DNA of 64,000 nt. It comes from Euphorbia lathyris. Taxonomy: Eukaryota > Streptophyta > Magnoliopsida > Malpighiales > Euphorbiaceae. Below the pieces are notes generated by a model that was not told the DNA's origin, made no database searches, and saw only the letters and a program-made list of their open reading frames with translations. A program made the position numbers and the translations under genes. The DNA is taken from contig NC_088913.1 in the NCBI RefSeq assembly GCF_963576675.1, positions 75,391,001 to 75,455,000 of the forward strand. The letters are read 5' to 3'. Positions 1 to 64,000 of this stretch are shown here, piece by piece; positions within the stretch are counted from its first letter, which is position 1, and the number at the start of each line of letters is the position of its first letter.

Positions 1-375
1 ATTATCGTTAGAAATTATATTTCTATACGGGTAATATTTTTCAAAATTTTTCACGAATCTCCGATACGATTTTAAGTAAAAATTGTCTCGAGTGAATGTA
101 TTTTAAATAAAAAATTCTTTATTCAATCTCTATTTTTATATCATGATACAATAAATCTTATTTTAATTTTCAATTAGGTTTATAGGCATTAAATTGAACT
201 AACAATTTTAGCTCAGTTTGATTTCGTCTTACATTAATACCAATTGAAGTTTTTAAGGAAACTTTAGCCATAATACATGTTGAATTTTAAGTCAATATAG
301 GATGAATGTGCTATTTTTCTTTTTCCCAAATTACAATTTTATAATTCATATTAATCAATCAATTAGTTGAATTCT

Positions 376-650
376 TAACTTTTGGCCACGATTGAGACCA
401 ACCTTATCACAATCGAGGTATGAAAGGGAAGAAAATTAAGTACCGTTTACTTTTGGCCACGGTTGCGACCACCCTTATCACAATCGAGGTATGGAAGGAA
501 CGTTTAAAAAATAATAATAATAATAAGCGTGTATAAGTTTAAAGTAACGATTGCGTCCACCCATGGCATGGTCGGTACCTCTTAAGCAAACACAAAGCAA
601 TAAAATACGTATAAAGTTACGATCAAGACCACCCTTATCTCGGGCGTAAC
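376..650 (+). repeat. Four degenerate repeats inside the Athila LTR
   Basis: Four successive units near 378, 449, 541 and 613 share a core resembling ACGATTGMGACCACCCTTAT, the first two followed by CACAATCGAGGTATG. Spacing is 65-90 bases. The same set is present at 12645-12916 in the other LTR. They lie in the U3 part, upstream of the palindrome and TATA box, so they could be regulatory repeats; this role is inferred. Confidence 0.7.
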
Positions 651-1313
651 TAAGCAATAATTAACCCAAGTACTTATTTAAAATAATATATCTCATATAT
701 TAGTTTAGGTTTGGAAAAGGAAATTTTGTACTTTGAAATGCCTTGAGACGAAAGACTCAATAACATGCGTGCTTACATTGTCCCGAATGCTTCAATTCCA
801 AATTGGAAATACAAGACGAGTGATATATCGTATATTGTACTAAGTTAGTTTGATATTTTGCGTATAAATTTTCCATGCGAAGTTAGTCTTTTCGGCTTAA
901 CTAATTTAAAAGGTAATACAGAGCTATATGCTTTATTTTCATTAAGAGATTAGTTAGAGAATAAATTCAGTGAAATTTTGCTCGGGACTAGCAAAAGATT
1001 AAGTGTGGCCCAAAATATTAAATTAACCATATTATATTCTTTTCCTTTTATTAAGCCCAAAATATACCTAAAGTATCATCAATAATTACATCAATATTGC
1101 TACGAATTTATGATATTTATAACCATTTAGAAAGCTTTTACTCTCGAATATGTTTCTTTCATGCAAGGTACATAAATATTTGGTGAAATCCAAATAGGAG
1201 TAAAAAAGAGCTCAAAAATAGAAGAAAAGCCCTACAAAAGGAGTCGAAGACGACGAAAATTAATAACGCCAAGTCGAGGACACGAACGAGAGCGAATAAG
1301 TGAAAAATGCTCT

Positions 1314-1353
1314 GTGCCGCGACCGCGGCCCCCACTATTCACGGTCGCGACAC
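1314..1353 (+). promoter_or_regulatory. GC-rich palindrome in left Athila LTR
   Basis: GTGCCGCGACCG pairs with CGGTCGCGACAC after a short loop, with one mismatch in 12. It lies about 200 bases upstream of the LTR TATA box. Related palindromes lie at 8339-8381, 10261-10305 and 13573-13612. Confidence 0.75.
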
Positions 1354-1556
1354 GTGTCCCTCAGCCTCTCTTTCCATTCGTCTGAAGTACAATTGATGCT
1401 TCCCCATTCTCGGTACGAGCAGGAGATTTTAGAGGCCTAGTTACACACTTTTGTTTTCGACGAAACACGATCGTTCGGGTGGATAAAGACGTCCTTTCGC
1501 AGCGGACACAATCCTTCACAACGGACACGACACTTCAATCAAGACTCTTCAACATC

Positions 1557-1564
1557 TATAAATA
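1557..1564 (+). promoter_or_regulatory. LTR TATA box (Athila, left)
   Basis: TATAAATA in the context ATCTATAAATAAAG. This is the best core promoter match in the LTR and is conserved at 13825-13832. It probably marks the U3/R boundary, with transcription starting about 30 bases downstream. Confidence 0.7.
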
Positions 1565-2530
1565 AAGAGTTGATGGAGAGTTGAAATATAGTGTGTTATA
1601 TGTGTAGAAGAAAGAGATTAGTGTAGAATTTATGCAGAAATTCTGAATCAAGTGATTCAGAAGTTAGATTTCGATTCTGTTCAAAAGCAATATGATGTAC
1701 ACACATTGTTTATTCAATAATAACAAACTCAGTAGCGTTTAGACATTGTTCCAATTTAGTTTTCATTTTGGTAGTGGACCGACCCAGTCTCTATTACGAA
1801 GATTCAACGAGAAGATTGAGTAGAGGATTCGCCCCTGAGCCTGACAAACTCTAACGAAACCCAAGGAAAGGATTGACAACCCGTTCACTTGCACGTCGTC
1901 GAAGAATTCAATGCTCCATGTTCTCTGTAAACTTGTATCAATTTATATTTCATCTAATAAAGTCTGTTCTATTCGATAGATTTTTATGCAGCACTTATGG
2001 TAACCAATCCACTAAAGTGACTGCTGGTGTTTTCATTAAAACGTAGTTTAATTCAAAATCTTTACAAGGAAAATTTGTTGAACACTTAGGCAAATTATTA
2101 TCTCGGTAGAGTTTTAATTTGGTTAAGGGCAATTATCCCGGATAAGGGTTTTGTCGCGTTCAAAGCCTATTAATTAGAGGTTCCATCATTTATTTCATCT
2201 TTATAATTCGTACAAAGTTTAAAGTTGTTTTCTTTGCTTAATGCAAACAAATATACTTGTTTACTTTTCTAAAGTACTAAAACGTTCCTGTTTTGCAAAT
2301 TCATTCTTAAATCAGATATTTTCTAACATCTTCACATTCTAATCTAACTCTTATTCTAGCAATTTCTAAACCAAAACCGATTTAAAACGATTTTCCCATA
2401 TTATAAACCTAAAAGTAAATTTAACCGATTCAGAATAAGTTTTTGTTGAAAAACATTCCCTGTGGGATCGATATCTTTTATTACTACAAGCGTATACCGT
2501 GCACTTGCGGAAATCGCTCAACAAGTTTTT

Positions 2531-2548
2531 TGGCGCCGTTGCCGGTGA
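2531..2548 (+). other. Primer binding site, tRNA-Asp type
   Basis: TGGCGCCGTTGCCGGTGA lies seven bases after the LTR end. It differs at one position from the complement of the plant tRNA-Asp 3' end (TGGCGCCGTTGCCGGGGA), the usual primer of Athila elements. The G-to-T change may be a post-insertion mutation. Confidence 0.9.
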
Positions 2549-2715
2549 ATGCCAAATTTTTTGACAAAATTTTAAATTTTTCGTGTTTTATTACGAATCT
2601 AGGTTTATTCATACTTATTCAAACTTTTACATTTTATTTATTTTTAATTATTAAAATATTTATTTTTCAAATTCTGTTTTGTAGGTAGTTTCGGTTCGTG
2701 TGAAATTTCAAGTTC

Positions 2716-4829
2716 ATGCGCAGTTCTCGAAGTTCGGGCACGTCACCAGATCCTATTGACCCAGAAATTGAAAGAACCCTTAAAAAGAATAAGAAAGAAA
2801 AGAAAAAGAAAAACAAAACCCCAATAAAAACTAAAATTACCGAGCCAGAAGTTATGGCCACACTTATGGATTACGCTAGGCCAGGAGTGGCCGGTGTAAC
2901 AAACAGTATAGTTAGACCCCAAATTAATGCAAACCAATTTGAAATTAAGCCTGCGTTGCTTAATATGTTGCAAAATAACGTAACGTTTTACGGGTTACCT
3001 AACGAAAATCCTAATACCCATTTGACAAATTTCTTAGAAATTTGTGACACTTTTAAAATTACAAATGTGACTGCAGAAGCAATCAATCTTCGCCTTTTTC
3101 CTTTTACTTTGAAGGATCGAGCCAAAGAGTGGTTAACTTCTATGCCAGCCGCATCAATTGAGACTTGGGAGCAATTAGCCCAAGCACTTTTATCAAAAAA
3201 ATTTCCTTTAGCAAAAACCGCAAGAGTCATTAAAGAGTTAACATCTTTTTCTCAAAATGATAGTGAAACGCTTTATGAGGCTTGGGAACGTTTTAAAGAA
3301 CTTCAACGTTTATGCCCACACCACCAATTGCCCGCTGAACTTTTAATGCAAACATTCTATAATGGACTAAATCCTACAACTAAGGTTCATTGGACGCTAT
3401 GTCTGGAGGGTTATTCATGAAGAAAACATCTGCCCAAGCAAGAGAACTTTTGGAGGAAATGGCAATCAACAGCTGTATGTGGCCCGCGGAACGTGGACAC
3501 CTACCATCAGTGAAACCATCATCCTCAACAACATCATCAGTTAAAGGTATAGTGAACCTTGATCCAGTAGCGATGTTGCAAGCCCAATTTTCTGCCTTAT
3601 CGCATAAAATTGATAGGTTTATGGCACCGTGTGATTCTAATGGTAAGCCAATCCAAACAGATGTGGATTACGAAGGTATGAGTGAAATTGAACAGGTAAA
3701 TTTTGTCCAAGGGCAAAACCAAAATAATAACCCTTATTCCAATACATATAATCCTGGATGGAGAAATCATCCTAACTTTAACTGGAGAGATAATAATAAT
3801 GCTAATACTAATCAAAATCGTACTACCAATTATCAAAATCTATCAAGAGATTCGATTAGCACTTTATCTTCTAAAATCGACAAATTCATTGATGCTATGA
3901 GCGGAAAAATAAGTAATCACGATGATGGTTTTAAACGGATCGAGAATAAAATTAAAAACCAATCATCTAGCATCCATAATTTGGAGATTCAAATTGGACA
4001 ACTGGCTAAATCAATTCCATCCCGCAAAGAGGGAAGTCTTTCAAGCCATACGGAAGAAAATCTGAAAGAGCATGTTAAGGCTATCACTCTTCGTTCAGGG
4101 AAAAACTACTTAGGCCCGGAAATGCCCGGAAATTCGACTTTACCTGGAACTGATTTATCGAAGCCCAAAGAGGATACATTAAAACAAAAAGATGCACCAA
4201 TTGACTCTAGTACAAAAACTTTTGTACCCAAACCACCTTTTCCACACAAAGTCCGCAACAAGGACTATGATAAACAACTTTTAACATTTTTAGACAAACT
4301 TAAAAATTTGCATATTAATTTGACGTTTATGGATGCAATTACGCAAATTCCCAATTATGGTAAATTCCTCAAAGATTTAATTTCAAAGAAAATCAGTTGG
4401 GAAGGAATTTCATCCATTTCACTAACTGAAGATTGCAGTTCGATTGTGTCAAGCAATTTGCCCACAAAACTCAAAGATCCCGGATGTTTTACCATTCCAT
4501 GTAAATTGGGCGATATAGAATTCCCAAGTTGTCTTTGTGATTTAGGAGCAAGCATAAACTTGATGCCATTATCTATTTTTAATAAGTTAGGCTTAGAAGA
4601 AGACATCAAATGTACCAATATGGTTTTACAATTAGCGGATCAAACCACTAAAAGACCATACGGTATAATTGAGGATGTTTTAGTTAAAGTTGACAAATTT
4701 ATTTTTCCTACCGATTTCGTTATTTTAGATTTTGCTTATGATGTAAATTGTCCGCTAATCTTTGGTAGATCGTTCATGAACACGGGACGTGCTCTAGTTG
4801 ATGTGTCGGAAGGGAAAGTAGTTTTATGA
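2716..4829 (+). pseudogene. Athila gag and protease, frameshifted
   Basis: The first frame (2716-3420, 234 codons) has a lysine-rich N-terminus and the Retrotrans_gag capsid domain (key residues: NP.THL..FLEICDTF, then AKEWL). Near 3388 the reading moves to the overlapping frame 3390-4829 (479 codons). That frame continues gag, passes an Asn-rich NPYSNTYNPGW stretch, and reaches a retropepsin-like domain with DLGAS as active-site triad and a FGRSF motif near the end. The frame shift is at the conserved point after KVHW, so it looks like a 1-base lesion and not programmed frameshifting. A TGA at 4827-4829 stops the frame; a TAA at 4911-4913 is a second in-frame stop before RT. Confidence 0.88.
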
Positions 4830-4967
4830 ATAGGAGATGATAAGATTGAGTTTGATATGAACCAAGCGATGAAATATCCTATGGAAGATTTCGCTTGTAT
4901 GAAACTTGATTAAATTGAAGAATGTGTAAATGACATTGTTCAAAAAGAAGAAATAATAGAACCTATA

Positions 4968-6338
4968 ATGAGTGAGGAACTAGAAGATAAGGACCCAGAA
5001 CCTTTGATTCGAGAAGATGGACCAGTTCCGCCTTCAATTGTAGTTCCACCTAAATTAGAACTTAAAGAATTACCAAGTCATTTGAGGTACGCTTTCTTAG
5101 GCGAAGGCGATTCTCTACCTATTATTATCTCTAACAAATTAACACAAGTCCAAGAAGAGAAATTGAAAGAAGTTGTTAGAAATAGGATAGGAAGTATGGG
5201 TTGGCAAATTTCAGACTTAAAAGGTATTAATCCAAGTATTGTAATGCATAGAATTCATTTAGAAGAAGATAAGCCACCTAAAGCGGATAGGCAAAGACGC
5301 CTAAATCCGAACATGAAAGAAGTAGTAAAAAATGAAATTACTAAACTTCTGGACAATGGAATCATCTACCCTATCTCGGATAGTGAATGGGTTAGTCCAA
5401 TCCATTGTGTGCCTAAAAAGGGAGGCATAACAGTTGTAAGGAATGAAGAAGGTGAATTAATACCTACGCAAACCACCACTGGTTGGAGGGTTTGTATAGA
5501 TTATAGAAATCTAAATAAAGCAACTAGGAAAGATCATTTTTCTCTTCCTTTCATTGATCAAATGATCGAAAGGATAGCTGGTCATGCTTTCTACTGTTTT
5601 CTTGATGGTTATTCCGGATTCTTTCAAATATACATTTACTCGGATGACCAAGATAAAACAACCTTCGCATGTCCTTACGGAACATTTGCATATAGAAGAA
5701 TGCCCTTTGGTCTATGTAACGCACCTGCAACATTTCAACGTTGTATGACTGCGATTTTTAATGATTTCATTGAAGATATCATGGAAGTTTTTATGGACGA
5801 TTTTTCAGTTTATGGAGATTCTTTTGATTCGTGCCTAGAAAATTTGGATAAAGTTTTGTCTAGGTGTGAAGAAACAAATTTGGTATTAAACTGGAAAAAA
5901 TGTCATTTCATGGTTGACGAAGGAATTGTTTTAGGTCACAAAATATCTGAAAAAGGATTAGAAGTAGATAGAGCAAAAACCTCAGTAATAGAGAAATTAC
6001 CCCCTCAAACTACTGTTAAGGGAGTAAGATCATTCTTAGGACATGCTGGTTTTTACAGAAGATTTATTAAAAAAATTTCTGTAATTTCCAAACCACTTAC
6101 TAATTTACTCATGAAAGATTCAACCTTTGATTTTAATGAAGAATGCGTTAAAGCGTTCGAAACATTGAAAACAGCTTTAGTCAGTGCACCTGTTATTGCT
6201 AAACCCGATTGGGATCTACCATTTGAAATTATGTGTGAAGCAAGTGATTTAGCTGTCGGATGTGTTTTAGGTCAAAGGAAAGATAAGAAACTTCATGTCA
6301 TTTATTATGCGGTCACACACTGTCTGGTGCACAATTAA
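4968..6338 (+). pseudogene. Athila reverse transcriptase domain
   Basis: The frame is the same as gag-pro but separated from it by two stops. It encodes a linker, then the RT fingers and palm: CVPKKGG, VCIDYRNLNKAT, FLDGYSGF, MPFGLCNAPATFQR, and the catalytic FMDD box (the FMDDFSVYG form is usual in Athila). The thumb follows with VRSFLGHAGFYRRFI, then the first part of RNase H (EASDLAVGCVLGQ). It ends at 6338 by a frameshift just where RNase H should read on through the tyrosine-rich segment. It would copy element RNA into DNA in cytoplasmic particles if whole. Confidence 0.9.
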
Positions 6339-6339
6339 A

Positions 6340-7953
6340 CTACACCACAACTGAGAAAGAAATGTTAGCCGTAGTTTTTGCATGTGACAAGTTTTTTCAT
6401 ATTTATTAGGTTCAAAAGTTATTATTTATACTGATCATGCAGCATTAAGATATTTATTTGCTAAGAAGGATGCAAAACCACGTCTAATTAGATGGGTTTT
6501 ATTGTTGCAAGAATTTGATATAGAAATAAAAGACAAAAAGGGAGATGAAAATCTTGTCGCCGATCATCTATTGAGACTTGAAGATGAAAACGGTCCTATA
6601 GGTGAAACTACCGGTATACGAGATGATTTCCCTGATGAACACCTCTATCAAATAAAAAGTGCCATGTCACCATGGTATGCAGATATTGCTAATTATCTTG
6701 CAGCCAATATTGTTCCGGAAGGATTAGATTTCCAACAAAAGAAGAAATTTTTCTTCGATATTAAACAATATTTTTGGGAAGATCCCTTTTTGTTCAAGAC
6801 TTGTGGTGACGGGATAATTAGGAGATGCGTTGGTGAAAATGAATACGAATCCATAATGTCGGAATGGCATTCTAGTTCTTATGGAGGACATAATGGAGTT
6901 AACAAGACAGCTGCTAGAATATTTGAAAGCGGTTTCTTTTGGCCTACGATGTTTAAGGACGTCCGTTCATTTATTACTCGTTGTGATAAGTGCCAAAGAA
7001 CAGGAAATCTAGGAAGGAAAGACGAGATGCCCCTCACAACCATATTAGAAGTTGAAGTCTTCGATATGTGGGGAATAGATTTCATGGGACCTTTTCCCCC
7101 TTCCAATGGTAAAACTTACATATTAGTTGCTGTCGATTATGTTTCGAAGTGGGTTGAAGCAATTGCAACCCCGACGAACGATTCTAAAGTTGTCATTAAT
7201 TTTCTTGACGATATATTCTGTAGATTTGGTTGTCCAAGAGTTATCGTTAGTGATGGCGGTACTCATTTTATAAACAAGAGTTTTGAAACGCTTATGAAAA
7301 AATATGGAGTACGCCACCGCATATCAACGTCGTACCATCCTCAGTCAAATGGTCAGGCGGAGATATCAAACAGAGAACTCAAATGGATTCTCGAAAAAAC
7401 AGTTTCATCTTCTAGAAAAGATTGGTCTTCTAAACTCAATAATGCGCTATGGGCATACCGTACTGCATTTAAAACACCAATAGGAATGACTCCGTACCGC
7501 TTAGTGTATGGGAAGGCATGTCATTTGCCAGTCGAATTAGAACACAAAGCCTATTGGGCTATTAGAGAACTAAACTTTGATTTACGACAAGCAGGTAAGA
7601 AACGTTTGCTCAATTTGAATGAGTTAGATGAGTTACGTCATCTATCTTACGAAAATGCAAAGATTTATAAAGAAAAAGTGAAAAAATGGCACGATGCCAA
7701 AATTAAAGTTAAACACTTTAATGTTGGGGATAAAGTGCTGTTATTTAATTCACGACTTCGTTTATTTCCAGGAAAACTTAAGTCCAGATGGATAGGACCA
7801 TATTTAGTCGTCAAAACATTCGATTATGGTTCTTTAGAACTGGAAGGTCCTACCGGAGTTCGATTCAAAGTTAATGGTAATCGATGTAAAATCTATTACG
7901 AAAATATTTTCCAACTAGGAATTGAGTTCGTAACAAGATTGTCTGACGTATAA
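6340..7953 (+). pseudogene. Athila RNase H (rest) and integrase
   Basis: The RNase H remainder is recognisable from 6340 (NYTTTEKEM, then [12 protein letters not shown]) but contains another frameshift near 6395. The open frame 6502-7953 (483 codons) completes RNase H (VADHLLRLE) and holds the whole integrase: HHCC zinc finger (WHSSSYGGH, then CDKCQRTG), DDE core ([26 protein letters not shown]), and a C-terminal GPY/F-like part (RWIGPYLVV). No chromodomain follows, as expected for Athila. The integrase frame itself is unbroken. Confidence 0.92.
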
Positions 7954-8338
7954 ATTACTCAGTTTTTCTTACACAGTTTATTTTGTTTTATTGTTTTTAT
8001 ATTTTTTTGTTCATTTATTTTATTTTATTTTGTTATATTTTATTTTATTTTATTTTATTTTTTCCAAAATGCCATTTTTATGATTAGATGACTTTATGTT
8101 ATGATTTAAATGCATAAAATATTTCTATTTCATGATTTTAGATTTAATTTTTAGGAAATTAAGATGAATTTGAAGTTTTAGGCAATTCTCTGCCGCAAAT
8201 TTAGAATTCCCTGCCGAGAATCCTCTTTTTTTAGAACAGTCCAAATAGGTTAGGATTTCTCTGTTCATACCGAGAATTTTAAATTCTCTACCGTGAATCG
8301 GGAGGTAGCTTAGACGCCTGATTTTCGCAAGGAAATCA
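7954..8338. other. Spacer between integrase and first accessory gene
   Basis: AT-rich, with TTTTA repeats (8035-8065). From about 8165 it holds several short inverted repeats of the form ATTCTC...GAGAAT (accgagaat, attctctaccg). The same motif follows the palindrome in the LTR and precedes the palindrome near 10190. Confidence 0.6.
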
Positions 8339-8381
8339 GCGTGTCGCGACCGCGGCTTTGCCATTCGCGGTCGCGACACGC
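8339..8381 (+). promoter_or_regulatory. Perfect 16-bp palindrome before accessory gene 1
   Basis: GCGTGTCGCGACCGCG (8339-8354) is the exact reverse complement of 8366-8381, with an 11-base loop. It lies 145 bases upstream of a TATA-like TTATAAAT (8524-8531) and about 260 bases before the ATG. It is the least decayed member of the palindrome family found in this element. Confidence 0.85.
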
Positions 8382-8523
8382 GTGTTTCCTGCACTATCAG
8401 GTCTGCAACACTCTAACCCTTTCGACGAACCTCTTGGCAAACGAAACATTAAGTTTCTTCATTTCCGAAAGGTGCAATTTATACCTTTTCATATTAAAAC
8501 GATACCTCTTTTCATTTAAACTC

Positions 8524-8531
8524 TTATAAAT
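8524..8531 (+). promoter_or_regulatory. Candidate TATA box of accessory gene 1
   Basis: TTATAAAT lies 107 bases upstream of the ATG at 8638. Palindrome, TATA and ATG occur in the same order and similar spacing as at 10261-10656. This is inferred from context only. Confidence 0.5.
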
Positions 8532-8637
8532 TAATCCTAGAGGATTCAAGTTCTGTTACAATTCTTTTCATCTTTGTCAGAACTCTGATTTTCTTCGCAA
8601 ACACCGTTCTTTACTAAAGTAACACAAACTTTGCACC

Positions 8638-9585
8638 ATGCCTACCAAGAACAAACCATCTAGGCACAATACTGCCTCAATCAACAAACGCCCAGACTTG
8701 TCCAAGCGATATGGGGCGCCTTTTCCTATCTTCAGTCACGATGAAGGTAGGCGTTATTGGAATCACCGTTACAAATTCTTCACCGGAATGTTGTATATGG
8801 ATGAATTTCTTAATAGCCAATTAGGCATTTCTGATGACATGAGCCGCTATATGGAGCGCCTAGGGTGGACAAAATTCGCCCAAATGCGATTTCCAATAAT
8901 AGGCGACTGGATACTCGAATTCTTCTGTACCGTGCGTTTTACTAATAAACGACGAATACGTCTCAGTTTTCGTCGAGAAGGCGAAATCTTCACTTTCGGC
9001 TATCCTGAGTTGCATGCTTGGTTTGGTTTTCCCCCGAGGGATACAATCAAACGTCATCCTGGACGAGACATGACATCCTCGGACATTTGGAGAATGCTCA
9101 CTGGATTCTGGCGATTCAATTCAAAACTCGCCTATAATCACTCTTTTCGCTCCAACTCCATGCTGTATTTACATAAATTTCTGTGTCACAGTTTATTCGG
9201 GCGCACATTCAGTAGTGTGGTCCGTGACACAGATTTGTATGTTCTTGGAGATATATTCCAGGGAAATGCAGTGGATTCTTCCAAAATTCTGATGGAAGGT
9301 CTTGTCGCCGCTTCTCGATCCAAAGATAAGAAGATTGGGTTCGGCAATATAATCTGTGGAATAATTCTCGGTTCAAAGGGTACTATTGATATCCCCTGGA
9401 GTGATGATGAATTCTTCCCGACAATTGACTATGAATTTCTCGAGCACAAAGGACTTGTGAAACGTGTCTTTCGAGCAGGGTCTCAATTTTTGTCTACACC
9501 GGAACGTGAAACTTTCGTGCAGTTTCAAATTGATCGTATTAAGGCTAGAAATATCCCGTTAGATAGGGATGAATATGTAGAATAG
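8638..9585 (+). CDS. ATHILA ORF1-family protein 1 (env-position accessory gene)
   Basis: An intact 315-codon frame starts with ATG in a good plant context (CACCATGCC). The protein matches the pattern of the ATHILA ORF-1 family (PF03078): LGISDDM...., a GW..F..MRFP segment, LEFF, an SFR block and a ..WFGFPP motif, roughly residues 60-140. It sits between integrase and the 3' LTR, the position of the env-like gene in Athila elements. I see no signal peptide or membrane segment, so an envelope role has no support here; the function of the family is unknown. The N-terminus is basic (MPTKNKPSRH). A homologous but diverged copy follows at 10656. It is the only gene of this element without a visible lesion. 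Confidence 0.82.
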   Translation: MPTKNKPSRHNTASINKRPDLSKRYGAPFPIFSHDEGRRYWNHRYKFFTGMLYMDEFLNSQLGISDDMSRYMERLGWTKFAQMRFPIIGDWILEFFCTVRFTNKRRIRLSFRREGEIFTFGYPELHAWFGFPPRDTIKRHPGRDMTSSDIWRMLTGFWRFNSKLAYNHSFRSNSMLYLHKFLCHSLFGRTFSSVVRDTDLYVLGDIFQGNAVDSSKILMEGLVAASRSKDKKIGFGNIICGIILGSKGTIDIPWSDDEFFPTIDYEFLEHKGLVKRVFRAGSQFLSTPERETFVQFQIDRIKARNIPLDRDEYVE

Positions 9586-10260
9586 TTTATGTTTTTCATT
9601 TTATTTTTTGTATATATTTTGTTTTGTATTAATTATTAGTTTGTTTTCATTACATGTACATATGTTAAAATAATAAAGATCTTATTTCATTCAATTCTTA
9701 ATTTTTATCCATTTGATCCATTATCTATACTTAGCATATTTCATATGAGTAATTTCTAATTTTTCTTACTAAAATTAAGATAAAAAGGATTCACTTGAAC
9801 TAATATGGTTTTCTATTTTTCCACACGTATATCTACATTTTATTTATAACTCAATTTCTTTTCAATGCATTAGGTTTTCATTTAATCAATTCAATTCATA
9901 TATTAAATATGTTTTACCATGCACTTATTATGCATTTAATATGGTTCTCTTAACTTATATGCATAAATGAACATTTAAGTTTCATTAATTCTTCATAATC
10001 AATTTATTATACTTTAATTCAATTTATTAAGTTTCCACCTTTGGTTTTCTTTGGAATTAATGACATTTATTTAAGTTTTAAGTGCAGGAACACTAAATAT
10101 TAAGTTCAGGAACCATTTCCTCAACAAAATTGCAAAAAAAAAAACCATGTCAAAAGGCACCAAAATAGGCCATTTTTACCAATTCTCTATCGAGAATTTA
10201 TTAATTCTCGGTATGAGCAGCAACTTTGGCAGAATTTCAGGGCAAAAATTGCCTGAACAT
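9586..10260. other. Spacer between the two accessory genes
   Basis: AT-rich non-coding DNA with no ORF of note. Near 10185-10230 it carries the ATTCTC/GAGAAT inverted repeats (CTATCGAGAATTTATTAATT, then CTCGGTATGAGCAG) that are also found next to the LTR palindrome. Confidence 0.6.
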
Positions 10261-10305
10261 CGCGTGCCGCGGCCGCGGCTTTGCCATTCGCGGTCGTGAC
10301 ACGCG
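10261..10305 (+). promoter_or_regulatory. Palindrome before accessory gene 2
   Basis: CGCGTGCCGCGGCCGCG pairs imperfectly with 10289-10305; the mismatches are transitions. The loop GCTTTGCCATT is identical to that at 8355-8365, so the two palindromes share an origin. A TATA box follows 88 bases downstream. Confidence 0.8.
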
Positions 10306-10392
10306 TATAATTTGCCCTTTTCAATTCGATTTTGCCACCAAATTTTGCCTATTCCTATTCATATTCTACCTATTCACCTACCTATACAACCC

Positions 10393-10400
10393 TATATAAA
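10393..10400 (+). promoter_or_regulatory. Candidate TATA box of accessory gene 2
   Basis: TATATAAA in the context CCCTATATAAACC, followed by a long CT-rich leader including a (TTC)n tract and then an ATG in a strong context. This is a convincing plant core promoter by appearance. Confidence 0.65.
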
Positions 10401-10585
10401 CCTACCTCTTACACAAACCTCACATCACCTCTATTTTTACCCAATCCCTTACTCTAAACTCTTCCCCAAAAATCTACTTTTACTCTTCCCAATTTATTCA
10501 CTCCAATTTCTATCCTCTTTTCTCTTTCAATCACTTCCAATTCAAAACCCCAACCTCATCTTTAAGCTTTACTTTTTCTCTCAAA

Positions 10586-10620
10586 TTCTTCTTCTTCTTC
10601 TTCTTCTTCTTCTTCTTCTT
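10586..10620 (+). repeat. (TTC)n microsatellite in 5' leader
   Basis: About eleven TTC units lie in the pyrimidine-rich stretch between the TATA box and the ATG at 10656. Such tracts are common in plant 5' leaders. A low-complexity reading frame crosses it but is not credible as a gene. Confidence 0.9.
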
Positions 10621-10655
10621 TTTCTCACACCCTACAAACACAAAACACCATCACC

Positions 10656-11822
10656 ATGGTTAGAACTAAGCGTGTTGGTAACAAGCCCGCTGTTATGGAA
10701 GCTAATCGCCTTCGGGTTCAATGCGGAGCTTATTTTGACATCTATTCGGAGGAAGAAGCCGCTCGTTTCAAACATTTTTCTCAAGCCGACCGCCAATTTG
10801 TGGATATGCACTTCTTAGACTTCCATTCGGTAAGAGCATTAAATTTCTCTACTCGAATTGATGCCTTTATTGAAGCTTTGGGTTGGCAAGAATTCGTTAA
10901 TATGCGTTTCCCGCGTATTAATGAATATGTAGTGGAATTTTTGGTCACTTTGACCATGAACAAGAAGAAAACTTAAATTTCTTTTAGGAATAATAGTATC
11001 CCTTACACCATTAACTATGAAGCAATGGGCAATATGTTTGGTTTCCCTACTTCTGATTTTTATGATAAGCCTAAGGATTTTGATAATGATGCGGTTTGGC
11101 AAACTCTTTCAGACCAAGACTATTTTAATTCGAAAAACACTTCAAGCAAGTTGATTAAGGACAATTGTGTGTTCTTCTTTCATAAGTATTTGAGTTTCTC
11201 CTTGTTTGGTCGTGTTGAGAGTTCTAAGGTTCAGGTTCGGGATTTGTATGTTTTGGATAGTTTGCTTAAAGGATTGCAGATTGATAGCATTGGTATTTTA
11301 TTTGATAATTTGTTCCGTGCTTCGAGGGCTACTACCATTCAAATCCATCTTTGTAATTTTACCACCGCTATTGTGTTGGGAGCACGGGGTGCGTTGGCCG
11401 ATTATGACATGTCCACCTACCGTGGGTATGTTCCGCTTTTGGACATCTCGGCTCTTGAGCGAGCTCATTTATTGCTTCCACAAGGACCTCCCGTCTTTAT
11501 TTCATATGCTACCCGAATTGCCCATCTTCGTGGCACTATGGGTGGTGGCGCTTCAAGTTCTCAATTTGTAGGTACCGAAGGCGGCGGAGAGGCGGAAGGC
11601 GAGGAGGATGAACCACCGGCTCAAGCACAACCCCAAACACCTCAAGCGGCGGATGATCCGGTAGATTTGCGGAGGATTTTGGACCAAATCAATTCCAACA
11701 ATCGTCAAATGAATTTAAGAATTGATGATTTGGTTGAAAACAATATGGTGATGAATGACAACCTCAACCTTTTGAGGCGTGAACATCGATCGACTCGGCC
11801 TCGGATGCTTTCCTTTTTCTGA
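10656..11822 (+). pseudogene. ATHILA ORF1-family protein 2, one in-frame stop
   Basis: A single reading frame of 388 codons is broken by one TAA at 10974-10976; 10656-10976 and 11025-11822 are in the same frame. The ATG context is strong (ACCATGG). The protein is homologous to the gene at 8638: FIEALGW..FVNMRFP, VEFL, SFR, MFGFP, then FFHKYLSFSLFGR and LYVLDSL, matching YLHKFLCHSLFGR and LYVLGDI in the first copy. The C-terminus differs: a Gly/Glu/Pro-rich linker and a probable coiled coil (LRRILDQINSNNRQMN...). The stop aligns next to the conserved SFR motif, so the capacity was lost recently or the gene is read through. Confidence 0.8.
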
Positions 11823-12073
11823 CGCCGCAATGTGGAGACGTCACCTACACCTCTCGATTCCCCACCTCAAGCTTAGGTTGTTTTCTTTAATTTTATTATC
11901 TTGTTCTAATTTGGTACAATTTTCATTTTCATATGTTTGGTACAATTTTCAATTTTTAATTTTATGTTGAATGTTTCATTTGCACCATTCCTATCTTTAT
12001 TTCGTATGCTTAAATTTTTGTGCTTTTATTCTTGATATCTCGCTTTTGCACCAATGAGGACATGGTCCAATTT
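11823..12073. other. Spacer before the Athila 3' LTR
   Basis: T-rich non-coding DNA with a short local repeat of TTTGGTACAATTTTC (near 11910 and 11938). Nothing else is recognised. Confidence 0.6.
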
Positions 12074-12088
12074 AAGTGTGGGAGGAGA
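12074..12088 (+). other. Polypurine tract of the Athila element
   Basis: AAGTGTGGGAGGAGA directly precedes TGTACATC, which begins the right LTR (TGT...ACA ends). This is the plus-strand primer site for reverse transcription; AGTGTGGG-type tracts are usual in Athila. Confidence 0.8.
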
Positions 12089-13572
12089 TGTACATCATTT
12101 TCATTTTTCTAGCACAAATAACAAATGCAACGAATCATTTATAACAAATGCAACGTATTTTGCAATATAAACTTGTTTAAAACGCTATTTTTATTAACTT
12201 CACATTTTCATATATTTTTAAAAATTAATCATAAGTTAATATGATTATTTTTAGGTTATCATTATCGTTAGAAATTATATTTCTATACGGGTAATATTTT
12301 TCAAAATTTTTCACGAATCTCCGATACGATTTTAAGTAAAAATTGTCTCGAGTGAATGTATTTTAAATAAAAAATTCTTTATTCAATCTCTATTTTTATA
12401 TCATGAAATCATGATACAATAAATCTTATTTTAATTTTCAATTAGGTTTATAGGCATTAAATTGAACTAACAATTTTAGCTCGGTTTGATTTCGTCTTAC
12501 ATTAACACCAATTGAAGTTTTTAAGGAAACTTTAGCCATAATACATGTTGAATTTTAAGTCAATATAGGATGAATGTGCTATTTTTCTTTTTTCCAAATT
12601 ACAATTTTATAATTCATATTAATCAATCAATTAGTTGAATTCTTAACTTTTGGCCACGATTGAGACCAACCTTATCACAATCGAGGTATGAAAGGGAAAA
12701 AAATTAAGTACCGTTTACTTTTGGCCACGGTTGCGACCACCCTTATCACAATCGAGGTATGGAAGGAACGTTTAAAAAATAATAATAAGCGTGTATAAGT
12801 TTAAAGTAACGATTGCGTCTACCCATGGCATGGTCGGTACCTCTTAAGCAAACACAAAGCAATAAAATACGTATAAAGTTACGATCAAGACCACCCTTAT
12901 CTCGGGCGTAACTAAGCAATAATTAACCCAAGTACTTATTTAAAATAATATATCTCATATATTAGTTTAGGTTTGGGAAAGGAAATTTTGTGCTTTGAAA
13001 TGCCTTGAGATGAAAGACTCAATAACATGCGTGCTTACATTGTCCCGAATGCTTCAATTCCAAATTGGAAATACAAGACGAGTGATATCGTATATTGTAC
13101 TAAGTTAGTTTGATATTTTGCGTATAAATTTGCCATGCGAAGTTAGTGTTTTCGGCTTAACTAATTTAAAAGGTAATACAGAGCTATACGCTTTATTTTC
13201 ATAAAGAGATTAGTTAGAGAATAAATTCAGTGAAATTTTGCTCGGGACTAGCAAAAGATTAAGTGTGGCCCAAAATATTAAATTAACCATATTATATTCT
13301 TTTCCTATTGTTAAGCCCAAAATATACCTAAAGTATCATCAATAATTACATCAATATTGCTACGAATTTATGATATTTATAACCATTTAGAAAGTTTTAC
13401 TCTCGAATATGTTTCTTTCATGCAAGGTACATAAATATTTGGTAAAATCCAAATAGGAGTAAAAAAGAGCTCAAAAATAGAAGAAAAGCCCTACAAAAGG
13501 AGTCGAAGACGACGAAAATTAATAACGCCAAGTCGAGGACACGAACGAGAGCGAAGAAGTGAAAAATGCTCC

Positions 13573-13612
13573 GTGCCGCGACCGCGGCCCCCACTATTCA
13601 CGGTCGCGACAC
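13573..13612 (+). promoter_or_regulatory. GC-rich palindrome in right Athila LTR
   Basis: Same as 1314-1353, including the same mismatch (GTGCCGCGACCG against CGGTCGCGACAC), so the mismatch predates insertion. Confidence 0.75.
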
Positions 13613-13824
13613 GTGTCCCTCAGCCTCTCCTTCCCTTCGTCTGAAGTACAATTGATGCTTCCCCATTCTCGGTAGAGAATTTAATATTCTCGGTACGAGC
13701 AGGAGATTTTACACACTTTCGTTTTCGACGAAACACGATCGTTCAGGTGGATAAAGACGTCCTTTCGCAGCGGACACGATCCTTCACAACGGACACGACA
13801 CTTCAATCAAGACTCTTCAACATC

Positions 13825-13832
13825 TATAAATA
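13825..13832 (+). promoter_or_regulatory. LTR TATA box (Athila, right)
   Basis: TATAAATA at the position equivalent to 1557-1564. Confidence 0.65.
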
Positions 13833-14791
13833 AAGAGTTGATGGAGAGTTGAAATATAGTGTGTTATATGTGTAGAAGAAAGAGATTAGTGTAGAATTTA
13901 TGCAGAAATTCCGAATCAAGTGATTCAGAAGTTAGATTTCGATTCTGTTCAAAAGCAATATGATGTACACACATTGTTTATTCAATAATAACAAACTCAG
14001 TAGCGTTTAGAAATTGTTCCAATTTAGTTTTCATTTTGGTAGTGGACCGACCCAGTCTCTATTACGAAGATTCAACGAGAAGATTGAGTAGAGGATTCGC
14101 CCCTGAGCCTGACAAACTCTAACGAAACCCAAGGAAAGGATTGACAACCCGTTCACTTGCACGCCGTCGAAGAATTCAATGCTCCATGTTCTCTGTAAAC
14201 TTGTATCAATTTATATTTCATCTAATAAAGTCCGTTCTATTCGATAGATTTTTATGTAGCACTTATGGTAACCAATCCACTAAAGTGACTGCTGGTGTTT
14301 TCATTAAAACGTAGTTTAATTCAAAATCTTTACAAGGAAACTTTGTTGAACACTTAGGCAAATTATTATCTCGGTAGAGTTTTAATTTGGTTAAGGGCAA
14401 TTATCCCGGATAAGGGTTTTGTCGCGTTCAAAGCCTATTAATTAGAGGTTTCGTCATTTATTTCATCTTTATAATTCGTACAAAGTTTAAAGTTGTTTTC
14501 TTTGCTTAATGCAAACAAATATACTTGTTTACTTTTCTAAAGTACTAAAACGTTCCTGTTTTGCAAATTCATTCTTAAATCAGATATTTTCTAACATCTT
14601 CACATTCTAATCTAACTCTTATTCTAGCAATTTCTAAACCAAAACCGATTTAAAACGATTTTCCCATATTATAAACCTAAAAGTAAATTTAACCGATTCA
14701 GAATAAGTTTTTGTTGAAAAACATTCCCTGTGGGATCGATATCTTTTATTACTACAAGCGTATACTGTGCACTTGCGGAAATCGCTCAACA

Positions 14792-14994
14792 CCTATTAAC
14801 TTTATATGTTATCTTTTTATTTAGTTCTATTTTCTTATTTATTATAATACAATTAATTATTTTTTTTGTCCATTAAAATCTTATATTTGTTTTTCCACAA
14901 CCATTCCATAACTCCTAAATTCCATGGCACATGTAATATATGCAAACTAAAAGTAATTGAATATCTACAATATTTTAAACACTAGTTAAAATAA
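14792..14994 (+). repeat. Left arm of a split inverted repeat
   Basis: This stretch is the reverse complement of 44104-44304 at roughly 85% by eye. A block near 14935-14965, containing ATGCAAACTAAAAGTAATTG, is exact. The arms flank element 2 on both sides outside its target duplication, so they belonged to one older foldback element into whose loop element 2 inserted. The Athila element then cut the left arm at 14791. Confidence 0.85.
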
Positions 14995-14999
14995 TATTG
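14995..14999. repeat. Target-site duplication of element 2 (left)
   Basis: TATTG directly before the LTR at 15000; repeated at 44099-44103 after the other LTR. Confidence 0.88.
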
Positions 15000-15291
15000 T
15001 AATTAGGATACGCGGAACAGTGATCCGAGCTCTCTTCGGGGGGTACTCGTGTTCCTCGAGGGTCGTCTCTGTGCGGGGAGCGGTCCCTGGGAACACTCCG
15101 ACGATCAAGTTAGTTAGTCGTTCGAGAGTATTGATAATCTATTCAAAATGAGTTAGAGTGTTTGTTACCCGATCCCTTTGCCTTGGTTGCCTCCTCCTTA
15201 TTTATAGTGGATCCTCTTGGGCCTTTGAGGCCTCTCGCCTTTTAGCCCATCGGGCCATGGGCCTAATGGGCCAATGAGATATTTCGAATCA
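15000..15291 (-). repeat. Element 2 3' LTR (292 bp)
   Basis: Near-copy of 43806-44098: I count eight substitutions and one single-base indel by eye. In minus orientation it reads TGATTCG...CCTAATTA, so the end is TA instead of the canonical CA. A TATAAATA box is at 15199-15206 (minus). Confidence 0.92.
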
Positions 15292-15312
15292 GGTAGTCCC
15301 CCCCCCCCCGGT
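15292..15312 (-). other. Polypurine tract of element 2 with a G13 run
   Basis: On the minus strand, CCGG(13 G)ACTACC leads into the 3' LTR. A homopolymer of 13 G is unusual for a PPT and prone to length change. Confidence 0.6.
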
Positions 15313-16267
15313 GATGCTTACCGAGTATTGCATGCGAGGAGTAGTTGGGAACCTGGGAGCCCTGTGTTCGCTTAGTGAGCGGGGGATAAGCTTGGGAAAC
15401 GCTGCTCGCCGCGGTCGGCGGGTGTGACCAGTGTTGACGGTAAACGCTATGAGGGGAGGCAACGCCCAAAGAGACCGGAGTCCTTTTCGGTGGATGATGC
15501 ATATAGTATCATAGTGTCTGTGGACTTGGCCGCCATCTCTGCAGTGTACCGATTAGGGCATCCATACGAGCTGGTTGCGCTTGACGAAGATGATCGTGCT
15601 CATCATACGGGTGGAGCAAACGAGCTGGTTGTGTACGAGGAGCAGTTGGAGTCAGGGATGCGGCTACCTCTTCTCCCCTTTTTTGTGGAGGTACTGAAGG
15701 AGTACGACTTGTGTCCTAGGCAGATCCATCCAAATGGGTGGAGGATGATGGTGGCGTTCTACTCGCTGTGTCGATCGGCTGGATATCGAGCTACTGGGCT
15801 GGTATTTCGCGAGTTCTTTCGGTCGAATAAGGGACCCCGATCACAACATGTGACCTTCTCGCACCAAAAATTCAAGGTTCTTGGCGGGTTGAAGGATAAG
15901 GTTCCCGAGTATCGGTATCGCTACTTCCTGGTGCGGAAGTTGGATGGCCATTTTCCTTTCCGGGTGTCATGGAATGGGGATCCCATGGATTCTAGTCGGT
16001 GGCTAAAAACGCGACCTATGTTGCCATCGGAGGAGCATCTCGTAAAGTACCTAAAGGGGCTGCCAACGGATAAAGAGCGTAAGAAAGATGTGGATGAGCT
16101 CGTTGGTCATTTTCTTACCGCAGGGTAATACATCTGGAACCAGTAGCGAATGGCTCAGCTATCTGGCTGGTCGTTGGCGGATTTCGAGAAGTGGAAATGT
16201 GGGTACAACTTTTCAGCCGGAGAGCTAGCGGAGTTGGAGGCGATAACCGTGAATGTTGCTGTCGTAG

Positions 16268-16351
16268 GTGAGGGGACCGGGTTATGGTTTTACTCTGCAT
16301 GTGTTGCGTTTGTTTGCTTGAAATATATTGATTGTGTTGCTACTTATGCAG
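16268..16351 (+). other. Probable intron 1 of the antisense gene
   Basis: GTGAGG donor and TTATGCAG acceptor, 84 bases (a multiple of three, so the frame is open if it is retained). The retained reading includes a Cys-rich hydrophobic stretch unlike its neighbours, which favours splicing. Confidence 0.55.
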
Positions 16352-17013
16352 GTCCAGGTGATCCTCGCGTGAGTATGGATTTCGACCCGAATGAGTTTGG
16401 TGTTGGCTTGGAGACTGCGGAGGAAGCATTTGCCGGTGCATCAGGTTCCTTGGCCTCCTTCTCTTCGCTTGAGGATGCGAACCAAGTGGTTCAGAGCATG
16501 GGCGGGGTGCTTGCTACGCACGAGGACACTGATGTGACTGGTAACATACCGCAAGGTATGCCCGTGCTGGGAAGTGAGGCGAAGGAAGCTGCGGAGGTGA
16601 TAGCTGCTGAACCGGAACAGGTCGAGAACCAAATTCAGGGAGTGCTTACCCGGAAGCGTAAGAAAGAGAAAGGTAAGTCAGTTGCTGGAATTGAAGGCGA
16701 GAAAGTATGTGCTAGTGATGATACTGTTGGGGCAAGCGACGGATCTAAGCGAGCGTGTACTGATGGCGGGGCCGAGCTTTCAGCGGAGATGATGGATCTG
16801 GTAGGTGATCACCCAGAGATGGTGAAAAGAATGGACACAAAGATTGCCAAGTTTCGGGAATACGTTATGGGGTTGTCGGTGCATTCTGACATGGCAATGT
16901 CGGACCTTGCGCGGGCGATGGCTCGTGTCGCTAAGGTGCCCGGAGAAGTTCACCGAATGGATGGTGTGTCCAAAATAAACCTCAGTGTGGAAACTTTGTC
17001 GGCTCTTGGTGTG

Positions 17014-17085
17014 GTAAGTTCTCTAGACATGTTCGTTCAGGTTTGTTTCTAATGATCGTGTTCTGATTTGTGTATCTTGATGCAG
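17014..17085 (+). other. Probable intron 2 of the antisense gene
   Basis: GTAAGT donor after LSALGV and TTGATGCAG acceptor before AIQNANT. It includes an in-frame stop, so splicing is needed to join the two coding parts. Confidence 0.7.
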
Positions 17086-17668
17086 GCCATTCAAAATGCT
17101 AACACGGTATTTGACATGTGTGTGAATGATGAGAATTTGTTTCGGGACATGGAGCAAGGTTTGCGAAATGCTGTGAAGGAGCTGAAAGCAGCGAATTTAA
17201 AGTTAGCCACCGCTGGAGAGTTGTTGGAGCGCCGTGAGGGCAAGATCGCAGTGCTGACCGAGCAGCTTAAAGTGGAGACAAGAGGCCGAGTGGAGCTGTC
17301 GAAGAGGTTGGCACAGGATGCTGAGGAGCTCCGTTCCTACAAGGTTTTGCTTAAGGTGGCCATCTTATGGACCCATCGAGTGAAGGAGAAGGTCGACGAG
17401 AGAGCTAGGCGAGCAGTTTTCGTTGTTCGATGAGAATGAGAGACTCAAGCGAGAACTTGACGTGGCTCGGAGAGAGGCTAGCGATTTGCGTGCCTTCGCG
17501 GGACAGCGCGAGGAGAAGCTGATCAAAATGGATCGAATGATGCTTATTGCTGCTGCTCATTCTGCCGGGTATAAGGTTCCTCCGGAGGTCATATTCTCTT
17601 CGAATGTGTATGACAAAGCTGCCCTGGCGAAAGCCGTAGAGTTTTGTGGCCGTTTTAAGAAGAAATAG

Positions 17669-17937
17669 TTGTAGATGGAGATAGCATGCTCATTTTGTTT
17701 CTTTGATTCAAAGATGTAATAATTTTTTGTACGGTTTGAATCTTTGGGGATCTTTTGGCAGCTAAATTTGTACATCATTTTGCATGTTGATTTGATTTGA
17801 GGTTCTGTGATGTGTTTGTCAAGTCTTGTCTATTCTTTCTATAAATAGGAGTTGGTTTGTGTTTGTGCTCTTCGTTTATGGGGTGTCCTTGCTCCGTTCG
17901 TTTGTATTTTTAGGCGCTTATTTAGGCCCATTTTCGT
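17669..17937 (+). promoter_or_regulatory. Intergenic stretch with TATA box (17840-17847)
   Basis: It follows the stop of the antisense gene. TATAAATA in TTTCTATAAATAGGAG lies 91 bases upstream of the ATG at 17938 on the + strand. It may promote the next antisense ORF; upstream T/G-rich DNA could hold the terminator of the previous gene. Confidence 0.5.
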
Positions 17938-18632
17938 GTGATGTCGCTTCGGGATATCGTGGATTCCGTTCAGGTGCTTGAGGTGCAGAAAGCGATCTCG
18001 GTGATGCCTCACCCTTATGTGTATTTTCCGCTAATGGATGATCATGACCTTGACAGAAAGGTGAGATATGCCTCCCCGGTGTGGATGAATCGGGGTGTTT
18101 CGCGAAGGAGCCGAAACAGGGAGAGTGAGAGTTCCGCTCCCTATACTGGATCTGCGATAGATTCGTGCGATGTGGTTGTTAGTTCCTTGTCTTCAACTGA
18201 GAAGAAGGCCTGGTCGCAGGACGGAATTGGTTTTCTCAACCCTGATGAGACTGTCGTGCCCGTAACGAATCTGCATCCTGCATGGGTGAGGAGGCTTCTT
18301 ACCGATGAGCTTGACAGGGTGATGAATCTTCCTCCTGAAATGGAAAACCGGCGTGTTGGATGCCATGCTTCACCGACTCACCCTATGGACCGACGTTCAT
18401 CAATCCTTTGAAGCCTCGTAGTGTGGTTTTTCTTGATTTTTCTAGGCAGGGCTTTCTGGGGCCTATTCCGGCAGATCCGGCGCATCGAGTGACGCACGTT
18501 GGGAAAGCCTGTCTGTATCATAGGCAGAATGGGCACAATACGGATGAATGTACTGATTGGCGGACAGTGCACCAAGCTTTGATGGATGCTGAGGCCATTC
18601 CTAACCCTGATCGTGCCAATGTATCGTCGTAG
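17938..18632 (+). pseudogene. Second antisense ORF of element 2, with gag-type zinc-knuckle-like motif
   Basis: Two overlapping frames (17938-18411 and 18360-18632) appear to be one gene with a frameshift near 18360. The first part is not recognised. The second carries CLYHRQNGHNTDEC, the spacing C-x2-H-x4-GH-x4-C that gag proteins of Tat elements use (compare YCKYHKSSGHSTENC in the gag of this element and YCEFHSSYGHTIENC in element 3). It is on the strand opposite to the element's own gag. It may be a gag fragment captured in inverted orientation or a second extra gene that uses the same fold. Confidence 0.5.
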
Positions 18633-19018
18633 GAGATTGGACTATTTTGCGTTTTGTGTTTGTGCTTTTGTGTAATCTTTTAAGTTGCGTTGTACTAGCG
18701 ATTTCCTTTCAATTTTTCCACTATTTTGTAGTTTTTCTGTCTTGAATGAAAAACTGCAAATTCGGTTTCCTTTGTTATTACTGCGACTAAAGCCGCCAAA
18801 GGGGTCATATCGAGCCTTTTTGGCCTGCCCAGCTGACGCGCGAGAAATTTTGACATGTTTCGGGATTTCATCCAGAAAATCCAATTGAGGATCGTATTTG
18901 ATAGCTCATTGGTTCTGTATGGATATGTAGCCGACTCACTAATTTGTGCGAGATTCTGTGCAACTACTAAGGCTTTCGAGATGCTCAAGAAACCTTAGCA
19001 TAACCTTTGATGTTATTT
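18633..19018. other. Spacer before tandem repeats of element 2
   Basis: No convincing gene. A short reading frame on the minus strand here overlaps the end of the antisense gene region and has no recognised motif. Confidence 0.5.
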
Positions 19019-19645
19019 GAGAGGAGACCGCATATGGTAGCGCGCTTCGTAGTTAATCGGTAATAATATGGGATTGTTTACGCGATTGGCTAAGAGGTGT
19101 TTCAAAATGATCGAGAAGCCTAGGAATAACGTTCTTAGTTATTTCAATGCGAGGACCGTATCGGGTAGCTCGCTTCTTGGTTAATCGATAACAACATGGG
19201 GTTGTTCGTTCGATTTGTTTAAGAGGCGTTTCAAGATGATCGAGAAGCCTGGGAATAACGGTTTGAGTTATTCAGTGCGAGGACCGTATCGGGTAGCTCG
19301 CTGCTTGGTTAATCGGTAACAACATAGGCTTGTTTGCGCGATTTGAGAGGCGTTTCGAGATGATCGAGAAGCCTGGGAATAACGTTTTGAGTTATTCAGT
19401 GCGAGGACCGTATCGGGTAGCTCGCTGCTTGGTTAATCGGTAACAACATGTGGTTGTTTGCGCGATTTAAGAGGCATTTCGAGATGATTGAGAAGCCTGG
19501 GAATAACGTTTTGAGTTATTCAGTGCGAGGACCGTATCGGGTAGCTCGTTGCTTGGTTAATCGGTAACAACATGAGGTTGTTTGCGCGATTTAAGAGGCG
19601 TTTCGAGATGATCAAGAAGCCTGGGAATAACATTTTGAGTTTTTG
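19019..19645. repeat. About five tandem copies of a 124-130 bp repeat in the 3' region of element 2
   Basis: GCGAGGACCGTATCGGGTAG recurs at 19149, 19277, 19401 and 19525, giving spacings of 128, 124 and 124; a more diverged copy begins near 19019. Each unit also has TTGGTTAATCGGTAACAACA and a GAGAAGCCTGGGAATAACG block. It lies just after the integrase gene, in the 3' untranslated part of the element (element sense). Confidence 0.9.
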
Positions 19646-19684
19646 TAAACATGTATTCTTATTCATGATTCAGATTACATGAGC

Positions 19685-20411
19685 TTATTGATAATACTTC
19701 TTCAGTGTTTGGATGTTCCAACTATTGGCAAAGACCACCCCGTCTAAGGAGGCGATTTTGTAGGCTCCGTTGTGAAGGACAGTATCGATCTTGTATGGCC
19801 CTTCCCATGATTGTCCGAGCTTGCCTTTAGCTAGCAGAGATTGAGCGGCAGTGGCATCTCGGAGGACAAGGTCCCCGACTTGGAAAGTGCGGGGCCAGAC
19901 CCGTCTATTGTGGTATCGAGCTATGTTCTGCTTATGGGCCGTGATTTGAAGTAAGGCATTAAGGTGATCTTCCTCTAGTCGCTCGCTTGCTTCGGCAAGT
20001 TCCGTGTTGTTTCCGGCTTCCTTGAAGGTGATCTGTCGAGGAGAACGGAGGATGACCTCGGATGGTGCCATAGCTTCTGCCCCATAAGTAAGGAAGAAAG
20101 GAGTGCGCCCGGTGCCGGAGTGTGGGGTTGTGCGGTATGACCACAACACTGCTGGGATATGGTCAGGCCATGCTTGCCCCTGGTCTAAAAGGCACACTTT
20201 TATTCCTCGCAGGATTGTTCGGTTGCTCACTTCAGTGAGCCCGTTGCTCTGAGGATGTGCTACCGAGGTGTAACGTCCTTTGATACCCCATTCCTCGCAG
20301 AACTCGCGGAATTGATTGCAGTCGAATTGCCTCCCGTTATCTGTGATGAAAGAGTGTGGGACTCCGAACCGGTATATAACTGTTCGCTTAAGAAAACTGA
20401 TTACGTTGTCG
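19685..20411 (-). pseudogene. Element 2 integrase, C-terminal part
   Basis: This continues the integrase cut by element 3 at 20412-20416. In element sense it begins with the part after the first catalytic Asp, reads ITDNGRQFD (second Asp), then SNGLTEVSNR (catalytic Glu), LWSYRTTPHSGTGRTPF and the C-terminal domain SWEGPYKI, and ends RLKKYYQ-like (TLKKYYQ) at 19685. No chromodomain. The C-terminal open part begins at 20230. Together with 39972-40244 it gives a full integrase apart from a frameshift. Confidence 0.9.
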
Positions 20412-20416
20412 GCAGT
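20412..20416. repeat. Target-site duplication of element 3 (left)
   Basis: GCAGT, repeated at 39967-39971; it lies inside the integrase coding sequence of element 2. Confidence 0.93.
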
Positions 20417-22787
20417 TGTTAGACGAGGTGCCGCGGCCTAATCTCCCGGGCGGACCGGGGGGTGGACAACCTCATGGCGACGTAAGCGGTGATTGGCACC
20501 GAAAGCAACCAATCGTGGAATCAAGCTGCTCGGCAGTACCGGAGCTCGGAGATATGGAAGAGTCGCCACCCACGAATGGGAAAATGAACACCGATCCCTT
20601 ACGGGAGACCGGTGTGGGTTCGGGAAACTTAGGTACGAGCCGAGAAGGCTAGCTCCTTTCCGGAGAAAGGCTACTAGGCACCCCGACATCGCCCGGTTAT
20701 GAACCACCGGCCTCCTACTCAGCATGTTAGGCGATAACGGACTAATCGTATACTTCTTTAAGTTTAAAATTCATTTGAAACCCTTTTCTTTCTTTTTTCA
20801 GAAACCGTTTTGAGCATATATTATTGGAAAGCCATACTAGTAAAGAATCACCCATTTATGTTTATACATACACAGAGAAGGGGGAGAAAGAAGTGATTTA
20901 TTTACAACTTCATTTACATGTCACGCTGTGTGTTTATTCTACACTAACTTATTTTCCCCAAAACGAGTTTATTTACATGGTTCGCACCTTAATCACCGTT
21001 GGAACGATTTAGGTGCGTTTTAAAACCCCGTTTGATGAAGTTTTACCCGAATCACCGTTGGAACGACTCAAGTGTTTGAAAACGTTAGGATAAGAACCTT
21101 TTAATGAGAAAACGTGGTTAAACATACAAGTCAATATCATGTTGTACAAATCCTTTAAGAAAATGATTCTAAAACTCTATTATTCACAAAGAAAACGATT
21201 TTAATTATAATGTTCGCTTAATCCGCCGTTGGAACGGACTAAGGTTTTAAGACGTGGTGTTTTGAGAAATGATTTGAAATGTTAACAAAAACAACTCTAT
21301 TTACTTACATTAGGAAACTCTAAAAATTCATTAGTTTAAATAATTGTATTGAAAGCTCTCTTTTTGTGATTTATTTTCCCCTTTTCTTTAATGAATCTTT
21401 ACTTGTCATAATTAAAACAATAAACCATTGAATCACAAGTCACTCCCAAATAAAGCCCATTTGAAATAGGGACCCATGAATGGTCCAAAAGGATAAAAGA
21501 AATAATATAAACATATATATATATATATATATATATACATTTCAATCAAAAAGAGAATGTGAAATAAAAGTTGATGGAAAAAGATTATATTGTACATATA
21601 TGAAAATACTAAACATAACACATTTATACTTTAAACATTTGAAAATAGTAACTAAAACTCTTAAATAAGAAAATAACATTTATTCCCAAAATAGTTTTTC
21701 TTAATAATAATTGATATAGCCCAAAATATCCCAAAACTATATATATACATAACTAATATAGTTTTAAATGTCAAAAATAATATATATCCACCCCAATATC
21801 TACTAATTATCCCCCAAAATGCCCAAGTAAATAACATTTAAAATAAAATCTAATATAACTCAAATGAATGAAAAATAGAATATATATATATACCTATACT
21901 TATAATTAAAAATAGAATAATAATAAAAAAGCATACCAATATTCTAAAATAATTACATATACTAAAGGTCTAAAATAATTTGAAAAACATATATTACATA
22001 ACTATACATATATATATTAAGGATTAAAAGCTTAAAAGTTAAGAAAAAAGGACTGAAATGGCATCTTTTACGTTTTGGCAGATTTACCGATGGAAAATCC
22101 GTCGGTAAACAGCATTTAGTGACAGAAATGACAAATTACAGCAGCACTCCAATATTCTCCAGATTTATTCGAAAGCTTTAAATTAAATCTAATTCAATCG
22201 TTTTGGATTTCCGAACTACCAAAAATGGATCATAGTCGAAAACGAAAGTTCCTAAACGACGTTTTTTATTTCAAATCATTATTTGGAAATTTCTTTTAAA
22301 TTAAAAACTTGTAATTACAACGTTTTCGATACCCGAACTACCTTTTTATCGGATCACGGTTCGTATTGGGATATCAAAACGAGGTTTTTTATTTTAAAAC
22401 AAAACCGAATTTTATTCAACATGAAATGGAAATTAAATAAATACGCTAATTAAATAAAATGTGACAACATAAATAAATAACTAAATAAATAAAAACTATA
22501 ACATAAAAATAAATAGGAGAAGAAGATAAATAAAATAAAATAAAAGAGAGTCTAGTCCTCGGATAATACCTTAAATTCGGTATCTGACAGTCGAAGCCGA
22601 TTGATTCCACGAACCACGATCTTCCGTTTTTAATGAAAATTTAGTAAAAATTGAACTTTAGGAAATTTGGAATTTTTGAGAAAAAAATATTTTTCTCAAA
22701 AAAATTCACTCTCTCTCTCTAAAAATGTTTAGAGTGAGAAAGCTCTCTCCAAAAATCCCCCCTCACAATGCATGGGGATCCGTGCCC

Positions 22788-22795
22788 TTTTTATA
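22788..22795 (-). promoter_or_regulatory. LTR TATA box, element 3 (3' LTR)
   Basis: TATAAAAA on the minus strand in CCCTATAAAAAGGG, directly downstream (element sense) of the palindrome array. Conserved at 39318-39324 and, on the + strand, at 57177-57184 in element 4. Confidence 0.75.
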
Positions 22796-22815
22796 GGGAA
22801 ACGGATCCCCGGAAC

Positions 22816-23009
22816 TTTGGGCGACGCCCAAGTAAAATTGGGCGTCGCCCAAAGTCGTTGGGCGGCCGCCCAACAATAGTTGGGCAGCCGCCCAACATTT
22901 GTTGGGCGAGCGCCCAACGCAAGGTTGGGCGCCCGCGCCCAACCGTCGTTGGGCGCTCGCCCAACGTTCGTTGGGCGTTCGCCCGACGTGGTTGGGCGCC
23001 CGCCCGACG
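22816..23009 (-). repeat. Array of nine GC-rich palindromes in element 3 3' LTR
   Basis: Nine units follow the form GTTGGGCG-NN-CGCCCAAC (two shorter ones nearest the TATA box: TTGGGCGACGCCCAA types). Spacers are 0-8 bases. The arms are kept, while the central bases differ from unit to unit (GGCC, AGCC, GAGC, GCTC, GTTC, GCCC). Beyond the array is a CG-rich 280-base region. Reading frames here are an artefact of composition. Confidence 0.93.
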
Positions 23010-23442
23010 ACCCTCGGGGCGTGCCTCGCGCCGTCGGGCACGCGCACCCCTCGGCCGCCGAGCGCGCGTTCCGCGCCATCAGATGCTCACATGTCGCGGC
23101 CGCCGAACGCGCGCTTCACGCTACCGGGCGCGCACGCTCAGTGGCCCACGAGAGCGCGCACCGTGCCACCAGACCCGAGCATCGCTCGGACGTCGAGAGC
23201 GTGCCACTCGCGGTGCGTCTGACGGACGCCGAGCGCACGTCCCGTGCCGCCGAGCGGGCGTTCGACCACTGTCGTCCGCGTGCTGGATGCCGCTAAGCAC
23301 CCGCGCCATGCCGCTAATTTTCCTTCCTTATTATACGCTTATTATTCTTTATATTTTTTGTTTTTCACAACTTCCGGGATCAATTGATTCAACCGTCTTG
23401 TTTTCAGGTTTTCGTCACAGGTCCTCCGACTCGGTGTCTACA

Positions 23443-23461
23443 GTTGCCCCTACTTTTCTAT
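23443..23461 (-). other. Polypurine tract of element 3
   Basis: On the minus strand, AGAAAAGTAGGGGCAAC runs directly into TGTAGACACC, the start of the 3' LTR. Identified by position and purine content. Confidence 0.75.
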
Positions 23462-23674
23462 TTTGACAGTGATGTGTGTGTTTTGAAAACGTTTTTTTCT
23501 AACATAACACATGCAATGTAAAACATATAAAAGTAAAAGACACGTAAAGAGTAGGAGTGAGCATACGTGACCTTCGCGCTGCGCGTTCCGGTGTCATTCT
23601 CCGATTCTTTCCATCCTTGCCTCTGAATCGGCCGTCGGTGGACGTTTTTCTCTCGGAATCTAGCGTATGTTGAC

Positions 23675-24707
23675 TATGGGTAAGGATGGTACAAAAGCAA
23701 CCTCGGTCGTGAATCGTAGGTAAGATGGCTAAAAAGCTACCTCGATCGTGAACCGTAGGTAAGATGGCTAAAAAGCTACCTCGGTCGTGAACCGTAGGTA
23801 AGATGGCTAAAAAGCTACCTCGGTCGTGAACCGTAGGTAAGATGGCTAAAAAGCTACCTCGGTCGTGAACCGTAGGTAAGATGGCTAAAAAGCTACCTCG
23901 GTCGTGAACCGTAGGTAAGATGGCTAAAAAGCTACCTCGGTCGTGAACCGTAGGTAAGATGGCTAAAAAGCTACCTCGGTCGTGAACCGTAGGTAAGATG
24001 GCTAAAAAGCTACCTCGGTCGTGAACCGTAGGTAAGATGGCTAAAAAGCTACCTCGGTCGTGAACCGTAGGTAAGATGGCTAAAAAGCTACCTCGGTCGT
24101 GAACCGTAGGTAAGATGGCTAAAAAGCTACCTCGGTCGTGAACCGTAGGTAAGATGGCTAAAAAGCTACCTCGGTCGTGAACCGTAGGTAAGATGGCTAA
24201 AAAGCTAACTCGGTCGTGAACCGTAGGTAAGATGGCTAAAAAGCTACCTCGGTCGTGAACCGTAGGTAAGATGGCTAAAAAGCTACCTCGGTCGTGAACC
24301 GTAGGTAAGATGGCTAAAAAGCTACCTCGGTCGTGAACCGTAGGTAAGATGGCTAAAAAGCTACCTCGGTTGTGAACCGTAGGTAAGATGGCTAAAAAGC
24401 TACCTCGGTCGTGAACCGTAGGTAAGATGGCTAAAAAGCTACCTCGGTCGTGAACCGTAGGTAAGATGGCTAAAAAGCTACCTCGGTCGTGAACCGTAGG
24501 TAAGATGGCTAAAAAGCTACCTCGGTCGTGAACCGTAGGTAAGATGGCTAAAAAGCTACCTCGGTCGTGAACCGTAGGTAAGATGGCTAAAAAGCTACCT
24601 CGGTCGTGAACCGTAGGTAAGATGGCTAAAAAGCTACTTCGGTCGTGAACCGTAGGTAAGATGGCTAAAGAGCTACCTCGATCGTGAACCGTAGGTAAGA
24701 TGGCTCA
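23675..24707. repeat. 39-bp minisatellite, about 26 copies, in the 3' region of element 3
   Basis: The unit starts GTGAACCGTAGGTAAGATGG and continues CTAAAAAGCTACCTCGGTC (39 bases). Copies in the middle are almost all identical; the first and last are diverged. Rare variants include AACTCGG (near 24209), CGGTTGTG (near 24370), and CTTC (near 24638). Central homogeneity with worn ends is the mark of unequal exchange or slippage. No spacers of differing sequence exist, so it is not CRISPR-like. Tat/Ogre elements are known to carry such variable 3' tandem repeats. Confidence 0.97.
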
Positions 24708-25068
24708 AGGGCAAAAAGGTTCTCTCTAACGATTCTGAATTCTTTTGAAACACCGTTGTCTGTATTTTCTCACTGGAGCTAGTGTCCTGGAGGTTTAATG
24801 GGAACGTGTTTTGGTCTGGAATGATATAGATCAATGATTGTTTTTCTGTTGACTGTCGTCTGTATTTTGACTTGTGTCACTGTTCTGTAAAAATTGACTG
24901 TTGTCTGGAGTTCATATCTTGGTAATGTTGGTTGTTGTCTGGGAGAAATGCAGGCTGAAACGGACTGCAAATCGGAGGTCTGTGCACCTAGTAATTAATT
25001 ATTTACTTTTTACCTTTATGTCAAATCGTACTTCTTTCACTATTTACGGGAATGCCATTCCCTTTTCC
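24708..25068. other. Spacer upstream of the PMD gene
   Basis: It contains several scattered copies of a CTGTTGTCTG-like word (24757, 24850, 24897, 24931) but no ORF. It is probably promoter-proximal DNA of the antisense gene. Confidence 0.5.
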
Positions 25069-25076
25069 TATATAAG
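25069..25076 (+). promoter_or_regulatory. TATA box of the antisense PMD gene
   Basis: TATATAAG in CCTATATAAGGTGG, 79 bases before the ATG at 25155, followed by a CT-rich leader (CTCTCTCTTCTTTCTCTCAC). It is a typical plant core promoter on the strand opposite to gag-pol. Confidence 0.7.
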
Positions 25077-25154
25077 GTGGTGGGGTTTCATTTCAACCCC
25101 ACACCTTCTCTCTCTTCTTTCTCTCACTAGACTTCAATTTGGATTATTCTCGGG

Positions 25155-28100
25155 ATGGATTTAGATGAATGGGATGGCACTAGAGGCATGGACGAGGTTT
25201 ACGTAAACCTAGATAGAGTGGATACCTTCCACGACCCTACGACGCATTTGAGCAGGACACGCTGCAACGAGGTAAGTAATTTCTCACTTTATTTGATTCG
25301 AACTCTAGGCTTTAGCATTCCTATCCGGACATGATTTGCATGCTAACCCTTAGACTGCCTTAGAGGACTTTAGCTAGAAAACGTGAATTCCTTTATTCAC
25401 AAGTAACACCTGTTTATTTTTGTAAGAATGCACGCTATATGCATGTGAATAGTGACACTACAAATTTATGCATGCTAACGGTACAAACAACGTGAATAGT
25501 GAAGACGTGAATAATAAAAACGTGAATAGTGAAAACGCGAATAGTGCACGTGAATAGTGAAACGTGAATAGTGCACGTGAATACTAAAAACGTGAATAGT
25601 AAAAACTTAACTAATGCATGTGAATAGTAAAAACGTGAATAGTAAAAACTTAACTAATGCACGTGAATAGTAAAAACTTAGCTAATGCACGTGAATAGTA
25701 AAAACTTAACTAATGCACGTAAATAGTAAAACCTAATCTATGCTCCTCGTCCCCGTAGACGAGGGTGGATTAAAGAATTGACTAAACCCTACGTGAATGA
25801 CCCTACAGGAGAGATTTTTACAGAAAATTGGTCCTAACTGACCGGATGTCTCTATGAAAGAATACCTAGTCTTAACGCGTTCTTATCAATTGCATGCTTT
25901 AGGAGCTGTATTTAAATTTTCTTGTCTTGTTCTTTTTAGTTCATTGAGATTTCGGGGACCACCGCCGAGATTCACTCGTGGTACGATAGGCTAGGTGCCG
26001 CGGCGAGAGCCCGCGTGCGTGAGTTGGGCTTCGAGCCTTTTATTGCAGCGTTGCCCCGCACCAACGGGGTATGCGATCGTTTCGGCCTACGGGCCTTATG
26101 TGAGCGGTGGGTTGACTCGACCCACACCTTCCACCTTTCTTTTGGGGAGATGACCATCTCGCCCAGAGATTTCTCACTGCTGATAGGGTTGCGAGGGAGC
26201 AACACTCCCGTCCCTTTCCATTTCGATATGATGCGACCACGGGTCGACCTTGCTAGGCTCGCTGCCTTGATTGGACCGGGAGTTCGACTTTGCGCCAAAT
26301 CTACTCCAGCGAAGTTTATTTCCACCGCGAGCCTCTTGAGTCGGCGAGATTTCTGCGAGACAGACGATACCGACTTGGCGGTTCGCAGCTTCTTAGTGTA
26401 TGCCCTGAGTGAGACGATTTTCCGCACGAAGGGTGAAAAGGTACATGCGGGTCTCATTCAGGCACTCAGCGATTTGGATGCAGCGGCTTCCTACGATTGG
26501 GCGGGGGCAGGCTTAGCCTTTCTCTACAAGTTTTTGGATCTGACTTGCCGGAAGCGCAAGGATTTCGGTGGTTACACTTTTGCTCTGCTGGTACGTGACG
26601 CCTTCTTGACTTGCCCGTCTTATCTTCTTCGCGTTTTTCACACTCCTAGTCCTTGTTTTTACCGCAGGTGTGGGCGTATGAGAGGCACATCCTTCCCAGC
26701 CGGTCTCGATCTCGACCGAGAGTACCGAGGCCGCCTTTCATGACTCGATGGAGGGATTTTGACTTGAGCGCCGAAAGGAGTCGGACGGTGCCACGGCTCC
26801 TAGATTGGATCGACTCGCTGACCCTCACACAGGTAGATTTTGCCTAATCATGCTCGGTTTTTGTTTGAGTCTTTCTGACTTTCTCTTTGTGCATTTTTTA
26901 GATTAAGTTCAGGTGGGACGACCTCGACTTCGGCCCCGATTATACATATGTATCGATGATCCAGGAGCAGCAGTGTGTGCTCACCGGCCCCTGCGTGCGG
27001 GCATGGTATTTAGGGGATCGAGGCATCACTGGAGTTAGGGACGCTCACTGGACATCGGGTCAGATCCCCATCTCTATGTTCGCGGTGCGGACCATGCCCT
27101 TATCGACCGTTCGTCAGGACTTGACCCGTCGGTTTGTTGGTAGAGTGGTGTGGATTCACGCCGGGGCCGTGAGCCTTACTTATCTACTCTGCTGAGCGCG
27201 AGGGATGCCCCGGCGGCAGCGATGGAGGTGGATCCGGTGGCAGATGTATTTTCGAGGGAGGCTGTCGCGGCAGTCTTCGGTCAGGAGGAGGTCCCGGTAA
27301 GTGGTTCCACCCCCTTCTTATTTTACCTTTCATTCATGAGATGTTTAGAGGTTTTTATTGTGTGTTTTTTTTGCAGGAGGGGTCCTGCAGGAGTGCCCAT
27401 TTATCTGATTTCTTTGACGGTACTCAAGCTCAGACGCCTGTGTGCGAGCAGCCCTACTACGTCGGCGAGTCCTCCAGCGCTGCCCGACCGGAGAGGTCTT
27501 CCCTAGGCGTGCCCCTACCAGACTACGGGAGAGATTATGCCACGATTTGCTATGACGAGTCCGGGGCAGCTTATGCGGGATTCGAGGCGGCTCCTCCTAT
27601 CTTCTCCTCGAGGGTCCCATTTGATCCCTCAGACGCTTCTCTGACCACGAGGGAGACTTGTACGGATTACGTGGGGCTGTCTGGTTACCTACGAGATCGC
27701 CTCAGCTTGCGCTGCACCGATCACCTGGTATGTATCATTACTTTACTTTAGTGTAGTGGAATGTATGCATGTATGTATGATTTATGTTTTTGGCCTATGC
27801 TGCTTTTTATCTGTTCTTTTTTTTTCCTTTTCTGTAGAGTGATCTGCATGCCCACGAGCGGAGGCAGAGCGAGTTGGTGCGGGAGGCCGACGCCCGGGTT
27901 GGTCAGGTGTATCAGGAGAGAAATGACCACTGGTCAGGGATGATGCGACGGGAGACTGAGGGTCGCCTTGCCGTCGAGGAGAGGGCGCGTGATGAGTCGA
28001 TCAGGCGCCTTGCTGCAGAGGAGAGAGCACGAGCTGCTGATGAGAGAGCACGCGCCTCTGATGAGAGAGCGCGAGTTTCTGATGAGAGAGCGCGTGCTGC

Positions 28101-28176
28101 CGAGGAGGCACTATCTGCGGAGCGGGCATCACACCTGAGAGATTTTGAGGACTATTGGGACTTCCCTCCGTATTAG
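25155..28176 (+). pseudogene. Plant mobile domain (PMD) gene, six exons, one frameshift, antisense in element 3
   Basis: Exons by GT-AG sites and frame: 25155-25271, 25940-26590, 26668-26832, 26902-27296, 27377-27727, 27838-28176. All but exon 4 keep phase 0. Exons 2-4 encode a plant mobile domain (PF10536, the fold of MAIN/MAIL1): GFEPFI, WVDSTHTFHL.FGEMTISP.DF..L.GL, WAYERH, RW and RAWYLG. Exon 4 is 395 bases, not a multiple of three, so one base has been lost or gained near 27140; otherwise a stop ends it at 27194. Exon 6 encodes a Glu/Arg-rich helix with DERARAS-type repeats, likely coiled coil, ending DFPPY-stop. PMD proteins act in nuclear silencing and genome stability in plants, and PMD genes occur within plant transposons. 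This one lies in the element's 3' part with its own promoter, so it looks like captured host-type cargo. Confidence 0.8.
25272..25939 (+). other. Intron 1 of the PMD gene, with a GTGAATAGT minisatellite
   Basis: Donor GAG/GTAAGT and acceptor TTTTTAG/TTC. Positions 25485-25740 hold about 15 copies of ACGTGAATAGTRAAAAC-like words, later ordered as 28-bp units with TTAACTAATGC between. It is unrelated to the 39-bp array. Confidence 0.75.
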
Positions 28177-28659
28177 GCTCGTTATGTATTGCTTTGTAGC
28201 TTTCATTATTGCTTTGTAGCTTTTATTAGAGTTTCCCCGATGTATAGCTGATGTATAGGGAGTGGGGTGGATAGTAGGTAGGCTTTTTGTGAAAAGTAGG
28301 ATATGAAATGTATAACTCGTGATTCATATTACCATGCATTCAGTAGATTATGATGATTCCAATCATTCTCGTCAAATATATTCATGCCTTTATTTATTTA
28401 CAAACAACAGAAATACTTAGTCTCTTATACATTGTTTTTGTAATTGCTCAAGTCATAACTATTGTTACCAGGACCCGCCTTTCGGTTTTCGGATCCCGGC
28501 GATTTTTCTCCTCTCCTTTTACTATCCCGGAATTTTTAAATGAGTGCCCTTTCGGGTTTTCACCCATTGGGATTTCCCTTATTGTTGCATAGGTCGCCCT
28601 TTGCGGGTTTTCAACCTATCGAGAATTTTTCTTTATTTTTCTTTTTTTTTTTTTTTTTT
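28177..28659. other. Spacer between the convergent PMD and integrase genes
   Basis: The two genes end towards each other. There is a T tract at 28642-28661 (an A tract just after the integrase stop in element sense), and two similar words GGGTTTTCACCCATTGGGAT / GGGTTTTCAACCTATCGAGA near 28554 and 28595. No ORF. Confidence 0.5.
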
Positions 28660-30624
28660 TTACGAAAAGTATTTCTTAAGCCTATCCAGGTTGGTAGGTT
28701 CGGAGAATTCCATGCCGTCCATTGTGGTTAACTTCACCGCTCCTTTGCTTAGTATCTTCTTCACGACGAATGGTCCTTCCTAGTTAGGCCTGAACTTCCC
28801 CCTCGGGTCGGTGTGCATCACACGGATCTGTTTCAGCACCAAATCTCCTTCTTTGATAGGACTGGTCTTGACCTTTTTATTGAAAGCCCGAGCCATCCTT
28901 CTTTGATATAACTGTACATGGTAAAGCGCTTCCATCCTTTTTTTGTCAACTAGAGCCAACTGCTCACATCGCTTCTTCGCCCATTCCGCCTCGGGAATTT
29001 CTGCCTCCACTGCGATTCTCAACGATCGCTTTTCGATCTCAATCGGCAAGACTGCTTCTGTTCCATACACCAAAGAGAATGGCGTTGCCCCAGTTGAGGT
29101 TCTAATTGTCGTGCGATAAGCCCATAATGCGAGTGGGAGCTGCTCATGCCAATTCCGATGTGATTCCACCGTTTTTACGAGAATCCTCTTAAGGTTCTTA
29201 TTAGCTACTTCTACTGCTCCATTAGCCTGTGGACGGTATGGAGAAGACCTGTGATGTTCAATGCCATATTCTCGGAAAAGATTTCTTACTTCCCCCTGAA
29301 ACTGGACCCCATTATCCATAATCATGTGATGAGGCACTCCGAACCTGGTGATCAAGTGTTTTTCAATGAACTTTCTCATCTGCTTGGATCCCAGTTTGCT
29401 AAACGACTCTGCTTCTACCCACTTGGTGAAATAATCGATGGCGACAACAACAAACTTATGTCCATTTGAAGCGTTAGGCCTTACTTCGCCGATGATGTCA
29501 ATGCCCCAAGCAGCGAATGGCCAAATAGGTGCTAGCACATGTAGTTCCATGGCCGGAAGATGACTGCAATCGCCGTGGATTTGACAATCATGGCATTTCT
29601 TTGCATACTCGTTACAATCTCTTTCCATGGTGAGCCAGTAGAAGCCTTGCCTTATGATTTTCTTTGCTAACACCGCTCCTCCCATATGGGCCCCGCAAAT
29701 TCCTGAATGCACCGATTCCATCGCCTCGCGGGCTTCTCCCGCATCTAAGCACCTTAGCTGTAACCCATCGATGTGCCTTTTGTAAAGCAAGTTGTTGTGG
29801 ATGACGAACTGACGAGCTAGCCTTCTAATCACAGCTTGATCCCTAGGTTCTGACTCTGCCGGATATGTTCCATGCTTCATGAAGTTCACGATATCGAAAT
29901 ACCATGGTTTTTCATCTGCCCCTAACAGCATTACGCCCTCGTAGCATGGTTTGTGAGATCTCCTTAATACCAACGGTTTCGAAGCAAGGTTCCGGGGGTT
30001 GTCCCAAACTGACACCAAAGTGGCCAAAGCATCCGCCGCCTGGTTCTGCGCTCGAGGAATGTGATAGAAACGACACTCCTTGAATCTTTGTGCCAACCCT
30101 TCTAGCTGATCTAGATATGGACGTAGCCTTTCTTCCCTCACTTCCCAGTTTCCTTGTGCCTGTTCGATGATCAACTTGGAGTCACCCCAAATTTCGACAT
30201 ATGATGCTCCCAGTGCCGCTAATGACTCTAAACCATAAATGCACGCTTCATATTCGGCCATATTATTAGTGAGAGGGAAGGATAACTTCTTGGCCATCGG
30301 GATCCTTTCTCCTTCCGGTGAGGTAAGTAGTACTCCTACTCCGGCTCCATTCGAATTAACTGCTCCATCGAAGAACATTTTCCACGATATAACTTCGATT
30401 GTGTTCAAGTGCTCATCGGGGAAATCATAGCTTACTTCTTCCTCTTCTGCATTCAGGGGTTGGTTAGCCAGAAACTCTGCCACGGCCCTTCCTTTGATAA
30501 CCTTCTTCGTCACATATTCAATGTCAAACTCAGACAGAAGCAACAACCATCGGGCTAACTTCCCCGTCAAGGATGGAGTTCGGTACAAATACTTCACGGG
30601 GTCCATCCGAGAAATAATGATCAC
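28660..30624 (-). pseudogene. Element 3 RNase H end, aRNH and integrase
   Basis: The frame opens near 30624 after a frameshift. It gives the RNase H tail (ARWLLLLSEFDIEYV), then the archaeal-type second RNase H (MFFDGAVNSNGAG, NNMAEYEA, IWGDSKLII, QAADALA) that marks Tat elements. Integrase follows with a zinc finger (HSGICGAHMGG, CHDCQIHGD), the DDE core (WGIDIIGE, IMDNGVQF, ANGAVEVANKN), and SYRTT-like WAYRTTIRTSTGATPF. A TAG at 28780-28782 replaces the Trp codon expected in the W-E-G-P-F motif; coding similarity continues to the stop at 28660-28662, ending RLKKYFS. The catalytic residues are intact. Confidence 0.9.
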
Positions 30625-30625
30625 T

Positions 30626-31306
30626 TTATACGATTGAAAATAAATGCCGTAGTTTCTTTGTCAACCATACTACTGCCACACATATCTTTTCGATCATGTT
30701 GTACTTGAGCTCGTACTCCAGGAACTTCTTACTCAAATAATACACCGCGTGCTCCACACCGGTGTCTCCCTCTTGAGCCAACATTGCCCCAATAGATCGC
30801 TCCTCGATCGCTACATAGAGGAGAAACGGCTTCCCTAGTTTAGGCGGTCTCAGCACTGGCGGATTAGACAAATAGTTCCGGACGCTCTCCAAAGCTTGTT
30901 GACACTTATCATTCCAGATGGTGGGTTGGTCTTTCCTTAACAACTTAAAGATTGGCTCGCAGATTGCGGTGAGTCTCGCTATGAATCGACTGATATATTG
31001 AACCTGCCCTAGAAACCCTCTCACTTCTTTCTCATTTTTTGGCGCCGGCATCTCCTGTATAGCCTTCACTTTATCAGGATCCACCTCGATTCCCTTATTT
31101 CCGATTACATAGCCTAAGATTTTCCCCGACGAAACGCCAAAAAAGCACTTCTTCGGGTTTAACCTTAGCTTGAATTCTGCAATTCGGGCCAAAAACTTCT
31201 CGAGCGTGGCAAAATGCCCTTCTCTTGTCTCTGATTTGACCATCATATCGTCCACATAGACTTCTACCTCCTTGTGTATCATATCGTGGAACAGTGCTGT
31301 GGCCAT
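30626..31306 (-). pseudogene. Element 3 reverse transcriptase palm/thumb and RNase H start
   Basis: It continues the RT after a TAG that replaces a Gln codon directly after GLKNAGATY. It has the catalytic YVDDM box, LNPKKCFFGV, LGYVIGNKGIEVDP, RGFLGQVQYISRFI and the RNase H start (LYVAIEERSIGAMLAQ...). The frame breaks at about 30640, near RHLF, by a 1-base shift into the frame of the next segment. Confidence 0.9.
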
Positions 31307-31309
31307 TCT

Positions 31310-34300
31310 CTAATAAGTTGCCCCGGCATTTTTCAACCCAAACGGTATTACTATGTAACAGTATGTCCCCCACTCAGTTGTGAACGAGGTTTTTGCTTTG
31401 TGCTTTTCGGCCATCTGAACTTGCATGTAGCCCATGAAACCATCCACATTCGTGTGTAATACACTTGACGCTGCACTGTCGATCAATACGTCGATATGAG
31501 GCAATGCGAACTCATCCTTGGGGCATGCCTTGTTAAGATCTCTGTAATCGACGCACATCCTCACTTTGCCGTCCTTCTTCGCAATTGGTACCACATTTGC
31601 GACCCAAGGGGGATAGTCGATCACTTCGATGAATCCTGCTTCTAACTGCTTCTTCACCTCCTCCCTGATCTTATCTGCCCATTCGGGTCTCATACGTCGG
31701 AGCTTCTGCTTTACGGGCTTTGCTTCGGGATAAGTTGGAATGCGGTGAGTTACGATAGATTGATCAATTCCAGGCATGTCTTCGCATGTCCAAGCGAATA
31801 CAATTTCGTATTTTTTAATTATTCTCTCAAATTCTTTTCTCTCTTCAATAGTTAATGCTTGAGCAATTTGTATAAGTTTAGGATTTTCATCCGTACCAAG
31901 ATTGAAAGTTGATATTTCTATCGTATTGATTTCAAATGTAGGCATGTTATATGAATGAGAATGCATGGAATGATCATGATCAACATCAAGCAAGTAAGCA
32001 AAATCAGAATTCATTTCATTGATAGCATGGGTGATTACATCATCTGATTCAAACAAAGCAGTAATACAATTTTCATCATCAGGGTTCTCAGGCTTCTCAT
32101 GAATTTTGGAGGTACTAGGCTCATCTCCCGCTCCTGCAGTTGCTTCAATAGTAACGACCTGCTCCTCAGCATTCAAGTCTAACATCATAATCTCCTCGAC
32201 AAAGCAGCTCGCTTTTCCACTGCCCCAATCGGCAACATCATCAAAGATCTCAAATCCTGGCAGAATCTTTCCTTCGGCGCTAACAGCCACTTCCGACTCA
32301 TCATCAGACTCATCCCAGATGTTGATCGGAACCCTCTGATTGATACCTTCCTCGTCGGAGGAACTTCCCCAAACGTCCACGACCATCAGATCCATTATGT
32401 GAGGGACATTCGGATTTATGTAGGAAGGGTCCGACGATCCATACCGAGCCCAGCCTATCAGTTCTTCATAGTCCTTGAGGAACACTCCATTCATTCTTCT
32501 AGCCACGAGTGGAGTAGTACCCTTCCGGATGCACATGAGTTGCTCCTGATCACTCAAGGTAACCCGACACGAGGCATACTTGAACCTCCATCTTCTAGCA
32601 TAATCCACAAATGGTTCCTCGGGGAATTGCCTGATCCTTTCTAAATCTTCCAACGACCCTATCCACGGAATGTACCTCTCATACCTCTGCACAAAGGCCT
32701 CCATGAGGGATCCCCAGTCCCCTTTTGTCTTTGCCGCGAGCATTCGGTGCCACATCAAAGCTTCTCCTATGAGTGTCTTTAGAAAATGCTGGACTAACTC
32801 ACTTCGGTAGAGTCCCGCGTCAAACCTGTAGGTACGGAAACGGTTTATGTGATCAATGGGGTTCTCATCTCCCTTATACTTAGACATGGCTGTTACTGCT
32901 TCAGGCGTCTCCTCTTCGGATAATGCAGGCATTTCCTCTGGACATTCCCGTGCGGCGTATTTCTTGATGAATCTCTTAGTCATTTTTGCCCAATCTGCTT
33001 TAACGTGCATTGGAAGAGACATGTACCACACTAGTGACTCTCCTGCCAGTGAGTTGCAAAACAAGCTCGTGATCTCCCCCTCTTTGAAACCTAGAGGACC
33101 CATAGCCGACAGATAAAAATGCAAGTGCTCCATGGGGTCCTTCCCTTCATTATACTTGCTGACAGTCGGAAACGGACGTTTGATAGGCCCAATTTGCATT
33201 GCGCTATATTCCCCTGCCCGTATTTGGTCTCTTCGATACTTCATCAAAAACAAGCTTGACACCAGTGACCAATCATGCTTAGTCGCGTCGGGTAGCGATT
33301 GAAACCACTTCAAAGGTTCGCCCACCAGCGAAAGATGGAACCATGGAGCGACTTCTTCCACTTTGTATGGCTCTCCAAACATAACACACACGTATCCATA
33401 CAAATGAGCTTCGGGGTCTTCTACCCCACTAAACAATTTCAACACAGGCATGATCCTCCGAGATGAGACTTCCCCGGTCTCCTCAGTTTTAGTTCTATCA
33501 TCCATCACTTCTTCCGTTGGCTCCTCTTCCAAAGCCGACACATACAAACCATTTCCCACATTATTCTTCTCATCGGAGTCCAACAACTCCTCTACGTTCT
33601 CCTCGAAGGATTCCATCACTACACATTCTGTCAAACCAACTCCGATCATGCTCACCCTATGATTAGGCAATGGATTACGCCTAGTGGAAGGGTTTGCTGA
33701 CGAAGGATCAGCTATCTTTTTCTCCTCGATTAAATCCTGGATTTCGTGTTTCAGCCTCTCACAATTCTCAATTGTATGCCCATAACTGCTATGGAATTCA
33801 CAATACCCTCTAGCATGTATCTGCGGAGTAGGTTGAGCTTTGTTATACGGGGTAAGGGCTTTCAACAATCCCTTTTTTTGCAGACGGTCGAAAACTTTCG
33901 CGTAGGTCTGATCGAACTTGGTGAACCGCCTCTTTTCAATAGCATTAAGATCAACCACTTTCACTGCTGCGGATTCCGTACTCGCACTAGGCCCTCCGGC
34001 ACTATATCCCGACTTCGTCCACTTGGTATAAGCTTTCTTTGGCTCCCTATCCCCTTCAACAGTCAAGGCACAACTATACATCTGATTGAAATCAGTAAAT
34101 GGCATATACCGCAACTCATTCTTGATATACGGCAACGTGTTGCCAACCACCATTCGGATCTGATCCTGCTCGAGCGGCTTTTGTTTCATCACTGCGGCCT
34201 TAGCCCTCCATCTTTTCACAAAATCGGAAAAGGATTCCCCAGCCTGTTGCTTAGTGCTCTCTAGCTCTTTCAAAGTGACCTCCAGCATGGTGTTAAAGCT

Positions 34301-35023
34301 ATACTGAGCGATGAATGACTTCGCTAACTCCTTCCAATCCCTCTTTGTCACCATCGGCAATGCATGGAACCATGTGAGGGCAGCCCCCTCTAGGTAGGTG
34401 TTAAACAGCCCTAGGACTTGATCCTCAGTCAGGATCGTGTGCTTCATCACAGCAACATACTGATTCATGTGAGCGGTGGGATCCCCCGTTCCATCGAACT
34501 TTTTCATGTCAGGGAGCCGGAATTTCAAAGGCAAAGCTGTTGCCGATAAACAATTCTTCAAGTTATAAAAGTCCTGACTCCCGGAACTTCCTCCACGCAA
34601 GTCCTGCACTTCCTGTGTGATGTGTTGCTTCCACTCCTCTTCCTTAGCTTTCTCTTTCTCTAACTGTTTTCGGATATAATCCTGATAATCCTCCTCATTC
34701 CCAAAGCGAGGACCATCGTTCACCTCATTCTCAGCACGCTTACTACCACTCTTGTTGTCCTTCAGTGCTAACTCAGCTAGCTGGGCCAAGATCGCGGCCA
34801 GCTGATCATTGATATTGTTCACAGAATTCTCCAATTCAGCCACTTTCTCGTCGGTCGCAGACATACTGACGGAAGACTGAGTATACCCAGATGAAGATGA
34901 TTCGGAAGCCACAACTACTGATTCTGAACTGTCTACTCGTAGCTGATCAAACTGTCTGACAAGCCGATTACTCTCGCGAAACCACAACCGCTTAATGATG
35001 ACGTCTGCGCGAACGGTGTCTAT
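31310..35023 (-). CDS. Element 3 gag polyprotein with four tandem capsid-type domains, fused to RT N-terminus
   Basis: One open frame of over 1,200 codons. Counting from codon 34987: a coiled-coil-like N-terminus (45-125); capsid domain 1 with its C-terminal half (about 164-305); a CEFHSSYGHTIENC knuckle-like motif (396-409); domain 2 (519-586); domain 3 (612-679); domain 4 with C-terminal half (704-848); an acidic linker (870-1030); and the RT fingers (from about 1060, VRMCVDYRDLNKAC) to a TAG at 31307. All four domains share a 68-residue pattern: DP/NP..H at its start, then G..L.W...L...K.DW......F...Y. No D-T/S-G protease motif is present between gag and RT. The start is ATA at 35021-35023 where element 4 has ATG, so initiation is lost in this copy. 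Confidence 0.88.
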   Translation of the reverse strand: MDTVRADVIIKRLWFRESNRLVRQFDQLRVDSSESVVVASESSSSGYTQSSVSMSATDEKVAELENSVNNINDQLAAILAQLAELALKDNKSGSKRAENEVNDGPRFGNEEDYQDYIRKQLEKEKAKEEEWKQHITQEVQDLRGGSSGSQDFYNLKNCLSATALPLKFRLPDMKKFDGTGDPTAHMNQYVAVMKHTILTEDQVLGLFNTYLEGAALTWFHALPMVTKRDWKELAKSFIAQYSFNTMLEVTLKELESTKQQAGESFSDFVKRWRAKAAVMKQKPLEQDQIRMVVGNTLPYIKNELRYMPFTDFNQMYSCALTVEGDREPKKAYTKWTKSGYSAGGPSASTESAAVKVVDLNAIEKRRFTKFDQTYAKVFDRLQKKGLLKALTPYNKAQPTPQIHARGYCEFHSSYGHTIENCERLKHEIQDLIEEKKIADPSSANPSTRRNPLPNHRVSMIGVGLTECVVMESFEENVEELLDSDEKNNVGNGLYVSALEEEPTEEVMDDRTKTEETGEVSSRRIMPVLKLFSGVEDPEAHLYGYVCVMFGEPYKVEEVAPWFHLSLVGEPLKWFQSLPDATKHDWSLVSSLFLMKYRRDQIRAGEYSAMQIGPIKRPFPTVSKYNEGKDPMEHLHFYLSAMGPLGFKEGEITSLFCNSLAGESLVWYMSLPMHVKADWAKMTKRFIKKYAARECPEEMPALSEEETPEAVTAMSKYKGDENPIDHINRFRTYRFDAGLYRSELVQHFLKTLIGEALMWHRMLAAKTKGDWGSLMEAFVQRYERYIPWIGSLEDLERIRQFPEEPFVDYARRWRFKYASCRVTLSDQEQLMCIRKGTTPLVARRMNGVFLKDYEELIGWARYGSSDPSYINPNVPHIMDLMVVDVWGSSSDEEGINQRVPINIWDESDDESEVAVSAEGKILPGFEIFDDVADWGSGKASCFVEEIMMLDLNAEEQVVTIEATAGAGDEPSTSKIHEKPENPDDENCITALFESDDVITHAINEMNSDFAYLLDVDHDHSMHSHSYNMPTFEINTIEISTFNLGTDENPKLIQIAQALTIEERKEFERIIKKYEIVFAWTCEDMPGIDQSIVTHRIPTYPEAKPVKQKLRRMRPEWADKIREEVKKQLEAGFIEVIDYPPWVANVVPIAKKDGKVRMCVDYRDLNKACPKDEFALPHIDVLIDSAASSVLHTNVDGFMGYMQVQMAEKHKAKTSFTTEWGTYCYIVIPFGLKNAGATY

Positions 35024-36936
35024 TAGTATGTATGCATGATTTTATATGCATGATTCATGGTGTGTGCGTTTATTTATTTATAAGATAAGAAAAACAAACG
35101 TTAGTTCTATTTACACGTATCACAACATCTCTCTTCCACCCTTATTCCTCCACACACTCGTTGGTCCAGGTCTCTTTCCTAGGATTTTGGTTTTTGGCTC
35201 ACATTGCGGTCCAGGGGACGCGTGATGCCATCGATTATTACGGGAAATTAAATCACCCATCAGACAATACAATTCGTTTTTGACGTATCCACGTTCGATG
35301 ACTAAGAAATCGACCAAGTTGGATTGTCCTTTCAGAATAACTCGTCTTTTGTCCTTTCGCGAGACGCTTTAATTCGGGTTTTGACTCCCTTTGAGCGCAT
35401 CTCAGTTCTTAGACGTGGTTCGAGTTATTCTTCTAGTCCAATCGTTTGTTATCGTGTATGATTCGTTCCCTTTTATTTACGTGGATTCGTGTCTCGATTT
35501 TTGGATTACAACGGGATCTTTTTGGATCTATCGAGAGACGTAACCATGCGTTTATTCAGTGATGGAATCACTTTTTGATTTTATTTTAGGGAACGGACTC
35601 ATCGCGTAACGTGTTTGTTCTTAGCACCGAGGATCCGTTTGCTCATTTTGCTACACGAAAAGACGGCGAGTCTTATTTGAGCGCATAGTAATCTTTCGGC
35701 TAACAACAATCTCTTATTCTTTCCGATCTACGGGATATATCACCTTAGTGTGGTTATAGAAAATCAACGTTTCGTTGAATCGCATGTTTATTCGAGGCGA
35801 TGATATCACCGTTCTCTTTCCTTTAGGCGTGAATTAAGCCAACACGTATATCGGGCCATATTTCTTGCAGTTTTGGTAACGGTTGAAACGACCGAGCCGT
35901 TAGTCAAAACCCGCAGTCTCGTCCATATGGCGCAATTATATGGTTTGGCTTAATTCGGCTTCAAAGTTTTAAACGGGGTATATACTCGTTCGAGAAACGT
36001 ATTCAACGGCATTGGTTTATTTTCTTTAACTACTCTCGAGATTGAAATATATCGTAGACTCGGAATGATTTTGGTCGTTTAGTTCATTTTTTGCTTTTCT
36101 TTTCTTAGTCACTTCTGCGGATACGTCCATTTCTCTTTAAGAACGACACGGGGCATAACGTAAAAGCTCGTCTTTTATTCGGAAGGGACAAGCTACTCGT
36201 GCGAAACTTTTCACGTTACGATAGGGTCATTCGAAACAGAAATGTTCTTCATTTTCGTTTCGTCATGATCTCGTTTTATCCTAACTTATTTAAAGAATGT
36301 GAATAACTGCTACTGTTAATATAGTCTTTTGTATCCAGATGTAACTATCCTTAACACCGAACCGATTCGTACTAATACGTGCTTACGTCATAACACATTT
36401 CCTGAATATGTGCCTTCGTCGGGACACCGAAAGGGACAAGGCGGGTCGCACATGTTCATTCATATGAGATGACTAAGTCGTCTTTAGTTCAAATTGTTTC
36501 GATGTTTTAGGGTAATTAGTATGTCGATTCACGAGTATATATTAACACATCGTCTCATTTTCTTTACCTACTTTAGGATTAGACACGTATCGTGGCGGTT
36601 TGAAAACACGAATTGATTCATTTATCACATCAAAAATAGTAACGGGTAATCCTATGGAAACTTCTAAGGCTACTATATGCTGACACGGCTGACCGCGGGA
36701 CCTCACAGGACCGCACAAATTCGCTCCTAACGAATGGATGGGGACCCTTTGGCGTCTTACTGCAAGGGGGAACTTACACTAGCCTCTTTCGAGCGACGAA
36801 TGGACTCTCGCTAGAGGTTTCGCGGAAATTACCCAAAGGGTTTGCAATAATGCACATGAATGCATACGAAAAGAAGTAAAACGATCCGTCCCCGTTAAGG
36901 GCTTAATACACGCCTTCCGGAATCAAATTTCTCGCA
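35024..36936 (-). other. Untranslated leader of element 3, with a conserved short ORF (35120-35317)
   Basis: About 1.9 kb between PBS and gag. The only similarity to a protein-like frame is a 60-80 codon frame at 35120-35317 whose end matches element 4 (61133-61381), e.g. LISRNNR.HHASP, KTKIL, RPGPTSVWRNKGGREML. The upstream parts of the two frames differ through indels. This could be an upstream ORF, or conserved only by common descent. The rest has no ORF of note. Confidence 0.5.
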
Positions 36937-36954
36937 TCCCCAGCAGAGTCGCCA
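36937..36954 (-). other. Primer binding site of element 3
   Basis: TGGCGACTCTGCTGGGGA on the minus strand, two bases after the 5' LTR end. It is the complement of a tRNA 3' end (…CCA); I believe tRNA-Arg, as used by Ogre elements, but cannot check it here. The identical site is at 59546-59563 in element 4. Confidence 0.85.
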
Positions 36955-39317
36955 CTTGTTAGACGAGGTGCCGCGGCCTAATCTCCTGGGCGAACCGGGG
37001 GGTGGACAACCTCATGGCGACGTAAGCGGTGATTGGCGCCGAAAGCAACCAATCGTGGAATCAAGCTGCTCGGCAGGACCGGAGCTCGGAGATATGGAAG
37101 AGTCGCCACCCACGAATGGGAAAATGAACACCGATCCCTTGCGGGAGACCGGTGTGGGTTCGGGAAACTTAGGTACGAGCCGAGAAGGCTAGCTCCTTTC
37201 CGGAGAAAGGCTACTAGGCACCCCAACATCGCCCGGTTATGAACCACCGACCTCTTACTCAGCATGTTAGGCGATAACGGACTAATCGTATACTTCTTTA
37301 AGTTTAAAATTCATTTGAAACCCTTTTCTTTCTTTTTTCAGAAACCGTTTTGAGCATATATTATTGGAAAGCCATACTAGTAAAGAATCACCCATTTATG
37401 TTTATACATACACAGAGAAGGGGGAGAAAGAAGTGATTTATTTACAACTTCATTTACATGTCACGCTGTGTGTTTATTCTACACTAACTTATTTTCCCCA
37501 AAACGAGTTTATTTACATGGTTCGCACCTTAATCACCGTTGGAACGATTTAGGTGCGTTTTAAAACCCCGTTTGATGAAGTTTTACCCGAATCACCGTTG
37601 GAACGACTCAAGTGTTTGAAAACGTTAGGATAAGAACCTTTTAATGAGAAAATGTGGTTAAACATACAAGTCAATATCATGTTGTACAAATCCTTTAAGA
37701 AAATGATTCTAAAACTCTATTATTCACAAAGAAAACGATTTTAATTATAATGTTCGCTTAATCCGCCGTTGGAACGGACTAAGGTTTTAAGACGTGGTGT
37801 TTTGAGAAATGATTTGAAATGTTAACAAAAACAACTCTATTTACTTACATTAGGAAACTCTAAAAATTCATTAGTTTAAATAATTATATTGAAAGCCCTC
37901 TTTTTGTGATTTATTCCCCTTTTCTTTAATGAATCTTTACTTGTCATAATTAAAACAATAAATCATTGAATCACAAGTCACTCCCAAATAAAGCTCATTT
38001 GAAATAGGGACCCATGAATGGTCCAAAAGGATAAAAGAAATAATATAAACATATATATATATATATACATTTCAATCAAAAAGAGAATGTGAAATAAAAG
38101 TTGATGGAAAAAGATTATATTATACATATATGAAAATACTAAACATAACACATTTATACTTTAAACATTTGAAAATAGTAACTAAAACTCTTAAATAAGA
38201 AAATAACATTTATTCCCAAAATAGTTTTTCTTAATAATAATTGATATAGCCCAAAATATCCCAAAACTATATATATACATAACTAATATAGTTTTAAATG
38301 TCAAAAATAATATATATCCACCCCAATATCTACTAATTATCCCCCAAAATGCCCAAGTAAATAACATTTAAAATAAAATCTAATATAACTCAAATGAATG
38401 AAAAAGAGAATATATATATATACATATACTTATAATTAAAAATAGAATAATAATAAAAAAGCATACCAATATTCTAAAATAATTACATATACTAAAGGTC
38501 TAAAATAATTTGAAAAACATATATTACATAACTATACATATATATATTAAGGATTAAAAGCTTAAAAGTTAAGAAAAAATGACTGAAATGGCATCTTTTA
38601 CGTTTTGGCAGATTTCCCGACGGAAAATCTGTCGGTAAACAGCATTTAGTGACAGAAATGACAAATTACAGCAGCACTCCAATATTCTCCAGATTTATTC
38701 GAAAGCTTTAAATTAAATCTAATTCAATCGTTTTGGATTTCCGAACTACCAAAAATGGATCATAGTCGAAAACGGAAGTTCTTAAACGACGTTTTTTATT
38801 TCAAATCATTATTTGAAAATTTCTTTTAAATTAAAAACTTGTAATTACAACGTTTTCGATACCCGAACTACCTTTTTATCGGATCACGGTTCGTATTGGG
38901 ATATCAAAACGAGGTTTTTTATTTTAAAACAAAACCGAATTTTATTCAACATGAAATGGAAATTAAATAAATACGCTAATTAAATAAAATGTGACAACAT
39001 AAATAAATAACTAAATAAATAAAAACTATAACATAAAAATAAATAGGAGAAGAAGATAAATAAAATAAAATAAAAGAGAGTCTAGTCCTCGGATAATACC
39101 TTAAATTCGGTATCTGACAGTCGAAGCCGATTGATTCCACGAACCACGATCTTCCGTTTTTAATGAAAATTTAGTAAAAATTGAACTTTAGGAAATTTAG
39201 AATTTTTGAGAAAAAAATATTTTTCTCAAAAAAATTCACTCTCTCTCTCTAAAAATGTTTAGAGTGAGAAAGCTCTCTCCAAAAATCCCCCCTCCCAATG
39301 CATGGGGATCCGTGCCC

Positions 39318-39324
39318 TTTTATA
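39318..39324 (-). promoter_or_regulatory. LTR TATA box, element 3 (5' LTR)
   Basis: TATAAAA on the minus strand in CCCTATAAAAGGGC. This is the promoter that would drive the element's genomic RNA. Confidence 0.75.
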
Positions 39325-39344
39325 GGGAAACGGATCCCCGGAAC

Positions 39345-39532
39345 TTTGGGCGACGCCCAAGTAAAATTGGGCGTCGCCCAAAGTCGTTGGGCGGCCGCCC
39401 AACAATGTTGGGCGATCGCCCAACCATTGTTGGGCGATCGCCCAACCATTGTTGGGCGATCGCCCAACGGCGTTGGGCGAGCGCCCAACCATCGTTGGGC
39501 GCTCGCCCAACGTGGTTGGGCGCCCGCCCGAC
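39345..39532 (-). repeat. Array of nine GC-rich palindromes in element 3 5' LTR
   Basis: It again has nine units, but the centres differ from those of the 3' LTR. Three successive units have a GATC centre (GTTGGGCGATCGCCCAAC), absent from the other LTR, while the GTTC, AGCC and CGCG-containing units of the other LTR are missing. Confidence 0.92.
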
Positions 39533-39966
39533 GACCCTCGGGGCATGCCTCGCCCCGTCGGGCGCGCGCACCCCGCGGGCGCCGAGCGCGCGTTCCGCCC
39601 CGTCAGACGCTCACATGTCGCGGCCGCCGAATGCACGCTTCGCGCTACCGGGCGCGCACGCTCAGTGGCCCACGAGAGCGCGCACCGTGCCACCAGACCC
39701 GGACATCGCTCGGACGTCGAGAGCGTGCCACTCGCGGTGCGTCTGACGGACGCCGAGCGCACGTCCCGTGCCGCCGAGCGGGCGTTCGACCATTGTCGTC
39801 CGCGTGCTGGATGCCGCTAAGCACCCGCGCCGTGCCGCTAATTTTCCTTCCTTATTATACGCTTATTATTCTTTATATTTTTTGTTTTTCACAACTACCG
39901 GGATCAATCGCTTCAACCGTCTTGTTTTCAGGTTTTCGTCACAGGTCCTCCGACTCGGTGTCTACA

Positions 39967-39971
39967 GCAGT
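39967..39971. repeat. Target-site duplication of element 3 (right)
   Basis: GCAGT, matching 20412-20416. Confidence 0.93.
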
Positions 39972-40929
39972 TATTTTGGCGATTGCTTCTGCCTCGATCC
40001 ATTTGGTAAAGTGATCGACTGCTACCACTACAAAACACTTCTGCGCTAAGGCTATCGGAAATGGGCCGAGCAGATCAATGCCCCATACGGTAAAAGGCCA
40101 GTGTGACGATGCCTTTGAGCGGAGCCGCCGGCGCGTGATGAGCATTGGCGTGCAGTTGGCACGCCTGACAGCTACGAACCAGTCGCATTGCGTCGGAGTC
40201 CATGGTTTGCTAATAAAGTCCCTGTAGGCGGGCTTTCTTCGCAATTGACCGAGCGCCCTGATGCGAGCTGCATACGCCCTGGTGTATCTCCTTCAAACAG
40301 TGATCCCCTTCCTCCTCGGATATGCAACGCAGCCACGGGTGCTTGGAGGACTTTCGATAGAGTAGGCCGTCGTGCATTGCATACTGCCAGGGATGCCGGA
40401 CCACGAGGGATGCCTGCGTCCGATCCTCCGGCAGTGTCCCATCTTCTAGATACCTGATTATCGGACTCCTCCAACCGCTTGCTGCTGCGTCTGCTGTATC
40501 GATCTGTAATGAGCACTCTGTGTTAATAGCTGGGGTCGAAGCAGTTTCGATAAGGGTATGCGGGTCACGGGACTGCTCGCCTGCTGCGAGAGCGGCAATA
40601 GCATCTGCCTCTTCATTCTCTTCTCGTGGTACAAGTGTAAGGCAAAAGGTTACTCCTTTGTTCTTGAGGTCCTCAAGCAGGGATTTGGCGAGCGCCAAGT
40701 ATTGACACATTATCGGGTCTTTTGCTCTGTAAGTACCGCTGACGTGGCTAACAACGAGTTTGGAGTCCGAGTATACTGTCAGGTGCCTGGTTACCATTGT
40801 TTTGGCTAACCGAAGAGCTGCGATTAGGGCCTTATATTCTGCTTGATTGTTCGTCGTTGGAAAGTCGAGTCGGACGGCGTACCGTAGTCGGAGGTTATTC
40901 GGTCCCTAAATGGCAATGCATGCGCCTGC
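39972..40929 (-). pseudogene. Element 2 aRNH end and integrase N-terminus
   Basis: From 40929 down, the aRNH domain continues past a TGA and a TAG: NNQAEYKALIAAL, VYSDSKLVV and EADAIAALA are visible (open from 40797). The integrase zinc-finger region follows (HQGVCSSHQGARS) to about 40210. A frameshift leads to the frame 39972-40244 with WGIDLLGPFP (first catalytic Asp), VVAVDHFTKWIEAEAI, where element 3 interrupts. Not functional. Confidence 0.85.
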
Positions 40930-42003
40930 TCACCCTAGGCCGCAAGACCCGTCTACACTCATGGTCCACATATCGCTGCTGTGAGCTCTTTGTAGTGTGA
41001 GATCGCTAGTTGATGATCCGGTAAATTCTACAATGAAGTCGGACAGCACTTGAGCTTTGATTGCCGTACGGGGCTCAAAACGTATGTCGAACTGCGATAG
41101 TCGCACCGACCAGTTGGTGATCCGACCGGAGACTTCTGGTTTCTGGACTGCCTTCTTGAGAGGATAATTGGTCTTGACCACAACCGTATGCGCTTGGAAA
41201 TATGGTCTGAGACGCTCGGATGCTTGTGTGATGGCGAACAGAGCCTTCTCCACCTCGGAGTATCGGATTTCTACACCCTTCAGGACCTTGCTCAAAAAAT
41301 AAATTGGGTAGAGCTCTGTTCCCTCTTCTTGAGTTAAGACGACTGTCATAGTTTCATCGGCGATGGTGAAGTACAGTTGGATGTCCTGTCCTTGCTTTGG
41401 TACCGACAGTAGTGGGGGCGTGGCAAGGAAAGTTTTAATGGCGTTGAATGCCGCCTGGCAATCCGTGGACCATTTGAAGGGGTGCTCCTTCTTGACTGCT
41501 TTGTAAAAAGGCAAGCATCGCTGTGCCGAGCAGGAAATAAATCGGCCCAAGGCGATAACCCTCCCGTTGAGCCTTGGAACTCCTTGTAGATTGCGCAGTG
41601 CTTCCATTTCTAAGATCGCCTTGATCTTTACGGGATTAGGCTCGATACCTTTCTCCGAAACCACACAACCCAGGAACTTGCCGCTACGAATACCGAAGAA
41701 ACATTTCTCCGGGTTTAGCTTGAGGTTGTAATCCCTGAAAATTTTAAATACCTCCGCCAAGTCACGCGGGTGGTCACTCTCAACAGCGCTTAGGACGACC
41801 ATGTCGTCAATGTATACTTGTACCGTTTTGCCGATGAGGTGAGTGAACATCTTATCTATTAGTCGCTGGTATGTGGCCCCCGCATTCTTCAAACCGAAAG
41901 GCATTACGTTGTAGCAATATGTGCCTTCATTCATTATGAAGGAGGTCTTCTCGGCATCGATCGGGTCCAGAGGGATTTGCTGAAAACCAGCGATGGCATC
42001 AAA
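40930..42003 (-). pseudogene. Element 2 reverse transcriptase (N-terminus deleted) and RNase H
   Basis: Similarity starts abruptly at 42003 with FDAIAGFQQIPLDP, a late RT finger/palm motif, so the first RT motifs are missing. Then come MPFGLKNAGATYQRL, the catalytic YIDDM, LNPEKCFFGI, LGCVVSEKGIEPNP, the thumb, RNase H (LYFTIADETMTVVL), and the start of aRNH (MSVDGSCG), ending in a TGA at 40930. The Asp-Asp pair is intact but the fold would not be. Confidence 0.88.
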
Positions 42004-43756
42004 CTGGGTCCAGAGTATTTTTCATAGCGCAGAGTGCTCTCCAAGTGAACAAGTTCACCGAGCTTCCTGTGTCCACCAGCACCCGATGCATTTTAAAGCC
42101 GGCAATGTTGATGGTGAAGACGAGGGCCTCCGAATGGCTGGTCCGGAGTGGTGGCTGTAACGTTAGGGTTTGATCAGCTGCTTTTCTCTTTTGGAAGCTC
42201 TCCGGGAGCGGACAGAGTGCCGGTGCTCCCTCCCTTATGACATGGATCTCTCTGTGGTACCTTGGTCGCTTCGCTTCATCTGCTTGGCCGGTGTCTCGTT
42301 GTTTCGGGCTCTGTTCCCTCTGTCTAATGGTCTTCGGTGGCGCACCTTGCTCCGTGATCCGCTCAATTTCTTTCTGCAGTTGATAGCAGTTCTCCGTGGA
42401 GTGTCCGGAGGATTTGTGGTACTTGCAGTACTCCTTCTCGATTCGGGTTTTGCCTTTGTCTGCCGACAGAGTCAGGTGTGCGAATCGATGGGGCTGGTTC
42501 TGAGCAGCATAATGTACCTCTTTTCCACGGGATCTATCCCCCCTGCGCTCAAGGTTCGCTCGCTCGACCCGCGTTGGAAAGGGCATCGGGGCCTCCTTGC
42601 GTGCCCGACCCTTGTCTCGTGCTTCTGCGGTCGGTCTGCTTTTTTCCTGTTTGTGCGCATCTCCTCTAGCCTTGTCCCGTTCTGATTCCTCGTACCCTGC
42701 CGGTCGGTCGCGGTCGTCATACCGGACGAAGGTCTGTGCCATGGTCATGAGCTCCTCGAAGGATCGCGGCATCTTTCTGAAGCACTTCTGATTTAGGGGC
42801 TCACACGAGGTTCCTTTTGCTAGGGCGTCATGAGCTACCTCTAGGTTGAGGCCTTTGACCTGAGAGGCCATGTGGTGGAACCTGGAAAGAAAGTTGCGTA
42901 GTGGCTCGGTTGCTCGCTGCTTGAGCCCGTTGAGGTCCGAGCTGATCTTCCTCACATTCGCTGTCGCGGCGAAACGGGAGAGGAAAAGGTCCTTTAGTAG
43001 ATCGAATGAGTCAATTGATTCAGGAGCTAGTCCTCGATACCACTCTTGGGCACTGGATGAGAGTGTGGTGGGAAAAACTTTACACATGATGTCCTCGTCC
43101 TTTGAATACAGGTTGATAGTGCTCATGAAGGATGCCACGTGATCGTTTGGGTCTTCGGTTCCCGAATATTGCGATAGGCGAGGAGCCTTCCAGTCTCGCA
43201 GGAACCTTGTCTCGATGATTCTTTGTAGTGGCGGCGTTTTGCTGGAGGTGATGCTTCCTCCCATGACGCCTCTGAGGGCTCTCTTGTCTAAAAAGCGCTG
43301 GATCTTCAGTTCCAATGCATCTTCGTTGTTCATGGTTGTTGCCTCTTCCTGTGGTATGTCGCCTCCTCCGGTTGTGGCGGCACCGGCCCCTCTTCCCGCA
43401 GGCATCTCGGGTCCTAAGGACTGCCCCGGGGACACGCCTTCCCTTTGTGTCTCTGCTGCTGCCTTGAGGTATTGCCAAATTTTGGCGTTTTCCTCCTGCA
43501 AACTTCTCTGTTGTTCTATGATCTTCATCTGAGCCGCCGTATGAACAGCTTGAGTGGTTTGAAAACCTTGTATCGCACTGAGGAGCTGCGTGGAATTGTA
43601 AGTTTCCTCTTCTTCCGGGCTTACCTCCTCCATCAGTGGAGCCAAATTTCTAGGGGAAATTGGGATGATCGGTGCGGATCGGTCCACGTTTGTCATAGAA
43701 CTAGTTGCTCCAATTTCCGGCGCCTCCGTTGGAGTGGACTCAGTTGGCGTTTGCAT
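41999..43756 (-). CDS. Element 2 gag and truncated protease
   Basis: A 585-codon open frame starts with ATG near the PBS. It is Gly/Glu/Thr-rich at first, then holds the capsid domain (about residues 190-330: YSGTEDPNDHVASF, SAQEWYRGL, FLSRF), a charged Arg/Lys-rich linker, the YCKYHKSSGHSTENC knuckle-like motif (about 455-469), and a retropepsin active site VLVDTGSSVNLF near the end. The frame then stops (TGA 41999-42001), where a deletion has joined protease to mid-RT. Gag itself looks complete and could still be made, so the element might supply capsid in trans. Confidence 0.88.
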   Translation of the reverse strand: MQTPTESTPTEAPEIGATSSMTNVDRSAPIIPISPRNLAPLMEEVSPEEEETYNSTQLLSAIQGFQTTQAVHTAAQMKIIEQQRSLQEENAKIWQYLKAAAETQREGVSPGQSLGPEMPAGRGAGAATTGGGDIPQEEATTMNNEDALELKIQRFLDKRALRGVMGGSITSSKTPPLQRIIETRFLRDWKAPRLSQYSGTEDPNDHVASFMSTINLYSKDEDIMCKVFPTTLSSSAQEWYRGLAPESIDSFDLLKDLFLSRFAATANVRKISSDLNGLKQRATEPLRNFLSRFHHMASQVKGLNLEVAHDALAKGTSCEPLNQKCFRKMPRSFEELMTMAQTFVRYDDRDRPAGYEESERDKARGDAHKQEKSRPTAEARDKGRARKEAPMPFPTRVERANLERRGDRSRGKEVHYAAQNQPHRFAHLTLSADKGKTRIEKEYCKYHKSSGHSTENCYQLQKEIERITEQGAPPKTIRQREQSPKQRDTGQADEAKRPRYHREIHVIREGAPALCPLPESFQKRKAADQTLTLQPPLRTSHSEALVFTINIAGFKMHRVLVDTGSSVNLFTWRALCAMKNTLDPV

Positions 43757-43785
43757 CTCACTAGAGGCTCCGCGGTCACTTGTAG

Positions 43786-43803
43786 TCCACCTTCACCGCA
43801 CCA
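43786..43803 (-). other. Primer binding site of element 2
   Basis: TGGTGCGGTGAAGGTGGA on the minus strand, two bases inside the 5' LTR end. It begins TGG as a tRNA-primed site must. I cannot name the tRNA with confidence. Confidence 0.65.
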
Positions 43804-43805
43804 AA

Positions 43806-44098
43806 TAATTAGGATACGTGGAACAGTGATCCGAGCTCTCTTCGAGGGGTACTCGTGTTCCTCGAGGGTCGTCTCTGTGCGGGGAGCGGTCCCTGGGAAC
43901 ACTCCGACGATCAAGTTAGTTAGTCGTTCGAGAGTATTGATAATCTATTCAAAATGAGTTAGAGTGTTTGTTACCCGATCCCTTTACCTTGGTTGCCTCC
44001 TCCTTATTTATAGTGAATCCTCTTGGGCCTTTGAGGCCTCTCGCCTTTTAGCCTGCCGGGCCCATGGGCCTAATGGGCCAATGAGATATTCCGAATCA
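43806..44098 (-). repeat. Element 2 5' LTR (293 bp)
   Basis: Pair of 15000-15291. TATAAATA on the minus strand at 44005-44012. Followed outside by the TATTG duplication (44099-44103). Confidence 0.92.
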
Positions 44099-44103
44099 TA
44101 TTG

Positions 44104-44304
44104 TAAAATGTCAGTGTTCAAAATATTGTGGATATTCAATTACTTTTAGTTTGCATATATTACATGAGCAATGAAATTTAGTAGTCATGGAATCATTTAT
44201 GAAAAACGAATATAAAATTTTAATAGGCAAGAATACTAATTAATTGTATTATAATAAATAAGAATATAGAACTAAATAAAAAGATAACATATAAAGTTAA
44301 TAGG
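44104..44304 (-). repeat. Right arm of the split inverted repeat
   Basis: Reverse complement of 14792-14994. Beyond 44304 the arm's partner lies past the Athila insertion and so outside the window. Confidence 0.85.
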
Positions 44305-44329
44305 GGAAGAATATAATATGATTAATTTA

Positions 44330-44577
44330 ATTATGACGTTTAGCTTAAATTGTATATATTTTGTAAAATGTTAAGCTTAAATTCGTATTATTTTGTAAAT
44401 GTTAAGCTCATATTGGTGCTATTTTATACGTGAGGCCTAAATTGATGCTATAATGTGAACATTAAGCCTAAATTGATATTATGTTGTAAACGTTAAGCCT
44501 ATATTGGTGCTATTTTGAACGTTGAGCCTAAATTGGTACTTTCCCAAAAACCTTAGACCTATTTTGGTACCTTATCC
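44330..44577. repeat. Subterminal tandem repeats, about six units of 35-45 bp
   Basis: Degenerate units of the type GTTAAGCCTAAATTGGTGCT followed by ATTTTG (starts near 44336, 44375, 44411, 44461, 44496, 44526). Such repeats are common near the ends of plant foldback elements; this is probably the outer part of the element whose arms are 14792-14994 and 44104-44304. Confidence 0.65.
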
Positions 44578-44588
44578 CTAAAATAAAT

Positions 44589-45101
44589 GGGTAAATTACA
44601 CCCATGGCCATTCAACTTTATCCATTTTAACATTGTGGCTACTGAATTTCAATTCTTAACTGTATGACCACTGAACTTTACACTTTTTAATACCGGTGGT
44701 CACTTAATTTTAACTAACTCCTCAAAATGACCATTAGCGACCGTTAACGACCTCAAAATGAAAATATTCAAGAATTAAAATTGTTCAGAACGACATTTAC
44801 CATGAAACCACATTTTTTATTTTCCAAAATCACATTGTTTGGAGCTTTCTCTCTTTAAAAATTCACTATATCTCTCCTAACAAAACAACACCTAAATAAC
44901 CTCAAAACGAAAATTTTCATAAATTAAAGTTCTTTAGAATATCATTACGCTTTGGATTTTTTATTTTTAGACCGTCAACGGTCGTTTTGAGACATTGAGT
45001 GACCACCAATGTTAAAAAGTGTAAAGTTCAATGACTATACTGTTAAAATTGAAGTTCAATGACATATGAGTAAAATTCAATGGCCACAGATATAATTTAC
45101 A
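44589..45101. mobile_element. Foldback MITE, 513 bp, Mutator-like
   Basis: Long terminal inverted repeats of about 190 bases: GGGTAAATTACACCCATGGC at the left, while the right end reads ...GGCCACAGATATAATTTACA (its complement). The word CTAAAATAAAT flanks both ends (44578-44588 and 45102-45112), giving a target duplication of 9-11 bases as in Mutator-type elements. It is internally AT-rich and non-coding. Confidence 0.82.
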
Positions 45102-45112
45102 CTAAAATAAAT

Positions 45113-46821
45113 ATATTCATCCGTTCGTATATATCAATCAATACTCTTTTTTTTTTTTTTAATTTCGATCCATCAACTTCATTAGATATCGAATATACTA
45201 CCGTCATACTACTAATCGAATCAATTAAATCAATACCAAATAAATATAGAAAAGTACATTTCAATTTAATTTTATTCATTAACATCTTTTTAATTTCTTA
45301 TCAATTATTTTTTAAATAATGTATGAAAAAATTCAGGTATTTTTACATTTTGTTAAATTGGTATTTGTAATATATTTTTCATATGGGATTGAGTTTTTGT
45401 TTTGCTAAAAACAATTATTATTTAGTTTGATACTGTACAAATGACCGTAAACGATTTTAAAATGGAAAATTTCAATTTCTTAGTACCACATAGCATTTTC
45501 AAAAATTTTATCTTTCTAAACATTTACTTTCTCTCCTCACTAACAACGATTAAATGACTTCAAAATTAAATTAAAGCTGTTTAGAATATAATCAAGTCTT
45601 TGAATTTTTCAATTTTGGAATCGGCAATGCTCATTTAAATTTTGAGGTCCTTATTTTAGTAAATCGGAAAACCTCAGTTATCTTCTGTTTGCAAAACGAA
45701 AACCTCAATCCTTGTTCAGATAAAAAAAAATACCAATTTGACAAACAGGTGAAACCACATGATTTTTTTTTTTAATTTTATCCTATTTCTTTTATAATAT
45801 CATTAGAAAAATGAATTGATCAAGAGCTCGAATATATATTTTACCAATCAAATGACATGTATAAAGAAAATAAGAAATGATTGATAGACATTATAATAAA
45901 AGAAAAAGATCAGCGTTGGGTGTTTTTAGAGACTCAAAATATAGAAAAAAAAAATCACGAATAATATATGTTTTATTTGTTGATTGTGTTAGCAGTATTT
46001 TTAATATTTTTTTTTTGTTTTTTTGTAATTTATTGTTTACCTTCATGAATCGTATATTAGACATAACCTATATTTATATAATATTTTATTTCTTACTATT
46101 TTCATGTTATCGTTATAATCATTTTATTATCTAATAAAATTTTAGCATTCTAAAAAATCAAATATAGCAAAAAATAATGCAGCTAGTAATTTGAGAATAA
46201 GAATTAACACATATTTTATATAGAAATGATATAAATTAAGGCTTAATATACCGTTTGTATCTGAACTTGTCCAAAAAGATTGATTGGTACCTTAAACTTT
46301 TAAAGTATATTGATAGTCCTTTCAATTCGTATAAAATGTTCAATTAGCTATTTGAATTTACGTAAAATGTAATCAATTAATCATTTGGTTTCAAAAAAAA
46401 TCAAACGGCATGTGGAAGATGTGTCGTACACGCCTTAAAATGTTATTATATAAGTCACGTAATAGATTAGATTAGAAAATAAATTTTTATTTTTTAAACT
46501 TTAAAACTTATATTCTCTAATATTATAATCGCATACCCGATTTTAAATTAATAAAAAGAATCACGCGGAAAATGATAAAAGGTTTTCAGATAAATCAAGA
46601 GTTACAATAACTCTTTTGTAGAATGTTTTTTCTATTTCTCTCTTATCCTAGTTGGACTTGCTGTCTATGGGATATCTTATAATTCAGCTAAAGTGTGTGA
46701 AAACAAGAAGTCATGAGTTGATTATTTTGACAAAGGAAAGAAAACACAAAATAAATAACATTAATTAGATGTGTTCTCATCTGCAGCACCTTTTATGGTT
46801 TTTTTTCCTTTATTATTATTA

Positions 46822-46852
<31 letters not shown>

Positions 46853-46900
46853 GCACCGATCTTTTCTCTTTATTTAAATTATCTGATTTTTTTTTAGCTA
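45113..46900. other. AT-rich non-coding DNA
   Basis: No gene. Features seen: A/T runs, a (TTA)n microsatellite (46815-46850), and a stretch near 46237-46400 (AAGGCTTAATATACCGTTTG...GGTACCTTAAACTTTTAAAG) resembling one end of a plant inverted-repeat transposon without a visible partner. Short frames here have AT-driven composition only. Confidence 0.5.
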
Positions 46901-47235
46901 AGAGCATCTCCAAGAGATTCTTAGTACACTTTCTAAAAATAATATAAATAATTAATTCTCAGTGATTTAAGAGTGACTAAGATATATCATCTCCAACAAT
47001 ACTCTTTATATTCACTCCTTATTTATTATTTTATTATTAATATTATTATTTATTGTTATATTTACCAATAGTGTGAGGAGAGAGACTCATTAATAATAAA
47101 TTATTAATAAAAAAATAAAGCTAAGAGGCACTAAGAGGTGGAGAGATGCTCTCTATTAATAGAGTGGATGGGGAGGCTCTTAGTGATTTGAAGAGCCACT
47201 AAGAGCCAATTTAAGAGGCTGTTGGAGATGCTCTC
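46901..47235. mobile_element. MITE A, about 335 bp
   Basis: GAGCATCTCCAAGAG at the left end faces TTGGAGATGCTCT at the right, and the word CTAAGAG/CTCTTAG recurs inside. This is the widespread plant MITE end GAGCATCTCC. I could not settle the target duplication. Confidence 0.7.
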
Positions 47236-47276
47236 TCTAAATACTTGAAGAATCTCATAATAGCAATGGCTCCTAA

Positions 47277-47870
47277 GAGCATCTCCAATAGAGGGTGCCT
47301 AAAATAGGGCAAATTATTAGAAGCACCCGATTCTCCATGTCAAATGGAGAACCTTCCATATATATTTTGACACGTGTAATAGGGACTCACACATTTTATA
47401 AGAGGCTTCACTATTTTAATTATTACGTGGGGTCACAATACACGTGTCCAAATGTGAATTGGGGGTCCTCCGAGTGACATGGAAGATCTGGTGCTTAATA
47501 TAAGAACTCCTAAAATAGTGTCAAAACTTAACGCATAATTCTAAAATATAATATTTTATTGTCTCTTTCATCCACATCACTTTTGACAACTTTTACTTAA
47601 AAAATGCTCCAATAGAGGTTACTTAAAAAGTTGTTATTATAATCCTACAAATTATTATTTTATTATAAATATTAAAAATAAATGGCTTCAGTTTTATTAT
47701 TTCTAGAAGAGGGACCACAAATTTTATACAAGGTTACCAAGAGGTTGCCAAAAATTGGCAACTTTTCTTGGCACGCACAATCACTCCAATAATGGGCACC
47801 CTTTAAAAGTTGTCAAACCTGATGACACATCAGTTTGCACTCTTTTAAGCACCCTCTATTGGATATGCGC
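47277..47870. mobile_element. MITE B, about 594 bp
   Basis: The left end GAGCATCTCCAATAGAGGGT (then GCCTAAAA) matches the complement of the right end at 47843-47870 with a few mismatches. An inner pair (near 47610 and 47785, CTCCAATA...) suggests a nested or composite foldback. Non-coding. Confidence 0.72.
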
Positions 47871-48059
47871 AACTTTAGTCCAAAGTTATTTGTTACTTTG
47901 GGACTCCACATCACCAAAAATAACACCTTAAAGTTACATACCACTATAACACCTTCTTACTTCAACTTTTAGTGGACCCCACTTGTCATAAAACACTTCA
48001 TATTTTACTCTTTTTTTTGGTAGGCAAAGGAAAGAAAAAAATAAAAAAATCAGAAAAAA

Positions 48060-48620
48060 TTAACCCGGGATTAGCCTGGGAAAGCTAACCCCAACTTGAT
48101 CAGCAGAAAGCAAAGAATAAAGGAAGTCCGGAGGCGATGAGAAGATAGAGACACCAAGCATCATCTCCTGACCCTCAGCAACAAGGCGGTCAGCAACCCT
48201 GTTCTGCTCTCTGAAGACATGCCAAAAAATGATAGTATCAAAGGAGGAACATAACCTTTTGATCCCTTTTAGTAAATTTTGGCTGCCTAAACAAATGGTC
48301 TTATTTTCAGAGATGATTTTAACTGCTTCTAGGTTGTCAGATTCCACAATCAACCTTTTTAAACCCAGGTTCTTAGCGAGCCTAAGCCTAGAGAAAATTC
48401 CCCAGAGCTCAGCAGTGAAGGAAGAACCCACTCGTAGGTTCTGAGCAAAGCCAGACACCCAAGCACCTCCAGCGTCTCTCAAGACTCGACCAGTCGCGAT
48501 CCTACCATCCAAAAGACAGGAGCCATCAGTATTTAACTTCACAGTCCCTTCCCCGGGTTTGCTCCAACCCAATAACTGAACCACCTTCCTCTGGCTAGTA
48601 ATAGGTAAACCCTCCTCCAT
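48060..48620 (-). pseudogene. LINE RNase H domain
   Basis: 186 codons with LNTDGSCLLDG, the TAELWGI segment (catalytic Glu), ESDNLEAV (Asp) and REQNRVADRLV (Asp) in the order of plant LINE RNase H (RVT_3). It is in a different frame from the upstream zf-RVT part. Confidence 0.88.
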
Positions 48621-48686
48621 AAAGCTTTCAATAATAGTATTAATTCTTTTAGAAAAATAAGCAAGTAAATTAGGAAAGGTAATTGC

Positions 48687-49781
48687 TCATTCTCTAAAGA
48701 TATCCGCATTCCTCCACTGCCACAGCTGGTGACAAACAATAGCAAAGAGAATAGCACCATGCTCAAGCTCCGGTAATAACACACCTTTAACTCCATCAAT
48801 GAACCAATCTTGACCAGGATAGGCCAAGAATTTAGGCAACAAGTAGCCCGGAAGAACTTCCCTCCACACCTTAATGCTCTTCTCACAGTCTCTAAGAGTA
48901 TGGCAAATAGTTTCAGCCTGGCCTTTGCATCTACTGCAAGTATCAGCCTCCACTAAGTGGCGTCTTTTCCTTTCCACGTTTGTGAGCAACCTGTCTTTAG
49001 CCCCAAGCCAAAGGAAACTCCTAATGCGATAGGGAACTTTCAGGGCCCAAATGCTTTTCCAAATAGCTGAAGGAGGATAATCCGAGTTAATATAGAAAGC
49101 CTCAAAAGCAGATTTATAAGAAAAGGCCCCGTTATTTGTATGGGACCAGCAATGACTATCCCTATCATCCTCCTCACTGCTCACTTTAACTCCCCGGATC
49201 TTCAAGAGCGACTCCAGATTAAGGTAAGCCTCAAAATTGGACCAAATCCAATCTCCCTCAGAGTCCACCACATCAGCAATATTCCAGTGACGGATCTCCA
49301 TCGGCGGAGGAGAAATACACTCCTCTAATAAAGACTTACCCTCCAGCCAAGTGTCGTTCCAAAAACTAATAGATCTGCCATTACCCACCGACCAACCAAT
49401 CCTAGAGCAGAACTCGGAAAAAACAGCATTAACCCCTTTCCATAAGAAGGAACAACAAGGAACTCTATCTTTTGGCCCCCCAAAAACCTTATCTTTTCTG
49501 TACTTACAACATAACAAACGCACCCAAAGGGCCGACGGGGACTGCCACATTCTCCACAGAAGCTTCATCAACAGAACTTTATTATTATCTCTGGCTTGTC
49601 TAATTCCTAACCCTCCCCTATCTTTAGGTTGGCAGACATCCTTCCAAGGGACCAGATGAATTTTATTTCCTTCTTCCGAGTTCCCCCATAGGAAACGACG
49701 ATTAATTTTATCAAGGCCATTAAGAACAGGCTCCGGCAGCTTACAAGCTTGCATTAAATGATTTGGAGCCGCACAGTTCAC
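48687..49781 (-). pseudogene. LINE RT C-terminus and zf-RVT domain
   Basis: 364 codons: FLWGNSEEGNKIHLVPWKDV (post-RT region), RGGLGIRQARDNNKVLLMKL, and the zf-RVT domain WKVPYRIRSFLW-like with CSRCKGQAETICHTLRDC (Cys/His positions kept). Separated from RNase H by a frameshift around 48650. Confidence 0.9.
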
Positions 49782-50293
49782 AGCCGGCCTGCCAGAGAAA
49801 GGGAGTTAGCTTTCCAATTTGCACACTTCTTATTAGTTTTATCAAATATCTCTTTAAAAGAAGCCTTTGAAACCCTATCACTGTGGAGAGGAACTCCAAG
49901 GTAGTTACCAAAAGCCTTGGTAAGAGGGATACCAGAAATCTCAATCAAATTCTTACAGACCTTTTGGTCCATGTTTTTAGAGCACAACATCCTAGACTTC
50001 TGAATGTTAAGTTTTTGACCAGAAGCAAAGCAAAAGTTAATAAGGATATCCATAATCACACCAATTTTCTCCTCACTTCCATCCACAAAGATCATCACAT
50101 CATCAGCAAAGAACAAATGAGTGATCGAAAGGCAGAATTTATTAATGGAAACCGGGTGAAGCCTCCCAGAACTGACAGCATCTTGGATAAGATGAGTAAG
50201 TCTCTCCATGGCAATAACAAATAAGAACGGGCTCATAGGATCCCCCTTGACGGATGCCCCTGGAAGGAGAAAAATCCTTAGACATATCCCCAT
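49778..50293 (-). pseudogene. LINE reverse transcriptase, palm with FADD
   Basis: GDPMSPFLFVIAMERL, then the catalytic FADDVMIF, and the thumb (ILINFCFASGQKLN, YLGVPL). The frame is shifted relative to both neighbours. An overlapping frame (50142-50327) carries the preceding VLINGDMSKDFSPSRGIRQG segment. Confidence 0.9.
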
Positions 50294-50296
50294 TAA

Positions 50297-51898
50297 TCAA
50301 AACTTGAAAGACAGGAGAAGAATGCAAGCCTCAATTAATATCCTCCACTTATCCGGAATCCCAGCTTTCTCCAAACTATCCAGAAGAAAACCCCAGTTAA
50401 TCCGATCATACGCTTTTTCCAGATCTAGTTTAAGAGCCACAATACCTCGCTTCCCCTTCTTGACCTTCATTGAATGAACCATCTCCTGCGCGATAACAAT
50501 ATTATCCATCATCTGTCTACCTAGGACAAAGCTTCCTTGATTCTGGCTAATAATCTCAGGGAGAATACATCGAAGTCTATTAGCCACGATTTTGGTGACC
50601 ACTTTATAAATCACATTACAAAGACTAATCGGTCTCATCTGTAAGAAAGAGGACGATTTCTCCACTTTGGGGACCAGGACCAGAAGAGTTTTATTCACAA
50701 GCCTAATATCCTCAGAGCCATCAAAAATTCCTTTAATAAAACTGTAAACCCCCTCTTTAACAGTCTCCCAATGTTTATGATAAAAGCCAGCCGGAAGCCC
50801 ATCAATCCTAGGAGCTTTAGTGGCACCAATGCTAAACACTGCCTGGCCAATCTCTTTCAGATCAATAGGGTGAAAAGCTTCAATAGCCTTATCCTCACCA
50901 ATCGTCGGAAAAGTAGAAACAGTCATAGCACAATCTAAGTCCACTAGGTCTTCTTTGAATAACTCTTTATAGAAATTGAGGGCCAAAAGACGGATCTCCT
51001 CATCCTCATAAACCCAGTTACCATTCAGATCTTTAATAGCATCAATCTGATTCCTCTGCCTTCTGATAACCGTAGAAAGATGGAAGTACCTTATATTACG
51101 ATCTCCCTCCTTAATCCAGGTTTTCCTTGATTTTTGAAACCAAAGTAACTCCTCTTGCTTTAGGACCGCTTCTAACTCATTTTGGAGGGATCTCTGGAGG
51201 CAACTCAGACTATGATCAAAGCTGATTTCCAAGCAACATTGGATACCTTCCATCCTCCTGAGATTTTTCTGCTTCCTTCTTAAGATATGGCCAAAAATGT
51301 TCTTGTTCCAGCTAACCACTTTACTTCTAAAACCTTCTGCAGCCTGTAAGATATTTGAATGAGGTTTCCAATTATCCTGCACAAAGTTTTTAAAATCAGG
51401 GTGAGATTCCCACGCCACCAGATATCTAAAGGGTCTCTCCCCTCTCGGACGAGGAGCTCTCACCAACCTGACCAGGATAGGACAATGATCCGAATGACGG
51501 AATGGGAGATTTAACACGGCCGCATCCGGATAACTGCTCTGAACCACAATGTTAGCATAGACTTTATCCAGACGAACAAAGGTACTATTACGCTTCCAAG
51601 TAAACTTGTGGCCTGCAGCACTAAGGTTAGAGAGGCCACACAAATCCATATCCTTCTTGTGATTAAGACACCTATTGATGTAGTGATTCCCTCCCCCTCT
51701 TTGATCACTCATAACTGCAATATCATTAAAATCACCGGCAACAAACCATGCCTCCACCATATTCGTACTAAAAGAAAACAGAGCCTCCCAAAGACGTTTA
51801 CGGTTGGCCAGAACCGGATCAACATAAACAATAGTGATAAAGATAGGTTTATTACTAGGGAAGGTCACTTTTGTAGGAAAATAGACAAGCCTAGGCAT
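50297..51898 (-). pseudogene. LINE endonuclease C-terminus and RT N-terminus
   Basis: 533 codons. The start holds only the end of an APE-type endonuclease (VAGDFNDI, HSDHCPILV). Then a linker and the first RT motifs: APRIDGLPAGFYHKHW, RPISLCNVIYKVVTK, KGIVALKLDLEKAYDRINW, breaking near 50300. Key endonuclease residues of the N-terminal half are missing with the 5' truncation. Confidence 0.9.
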
Positions 51899-52444
51899 AG
51901 CGGAATAATAAAATTTTATCTATTTTATCTATTTCCCTTTTCCAATACCTGTTAACCGTTATTTCATATAAGGAGGGATAGAAGGAAATACTTTTTCTGA
52001 AGTTCTATCTACAGTTGCAAACGAAGTGCCCACAACTTCTTTTATCAAATCCGAGATCCACGAATGGTTTGTTCAACACAGAAAACAATAACCGATTAGT
52101 AATCAACCTTAATAATAAACAATCGCAATGATTGTCTCTAACGGAATCGATACGAGATCAAAGAGAGAGTTAGAAAGAATGTAAATTAGCTGAGACGGAG
52201 ACGGAACGATTCCTCTTCCTCTTCTATTATGTGTCGAAATTCTGGGGTTAGAGAGTCTATTTATAGACTTCTCTAAATCCTAATCCCAGTTGTGTTAGAT
52301 AATTAAATAATCAGAATCTCATTCAGAATATGATTGCTAATTAGATAATTAAATAAACACTTCATTATTATCTGAATAATAACTAATTATATCTAGATAA
52401 TATTATTAATTAAATTAATAATCTAATTATTGTTAGGGATAATT

Positions 52445-54945
52445 TGTCACGTCCGTGTCTAAAATTTTTAATTTTTATTTTCGGAATAGATAGTGTTAAT
52501 TAATTATAAAATTTAAGTATATTATTGAGTTCAATTTAATGTTTTTTATGTGTAAATTAAAAGTTTTGGGTTAATTTTAAAAGAAGTTATAACTTTAGAG
52601 GACCAAAATTAATATTTTTATTCCAAATACAAAATCATGTACATTTAAGTATAATTTACCATTATATTTTATATTATTTGAATTATTATTATTATAAAAA
52701 TAAAATAAGAAAAAGTGCATACTTAAGATAAAAAGTACGGTATGCCATATTTGAAATATTATTATTATTATTATTATTATAAAAGAAAATTAAAATAAAA
52801 AGAAATCTAAATTTTATATAATCGACACATTTCTCTTACATGTCAACTTGTAAATAAATCTAAAGTCCACATGTCAATACTCAAGTTATTAAAGAACATG
52901 CGTCATTTGTTATAAATTTCATATATATGAATAAGAGTCATTTTGGGGAGGATACACAAAAAAAAAAGAGTTTTTGTAACAAGTTGGAGAAAACGTCTTT
53001 GGCCGTTAACAGATCACATCGATTAATTTTCGGTGATTGACGACGATATCTCGAATCAACTAATTTTCGGTGATCGATGACGACATTTCGGTAACTGTAT
53101 TTTATATCTAAATTAGTTTTAAAATGTTATAAATATAATTTTGAATAAGTTTAGTTTCGATAGTTTCGTCAAATTTTAATAGATTTACGATTAATGAGTT
53201 AGCGTCTATCAATTACTAATAAAAATATAAATTTTAGACTAGTCTTTTAGATTTATCGAAGTGAAATTCCGTATGAAGACTTTTAGCCGCGAAACGAGTC
53301 TAATAGTATTAATAGTTCGAATTAACTCTGTCGGTTTAGAATCTTTATTTCGGTGATGGAAAATAGTCCGATAAACCTTCTCATTCTTCTCCCTTTTCAG
53401 TTGCCAGCTGGATTGGCTGGCTAGCTCGTGCAATAAAAAAAAAAGTCCTTCAATTCCTCAGGGTGAATTAGTCTCGTTAAGCTACAGAAAGAGGTCCCCT
53501 GTCCCCTCTCCATAAACATAATTAACTTTAAACGATATTAAATTTTATCGATATAATATTATGAGAAACTTTAAGTTGTCGAGTTAAAATAGAAGGACTA
53601 ATATCGATAATTGCCAATTAGAATCTATAAGATTAGTACAAGGGTTTGAATATTATTACATAAAATAATATGAAATTAAGATATGAAATTAAGATATAAA
53701 ATTAAGTTTATGAAATTAGTTCAAATAGACCTATGATAATATAACGAGTCTAACGGTATATTCGGTCTAAAATACAGTGACAGATAAAAATAAGTTTCAG
53801 TTTTAAATTATTTAAGTGACTTTGAATACGTTTTAGTAAATTGTTTAAGATATATTGTTTTAAAATATTTATATACTTTTGATTTTGATTATTTGAAGAA
53901 TAATGATTTATTATCGTGGTATTTTGGAAATTTGGCCGAGGAAATGAATTTGATGGTTTGATGCGAATTATTTTTGGATTGAGAAAACTGTTGCGATTAT
54001 TGTTGTTATTATTTGTGTGATTTGGATTAAAGTCCAAATATGATTTTTATGTTGTGATATTATGAAAGAAAGATAAAATGGTTTTGTCCATCTAGGATTG
54101 TCCGGGGTAGGAGTTGTAAGTTGTAAGACCATACCTAAGGGCAGTATGGCCAGAGTGCACGGCTGGTAGTCCTAACGTTAGGCAAGGCGAGATATGAATG
54201 AGATATCTCGATTACTGATATGATTGATGTTATGATAAGCTACACGGGTGGAATTCGAGGATGGACACACACGCAAATTTTGTATTACGTTTTGATAATG
54301 TTTGATGATTTGAATTATAATGTTTTACGATTTATTTGATTACGAGTTGGTTTGTTAAAGCGGTTTATTCGATTTGATTCGTTTTGAGCAAACGTTGTTC
54401 GATTTGATTCGTTTTGATAAAACGTTGTTCATTTTGATAAAACGTTGTTCGTTTTGATAAAACGTTATTCGATTTGATTCGTTTTGACAAAACGTTGTTC
54501 GATTTGATTCGTTTTGATAAAACGTTGTTCGATTTGATTCGTTTTGATAAAACGTTATTCGATTTGATTCGTTTTGATAAAGTGATTTATATATATTAAA
54601 TTATATAATAATAAAGTGAAATATACAAGTAAATTATTAGCGAATCAATCAACGTGTCAATAAGTTAAAACGAGTTCATTAGTTAAGAGAACTACCTAAT
54701 TAAGAGAACTACCTAAAATAGGTAGAACTACGTGGCTTTGATTCCCGATTTAAAGATTAAAAGGCGTTCGGGATACGTAGGAAGCTTGATAGAATTATCA
54801 AGTCCAAGCCAAATAATTAATAAAACTTTAGGTAGTCCTAAATAAATTCTTATCTATTATAATATAGGTTCGGCTTTTAAGCTGATAGGCGTTGGTTCTC
54901 CTATTTTCCTTTCATGCCCGATGCCGGTTTGGGTCGGGTGTGACA
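52445..54945. mobile_element. Probable solo LTR, 2501 bp, inside the copia LTR
   Basis: Begins TGTCACGTCC and ends GGGTGTGACA, with TAATT directly on both sides (52440-52444 and 54946-54950). No gag-pol is inside. The TGTCAC...GTGACA ends are common in plant gypsy LTRs. A non-autonomous element is also possible. It holds a 30-bp repeat array at 54358-54590. Confidence 0.72.
54358..54590. repeat. Tandem repeat, unit about 30 bp
   Basis: About eight copies of TTCGATTTGATTCGTTTTGA followed by TAAAACGTTG, some lacking the first ten bases. Confidence 0.88.
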
Positions 54946-56197
54946 TAATTAATTAGAGTTTCATTCCCATTAAAATCTCTAATTAACATTATCACATAAT
55001 CCATTAATTTGATTTATAACTATAATCCAATTATAACTATTAATCAAATTAATTTATCCCTAATTACTATATAAATTTCGGTCCATGTGCAGTGTTTGGC
55101 TAATTCCATTTTCATCCTCTGGTTCCAAGTCCCATATGCGACCCATTAGGTCCTTTATTGCTACTAGTCATATATATCCTTTGAAATTAAATCATCACGA
55201 TTATTTCAACACATATATAACGGAATACCGTCGTGAGCTGTTACTAGCAGAACCTATGATATTCCCCCAGAGCAATTAAGAAGTCAGGTTGATAACTGAC
55301 GTTAACCTTTCTGCATTAGGTACAGTATAATACAATCCTTCATCAACTATATCCTGTTGGTCAATTCCTTATAACCATGGAACGTGTCAAGGTTACATAT
55401 AACGAAGAGTTCGTTTTACTTGTACAGGTTGAATTCACTCTGAAAGATAAGTTAAGTGAAATTTTTATTTCTACTCTTAACTCTATCACCTTGCAAGGAT
55501 TTCAGTTAATTCACTACAAGCGGCCATTTGGATATATCTCCCATTTATCAAGAGCAATGAATGCTTAATCTGACATTAACTATTCTGCAACCACTTTGTG
55601 TGATACCCAACCCTGCTCTTACACACCCCAGGCTCCCACCTGTAATGGATCGTGCTCGCACAGAATCTAAGTATCACACTCTACGGTCCAGAATCACTAA
55701 TTAATGAATGTTTAAGTCTGAGGATTAGTTATACCTACTAATACCAATGAGATGAACAGTTGAAACATTTAGATAAATTAATCCATACTGTTATCTCAAG
55801 TCGGGTCCCAATCCTAATGAACTCCTTCACCGGATCTATGTAACTGTCTAGATATCTCTATATCTAAAGCTTGTGAGCTCAGCTTTCTGTCTCGACAGAA
55901 AATACTGTTACATGCAAGTCTCAACAGTGATATGCCAACCCCTATAACATATCACTTGACTTGGGTTGATTTTAAGTTTATTGATCTTGTTATAAAGTAC
56001 AGTCTCACTTCATGCTTGTATGAACACTTTATAATTATTAAACAAACATAGGATTACTTTCTTTATGAAAGATTTGTGCCTTATATATAGGTACATATTA
56101 ATGCTATATATCTTATTAAACAAATGACTAAATAAACAATTTATTCATTAATATTTATATCCTAAAACAATTGTCTTTAGGACACTAAACTCCAACA

Positions 56198-56209
56198 TTC
56201 TCCCATTTG
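56198..56209 (-). other. Polypurine tract of the copia element
   Basis: On the minus strand CCAAATGGGAGAA leads into TGTTGGAG, the LTR start, about ten bases after the RNase H stop region. Confidence 0.7.
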
Positions 56210-56211
56210 GA

Positions 56212-56545
56212 CTAAAGCCAATTGTTCTTGTAACTAATACCAGAAGAACCAAGATGTCTATCATGAGCTCTTTGTGGTAATGGCTTGGTTAAGGGATCTG
56301 CAATGTTGTCCTCAATAGGCACCTTTTCTACTCTCACATCTCCCCTGGCTATAATCTCCCTAATGAGATGATATCGCTTGAGGTAATGCTTGGATGCATT
56401 ATGAGACCGTGGTTCCTTTTCTTGTGCAATGGCTCCATTGTTATCACAGTACAAAGTAATGGGATTTACAATGTCAAGCACCACTCCTAGTTCTATTATG
56501 AACTTCCTAATCCAAACTGCCTCCTTTGCAGCTTCTGCAGCTGCT
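56212..56545 (-). pseudogene. Ty1/copia RNase H C-terminus, cut by element 4
   Basis: The minus strand encodes AAAEAAKEAVWIRKF, LYCDNNGAIA, SKHYLKRYHLIRE, and NIADPLTKPLPQ, the standard end of copia RNase H, then a stop near the PPT. The part before AAAEAA is replaced at 56546 by the LTR of element 4. The rest of the copia element lies beyond the window. Confidence 0.92.
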
Positions 56546-56964
56546 GTAGACACCGAGTCGGAGGACCTGTGATGAAAACCTGAAAACAAGACGGTTGAAG
56601 CGATTGATTCCGGAAGTTTTAAAAAATATATAAAGAATAATAAGCGAAGGAAAATTAGCGGCACGGCGCGGGTGCTTAGCGGCATCCGGCACGCGGACGA
56701 CAATGGTCGAACGCCCGCTCGGCGGCGCGGGACGTGCGCTCAGCGTCCGTCGGACGCACCGCAAGTGGCACGCTCTCGACGTCCGAGCAATGCCCGGGTC
56801 CGATGGCACGGGGCGCGCTTTCGTGGGCCGCTGAGCGCACGTGCCCGGTAGCGCGAAGCGCGCGTTCGGCGGCCGCGACGTGTGAGCGTTCGGCGGGGCG
56901 GGACGCGCGCTCGGCGGTCGCGGGGTGCGCACGCCCAATGGCTCGAGGCACGCCCCGAGGGTCG

Positions 56965-57155
56965 TCGGGCGGGCGCCCAACCACGTCGGGCGAACGCCCG
57001 ACGGAGGTTGGGCGCGGGCGCCCAACCTAGCGTTGGGCGGTCGCCCAACGACGTTGGGCGATCGCCAAACAAATGTTGGGCGGTAGCCCAACACTAGGTT
57101 GGGCGGCCGCCCAACCCCTATGGGCGACGCCCAATTTCTTTTGGGCGTCGCCCAT
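56965..57155 (+). repeat. Array of nine GC-rich palindromes in element 4 LTR
   Basis: Nine units again, just upstream of the TATA box (57177). Centres in order: GGGC, GAAC, GCGGGC, GGTC, GATC, GGTA, GGCC, then two short ones. Two units have lost perfect symmetry (GATCGCCAAAC and GGTAGCCCAAC). Confidence 0.92.
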
Positions 57156-57176
57156 TGGTCCGGGGACCCGTTTGCC

Positions 57177-57184
57177 TATAAAAG
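57177..57184 (+). promoter_or_regulatory. LTR TATA box, element 4
   Basis: TATAAAAG in GCCTATAAAAGGCACGG, at the same place as in element 3. Confidence 0.75.
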
Positions 57185-59545
57185 GCACGGATCCCCATGC
57201 AAAAAAAAAAGGAGGGAAGGGGAGGAGGAATCCTTAGAGAGCTTCTCACACTAGATATTTTTCTAGAGAGAGAAAGTTGATAAAGTTGATTTTTTTAGGA
57301 AAAAACATTTTTTTTCCTAAAAATTGAAAATCTCTAAATTTCCTAAGTTCAATTTTTACTAAATTTTTTATAAAAAAAACGGGAGCTCGTGGTTCGTGGA
57401 ATCAATCGGCTTCAACTGTCAGATACCGAATTCAAGGTATTATCCGAGGACTAGACTCTTTATTTTATTTAACTTATTCTCTTCTTCTATTTTTATGCTA
57501 TAGTTTTTATTCATTTAGTCATTTATTTATTTTATCACATTTTATTTAATTAGCGTATTTATTTAATTTTCGTTTCGTGTTAAATAAAATTCGGTTTTGT
57601 TTTAAAATAAAAAACCTCGTTTTGATGTCCCAATACGAACCGTGATCCGATAAAAGGTAGTTCGGGTATCGAAAACGTTGTAATTACAAGTTTTTAATTT
57701 AAAAGGAATTTCCAAATAATGTTTTGAAATAAAAAACGTCGTTTAGGAATTTCCGTTTTCGACTATGATCCGTCTTTGGTAGTTCGGAAACCCAAAACGA
57801 TTGAATTAGATTTAATTTAAAGCTTTTGAATAAATCTGGAAACATTTAGGAGTGCTGCTGTAATTTACCTATTCTGTCACTAAATGCTGTTTACCGACGG
57901 ATTTTCCGTCGGTAAATCTGCCAAAATGTAAAAAATGCCATTTCAGTCCCTTTTTCTTAACTTTTAAGCTTTTAATCCTTGGTGTGTATATGTATAGTTA
58001 TGTAATATATGTTTTTTTCAAATTATTTTAGAACTTTAGCATATATAACCATTTTAGAGTATTTGTATACTATTTTTATTCTATTTTACAATATAAGTAT
58101 AAGTATATATACGTATTCCTTTTTTGTTATTTTGGGTTGTGTTTTAAAGGTTAGTTATTTGGTATTTTGGAAAATAATTAATATATATTAGTATATGGTA
58201 TTCTTGGCATTTAAAACTATATTAGTTATGTATATGTATAGTTTTGGAATATTTGGGTTATTTTAGTGATTATTGAATGAAATTATTTTTGGATAAGCAT
58301 TATTTTCTTAGTTATAGGATTTACTTATTATTTTCACATTTTCAAAGTATAGATATATTGTACCTATTATTTTTATATACATATAGCTTCTTTTGTATTA
58401 ACTCTTATTTTATATTCTATTTTTGATTTAAATGTATATATGTATGTACAAATTATTTTCTTTACTCTTTGAGCCCATTCATGGGTCCATATTTCAAATG
58501 GGCTTTATTTAAGTGTAAATATTAGTTAAAATAAGTTTATTGCTCTAATTATAACAATTAGAGAGTCCATTAAATAAGTGGGGAAAATAAATCACAAAAA
58601 GAGAGTTTTCAATTGAATTATTTAAACTAATGAGTTTTTTTAGTTTCCTAAAGTGAATAAATCGAGTCATTTTTGTTAGCATTTTAAATCATTTCTCATA
58701 ATATCACGTTTTAAAACCTTAGTCCGTTCCAACGACGGATTAAGCGAACATTGTAATTAAAATCGTTTTCTTTGTGAATAATAGAACTTTTTGAATCATT
58801 TTCTTAAAGGATTTGTACAAAATAAAATTGACTTGTATGTTTAACCACGTTTTCTCATTAAAAGGTTTTTATCTCAAATGTTTTCAAATACTCGAGTCGT
58901 TCCAACGGCGATTCGGGTAAATTTCATCAAACGGGGTTTTAAAACGCACCTAAATCGTTCCAACGGCGATTAAGGTGCGAACCATGTAAATAAACTCGTT
59001 TTGGGGAAATAAGTTAGTGTAGAACAAACACACAACATAACATTTAAATACGGTTGTAAATAAATCACTTCTTTCTTCCCCATCTCTGTGTATGTATAAC
59101 ATAAATGGGTGATTCTTTATTGACGTGGCTTTTCAATAATATATGCTCAAAACGGTTTCTAAAAAGAGAAAGAAAAGGGTTTCAAATGAATTTTAAACTT
59201 AAAGAAGTATACGATTAGTCCGTTATCGCCTAACATGCTGAGTAGGAGGCCGGTGGTTCATAACCGGGCGATGTCGGGGTGCCTAGTAGCCTTTCTCCGG
59301 AAAGGAGCTAGCCTTCTCTGCTCGTGCCTAAGTTTCCCGAACCCACACCGGTCTCCCGCAAGGGATCGGTGTTCATTTTCCCATTCGTGGGTGGCGACTC
59401 TTCCATATCTCCGAGCTCCGGTCCTGCCGAGCAGCTTGATTCCATGATTGGTTGCTTTCGGCGCCAATCATCGCTTACGTCGCCATGAGGTTGTCCACCC
59501 TCCGGTCCGCCCGGGAGATTAGGCCGCGGCACCTCGTCTAACAAG

Positions 59546-59563
59546 TGGCGACTCTGCTGGGGA
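59546..59563 (+). other. Primer binding site of element 4
   Basis: TGGCGACTCTGCTGGGGA, two bases after the LTR; identical to element 3. Confidence 0.88.
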
Positions 59564-61484
59564 AGCGAGAAATTTGATTCCGGAAGGCGTGTATTAAGCC
59601 CTTAACGGGGACGGATCGTTTTACTTCTTTTCGTATGCATTCATGTGCATTATTGCAAACCCTTTGGGTAATTTCCACGAAACCTCTAGCGAGAGTCCAT
59701 TCGTCGCTCGAAAGAGGCTAGCGTAAGTTCCCCCTTACAGTAAGGCGCCAGAAGGTCCCCATCCATTCATTAGGGGCGAATCTGTGCGGTCCTGTGAGGT
59801 CCCGCGGTCAGCCGTGTCAGCATATAGTAGCCTTAGAAGTTTCCGTAGGATTACCCGTTACTATTTTTGATGTGATAAATGAATCAGTTCGTGTTTTCAA
59901 ACCGCCATGATACGTGTCTAATCCTAAATTATGTAAAGAAAATGAGACGATGCGTTAATATATACTCGTGAATCGACATACTAATTACCCTAAAACATCG
60001 AAACAATTTGAACTAAAGACGACTTAGTCATCTCATATGAATGAACATGTGCGACCCGCCTTGTCCCTTTCGGTGTCCCGACGAAGGCACATGTTCAGGA
60101 AATGTGTTATGACATAAGCACATATTAGTATGAATCGGTTCGGTGTTAAGGATAGTTACATCTCGATACAAAAGACTATATTAACAGTAGCCGTTATTCA
60201 CATTCTTTAAATAAGTTAGGATAAAACGAGATCATGACGAAACGAAAACGAAGAACATTTCTGTTTCGAACGACCCTGTCGTAATGTGAAAAGTTTCGCA
60301 CAAGTAGCCCGTCCCTTCCGAATGAAAGACGAGCTTTTACGTTATGCCTCGTGTCGTTCTTAAGAGAAATGGATGTGTCCGTAAAGGTGACTAAGAAAAC
60401 AAAAGAAAAGAAAAATAAACTAAACGACCAAAAATCATTCCGAGTCTACGATATATTTCAATCCCGAGAGTAGTTAAAGAAAATAAACCAATGTCGTTGA
60501 ATACGTGTCTCGAACGAGTATATACCCCGTTCAAAACTTTGAAGCCGAATTAAGCCAAACCGTATAATTGCGCCATATGGACGAGACTGCGGGTTTTGAC
60601 TAACGACTCGATCATTTCGACCGTTACCAAAACTGCAAGAAATATGGCCCGATATATGCGTTTGCTTAATTCACGCCTAAAGGAAAGAGAACGGTGATGT
60701 CCTCGCCTCGAATAAACATGCGATTCAACGAAACGTTGATTTTCTATAACCACACTAAGGTGATATATCCCGTAGATCGGAAAGAATAAGAGATTGTTGT
60801 TAGCCGAAAGATTACCGTGCGCTCAAATAAGACTCGCCGTCTTTTCGTGTAGCAAAATGAGCAAACGGATCCTCGGTGCTAAGAACAAACACGTTACGCG
60901 ATGAATCCGTTCCCTAAAATAAAATCCAAAAGTGATTCCATCACTGAATAAATGCATGGTTACGTCTCTCGATAGATCCAAAAAGATCCCGTTGTAATCC
61001 AAAATCGAGACACGAACCCACGCGAACAAAAGGGAACGAATCATTGACAATAACGAACGATTGGACTAGAAGAATAACTCGTACCACGTCTAAAAACTGA
61101 GATGCGCTCAAAGGGAGTCAAAGCCCGAATTAATGCGTCTCACGAAAGGACAAAAGACGGGTTATTCTGAAAGGACAATCCAACTTGGTCAATTTCTTAG
61201 TCACCAAACGTGGATACGTCAAAACGAACTGTGTTATCTGATGAATGATTTAATTTCCCGCAATAATCGACGGCATCACGCGTCCCCTAGACCGCAATAT
61301 GAGCCAAAAACCAAAATCCTAGAAAAGAGACCTGGACCGACGAGTGTGTGGAGGAATAAGGGTGGAAGAGAGATGTTGTGATACATGTAAATAGAACTAA
61401 CGTTTGTTCTTCTTATCTTATAATCGTAAATAAATAAACGCACACACCACGAATCATGCATATAAAAATCATGCATACATACTA
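59564..61484 (+). other. Leader of element 4, with conserved short ORF (61133-61381)
   Basis: Counterpart of 35024-36936. The short frame of 82 codons ends RPGPTSVWRNKGGREML as in element 3. Otherwise no ORF; many C/T and G/A differences from element 3. Confidence 0.5.
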
Positions 61485-63974
61485 ATGGATACCGTTCGCG
61501 CAGACGTCATCATTAAGCGGTTGTGGTTTCGCGAGAGTAATCGGCTTGTCAGACAGTTTGATCAGCTACGAGTAGACAGTTCGGAATCAGTAGTTGTGGC
61601 TTCTGAATCATCTTCGTCTGGGTATACTCAGTCTTCCGTCAGTATGTCTGCAACCGACGAGAAGGTGGCTGAATTGGAGAATTTTGTGAACAATATTAAT
61701 GATCAGCTGGCCGCAATCTTGGCCCAGCTAGCTGAGTTAGCACTAAAGGACAACAAGAGTGGTAGTAAGCATGCTGAGAATGAGGTGAACGATGGCCCTC
61801 GCTTTGGGAATGAGGAGGATTATCAGGATTATATCCGAAAACAGTTAGAGAAAGAGAAAGCTAAGGAAGAGGAGTGGAAGCAACACATCACACAGGAAGT
61901 GCAGGACTTGCGCGGGGGAAGTTCCGGGAGTCAGGACTTTTATAACTTGAAGAATTGTTTATCGGCAACAGCTTTGCCTTTGAAATTTTGGCTCCCCGAC
62001 ATGAAAAAGTTCGATGGAAATGGAGATCCCACCGCTCACATGAATCAGTATGTTGCTGTGATGAAGCACACGATCCTGACTGAGGATCAAGTCCTGGGGC
62101 TGTTTAACACCTATCTAGAGGGGGCTGCCCTCACATGGTTCCATGCATTGCCGATGGTAACAAAGAGGGATTGGAAGGAATTAGCAAAGTCGTTCATCGC
62201 TCAGTATAGCTTTAACACCATGCTGGAAGTCACTTTGAAAGAATTAGAGAGCACTAAGCAGCAGGCTGGGGAATCATTTTCCGATTTTGTGAAAAGATGG
62301 AGGGCTAAGGCCGCAGTGATGAAACAAAAGCCGCTCGAGCAGGATCAGATCCGAATGGTGGTTGGCAACACGTTGCCGTATATCAAGAATTAGTTGTGGT
62401 ATATGCCGTTTACAGATTTCAATCAGATGTATAGTTGTGCCTTGACTGTCGAAGGTGATGGGGAGCCGAAGAAAGCTTATACCAAGTGGACGAAGTCTGG
62501 ATATAGTGCCGGAGGGCCTAGCGCGAGTACGGAATCCGCAGCAGTGAAAGTGGTTGATCTTAATGCTATTGAAAAGAGGCGGTTCGCCAAGTTCGATCAG
62601 ACGTATGCTAAAGTTTTCGAGCGTCTGCAGAAAAAGGGATTGTTGAAAGCCCTTACCCCGTATAACAAAGCTCAACCTACTCCGCAGATTCAGGCTAGAG
62701 GGTACTGTGAGTTCCACAGCAGTTATGGACATACGATTGAGAATTGCGAGAGGCTGAAACACGAAATCCAAGATTTGATTGAGGAGAAGAAGATAGCTGA
62801 TCCTTCGTCAGCAAACCCTTCCGTTAGGCGCAATCCATTGCCTAATCATAGGGTGAGCGTGATCGGAGCTGGTTTGACAGAAACTGTAGTGATGGAATCC
62901 TTTGAGGAAGATGTAGAGGAGTTGTTGGACTCCGTCGAAAAAAGTAATGTGGGAAAAGGTCTGTATGTGTCCTTCTTGGGTGAGGAACGAGAGGATGAAC
63001 CGATGGAAGAAGGGTCAGATGGTGGAGCACCGTATGATGAAGATAGTGCTGAAGAGACCGGAGAAGGGTCGTCTCGGACTATTGTGCCAGATTTGAGTTT
63101 GTTTAGTGGAGGAAGAGATCCCGAGGTGCACTTGCGTGAATATATGCACAACATGTTTATTGAATCCTTCGGAGTAGATGAGATTGCTCAGTGGTTTCAT
63201 CATTCGCTGGTAGGCGAGCCTTTGGAATGGTTCCACTCATTACCCGACTCTTGCAAGCATGATTAGGATCAATTATCAGATTTATTCTTAGAAAAGTACC
63301 AAAGAGCCGAGGACAGGGCCGCAGAGCGCTTCGCAATGCAGATTGGACCTATCAAGCGTTCGCTACCGAGGGTTAGCAAGTATAATGGCAATAAGGATCC
63401 TATGGAACACCTTCATTTTTACTTGTCGGCTATGGCACCCTTGGGTTTTAAAGAAGAAGAGATCACTAGCTTGTTTTGTAATTCGTTGATGGGTGAACCG
63501 TTAATGTGGTACATGTCACTACCGATGTATGTTAAGACCGATTGGGCAGCAATGACGAAAAGATTTATCAAGGAGTATACAGTATGGATGCTGGCAGAGC
63601 AAACCCCTGACTCCCCGTCTTACCAAACACCTGATGCGGTGTTAGCAATGCCTAGGTATGGTGGATACCAGGATCCTGTGGAGCATGCGAGGATATTTCG
63701 CAATCATATGTATGACGTCGGATTTCCGCAGTGGGAGTTGCATGAACATTTTCCGGAAACCTTGATGGGTGAAGCCTTATTGTGGCATCAGGGTCTATCA
63801 GAGGAGGAGATGGGTCATTGGATACCGCTCCGAAGTGCCTTTGTGGCGAGATATGAAATGTACATTCCATGGACGAGATCCCTGGATGATCTGGACAGGA
63901 TTAGGCAATTCCCCGAGGAACATTTTGTGGATTATGCTAGAAGGTGGAGGCACCGTTGGCCGCAAGGAGGATGA
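61485..63974 (+). pseudogene. Element 4 gag with four tandem capsid-type domains, three breaks
   Basis: Starts with ATG (MDTVRADVII...), the codon lost in element 3. Domain 1 is at about 62010-62213 with its C-terminal half to about 62440, the knuckle CEFHSSYGHTIENC near 62706, domain 2 at about 63102-63305, domain 3 at 63382-63585, and domain 4 from 63657. Breaks: TAG at 62391-62393 where element 3 has Glu; TAG at 63264-63266 where it has Trp; and around 63950 a deletion of some 24 codons of the domain 4 C-terminal half with a frameshift (reading resumes in another frame as RRMSRVSLRDYD up to the window end). The same four-domain order as element 3 shows that the array is a family trait, not a local accident. 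Confidence 0.87.
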
Positions 63975-64000
63975 GCCGGGTGTCCCTCCGTGACTATGAT

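Follow-up and report, generated by a model that had tools for sequence, protein, structure and literature searches.

Element A is a Tat-type Ty3/gypsy LTR element of 19.5 kb, probably from a Euphorbia genome. Where its closest relatives encode the aspartic protease, an in-frame second capsid-type unit with the order NTD2-NTD3-NTD4-CTD4 has taken the place of the protease block (copy A of the array). The element lies within a window of 64 kb, which is the whole stretch of DNA analysed, and is flanked by matching target duplications (Table 1). Its LTR pair displays 97.4% identity across 3036 aligned columns. The frame 34987-31313 of the minus strand contains 1225 codons (protein P0001, numbered from the TTG at position 34987), and gag, the array and the start of the reverse transcriptase (RT) are all read in this frame. 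The first-pass annotation had described 31310..35023 as a gag alone and had counted from this TTG. The frame extends past gag into RT, and the ATG at 34864 is the likely start because it is aligned with residue 1 of the Euphorbia lathyris protein P0111. The pol region of copy A contains lesions: RT is interrupted by a stop, and the frame shifts ahead of the second RNase H.

Table 1. Features of element A (copy A) and copy B in the window. Bits without a profile name were obtained with the relatives' profile.
Feature	Position	Strand	Details
Target-site duplication, element A	39967..39971		ACTGC (element's strand)
5' LTR, element A	36957..39966	-	3010 bp, TGTAGAC...TCTAACA
Putative primer binding site, element A	36937..36954	-	TGGCGACTCTGCTGGGGA; 18-base candidate 3' of 5' LTR
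gag-array-RT open frame, copy A	31313..34864	-	likely ATG (residue 42 of P0001) to in-frame stop within RT
Domain 1, Gag capsid NTD + CTD, copy A	34037..34522	-	120 bits (model 1-162); PF03732 35.1 bits
Zinc knuckle, copy A	33761..33802	-	CEFHSSYGHTIENC; motif search
Domain 2, capsid NTD only, copy A	33224..33451	-	30.5 bits (model 3-78); structure model and fold matches
Domain 3, capsid NTD only, copy A	32948..33169	-	44.9 bits (model 4-77)
Domain 4, capsid NTD + CTD, copy A	32447..32896	-	64.5 bits (model 3-152); PF03732 34.9 bits; structure model and fold matches
LPGFEIF, common to closest relatives 3' of their protease block	32243..32263	-	motif comparison
RT N-terminal part, copy A	31313..31798	-	frame shared with gag and array
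Remainder of RT (YVDD) + RNase H, copy A	30626..31306	-	past in-frame stop
Second RNase H (RVT_3) + integrase, copy A	28780..30624	-	different frame; RVT_3, Integrase_H2C2, rve matches
Antisense extra ORF, plant mobile domain PF10536	25940..26740	+	76.3 bits
3' LTR, element A	20417..23442	-	3026 bp
Target-site duplication, element A	20412..20416		ACTGC (element's strand)
5' LTR, copy B	56545..59543	+	sequence comparison
Domain 1 (capsid), copy B	61989..62465	+	116.3 bits; one stop
Domain 2, copy B	63084..63338	+	40.3 bits; one stop
Domain 3, copy B	63363..63581	+	45.5 bits
Domain 4, NTD + beginning of CTD, copy B	63645..63953	+	52.8 bits; frame breaks, window end soon after

Four capsid-type domains in the polyprotein

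A test HMM was built from 30 relatives, neither copy of the window being included; the segments of these relatives were located by a profile of the four A domains and thinned at 85% identity. This HMM detected the four segments (residues 164-231, 519-586, 612-679 and 704-771 of P0001) that had been pointed out in the first-pass annotation as capsid-type. The spans of the model that they match indicate that domains 1 and 4 are composed of an NTD and a CTD and that domains 2 and 3 are NTDs only, as had been proposed. When the array was shuffled 1000 times, the top score was 4.2 bits (6.3 bits when the profile was a shorter one made from 29 relatives), which rules out chance similarity as the source of four domains that all score at least 30.5 bits. 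The Pfam profile PF03732, suggested earlier for this purpose, gave a divided answer: with the domains scanned singly (cut-off 24.1 bits), domains 1 and 4 were above the cut-off whereas domains 3 (17.6 bits) and 2 (12.5 bits) were below; the relatives' profile recovered all four. Against the array as a single piece, PF03732 scored 57.1 bits in three stretches. An all-versus-all BLASTP of eight frame pieces, run on a tiny database with the composition correction off, gave E-values among the four domains from 2e-18 (domains 1 and 4) to 4e-9 (domains 2 and 4). Judged on their sequences, the four domains of both copies match retroelement capsids above chance.

Structures were predicted for domains 2 and 4, each alone. 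Retroelement capsids were the fold matches of both models, with every Foldseek match of the domain 2 model at an E-value above 0.001; a PDB entry titled endogenised Ty1 CA-CTD restriction factor was among the matches of domain 2. On these models, both domains would adopt a retroelement capsid fold, and domain 2 is an NTD-only domain. The models do not show a fold confined to domain 1 or to domains 1 and 4, which the first-pass annotation had named as a refutation.

In P0001, domain 1 ends at residue 317, the zinc knuckle occupies residues 396-409 and domain 2 starts at residue 513. Domain 1 corresponds to the usual capsid of Gag and is followed by a zinc knuckle, and domains 2 to 4 make up a second unit, NTD-NTD-NTD-CTD. 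A location of all four domains within gag proper is rejected, since the zinc knuckle separates domain 1 from domain 2. Instead of four tandem domains in one gag, as first described, the polyprotein contains the Gag capsid and a three-NTD unit in the place of the protease, in frame with RT.

Replacement of the protease block

Pfam detected no protease family in the A polyprotein or in the pieces flanking the array, nor did it in the pol pieces further downstream or in the six additional ORFs examined, and a motif search revealed no protease motif in the copy A frame from the zinc knuckle to RT. The array of copy A is bracketed by the motifs NPLPNH (residue 438) and LPGFEIF (residue 909). In the relative P0002, the same two motifs (residues 398 and 880) bracket VLIDDGSA (611), LLGRPWI (685) and GMGLG (785), and the order of motifs is identical in the Fagus-type proteins P0003 and P0004. 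The downstream anchor LPGFEIF is present in only 4 of the 14 relatives looked at. The G-patch call is based on the motif GxGLG, present in 7 of 14, and on matches of PF01585, the G-patch family, in P0018 and P0026. Among the 24 relatives with an NTD followed by RT, four (P0008, P0010, P0055 and P0080) likewise showed no protease motif. As copy B ends at the window end, the absence of the protease holds for copy A only. Published descriptions give Ty3/gypsy elements a single capsid and a single protease, in the order GAG-PROT-RT-RH-INT (PMC6317226); element A lacks PROT and keeps the remaining order.

Tat and Ogre characters of element A

The Tat clade is characterized by a second RNase H (aRH), localized between RNase H and integrase in angiosperm lineages (PMC6317226). 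Element A displays this arrangement, with RT_RNaseH in 30626-31306, then RVT_3 (85-202), Integrase_H2C2 and rve in 28780-30624. An extra ORF with a plant mobile domain, found in 57% of Ogre elements and characteristic rather than required (PMC6317226), is also present (PF10536, antisense, between the integrase and the 3' LTR). Ogre elements have gag-pro and pol as two ORFs with an intron-acting region between them (PMC6317226), a layout that is not seen in copy A, where a single frame runs from gag through the array into RT. The Ogre primer binding site is antisense to tRNA-Arg (PMC9289625). In a quick RT tree of 15 rows (34 extracted), the element was on a long branch with no starred placement.

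A second copy and the constraint on the array

Copy B (56545-64000, plus strand) contains the same array as copy A up to the window end, in opposite orientation and with different flanks. The relatives-only profile recovered four NTDs and two CTDs in both copies, the second CTD of copy B being partial, and three stops are included in the visible part of copy B. The first-pass annotation had made its claim depend on the presence of the array in another element; a second insertion has it, though with less weight than was asked, because copy B lies in the same window. Neither the missing protease nor this second copy figured in that annotation.

Over 291 codons, the protein sequences of the A and B arrays show an identity of about 61%, with 81, 68 and 152 differences at codon positions 1, 2 and 3, respectively. 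The synonymous difference is near-saturated (pS 0.737) whereas the nonsynonymous difference is low (pN 0.236; 95% range of pN/pS 0.25-0.38), pN/pS is below 1 in each array domain, and no indel was found in codons 516-803; therefore selection kept the array. As read from the sequences, this constraint shows past purifying selection, not present activity. In the tree, each A array domain pairs with its B counterpart (99/96, 95/89 and 100/97), and the three array members were already distinct before the A and B arrays diverged. An old duplication with copies kept, as claimed at first, is thus borne out by the domain pairs and by the selection on the arrays. The divergence between A and B is much higher in the array than in the 5' part. 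The excess reaches silent sites, and is therefore ascribed to age and recombination, not to adaptive amino-acid change.

Relatives and origin of the array

The protein search for relatives scored the 7992 candidates with the most shared words (about 674-2144 residues). With the profile of the four A domains, no second NTD was detected in 109 relatives, although a very diverged second copy could be missed by a profile derived from these domains. A hidden second NTD was considered and rejected, the sub-threshold second matches being limited to 24-39 residues in five proteins, with E-values of 10 or worse; one protein gave two weak matches, at 5.4 and 11. No full array was seen outside the window among the protein relatives, where only the first residues of domain 2 were found, in the E. 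lathyris protein P0112. The search with residues 505-865 alone gave 1659 candidates and none with an E-value of 0.01 or below. Two scans of viral contigs yielded three pattern matches and one, none of them confirmed. Titles and abstract starts of the best matches in the open-licence literature contain no description of such an array, and PMC8672886 treats the gag domains of many elements, not several within one element. A published survey removed every element with repeated domains (PMC6317226), so similar elements may have been filtered out.

The array groups with the element's own capsid with a support of 90/89 in the wide tree. With four reduced sets, this group had bootstrap values of 59-74% in three, the branches being long; in one it was missing from the free tree but was not rejected (p-AU 0.52). 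An origin of the array from the element's own Gag capsid is suggested by these sequences, and is not firm.

Interpretation and alternative explanations

The best explanation, to which we give a probability of about 45%, is that the array acts as a second capsid linked to pol, with the protease either coming from elsewhere in trans or no longer being required. A duplication of the element's own Gag capsid would have come first, and its NTD would then have been duplicated twice more. Translated between Gag and RT, the second unit would form a pol-linked capsid segment, whose NTDs and single CTD would enter the lattice of ordinary Gag. In this way, RT, RNase H and integrase would stay inside the particle with no cleavage at all, or would be retained there until the protease of another element acts in trans. 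A mature-like shell is formed even by Ty3 that lacks its protease (PMC6525542), and plant elements with incomplete coding capacity are maintained through trans supply (PMC9744471). The array may change the geometry of the capsid or give rise to a mixed lattice, as put forward in the first-pass annotation. It is rather doubtful that there is a whole protease-free lineage of giant plant elements in which the pol-fused three-NTD capsid would form a mixed lattice with Gag and replace proteolysis in packaging and holding the enzymes.

The array could also be an interference factor: an NTD-rich protein, released or translated, would be built into the capsids of rival or sister elements and hold back their assembly, in the manner of certain truncated Gag relatives in other systems. 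Two of its domains are NTDs only, the restriction factor entry is among the fold matches of domain 2, and RTL8, a protein similar to the N-terminal portion of the PEG10 capsid, is incorporated into PEG10 particles and reduces how many there are (PMC11684626). The array is nevertheless in frame with RT, with no separate ORF, and ends with a full NTD-CTD; the greater A-B divergence of the array, which might be expected of such a factor, includes silent sites and goes with a pN/pS below 1 in each domain. We consider this explanation unlikely.

It also seems improbable that element A is a defective, non-autonomous derivative in which gag recombination overwrote the protease, with an inert array carried along by autonomous relatives. 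In wheat, there are non-autonomous families in which another segment stands in for gag-pro (PMC9744471), copy A has no protease, and lesions affect pol in A and gag in B; however, the combination of near-saturated synonymous sites, the pN/pS range and the lack of indels in the array is unexpected under neutrality, and a neutral fossil is rejected as a full account by this constraint. An assembly or annotation artefact or a single chimeric locus, the kind of error suspected by Neumann et al. 2019 when they discarded all repeated-domain elements as likely mispredicted (PMC6317226), is hardly credible, since two insertions with different flanks and opposite orientation share the order of domains at the above identity, the target duplications of copy A match, and copy B contradicts a single-locus artefact.

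Element A combines the lack of the protease and the multiplication of the capsid at one place and in one frame. It raises the question of how particles are built and matured in a giant element without protease, and constitutes a testable case of pol packaging without an own protease.

Comparison with known systems

Element A resembles the Ogre/Tat elements of angiosperms by its second RNase H, its 3-kb LTRs, its size and its plant mobile domain ORF. It differs from them by the capsid array in place of the protease in copy A, and by a gag-RT frame without intron. Among plant gypsy families, the RLG_Sabrina NA5/NA6 variants of wheat also have the gag-pro region replaced, by a segment with structural resemblance to capsid-formation proteins (PMC9744471). 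In that family the entire Gag-pro is replaced, RT/INT are missing and a viral origin is suggested by the authors (PMC9744471), whereas in element A Gag is retained, the protease block alone is replaced, RT follows in frame and the segment is nearest, with weak support, to the element's own capsid. RTL8 is likewise a relative of the N-terminal capsid part that acts in the absence of a full capsid, but in humans it has a gene of its own and works as an antagonist (PMC11684626), while the domains described here are within the polyprotein of the element. Finally, the ancient double-domain capsid of retroviruses (PMC5379526) also involved the multiplication of capsid domains by internal duplication. 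That event was inferred for retroviral ancestors from the comparison of structures (PMC5379526); element A offers an example at the sequence level, in which the copies are still recognisable and whole NTDs have been added.

Capsid-type domains of element A

Element A is an LTR retrotransposon flanked by ACTGC target duplications on both sides, and one open frame (P0001) runs from Gag through the array d2-d3-d4-CTD into the reverse transcriptase (RT). The gag start is likely the ATG at 34864, since this codon aligns to residue 1 of the E. lathyris protein P0111. Downstream come RT with its RNase H, then a second RNase H followed by integrase, and a plant mobile domain ORF lies in antisense. An in-frame stop at 31310-31312 breaks the RT. 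A different frame encodes the second RNase H together with integrase.

Coordinates of the features detected in the window
Feature	Position	Strand	Remarks
Element A			LTR element, 19.5 kb; LTR pair and target duplications
Open frame P0001	34987 to 31313	minus	1225 codons
5' LTR of A	36957-39966		97.4% identity to 3' LTR
3' LTR of A	20417-23442		Pair with 5' LTR
Tandem repeat	23568-24842		39-bp unit, just inside 3' LTR of A; 26 in-register copies of a 300-base reference
Open stretch over 39-bp repeat	23502-24704	minus	401 codons, unit FLAILPTVHDRGS
Copy B	56545-64000	plus	Domain order as in A; cut off by the window edge
Gypsy remnant	40210-43756	minus	Beside 5' LTR of A; single gag domain, protease motif VDTGSS, RT
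Another LTR element	1-14791	plus	LTRs 1-2523 and 12261-14791, 97.2% identical; gag match 2704-3417; pol similarity ~5121-7725, 82-94% identity to pieces of E. lathyris P0067
Tandem repeat	18970-19644		Unit 124-128 bp, outside A
293-column pair	15000-15291 and 43806-44098		97% identity
Inverted match adjoining this pair	14792-14983 and 44113-44304		90%

A capsid profile was built from 30 relatives, including neither A nor B. On element A it matched d1 to d4 with 120, 30.5, 44.9 and 64.5 bits (model positions 1-162, 3-78, 4-77 and 3-152, respectively), and on copy B with 116.3, 40.3, 45.5 and 52.8 bits. Among 1000 shuffled arrays, the top score was 4.2 bits, and 6.3 bits when a shorter profile (29 relatives) was used. 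The four capsid-type domains described in the first-pass annotation are thus confirmed, all four N-terminal halves (NTDs) being recognized by this profile. With Pfam on single pieces, only domains 1 and 4 would pass. A 24-row NTD profile, eleven rows being pieces or neighbours of no structurally known capsid, matched Arc in the PDB (E 9.5e-5).

Position of the array

In the close relative P0002, the motifs NPLPNH (398, after the zinc knuckle) and MPGFEIF (880, before RT) bracket protease motifs at 611 and 685 and a G-patch-like motif at 785. The motif order is the same in P0003 and P0004, both Fagus-type and closely alike. In A, the corresponding anchors at 438 and 909 bracket d2-d3-d4-CTD, without protease. 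Among 14 relatives inspected for the bracket, 12 have a protease motif; the exact borders of the swap rest on few sequences, since the PGFEIF motif is present in only four. No protease motif was found in the frame of A, and Pfam detected no protease-type family anywhere in this frame, in the later pol pieces or in six extra ORFs, and no family in the pieces flanking the array on either side. The linkers (~75 residues before d2, ~60 after the CTD) look too short to house a protease domain of usual length. Of 109 relatives, 47 contain one NTD, 62 none and none two or more; when an NTD is followed by RT (n=24), a protease motif lies in between in 20 and is absent in four. In A, the array is a block swap for the protease region and no lengthening of gag. 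The earlier interpretation of four tandem domains in a single gag is partly supported: it holds for the capsid-type domains and for their having been kept, but not for the location of d2-d4, which stand at the protease position.

The gypsy remnant beside A displays the ordinary layout, in contrast to A. The order is odd in P0105 (Lolium multiflorum), where the gag NTD (1081-1150) comes after a protease motif at 336.

Copy B, selection and distribution

DNA identity between A and B, in 150-column blocks, is 0.74-0.97 in the earlier LTR portion, 0.90-0.99 from ~37350 to 33700, and drops to 0.52-0.76 from ~33600 onward. Exchange or homogenisation of the 5' part between subfamilies with long-diverged arrays would leave such a step. 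Over codons 516-803 the arrays show no indels, one of 288 codons being skipped (stop), with pS 0.737, pN 0.236 and a 95% range of pN/pS of 0.25-0.38; the exact dN/dS is unreliable since synonymous change is near saturation. The pS/pN values are 0.728/0.235 for d2, 0.776/0.190 for d3 and 0.791/0.314 for d4. Neutral evolution of the arrays during their divergence is not tenable; the comparison is evidence of past selection, any function being putative. Copy B is broken, with three stops in its visible part.

A search with both arrays (6533 protein candidates) gave three matches, all from E. lathyris, and no complete array outside the window. P0111, which spans d1 to the linker, shares 93.6% identity with A and 95.4% with B over 456 residues, which makes a Euphorbia host probable. 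The first part of P0112 extends to the first residues of d2 and then enters a phospholipase gene model; the start of this domain thus seems to be present at one more locus at least. P0113 contains only the linker. Both gene models fuse the end of the family's Gag to other coding sequence, either by mis-annotation or because element sequence serves as exon.

Origin and putative role of the array

In a tree of 39 NTDs, A and B pair for d2 (99/96), d3 (95/89) and d4 (100/97), and the array groups with the element's own d1 (90/89). This group was not rejected in one of four reduced sets (p-AU 0.52) and weakly supported in the other three (74/48, 59/30 and 68/55), long branches being involved. It is thus likely, but not proven, that the element duplicated its own capsid. 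The capsid would have been copied into the protease position, and its NTD then multiplied.

The array may act as a pol-linked capsid segment docking into the Gag lattice, which would bring the enzymes into the particle; cleavage would occur in trans, or not at all. PMC6525542 describes the shell of protease-minus Ty3 particles as already mature-like, and PMC9744471 indicates that plant elements lacking some parts can be served by others. In the main rival reading, the array would interfere with capsids formed by other elements; RTL8 offers a parallel for this (PMC11684626).

Comparison with known systems

No multi-NTD Gag array was described among the matches listed in the open-licence literature searched. 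This may stem from a filter, since elements with several copies of one domain were removed in every case according to Neumann et al. (PMC6317226). Element A is assigned to the Tat clade of Ty3/gypsy by its second RNase H. It is nearest to Ogre by its extra ORF and size but differs by having neither protease nor Ogre intron, and the RT tree gives no clear placement; it is consequently best regarded as Ogre-related, not as an Ogre. The nearest published parallel found is represented by the wheat Sabrina variants NA5/NA6 (PMC9744471).
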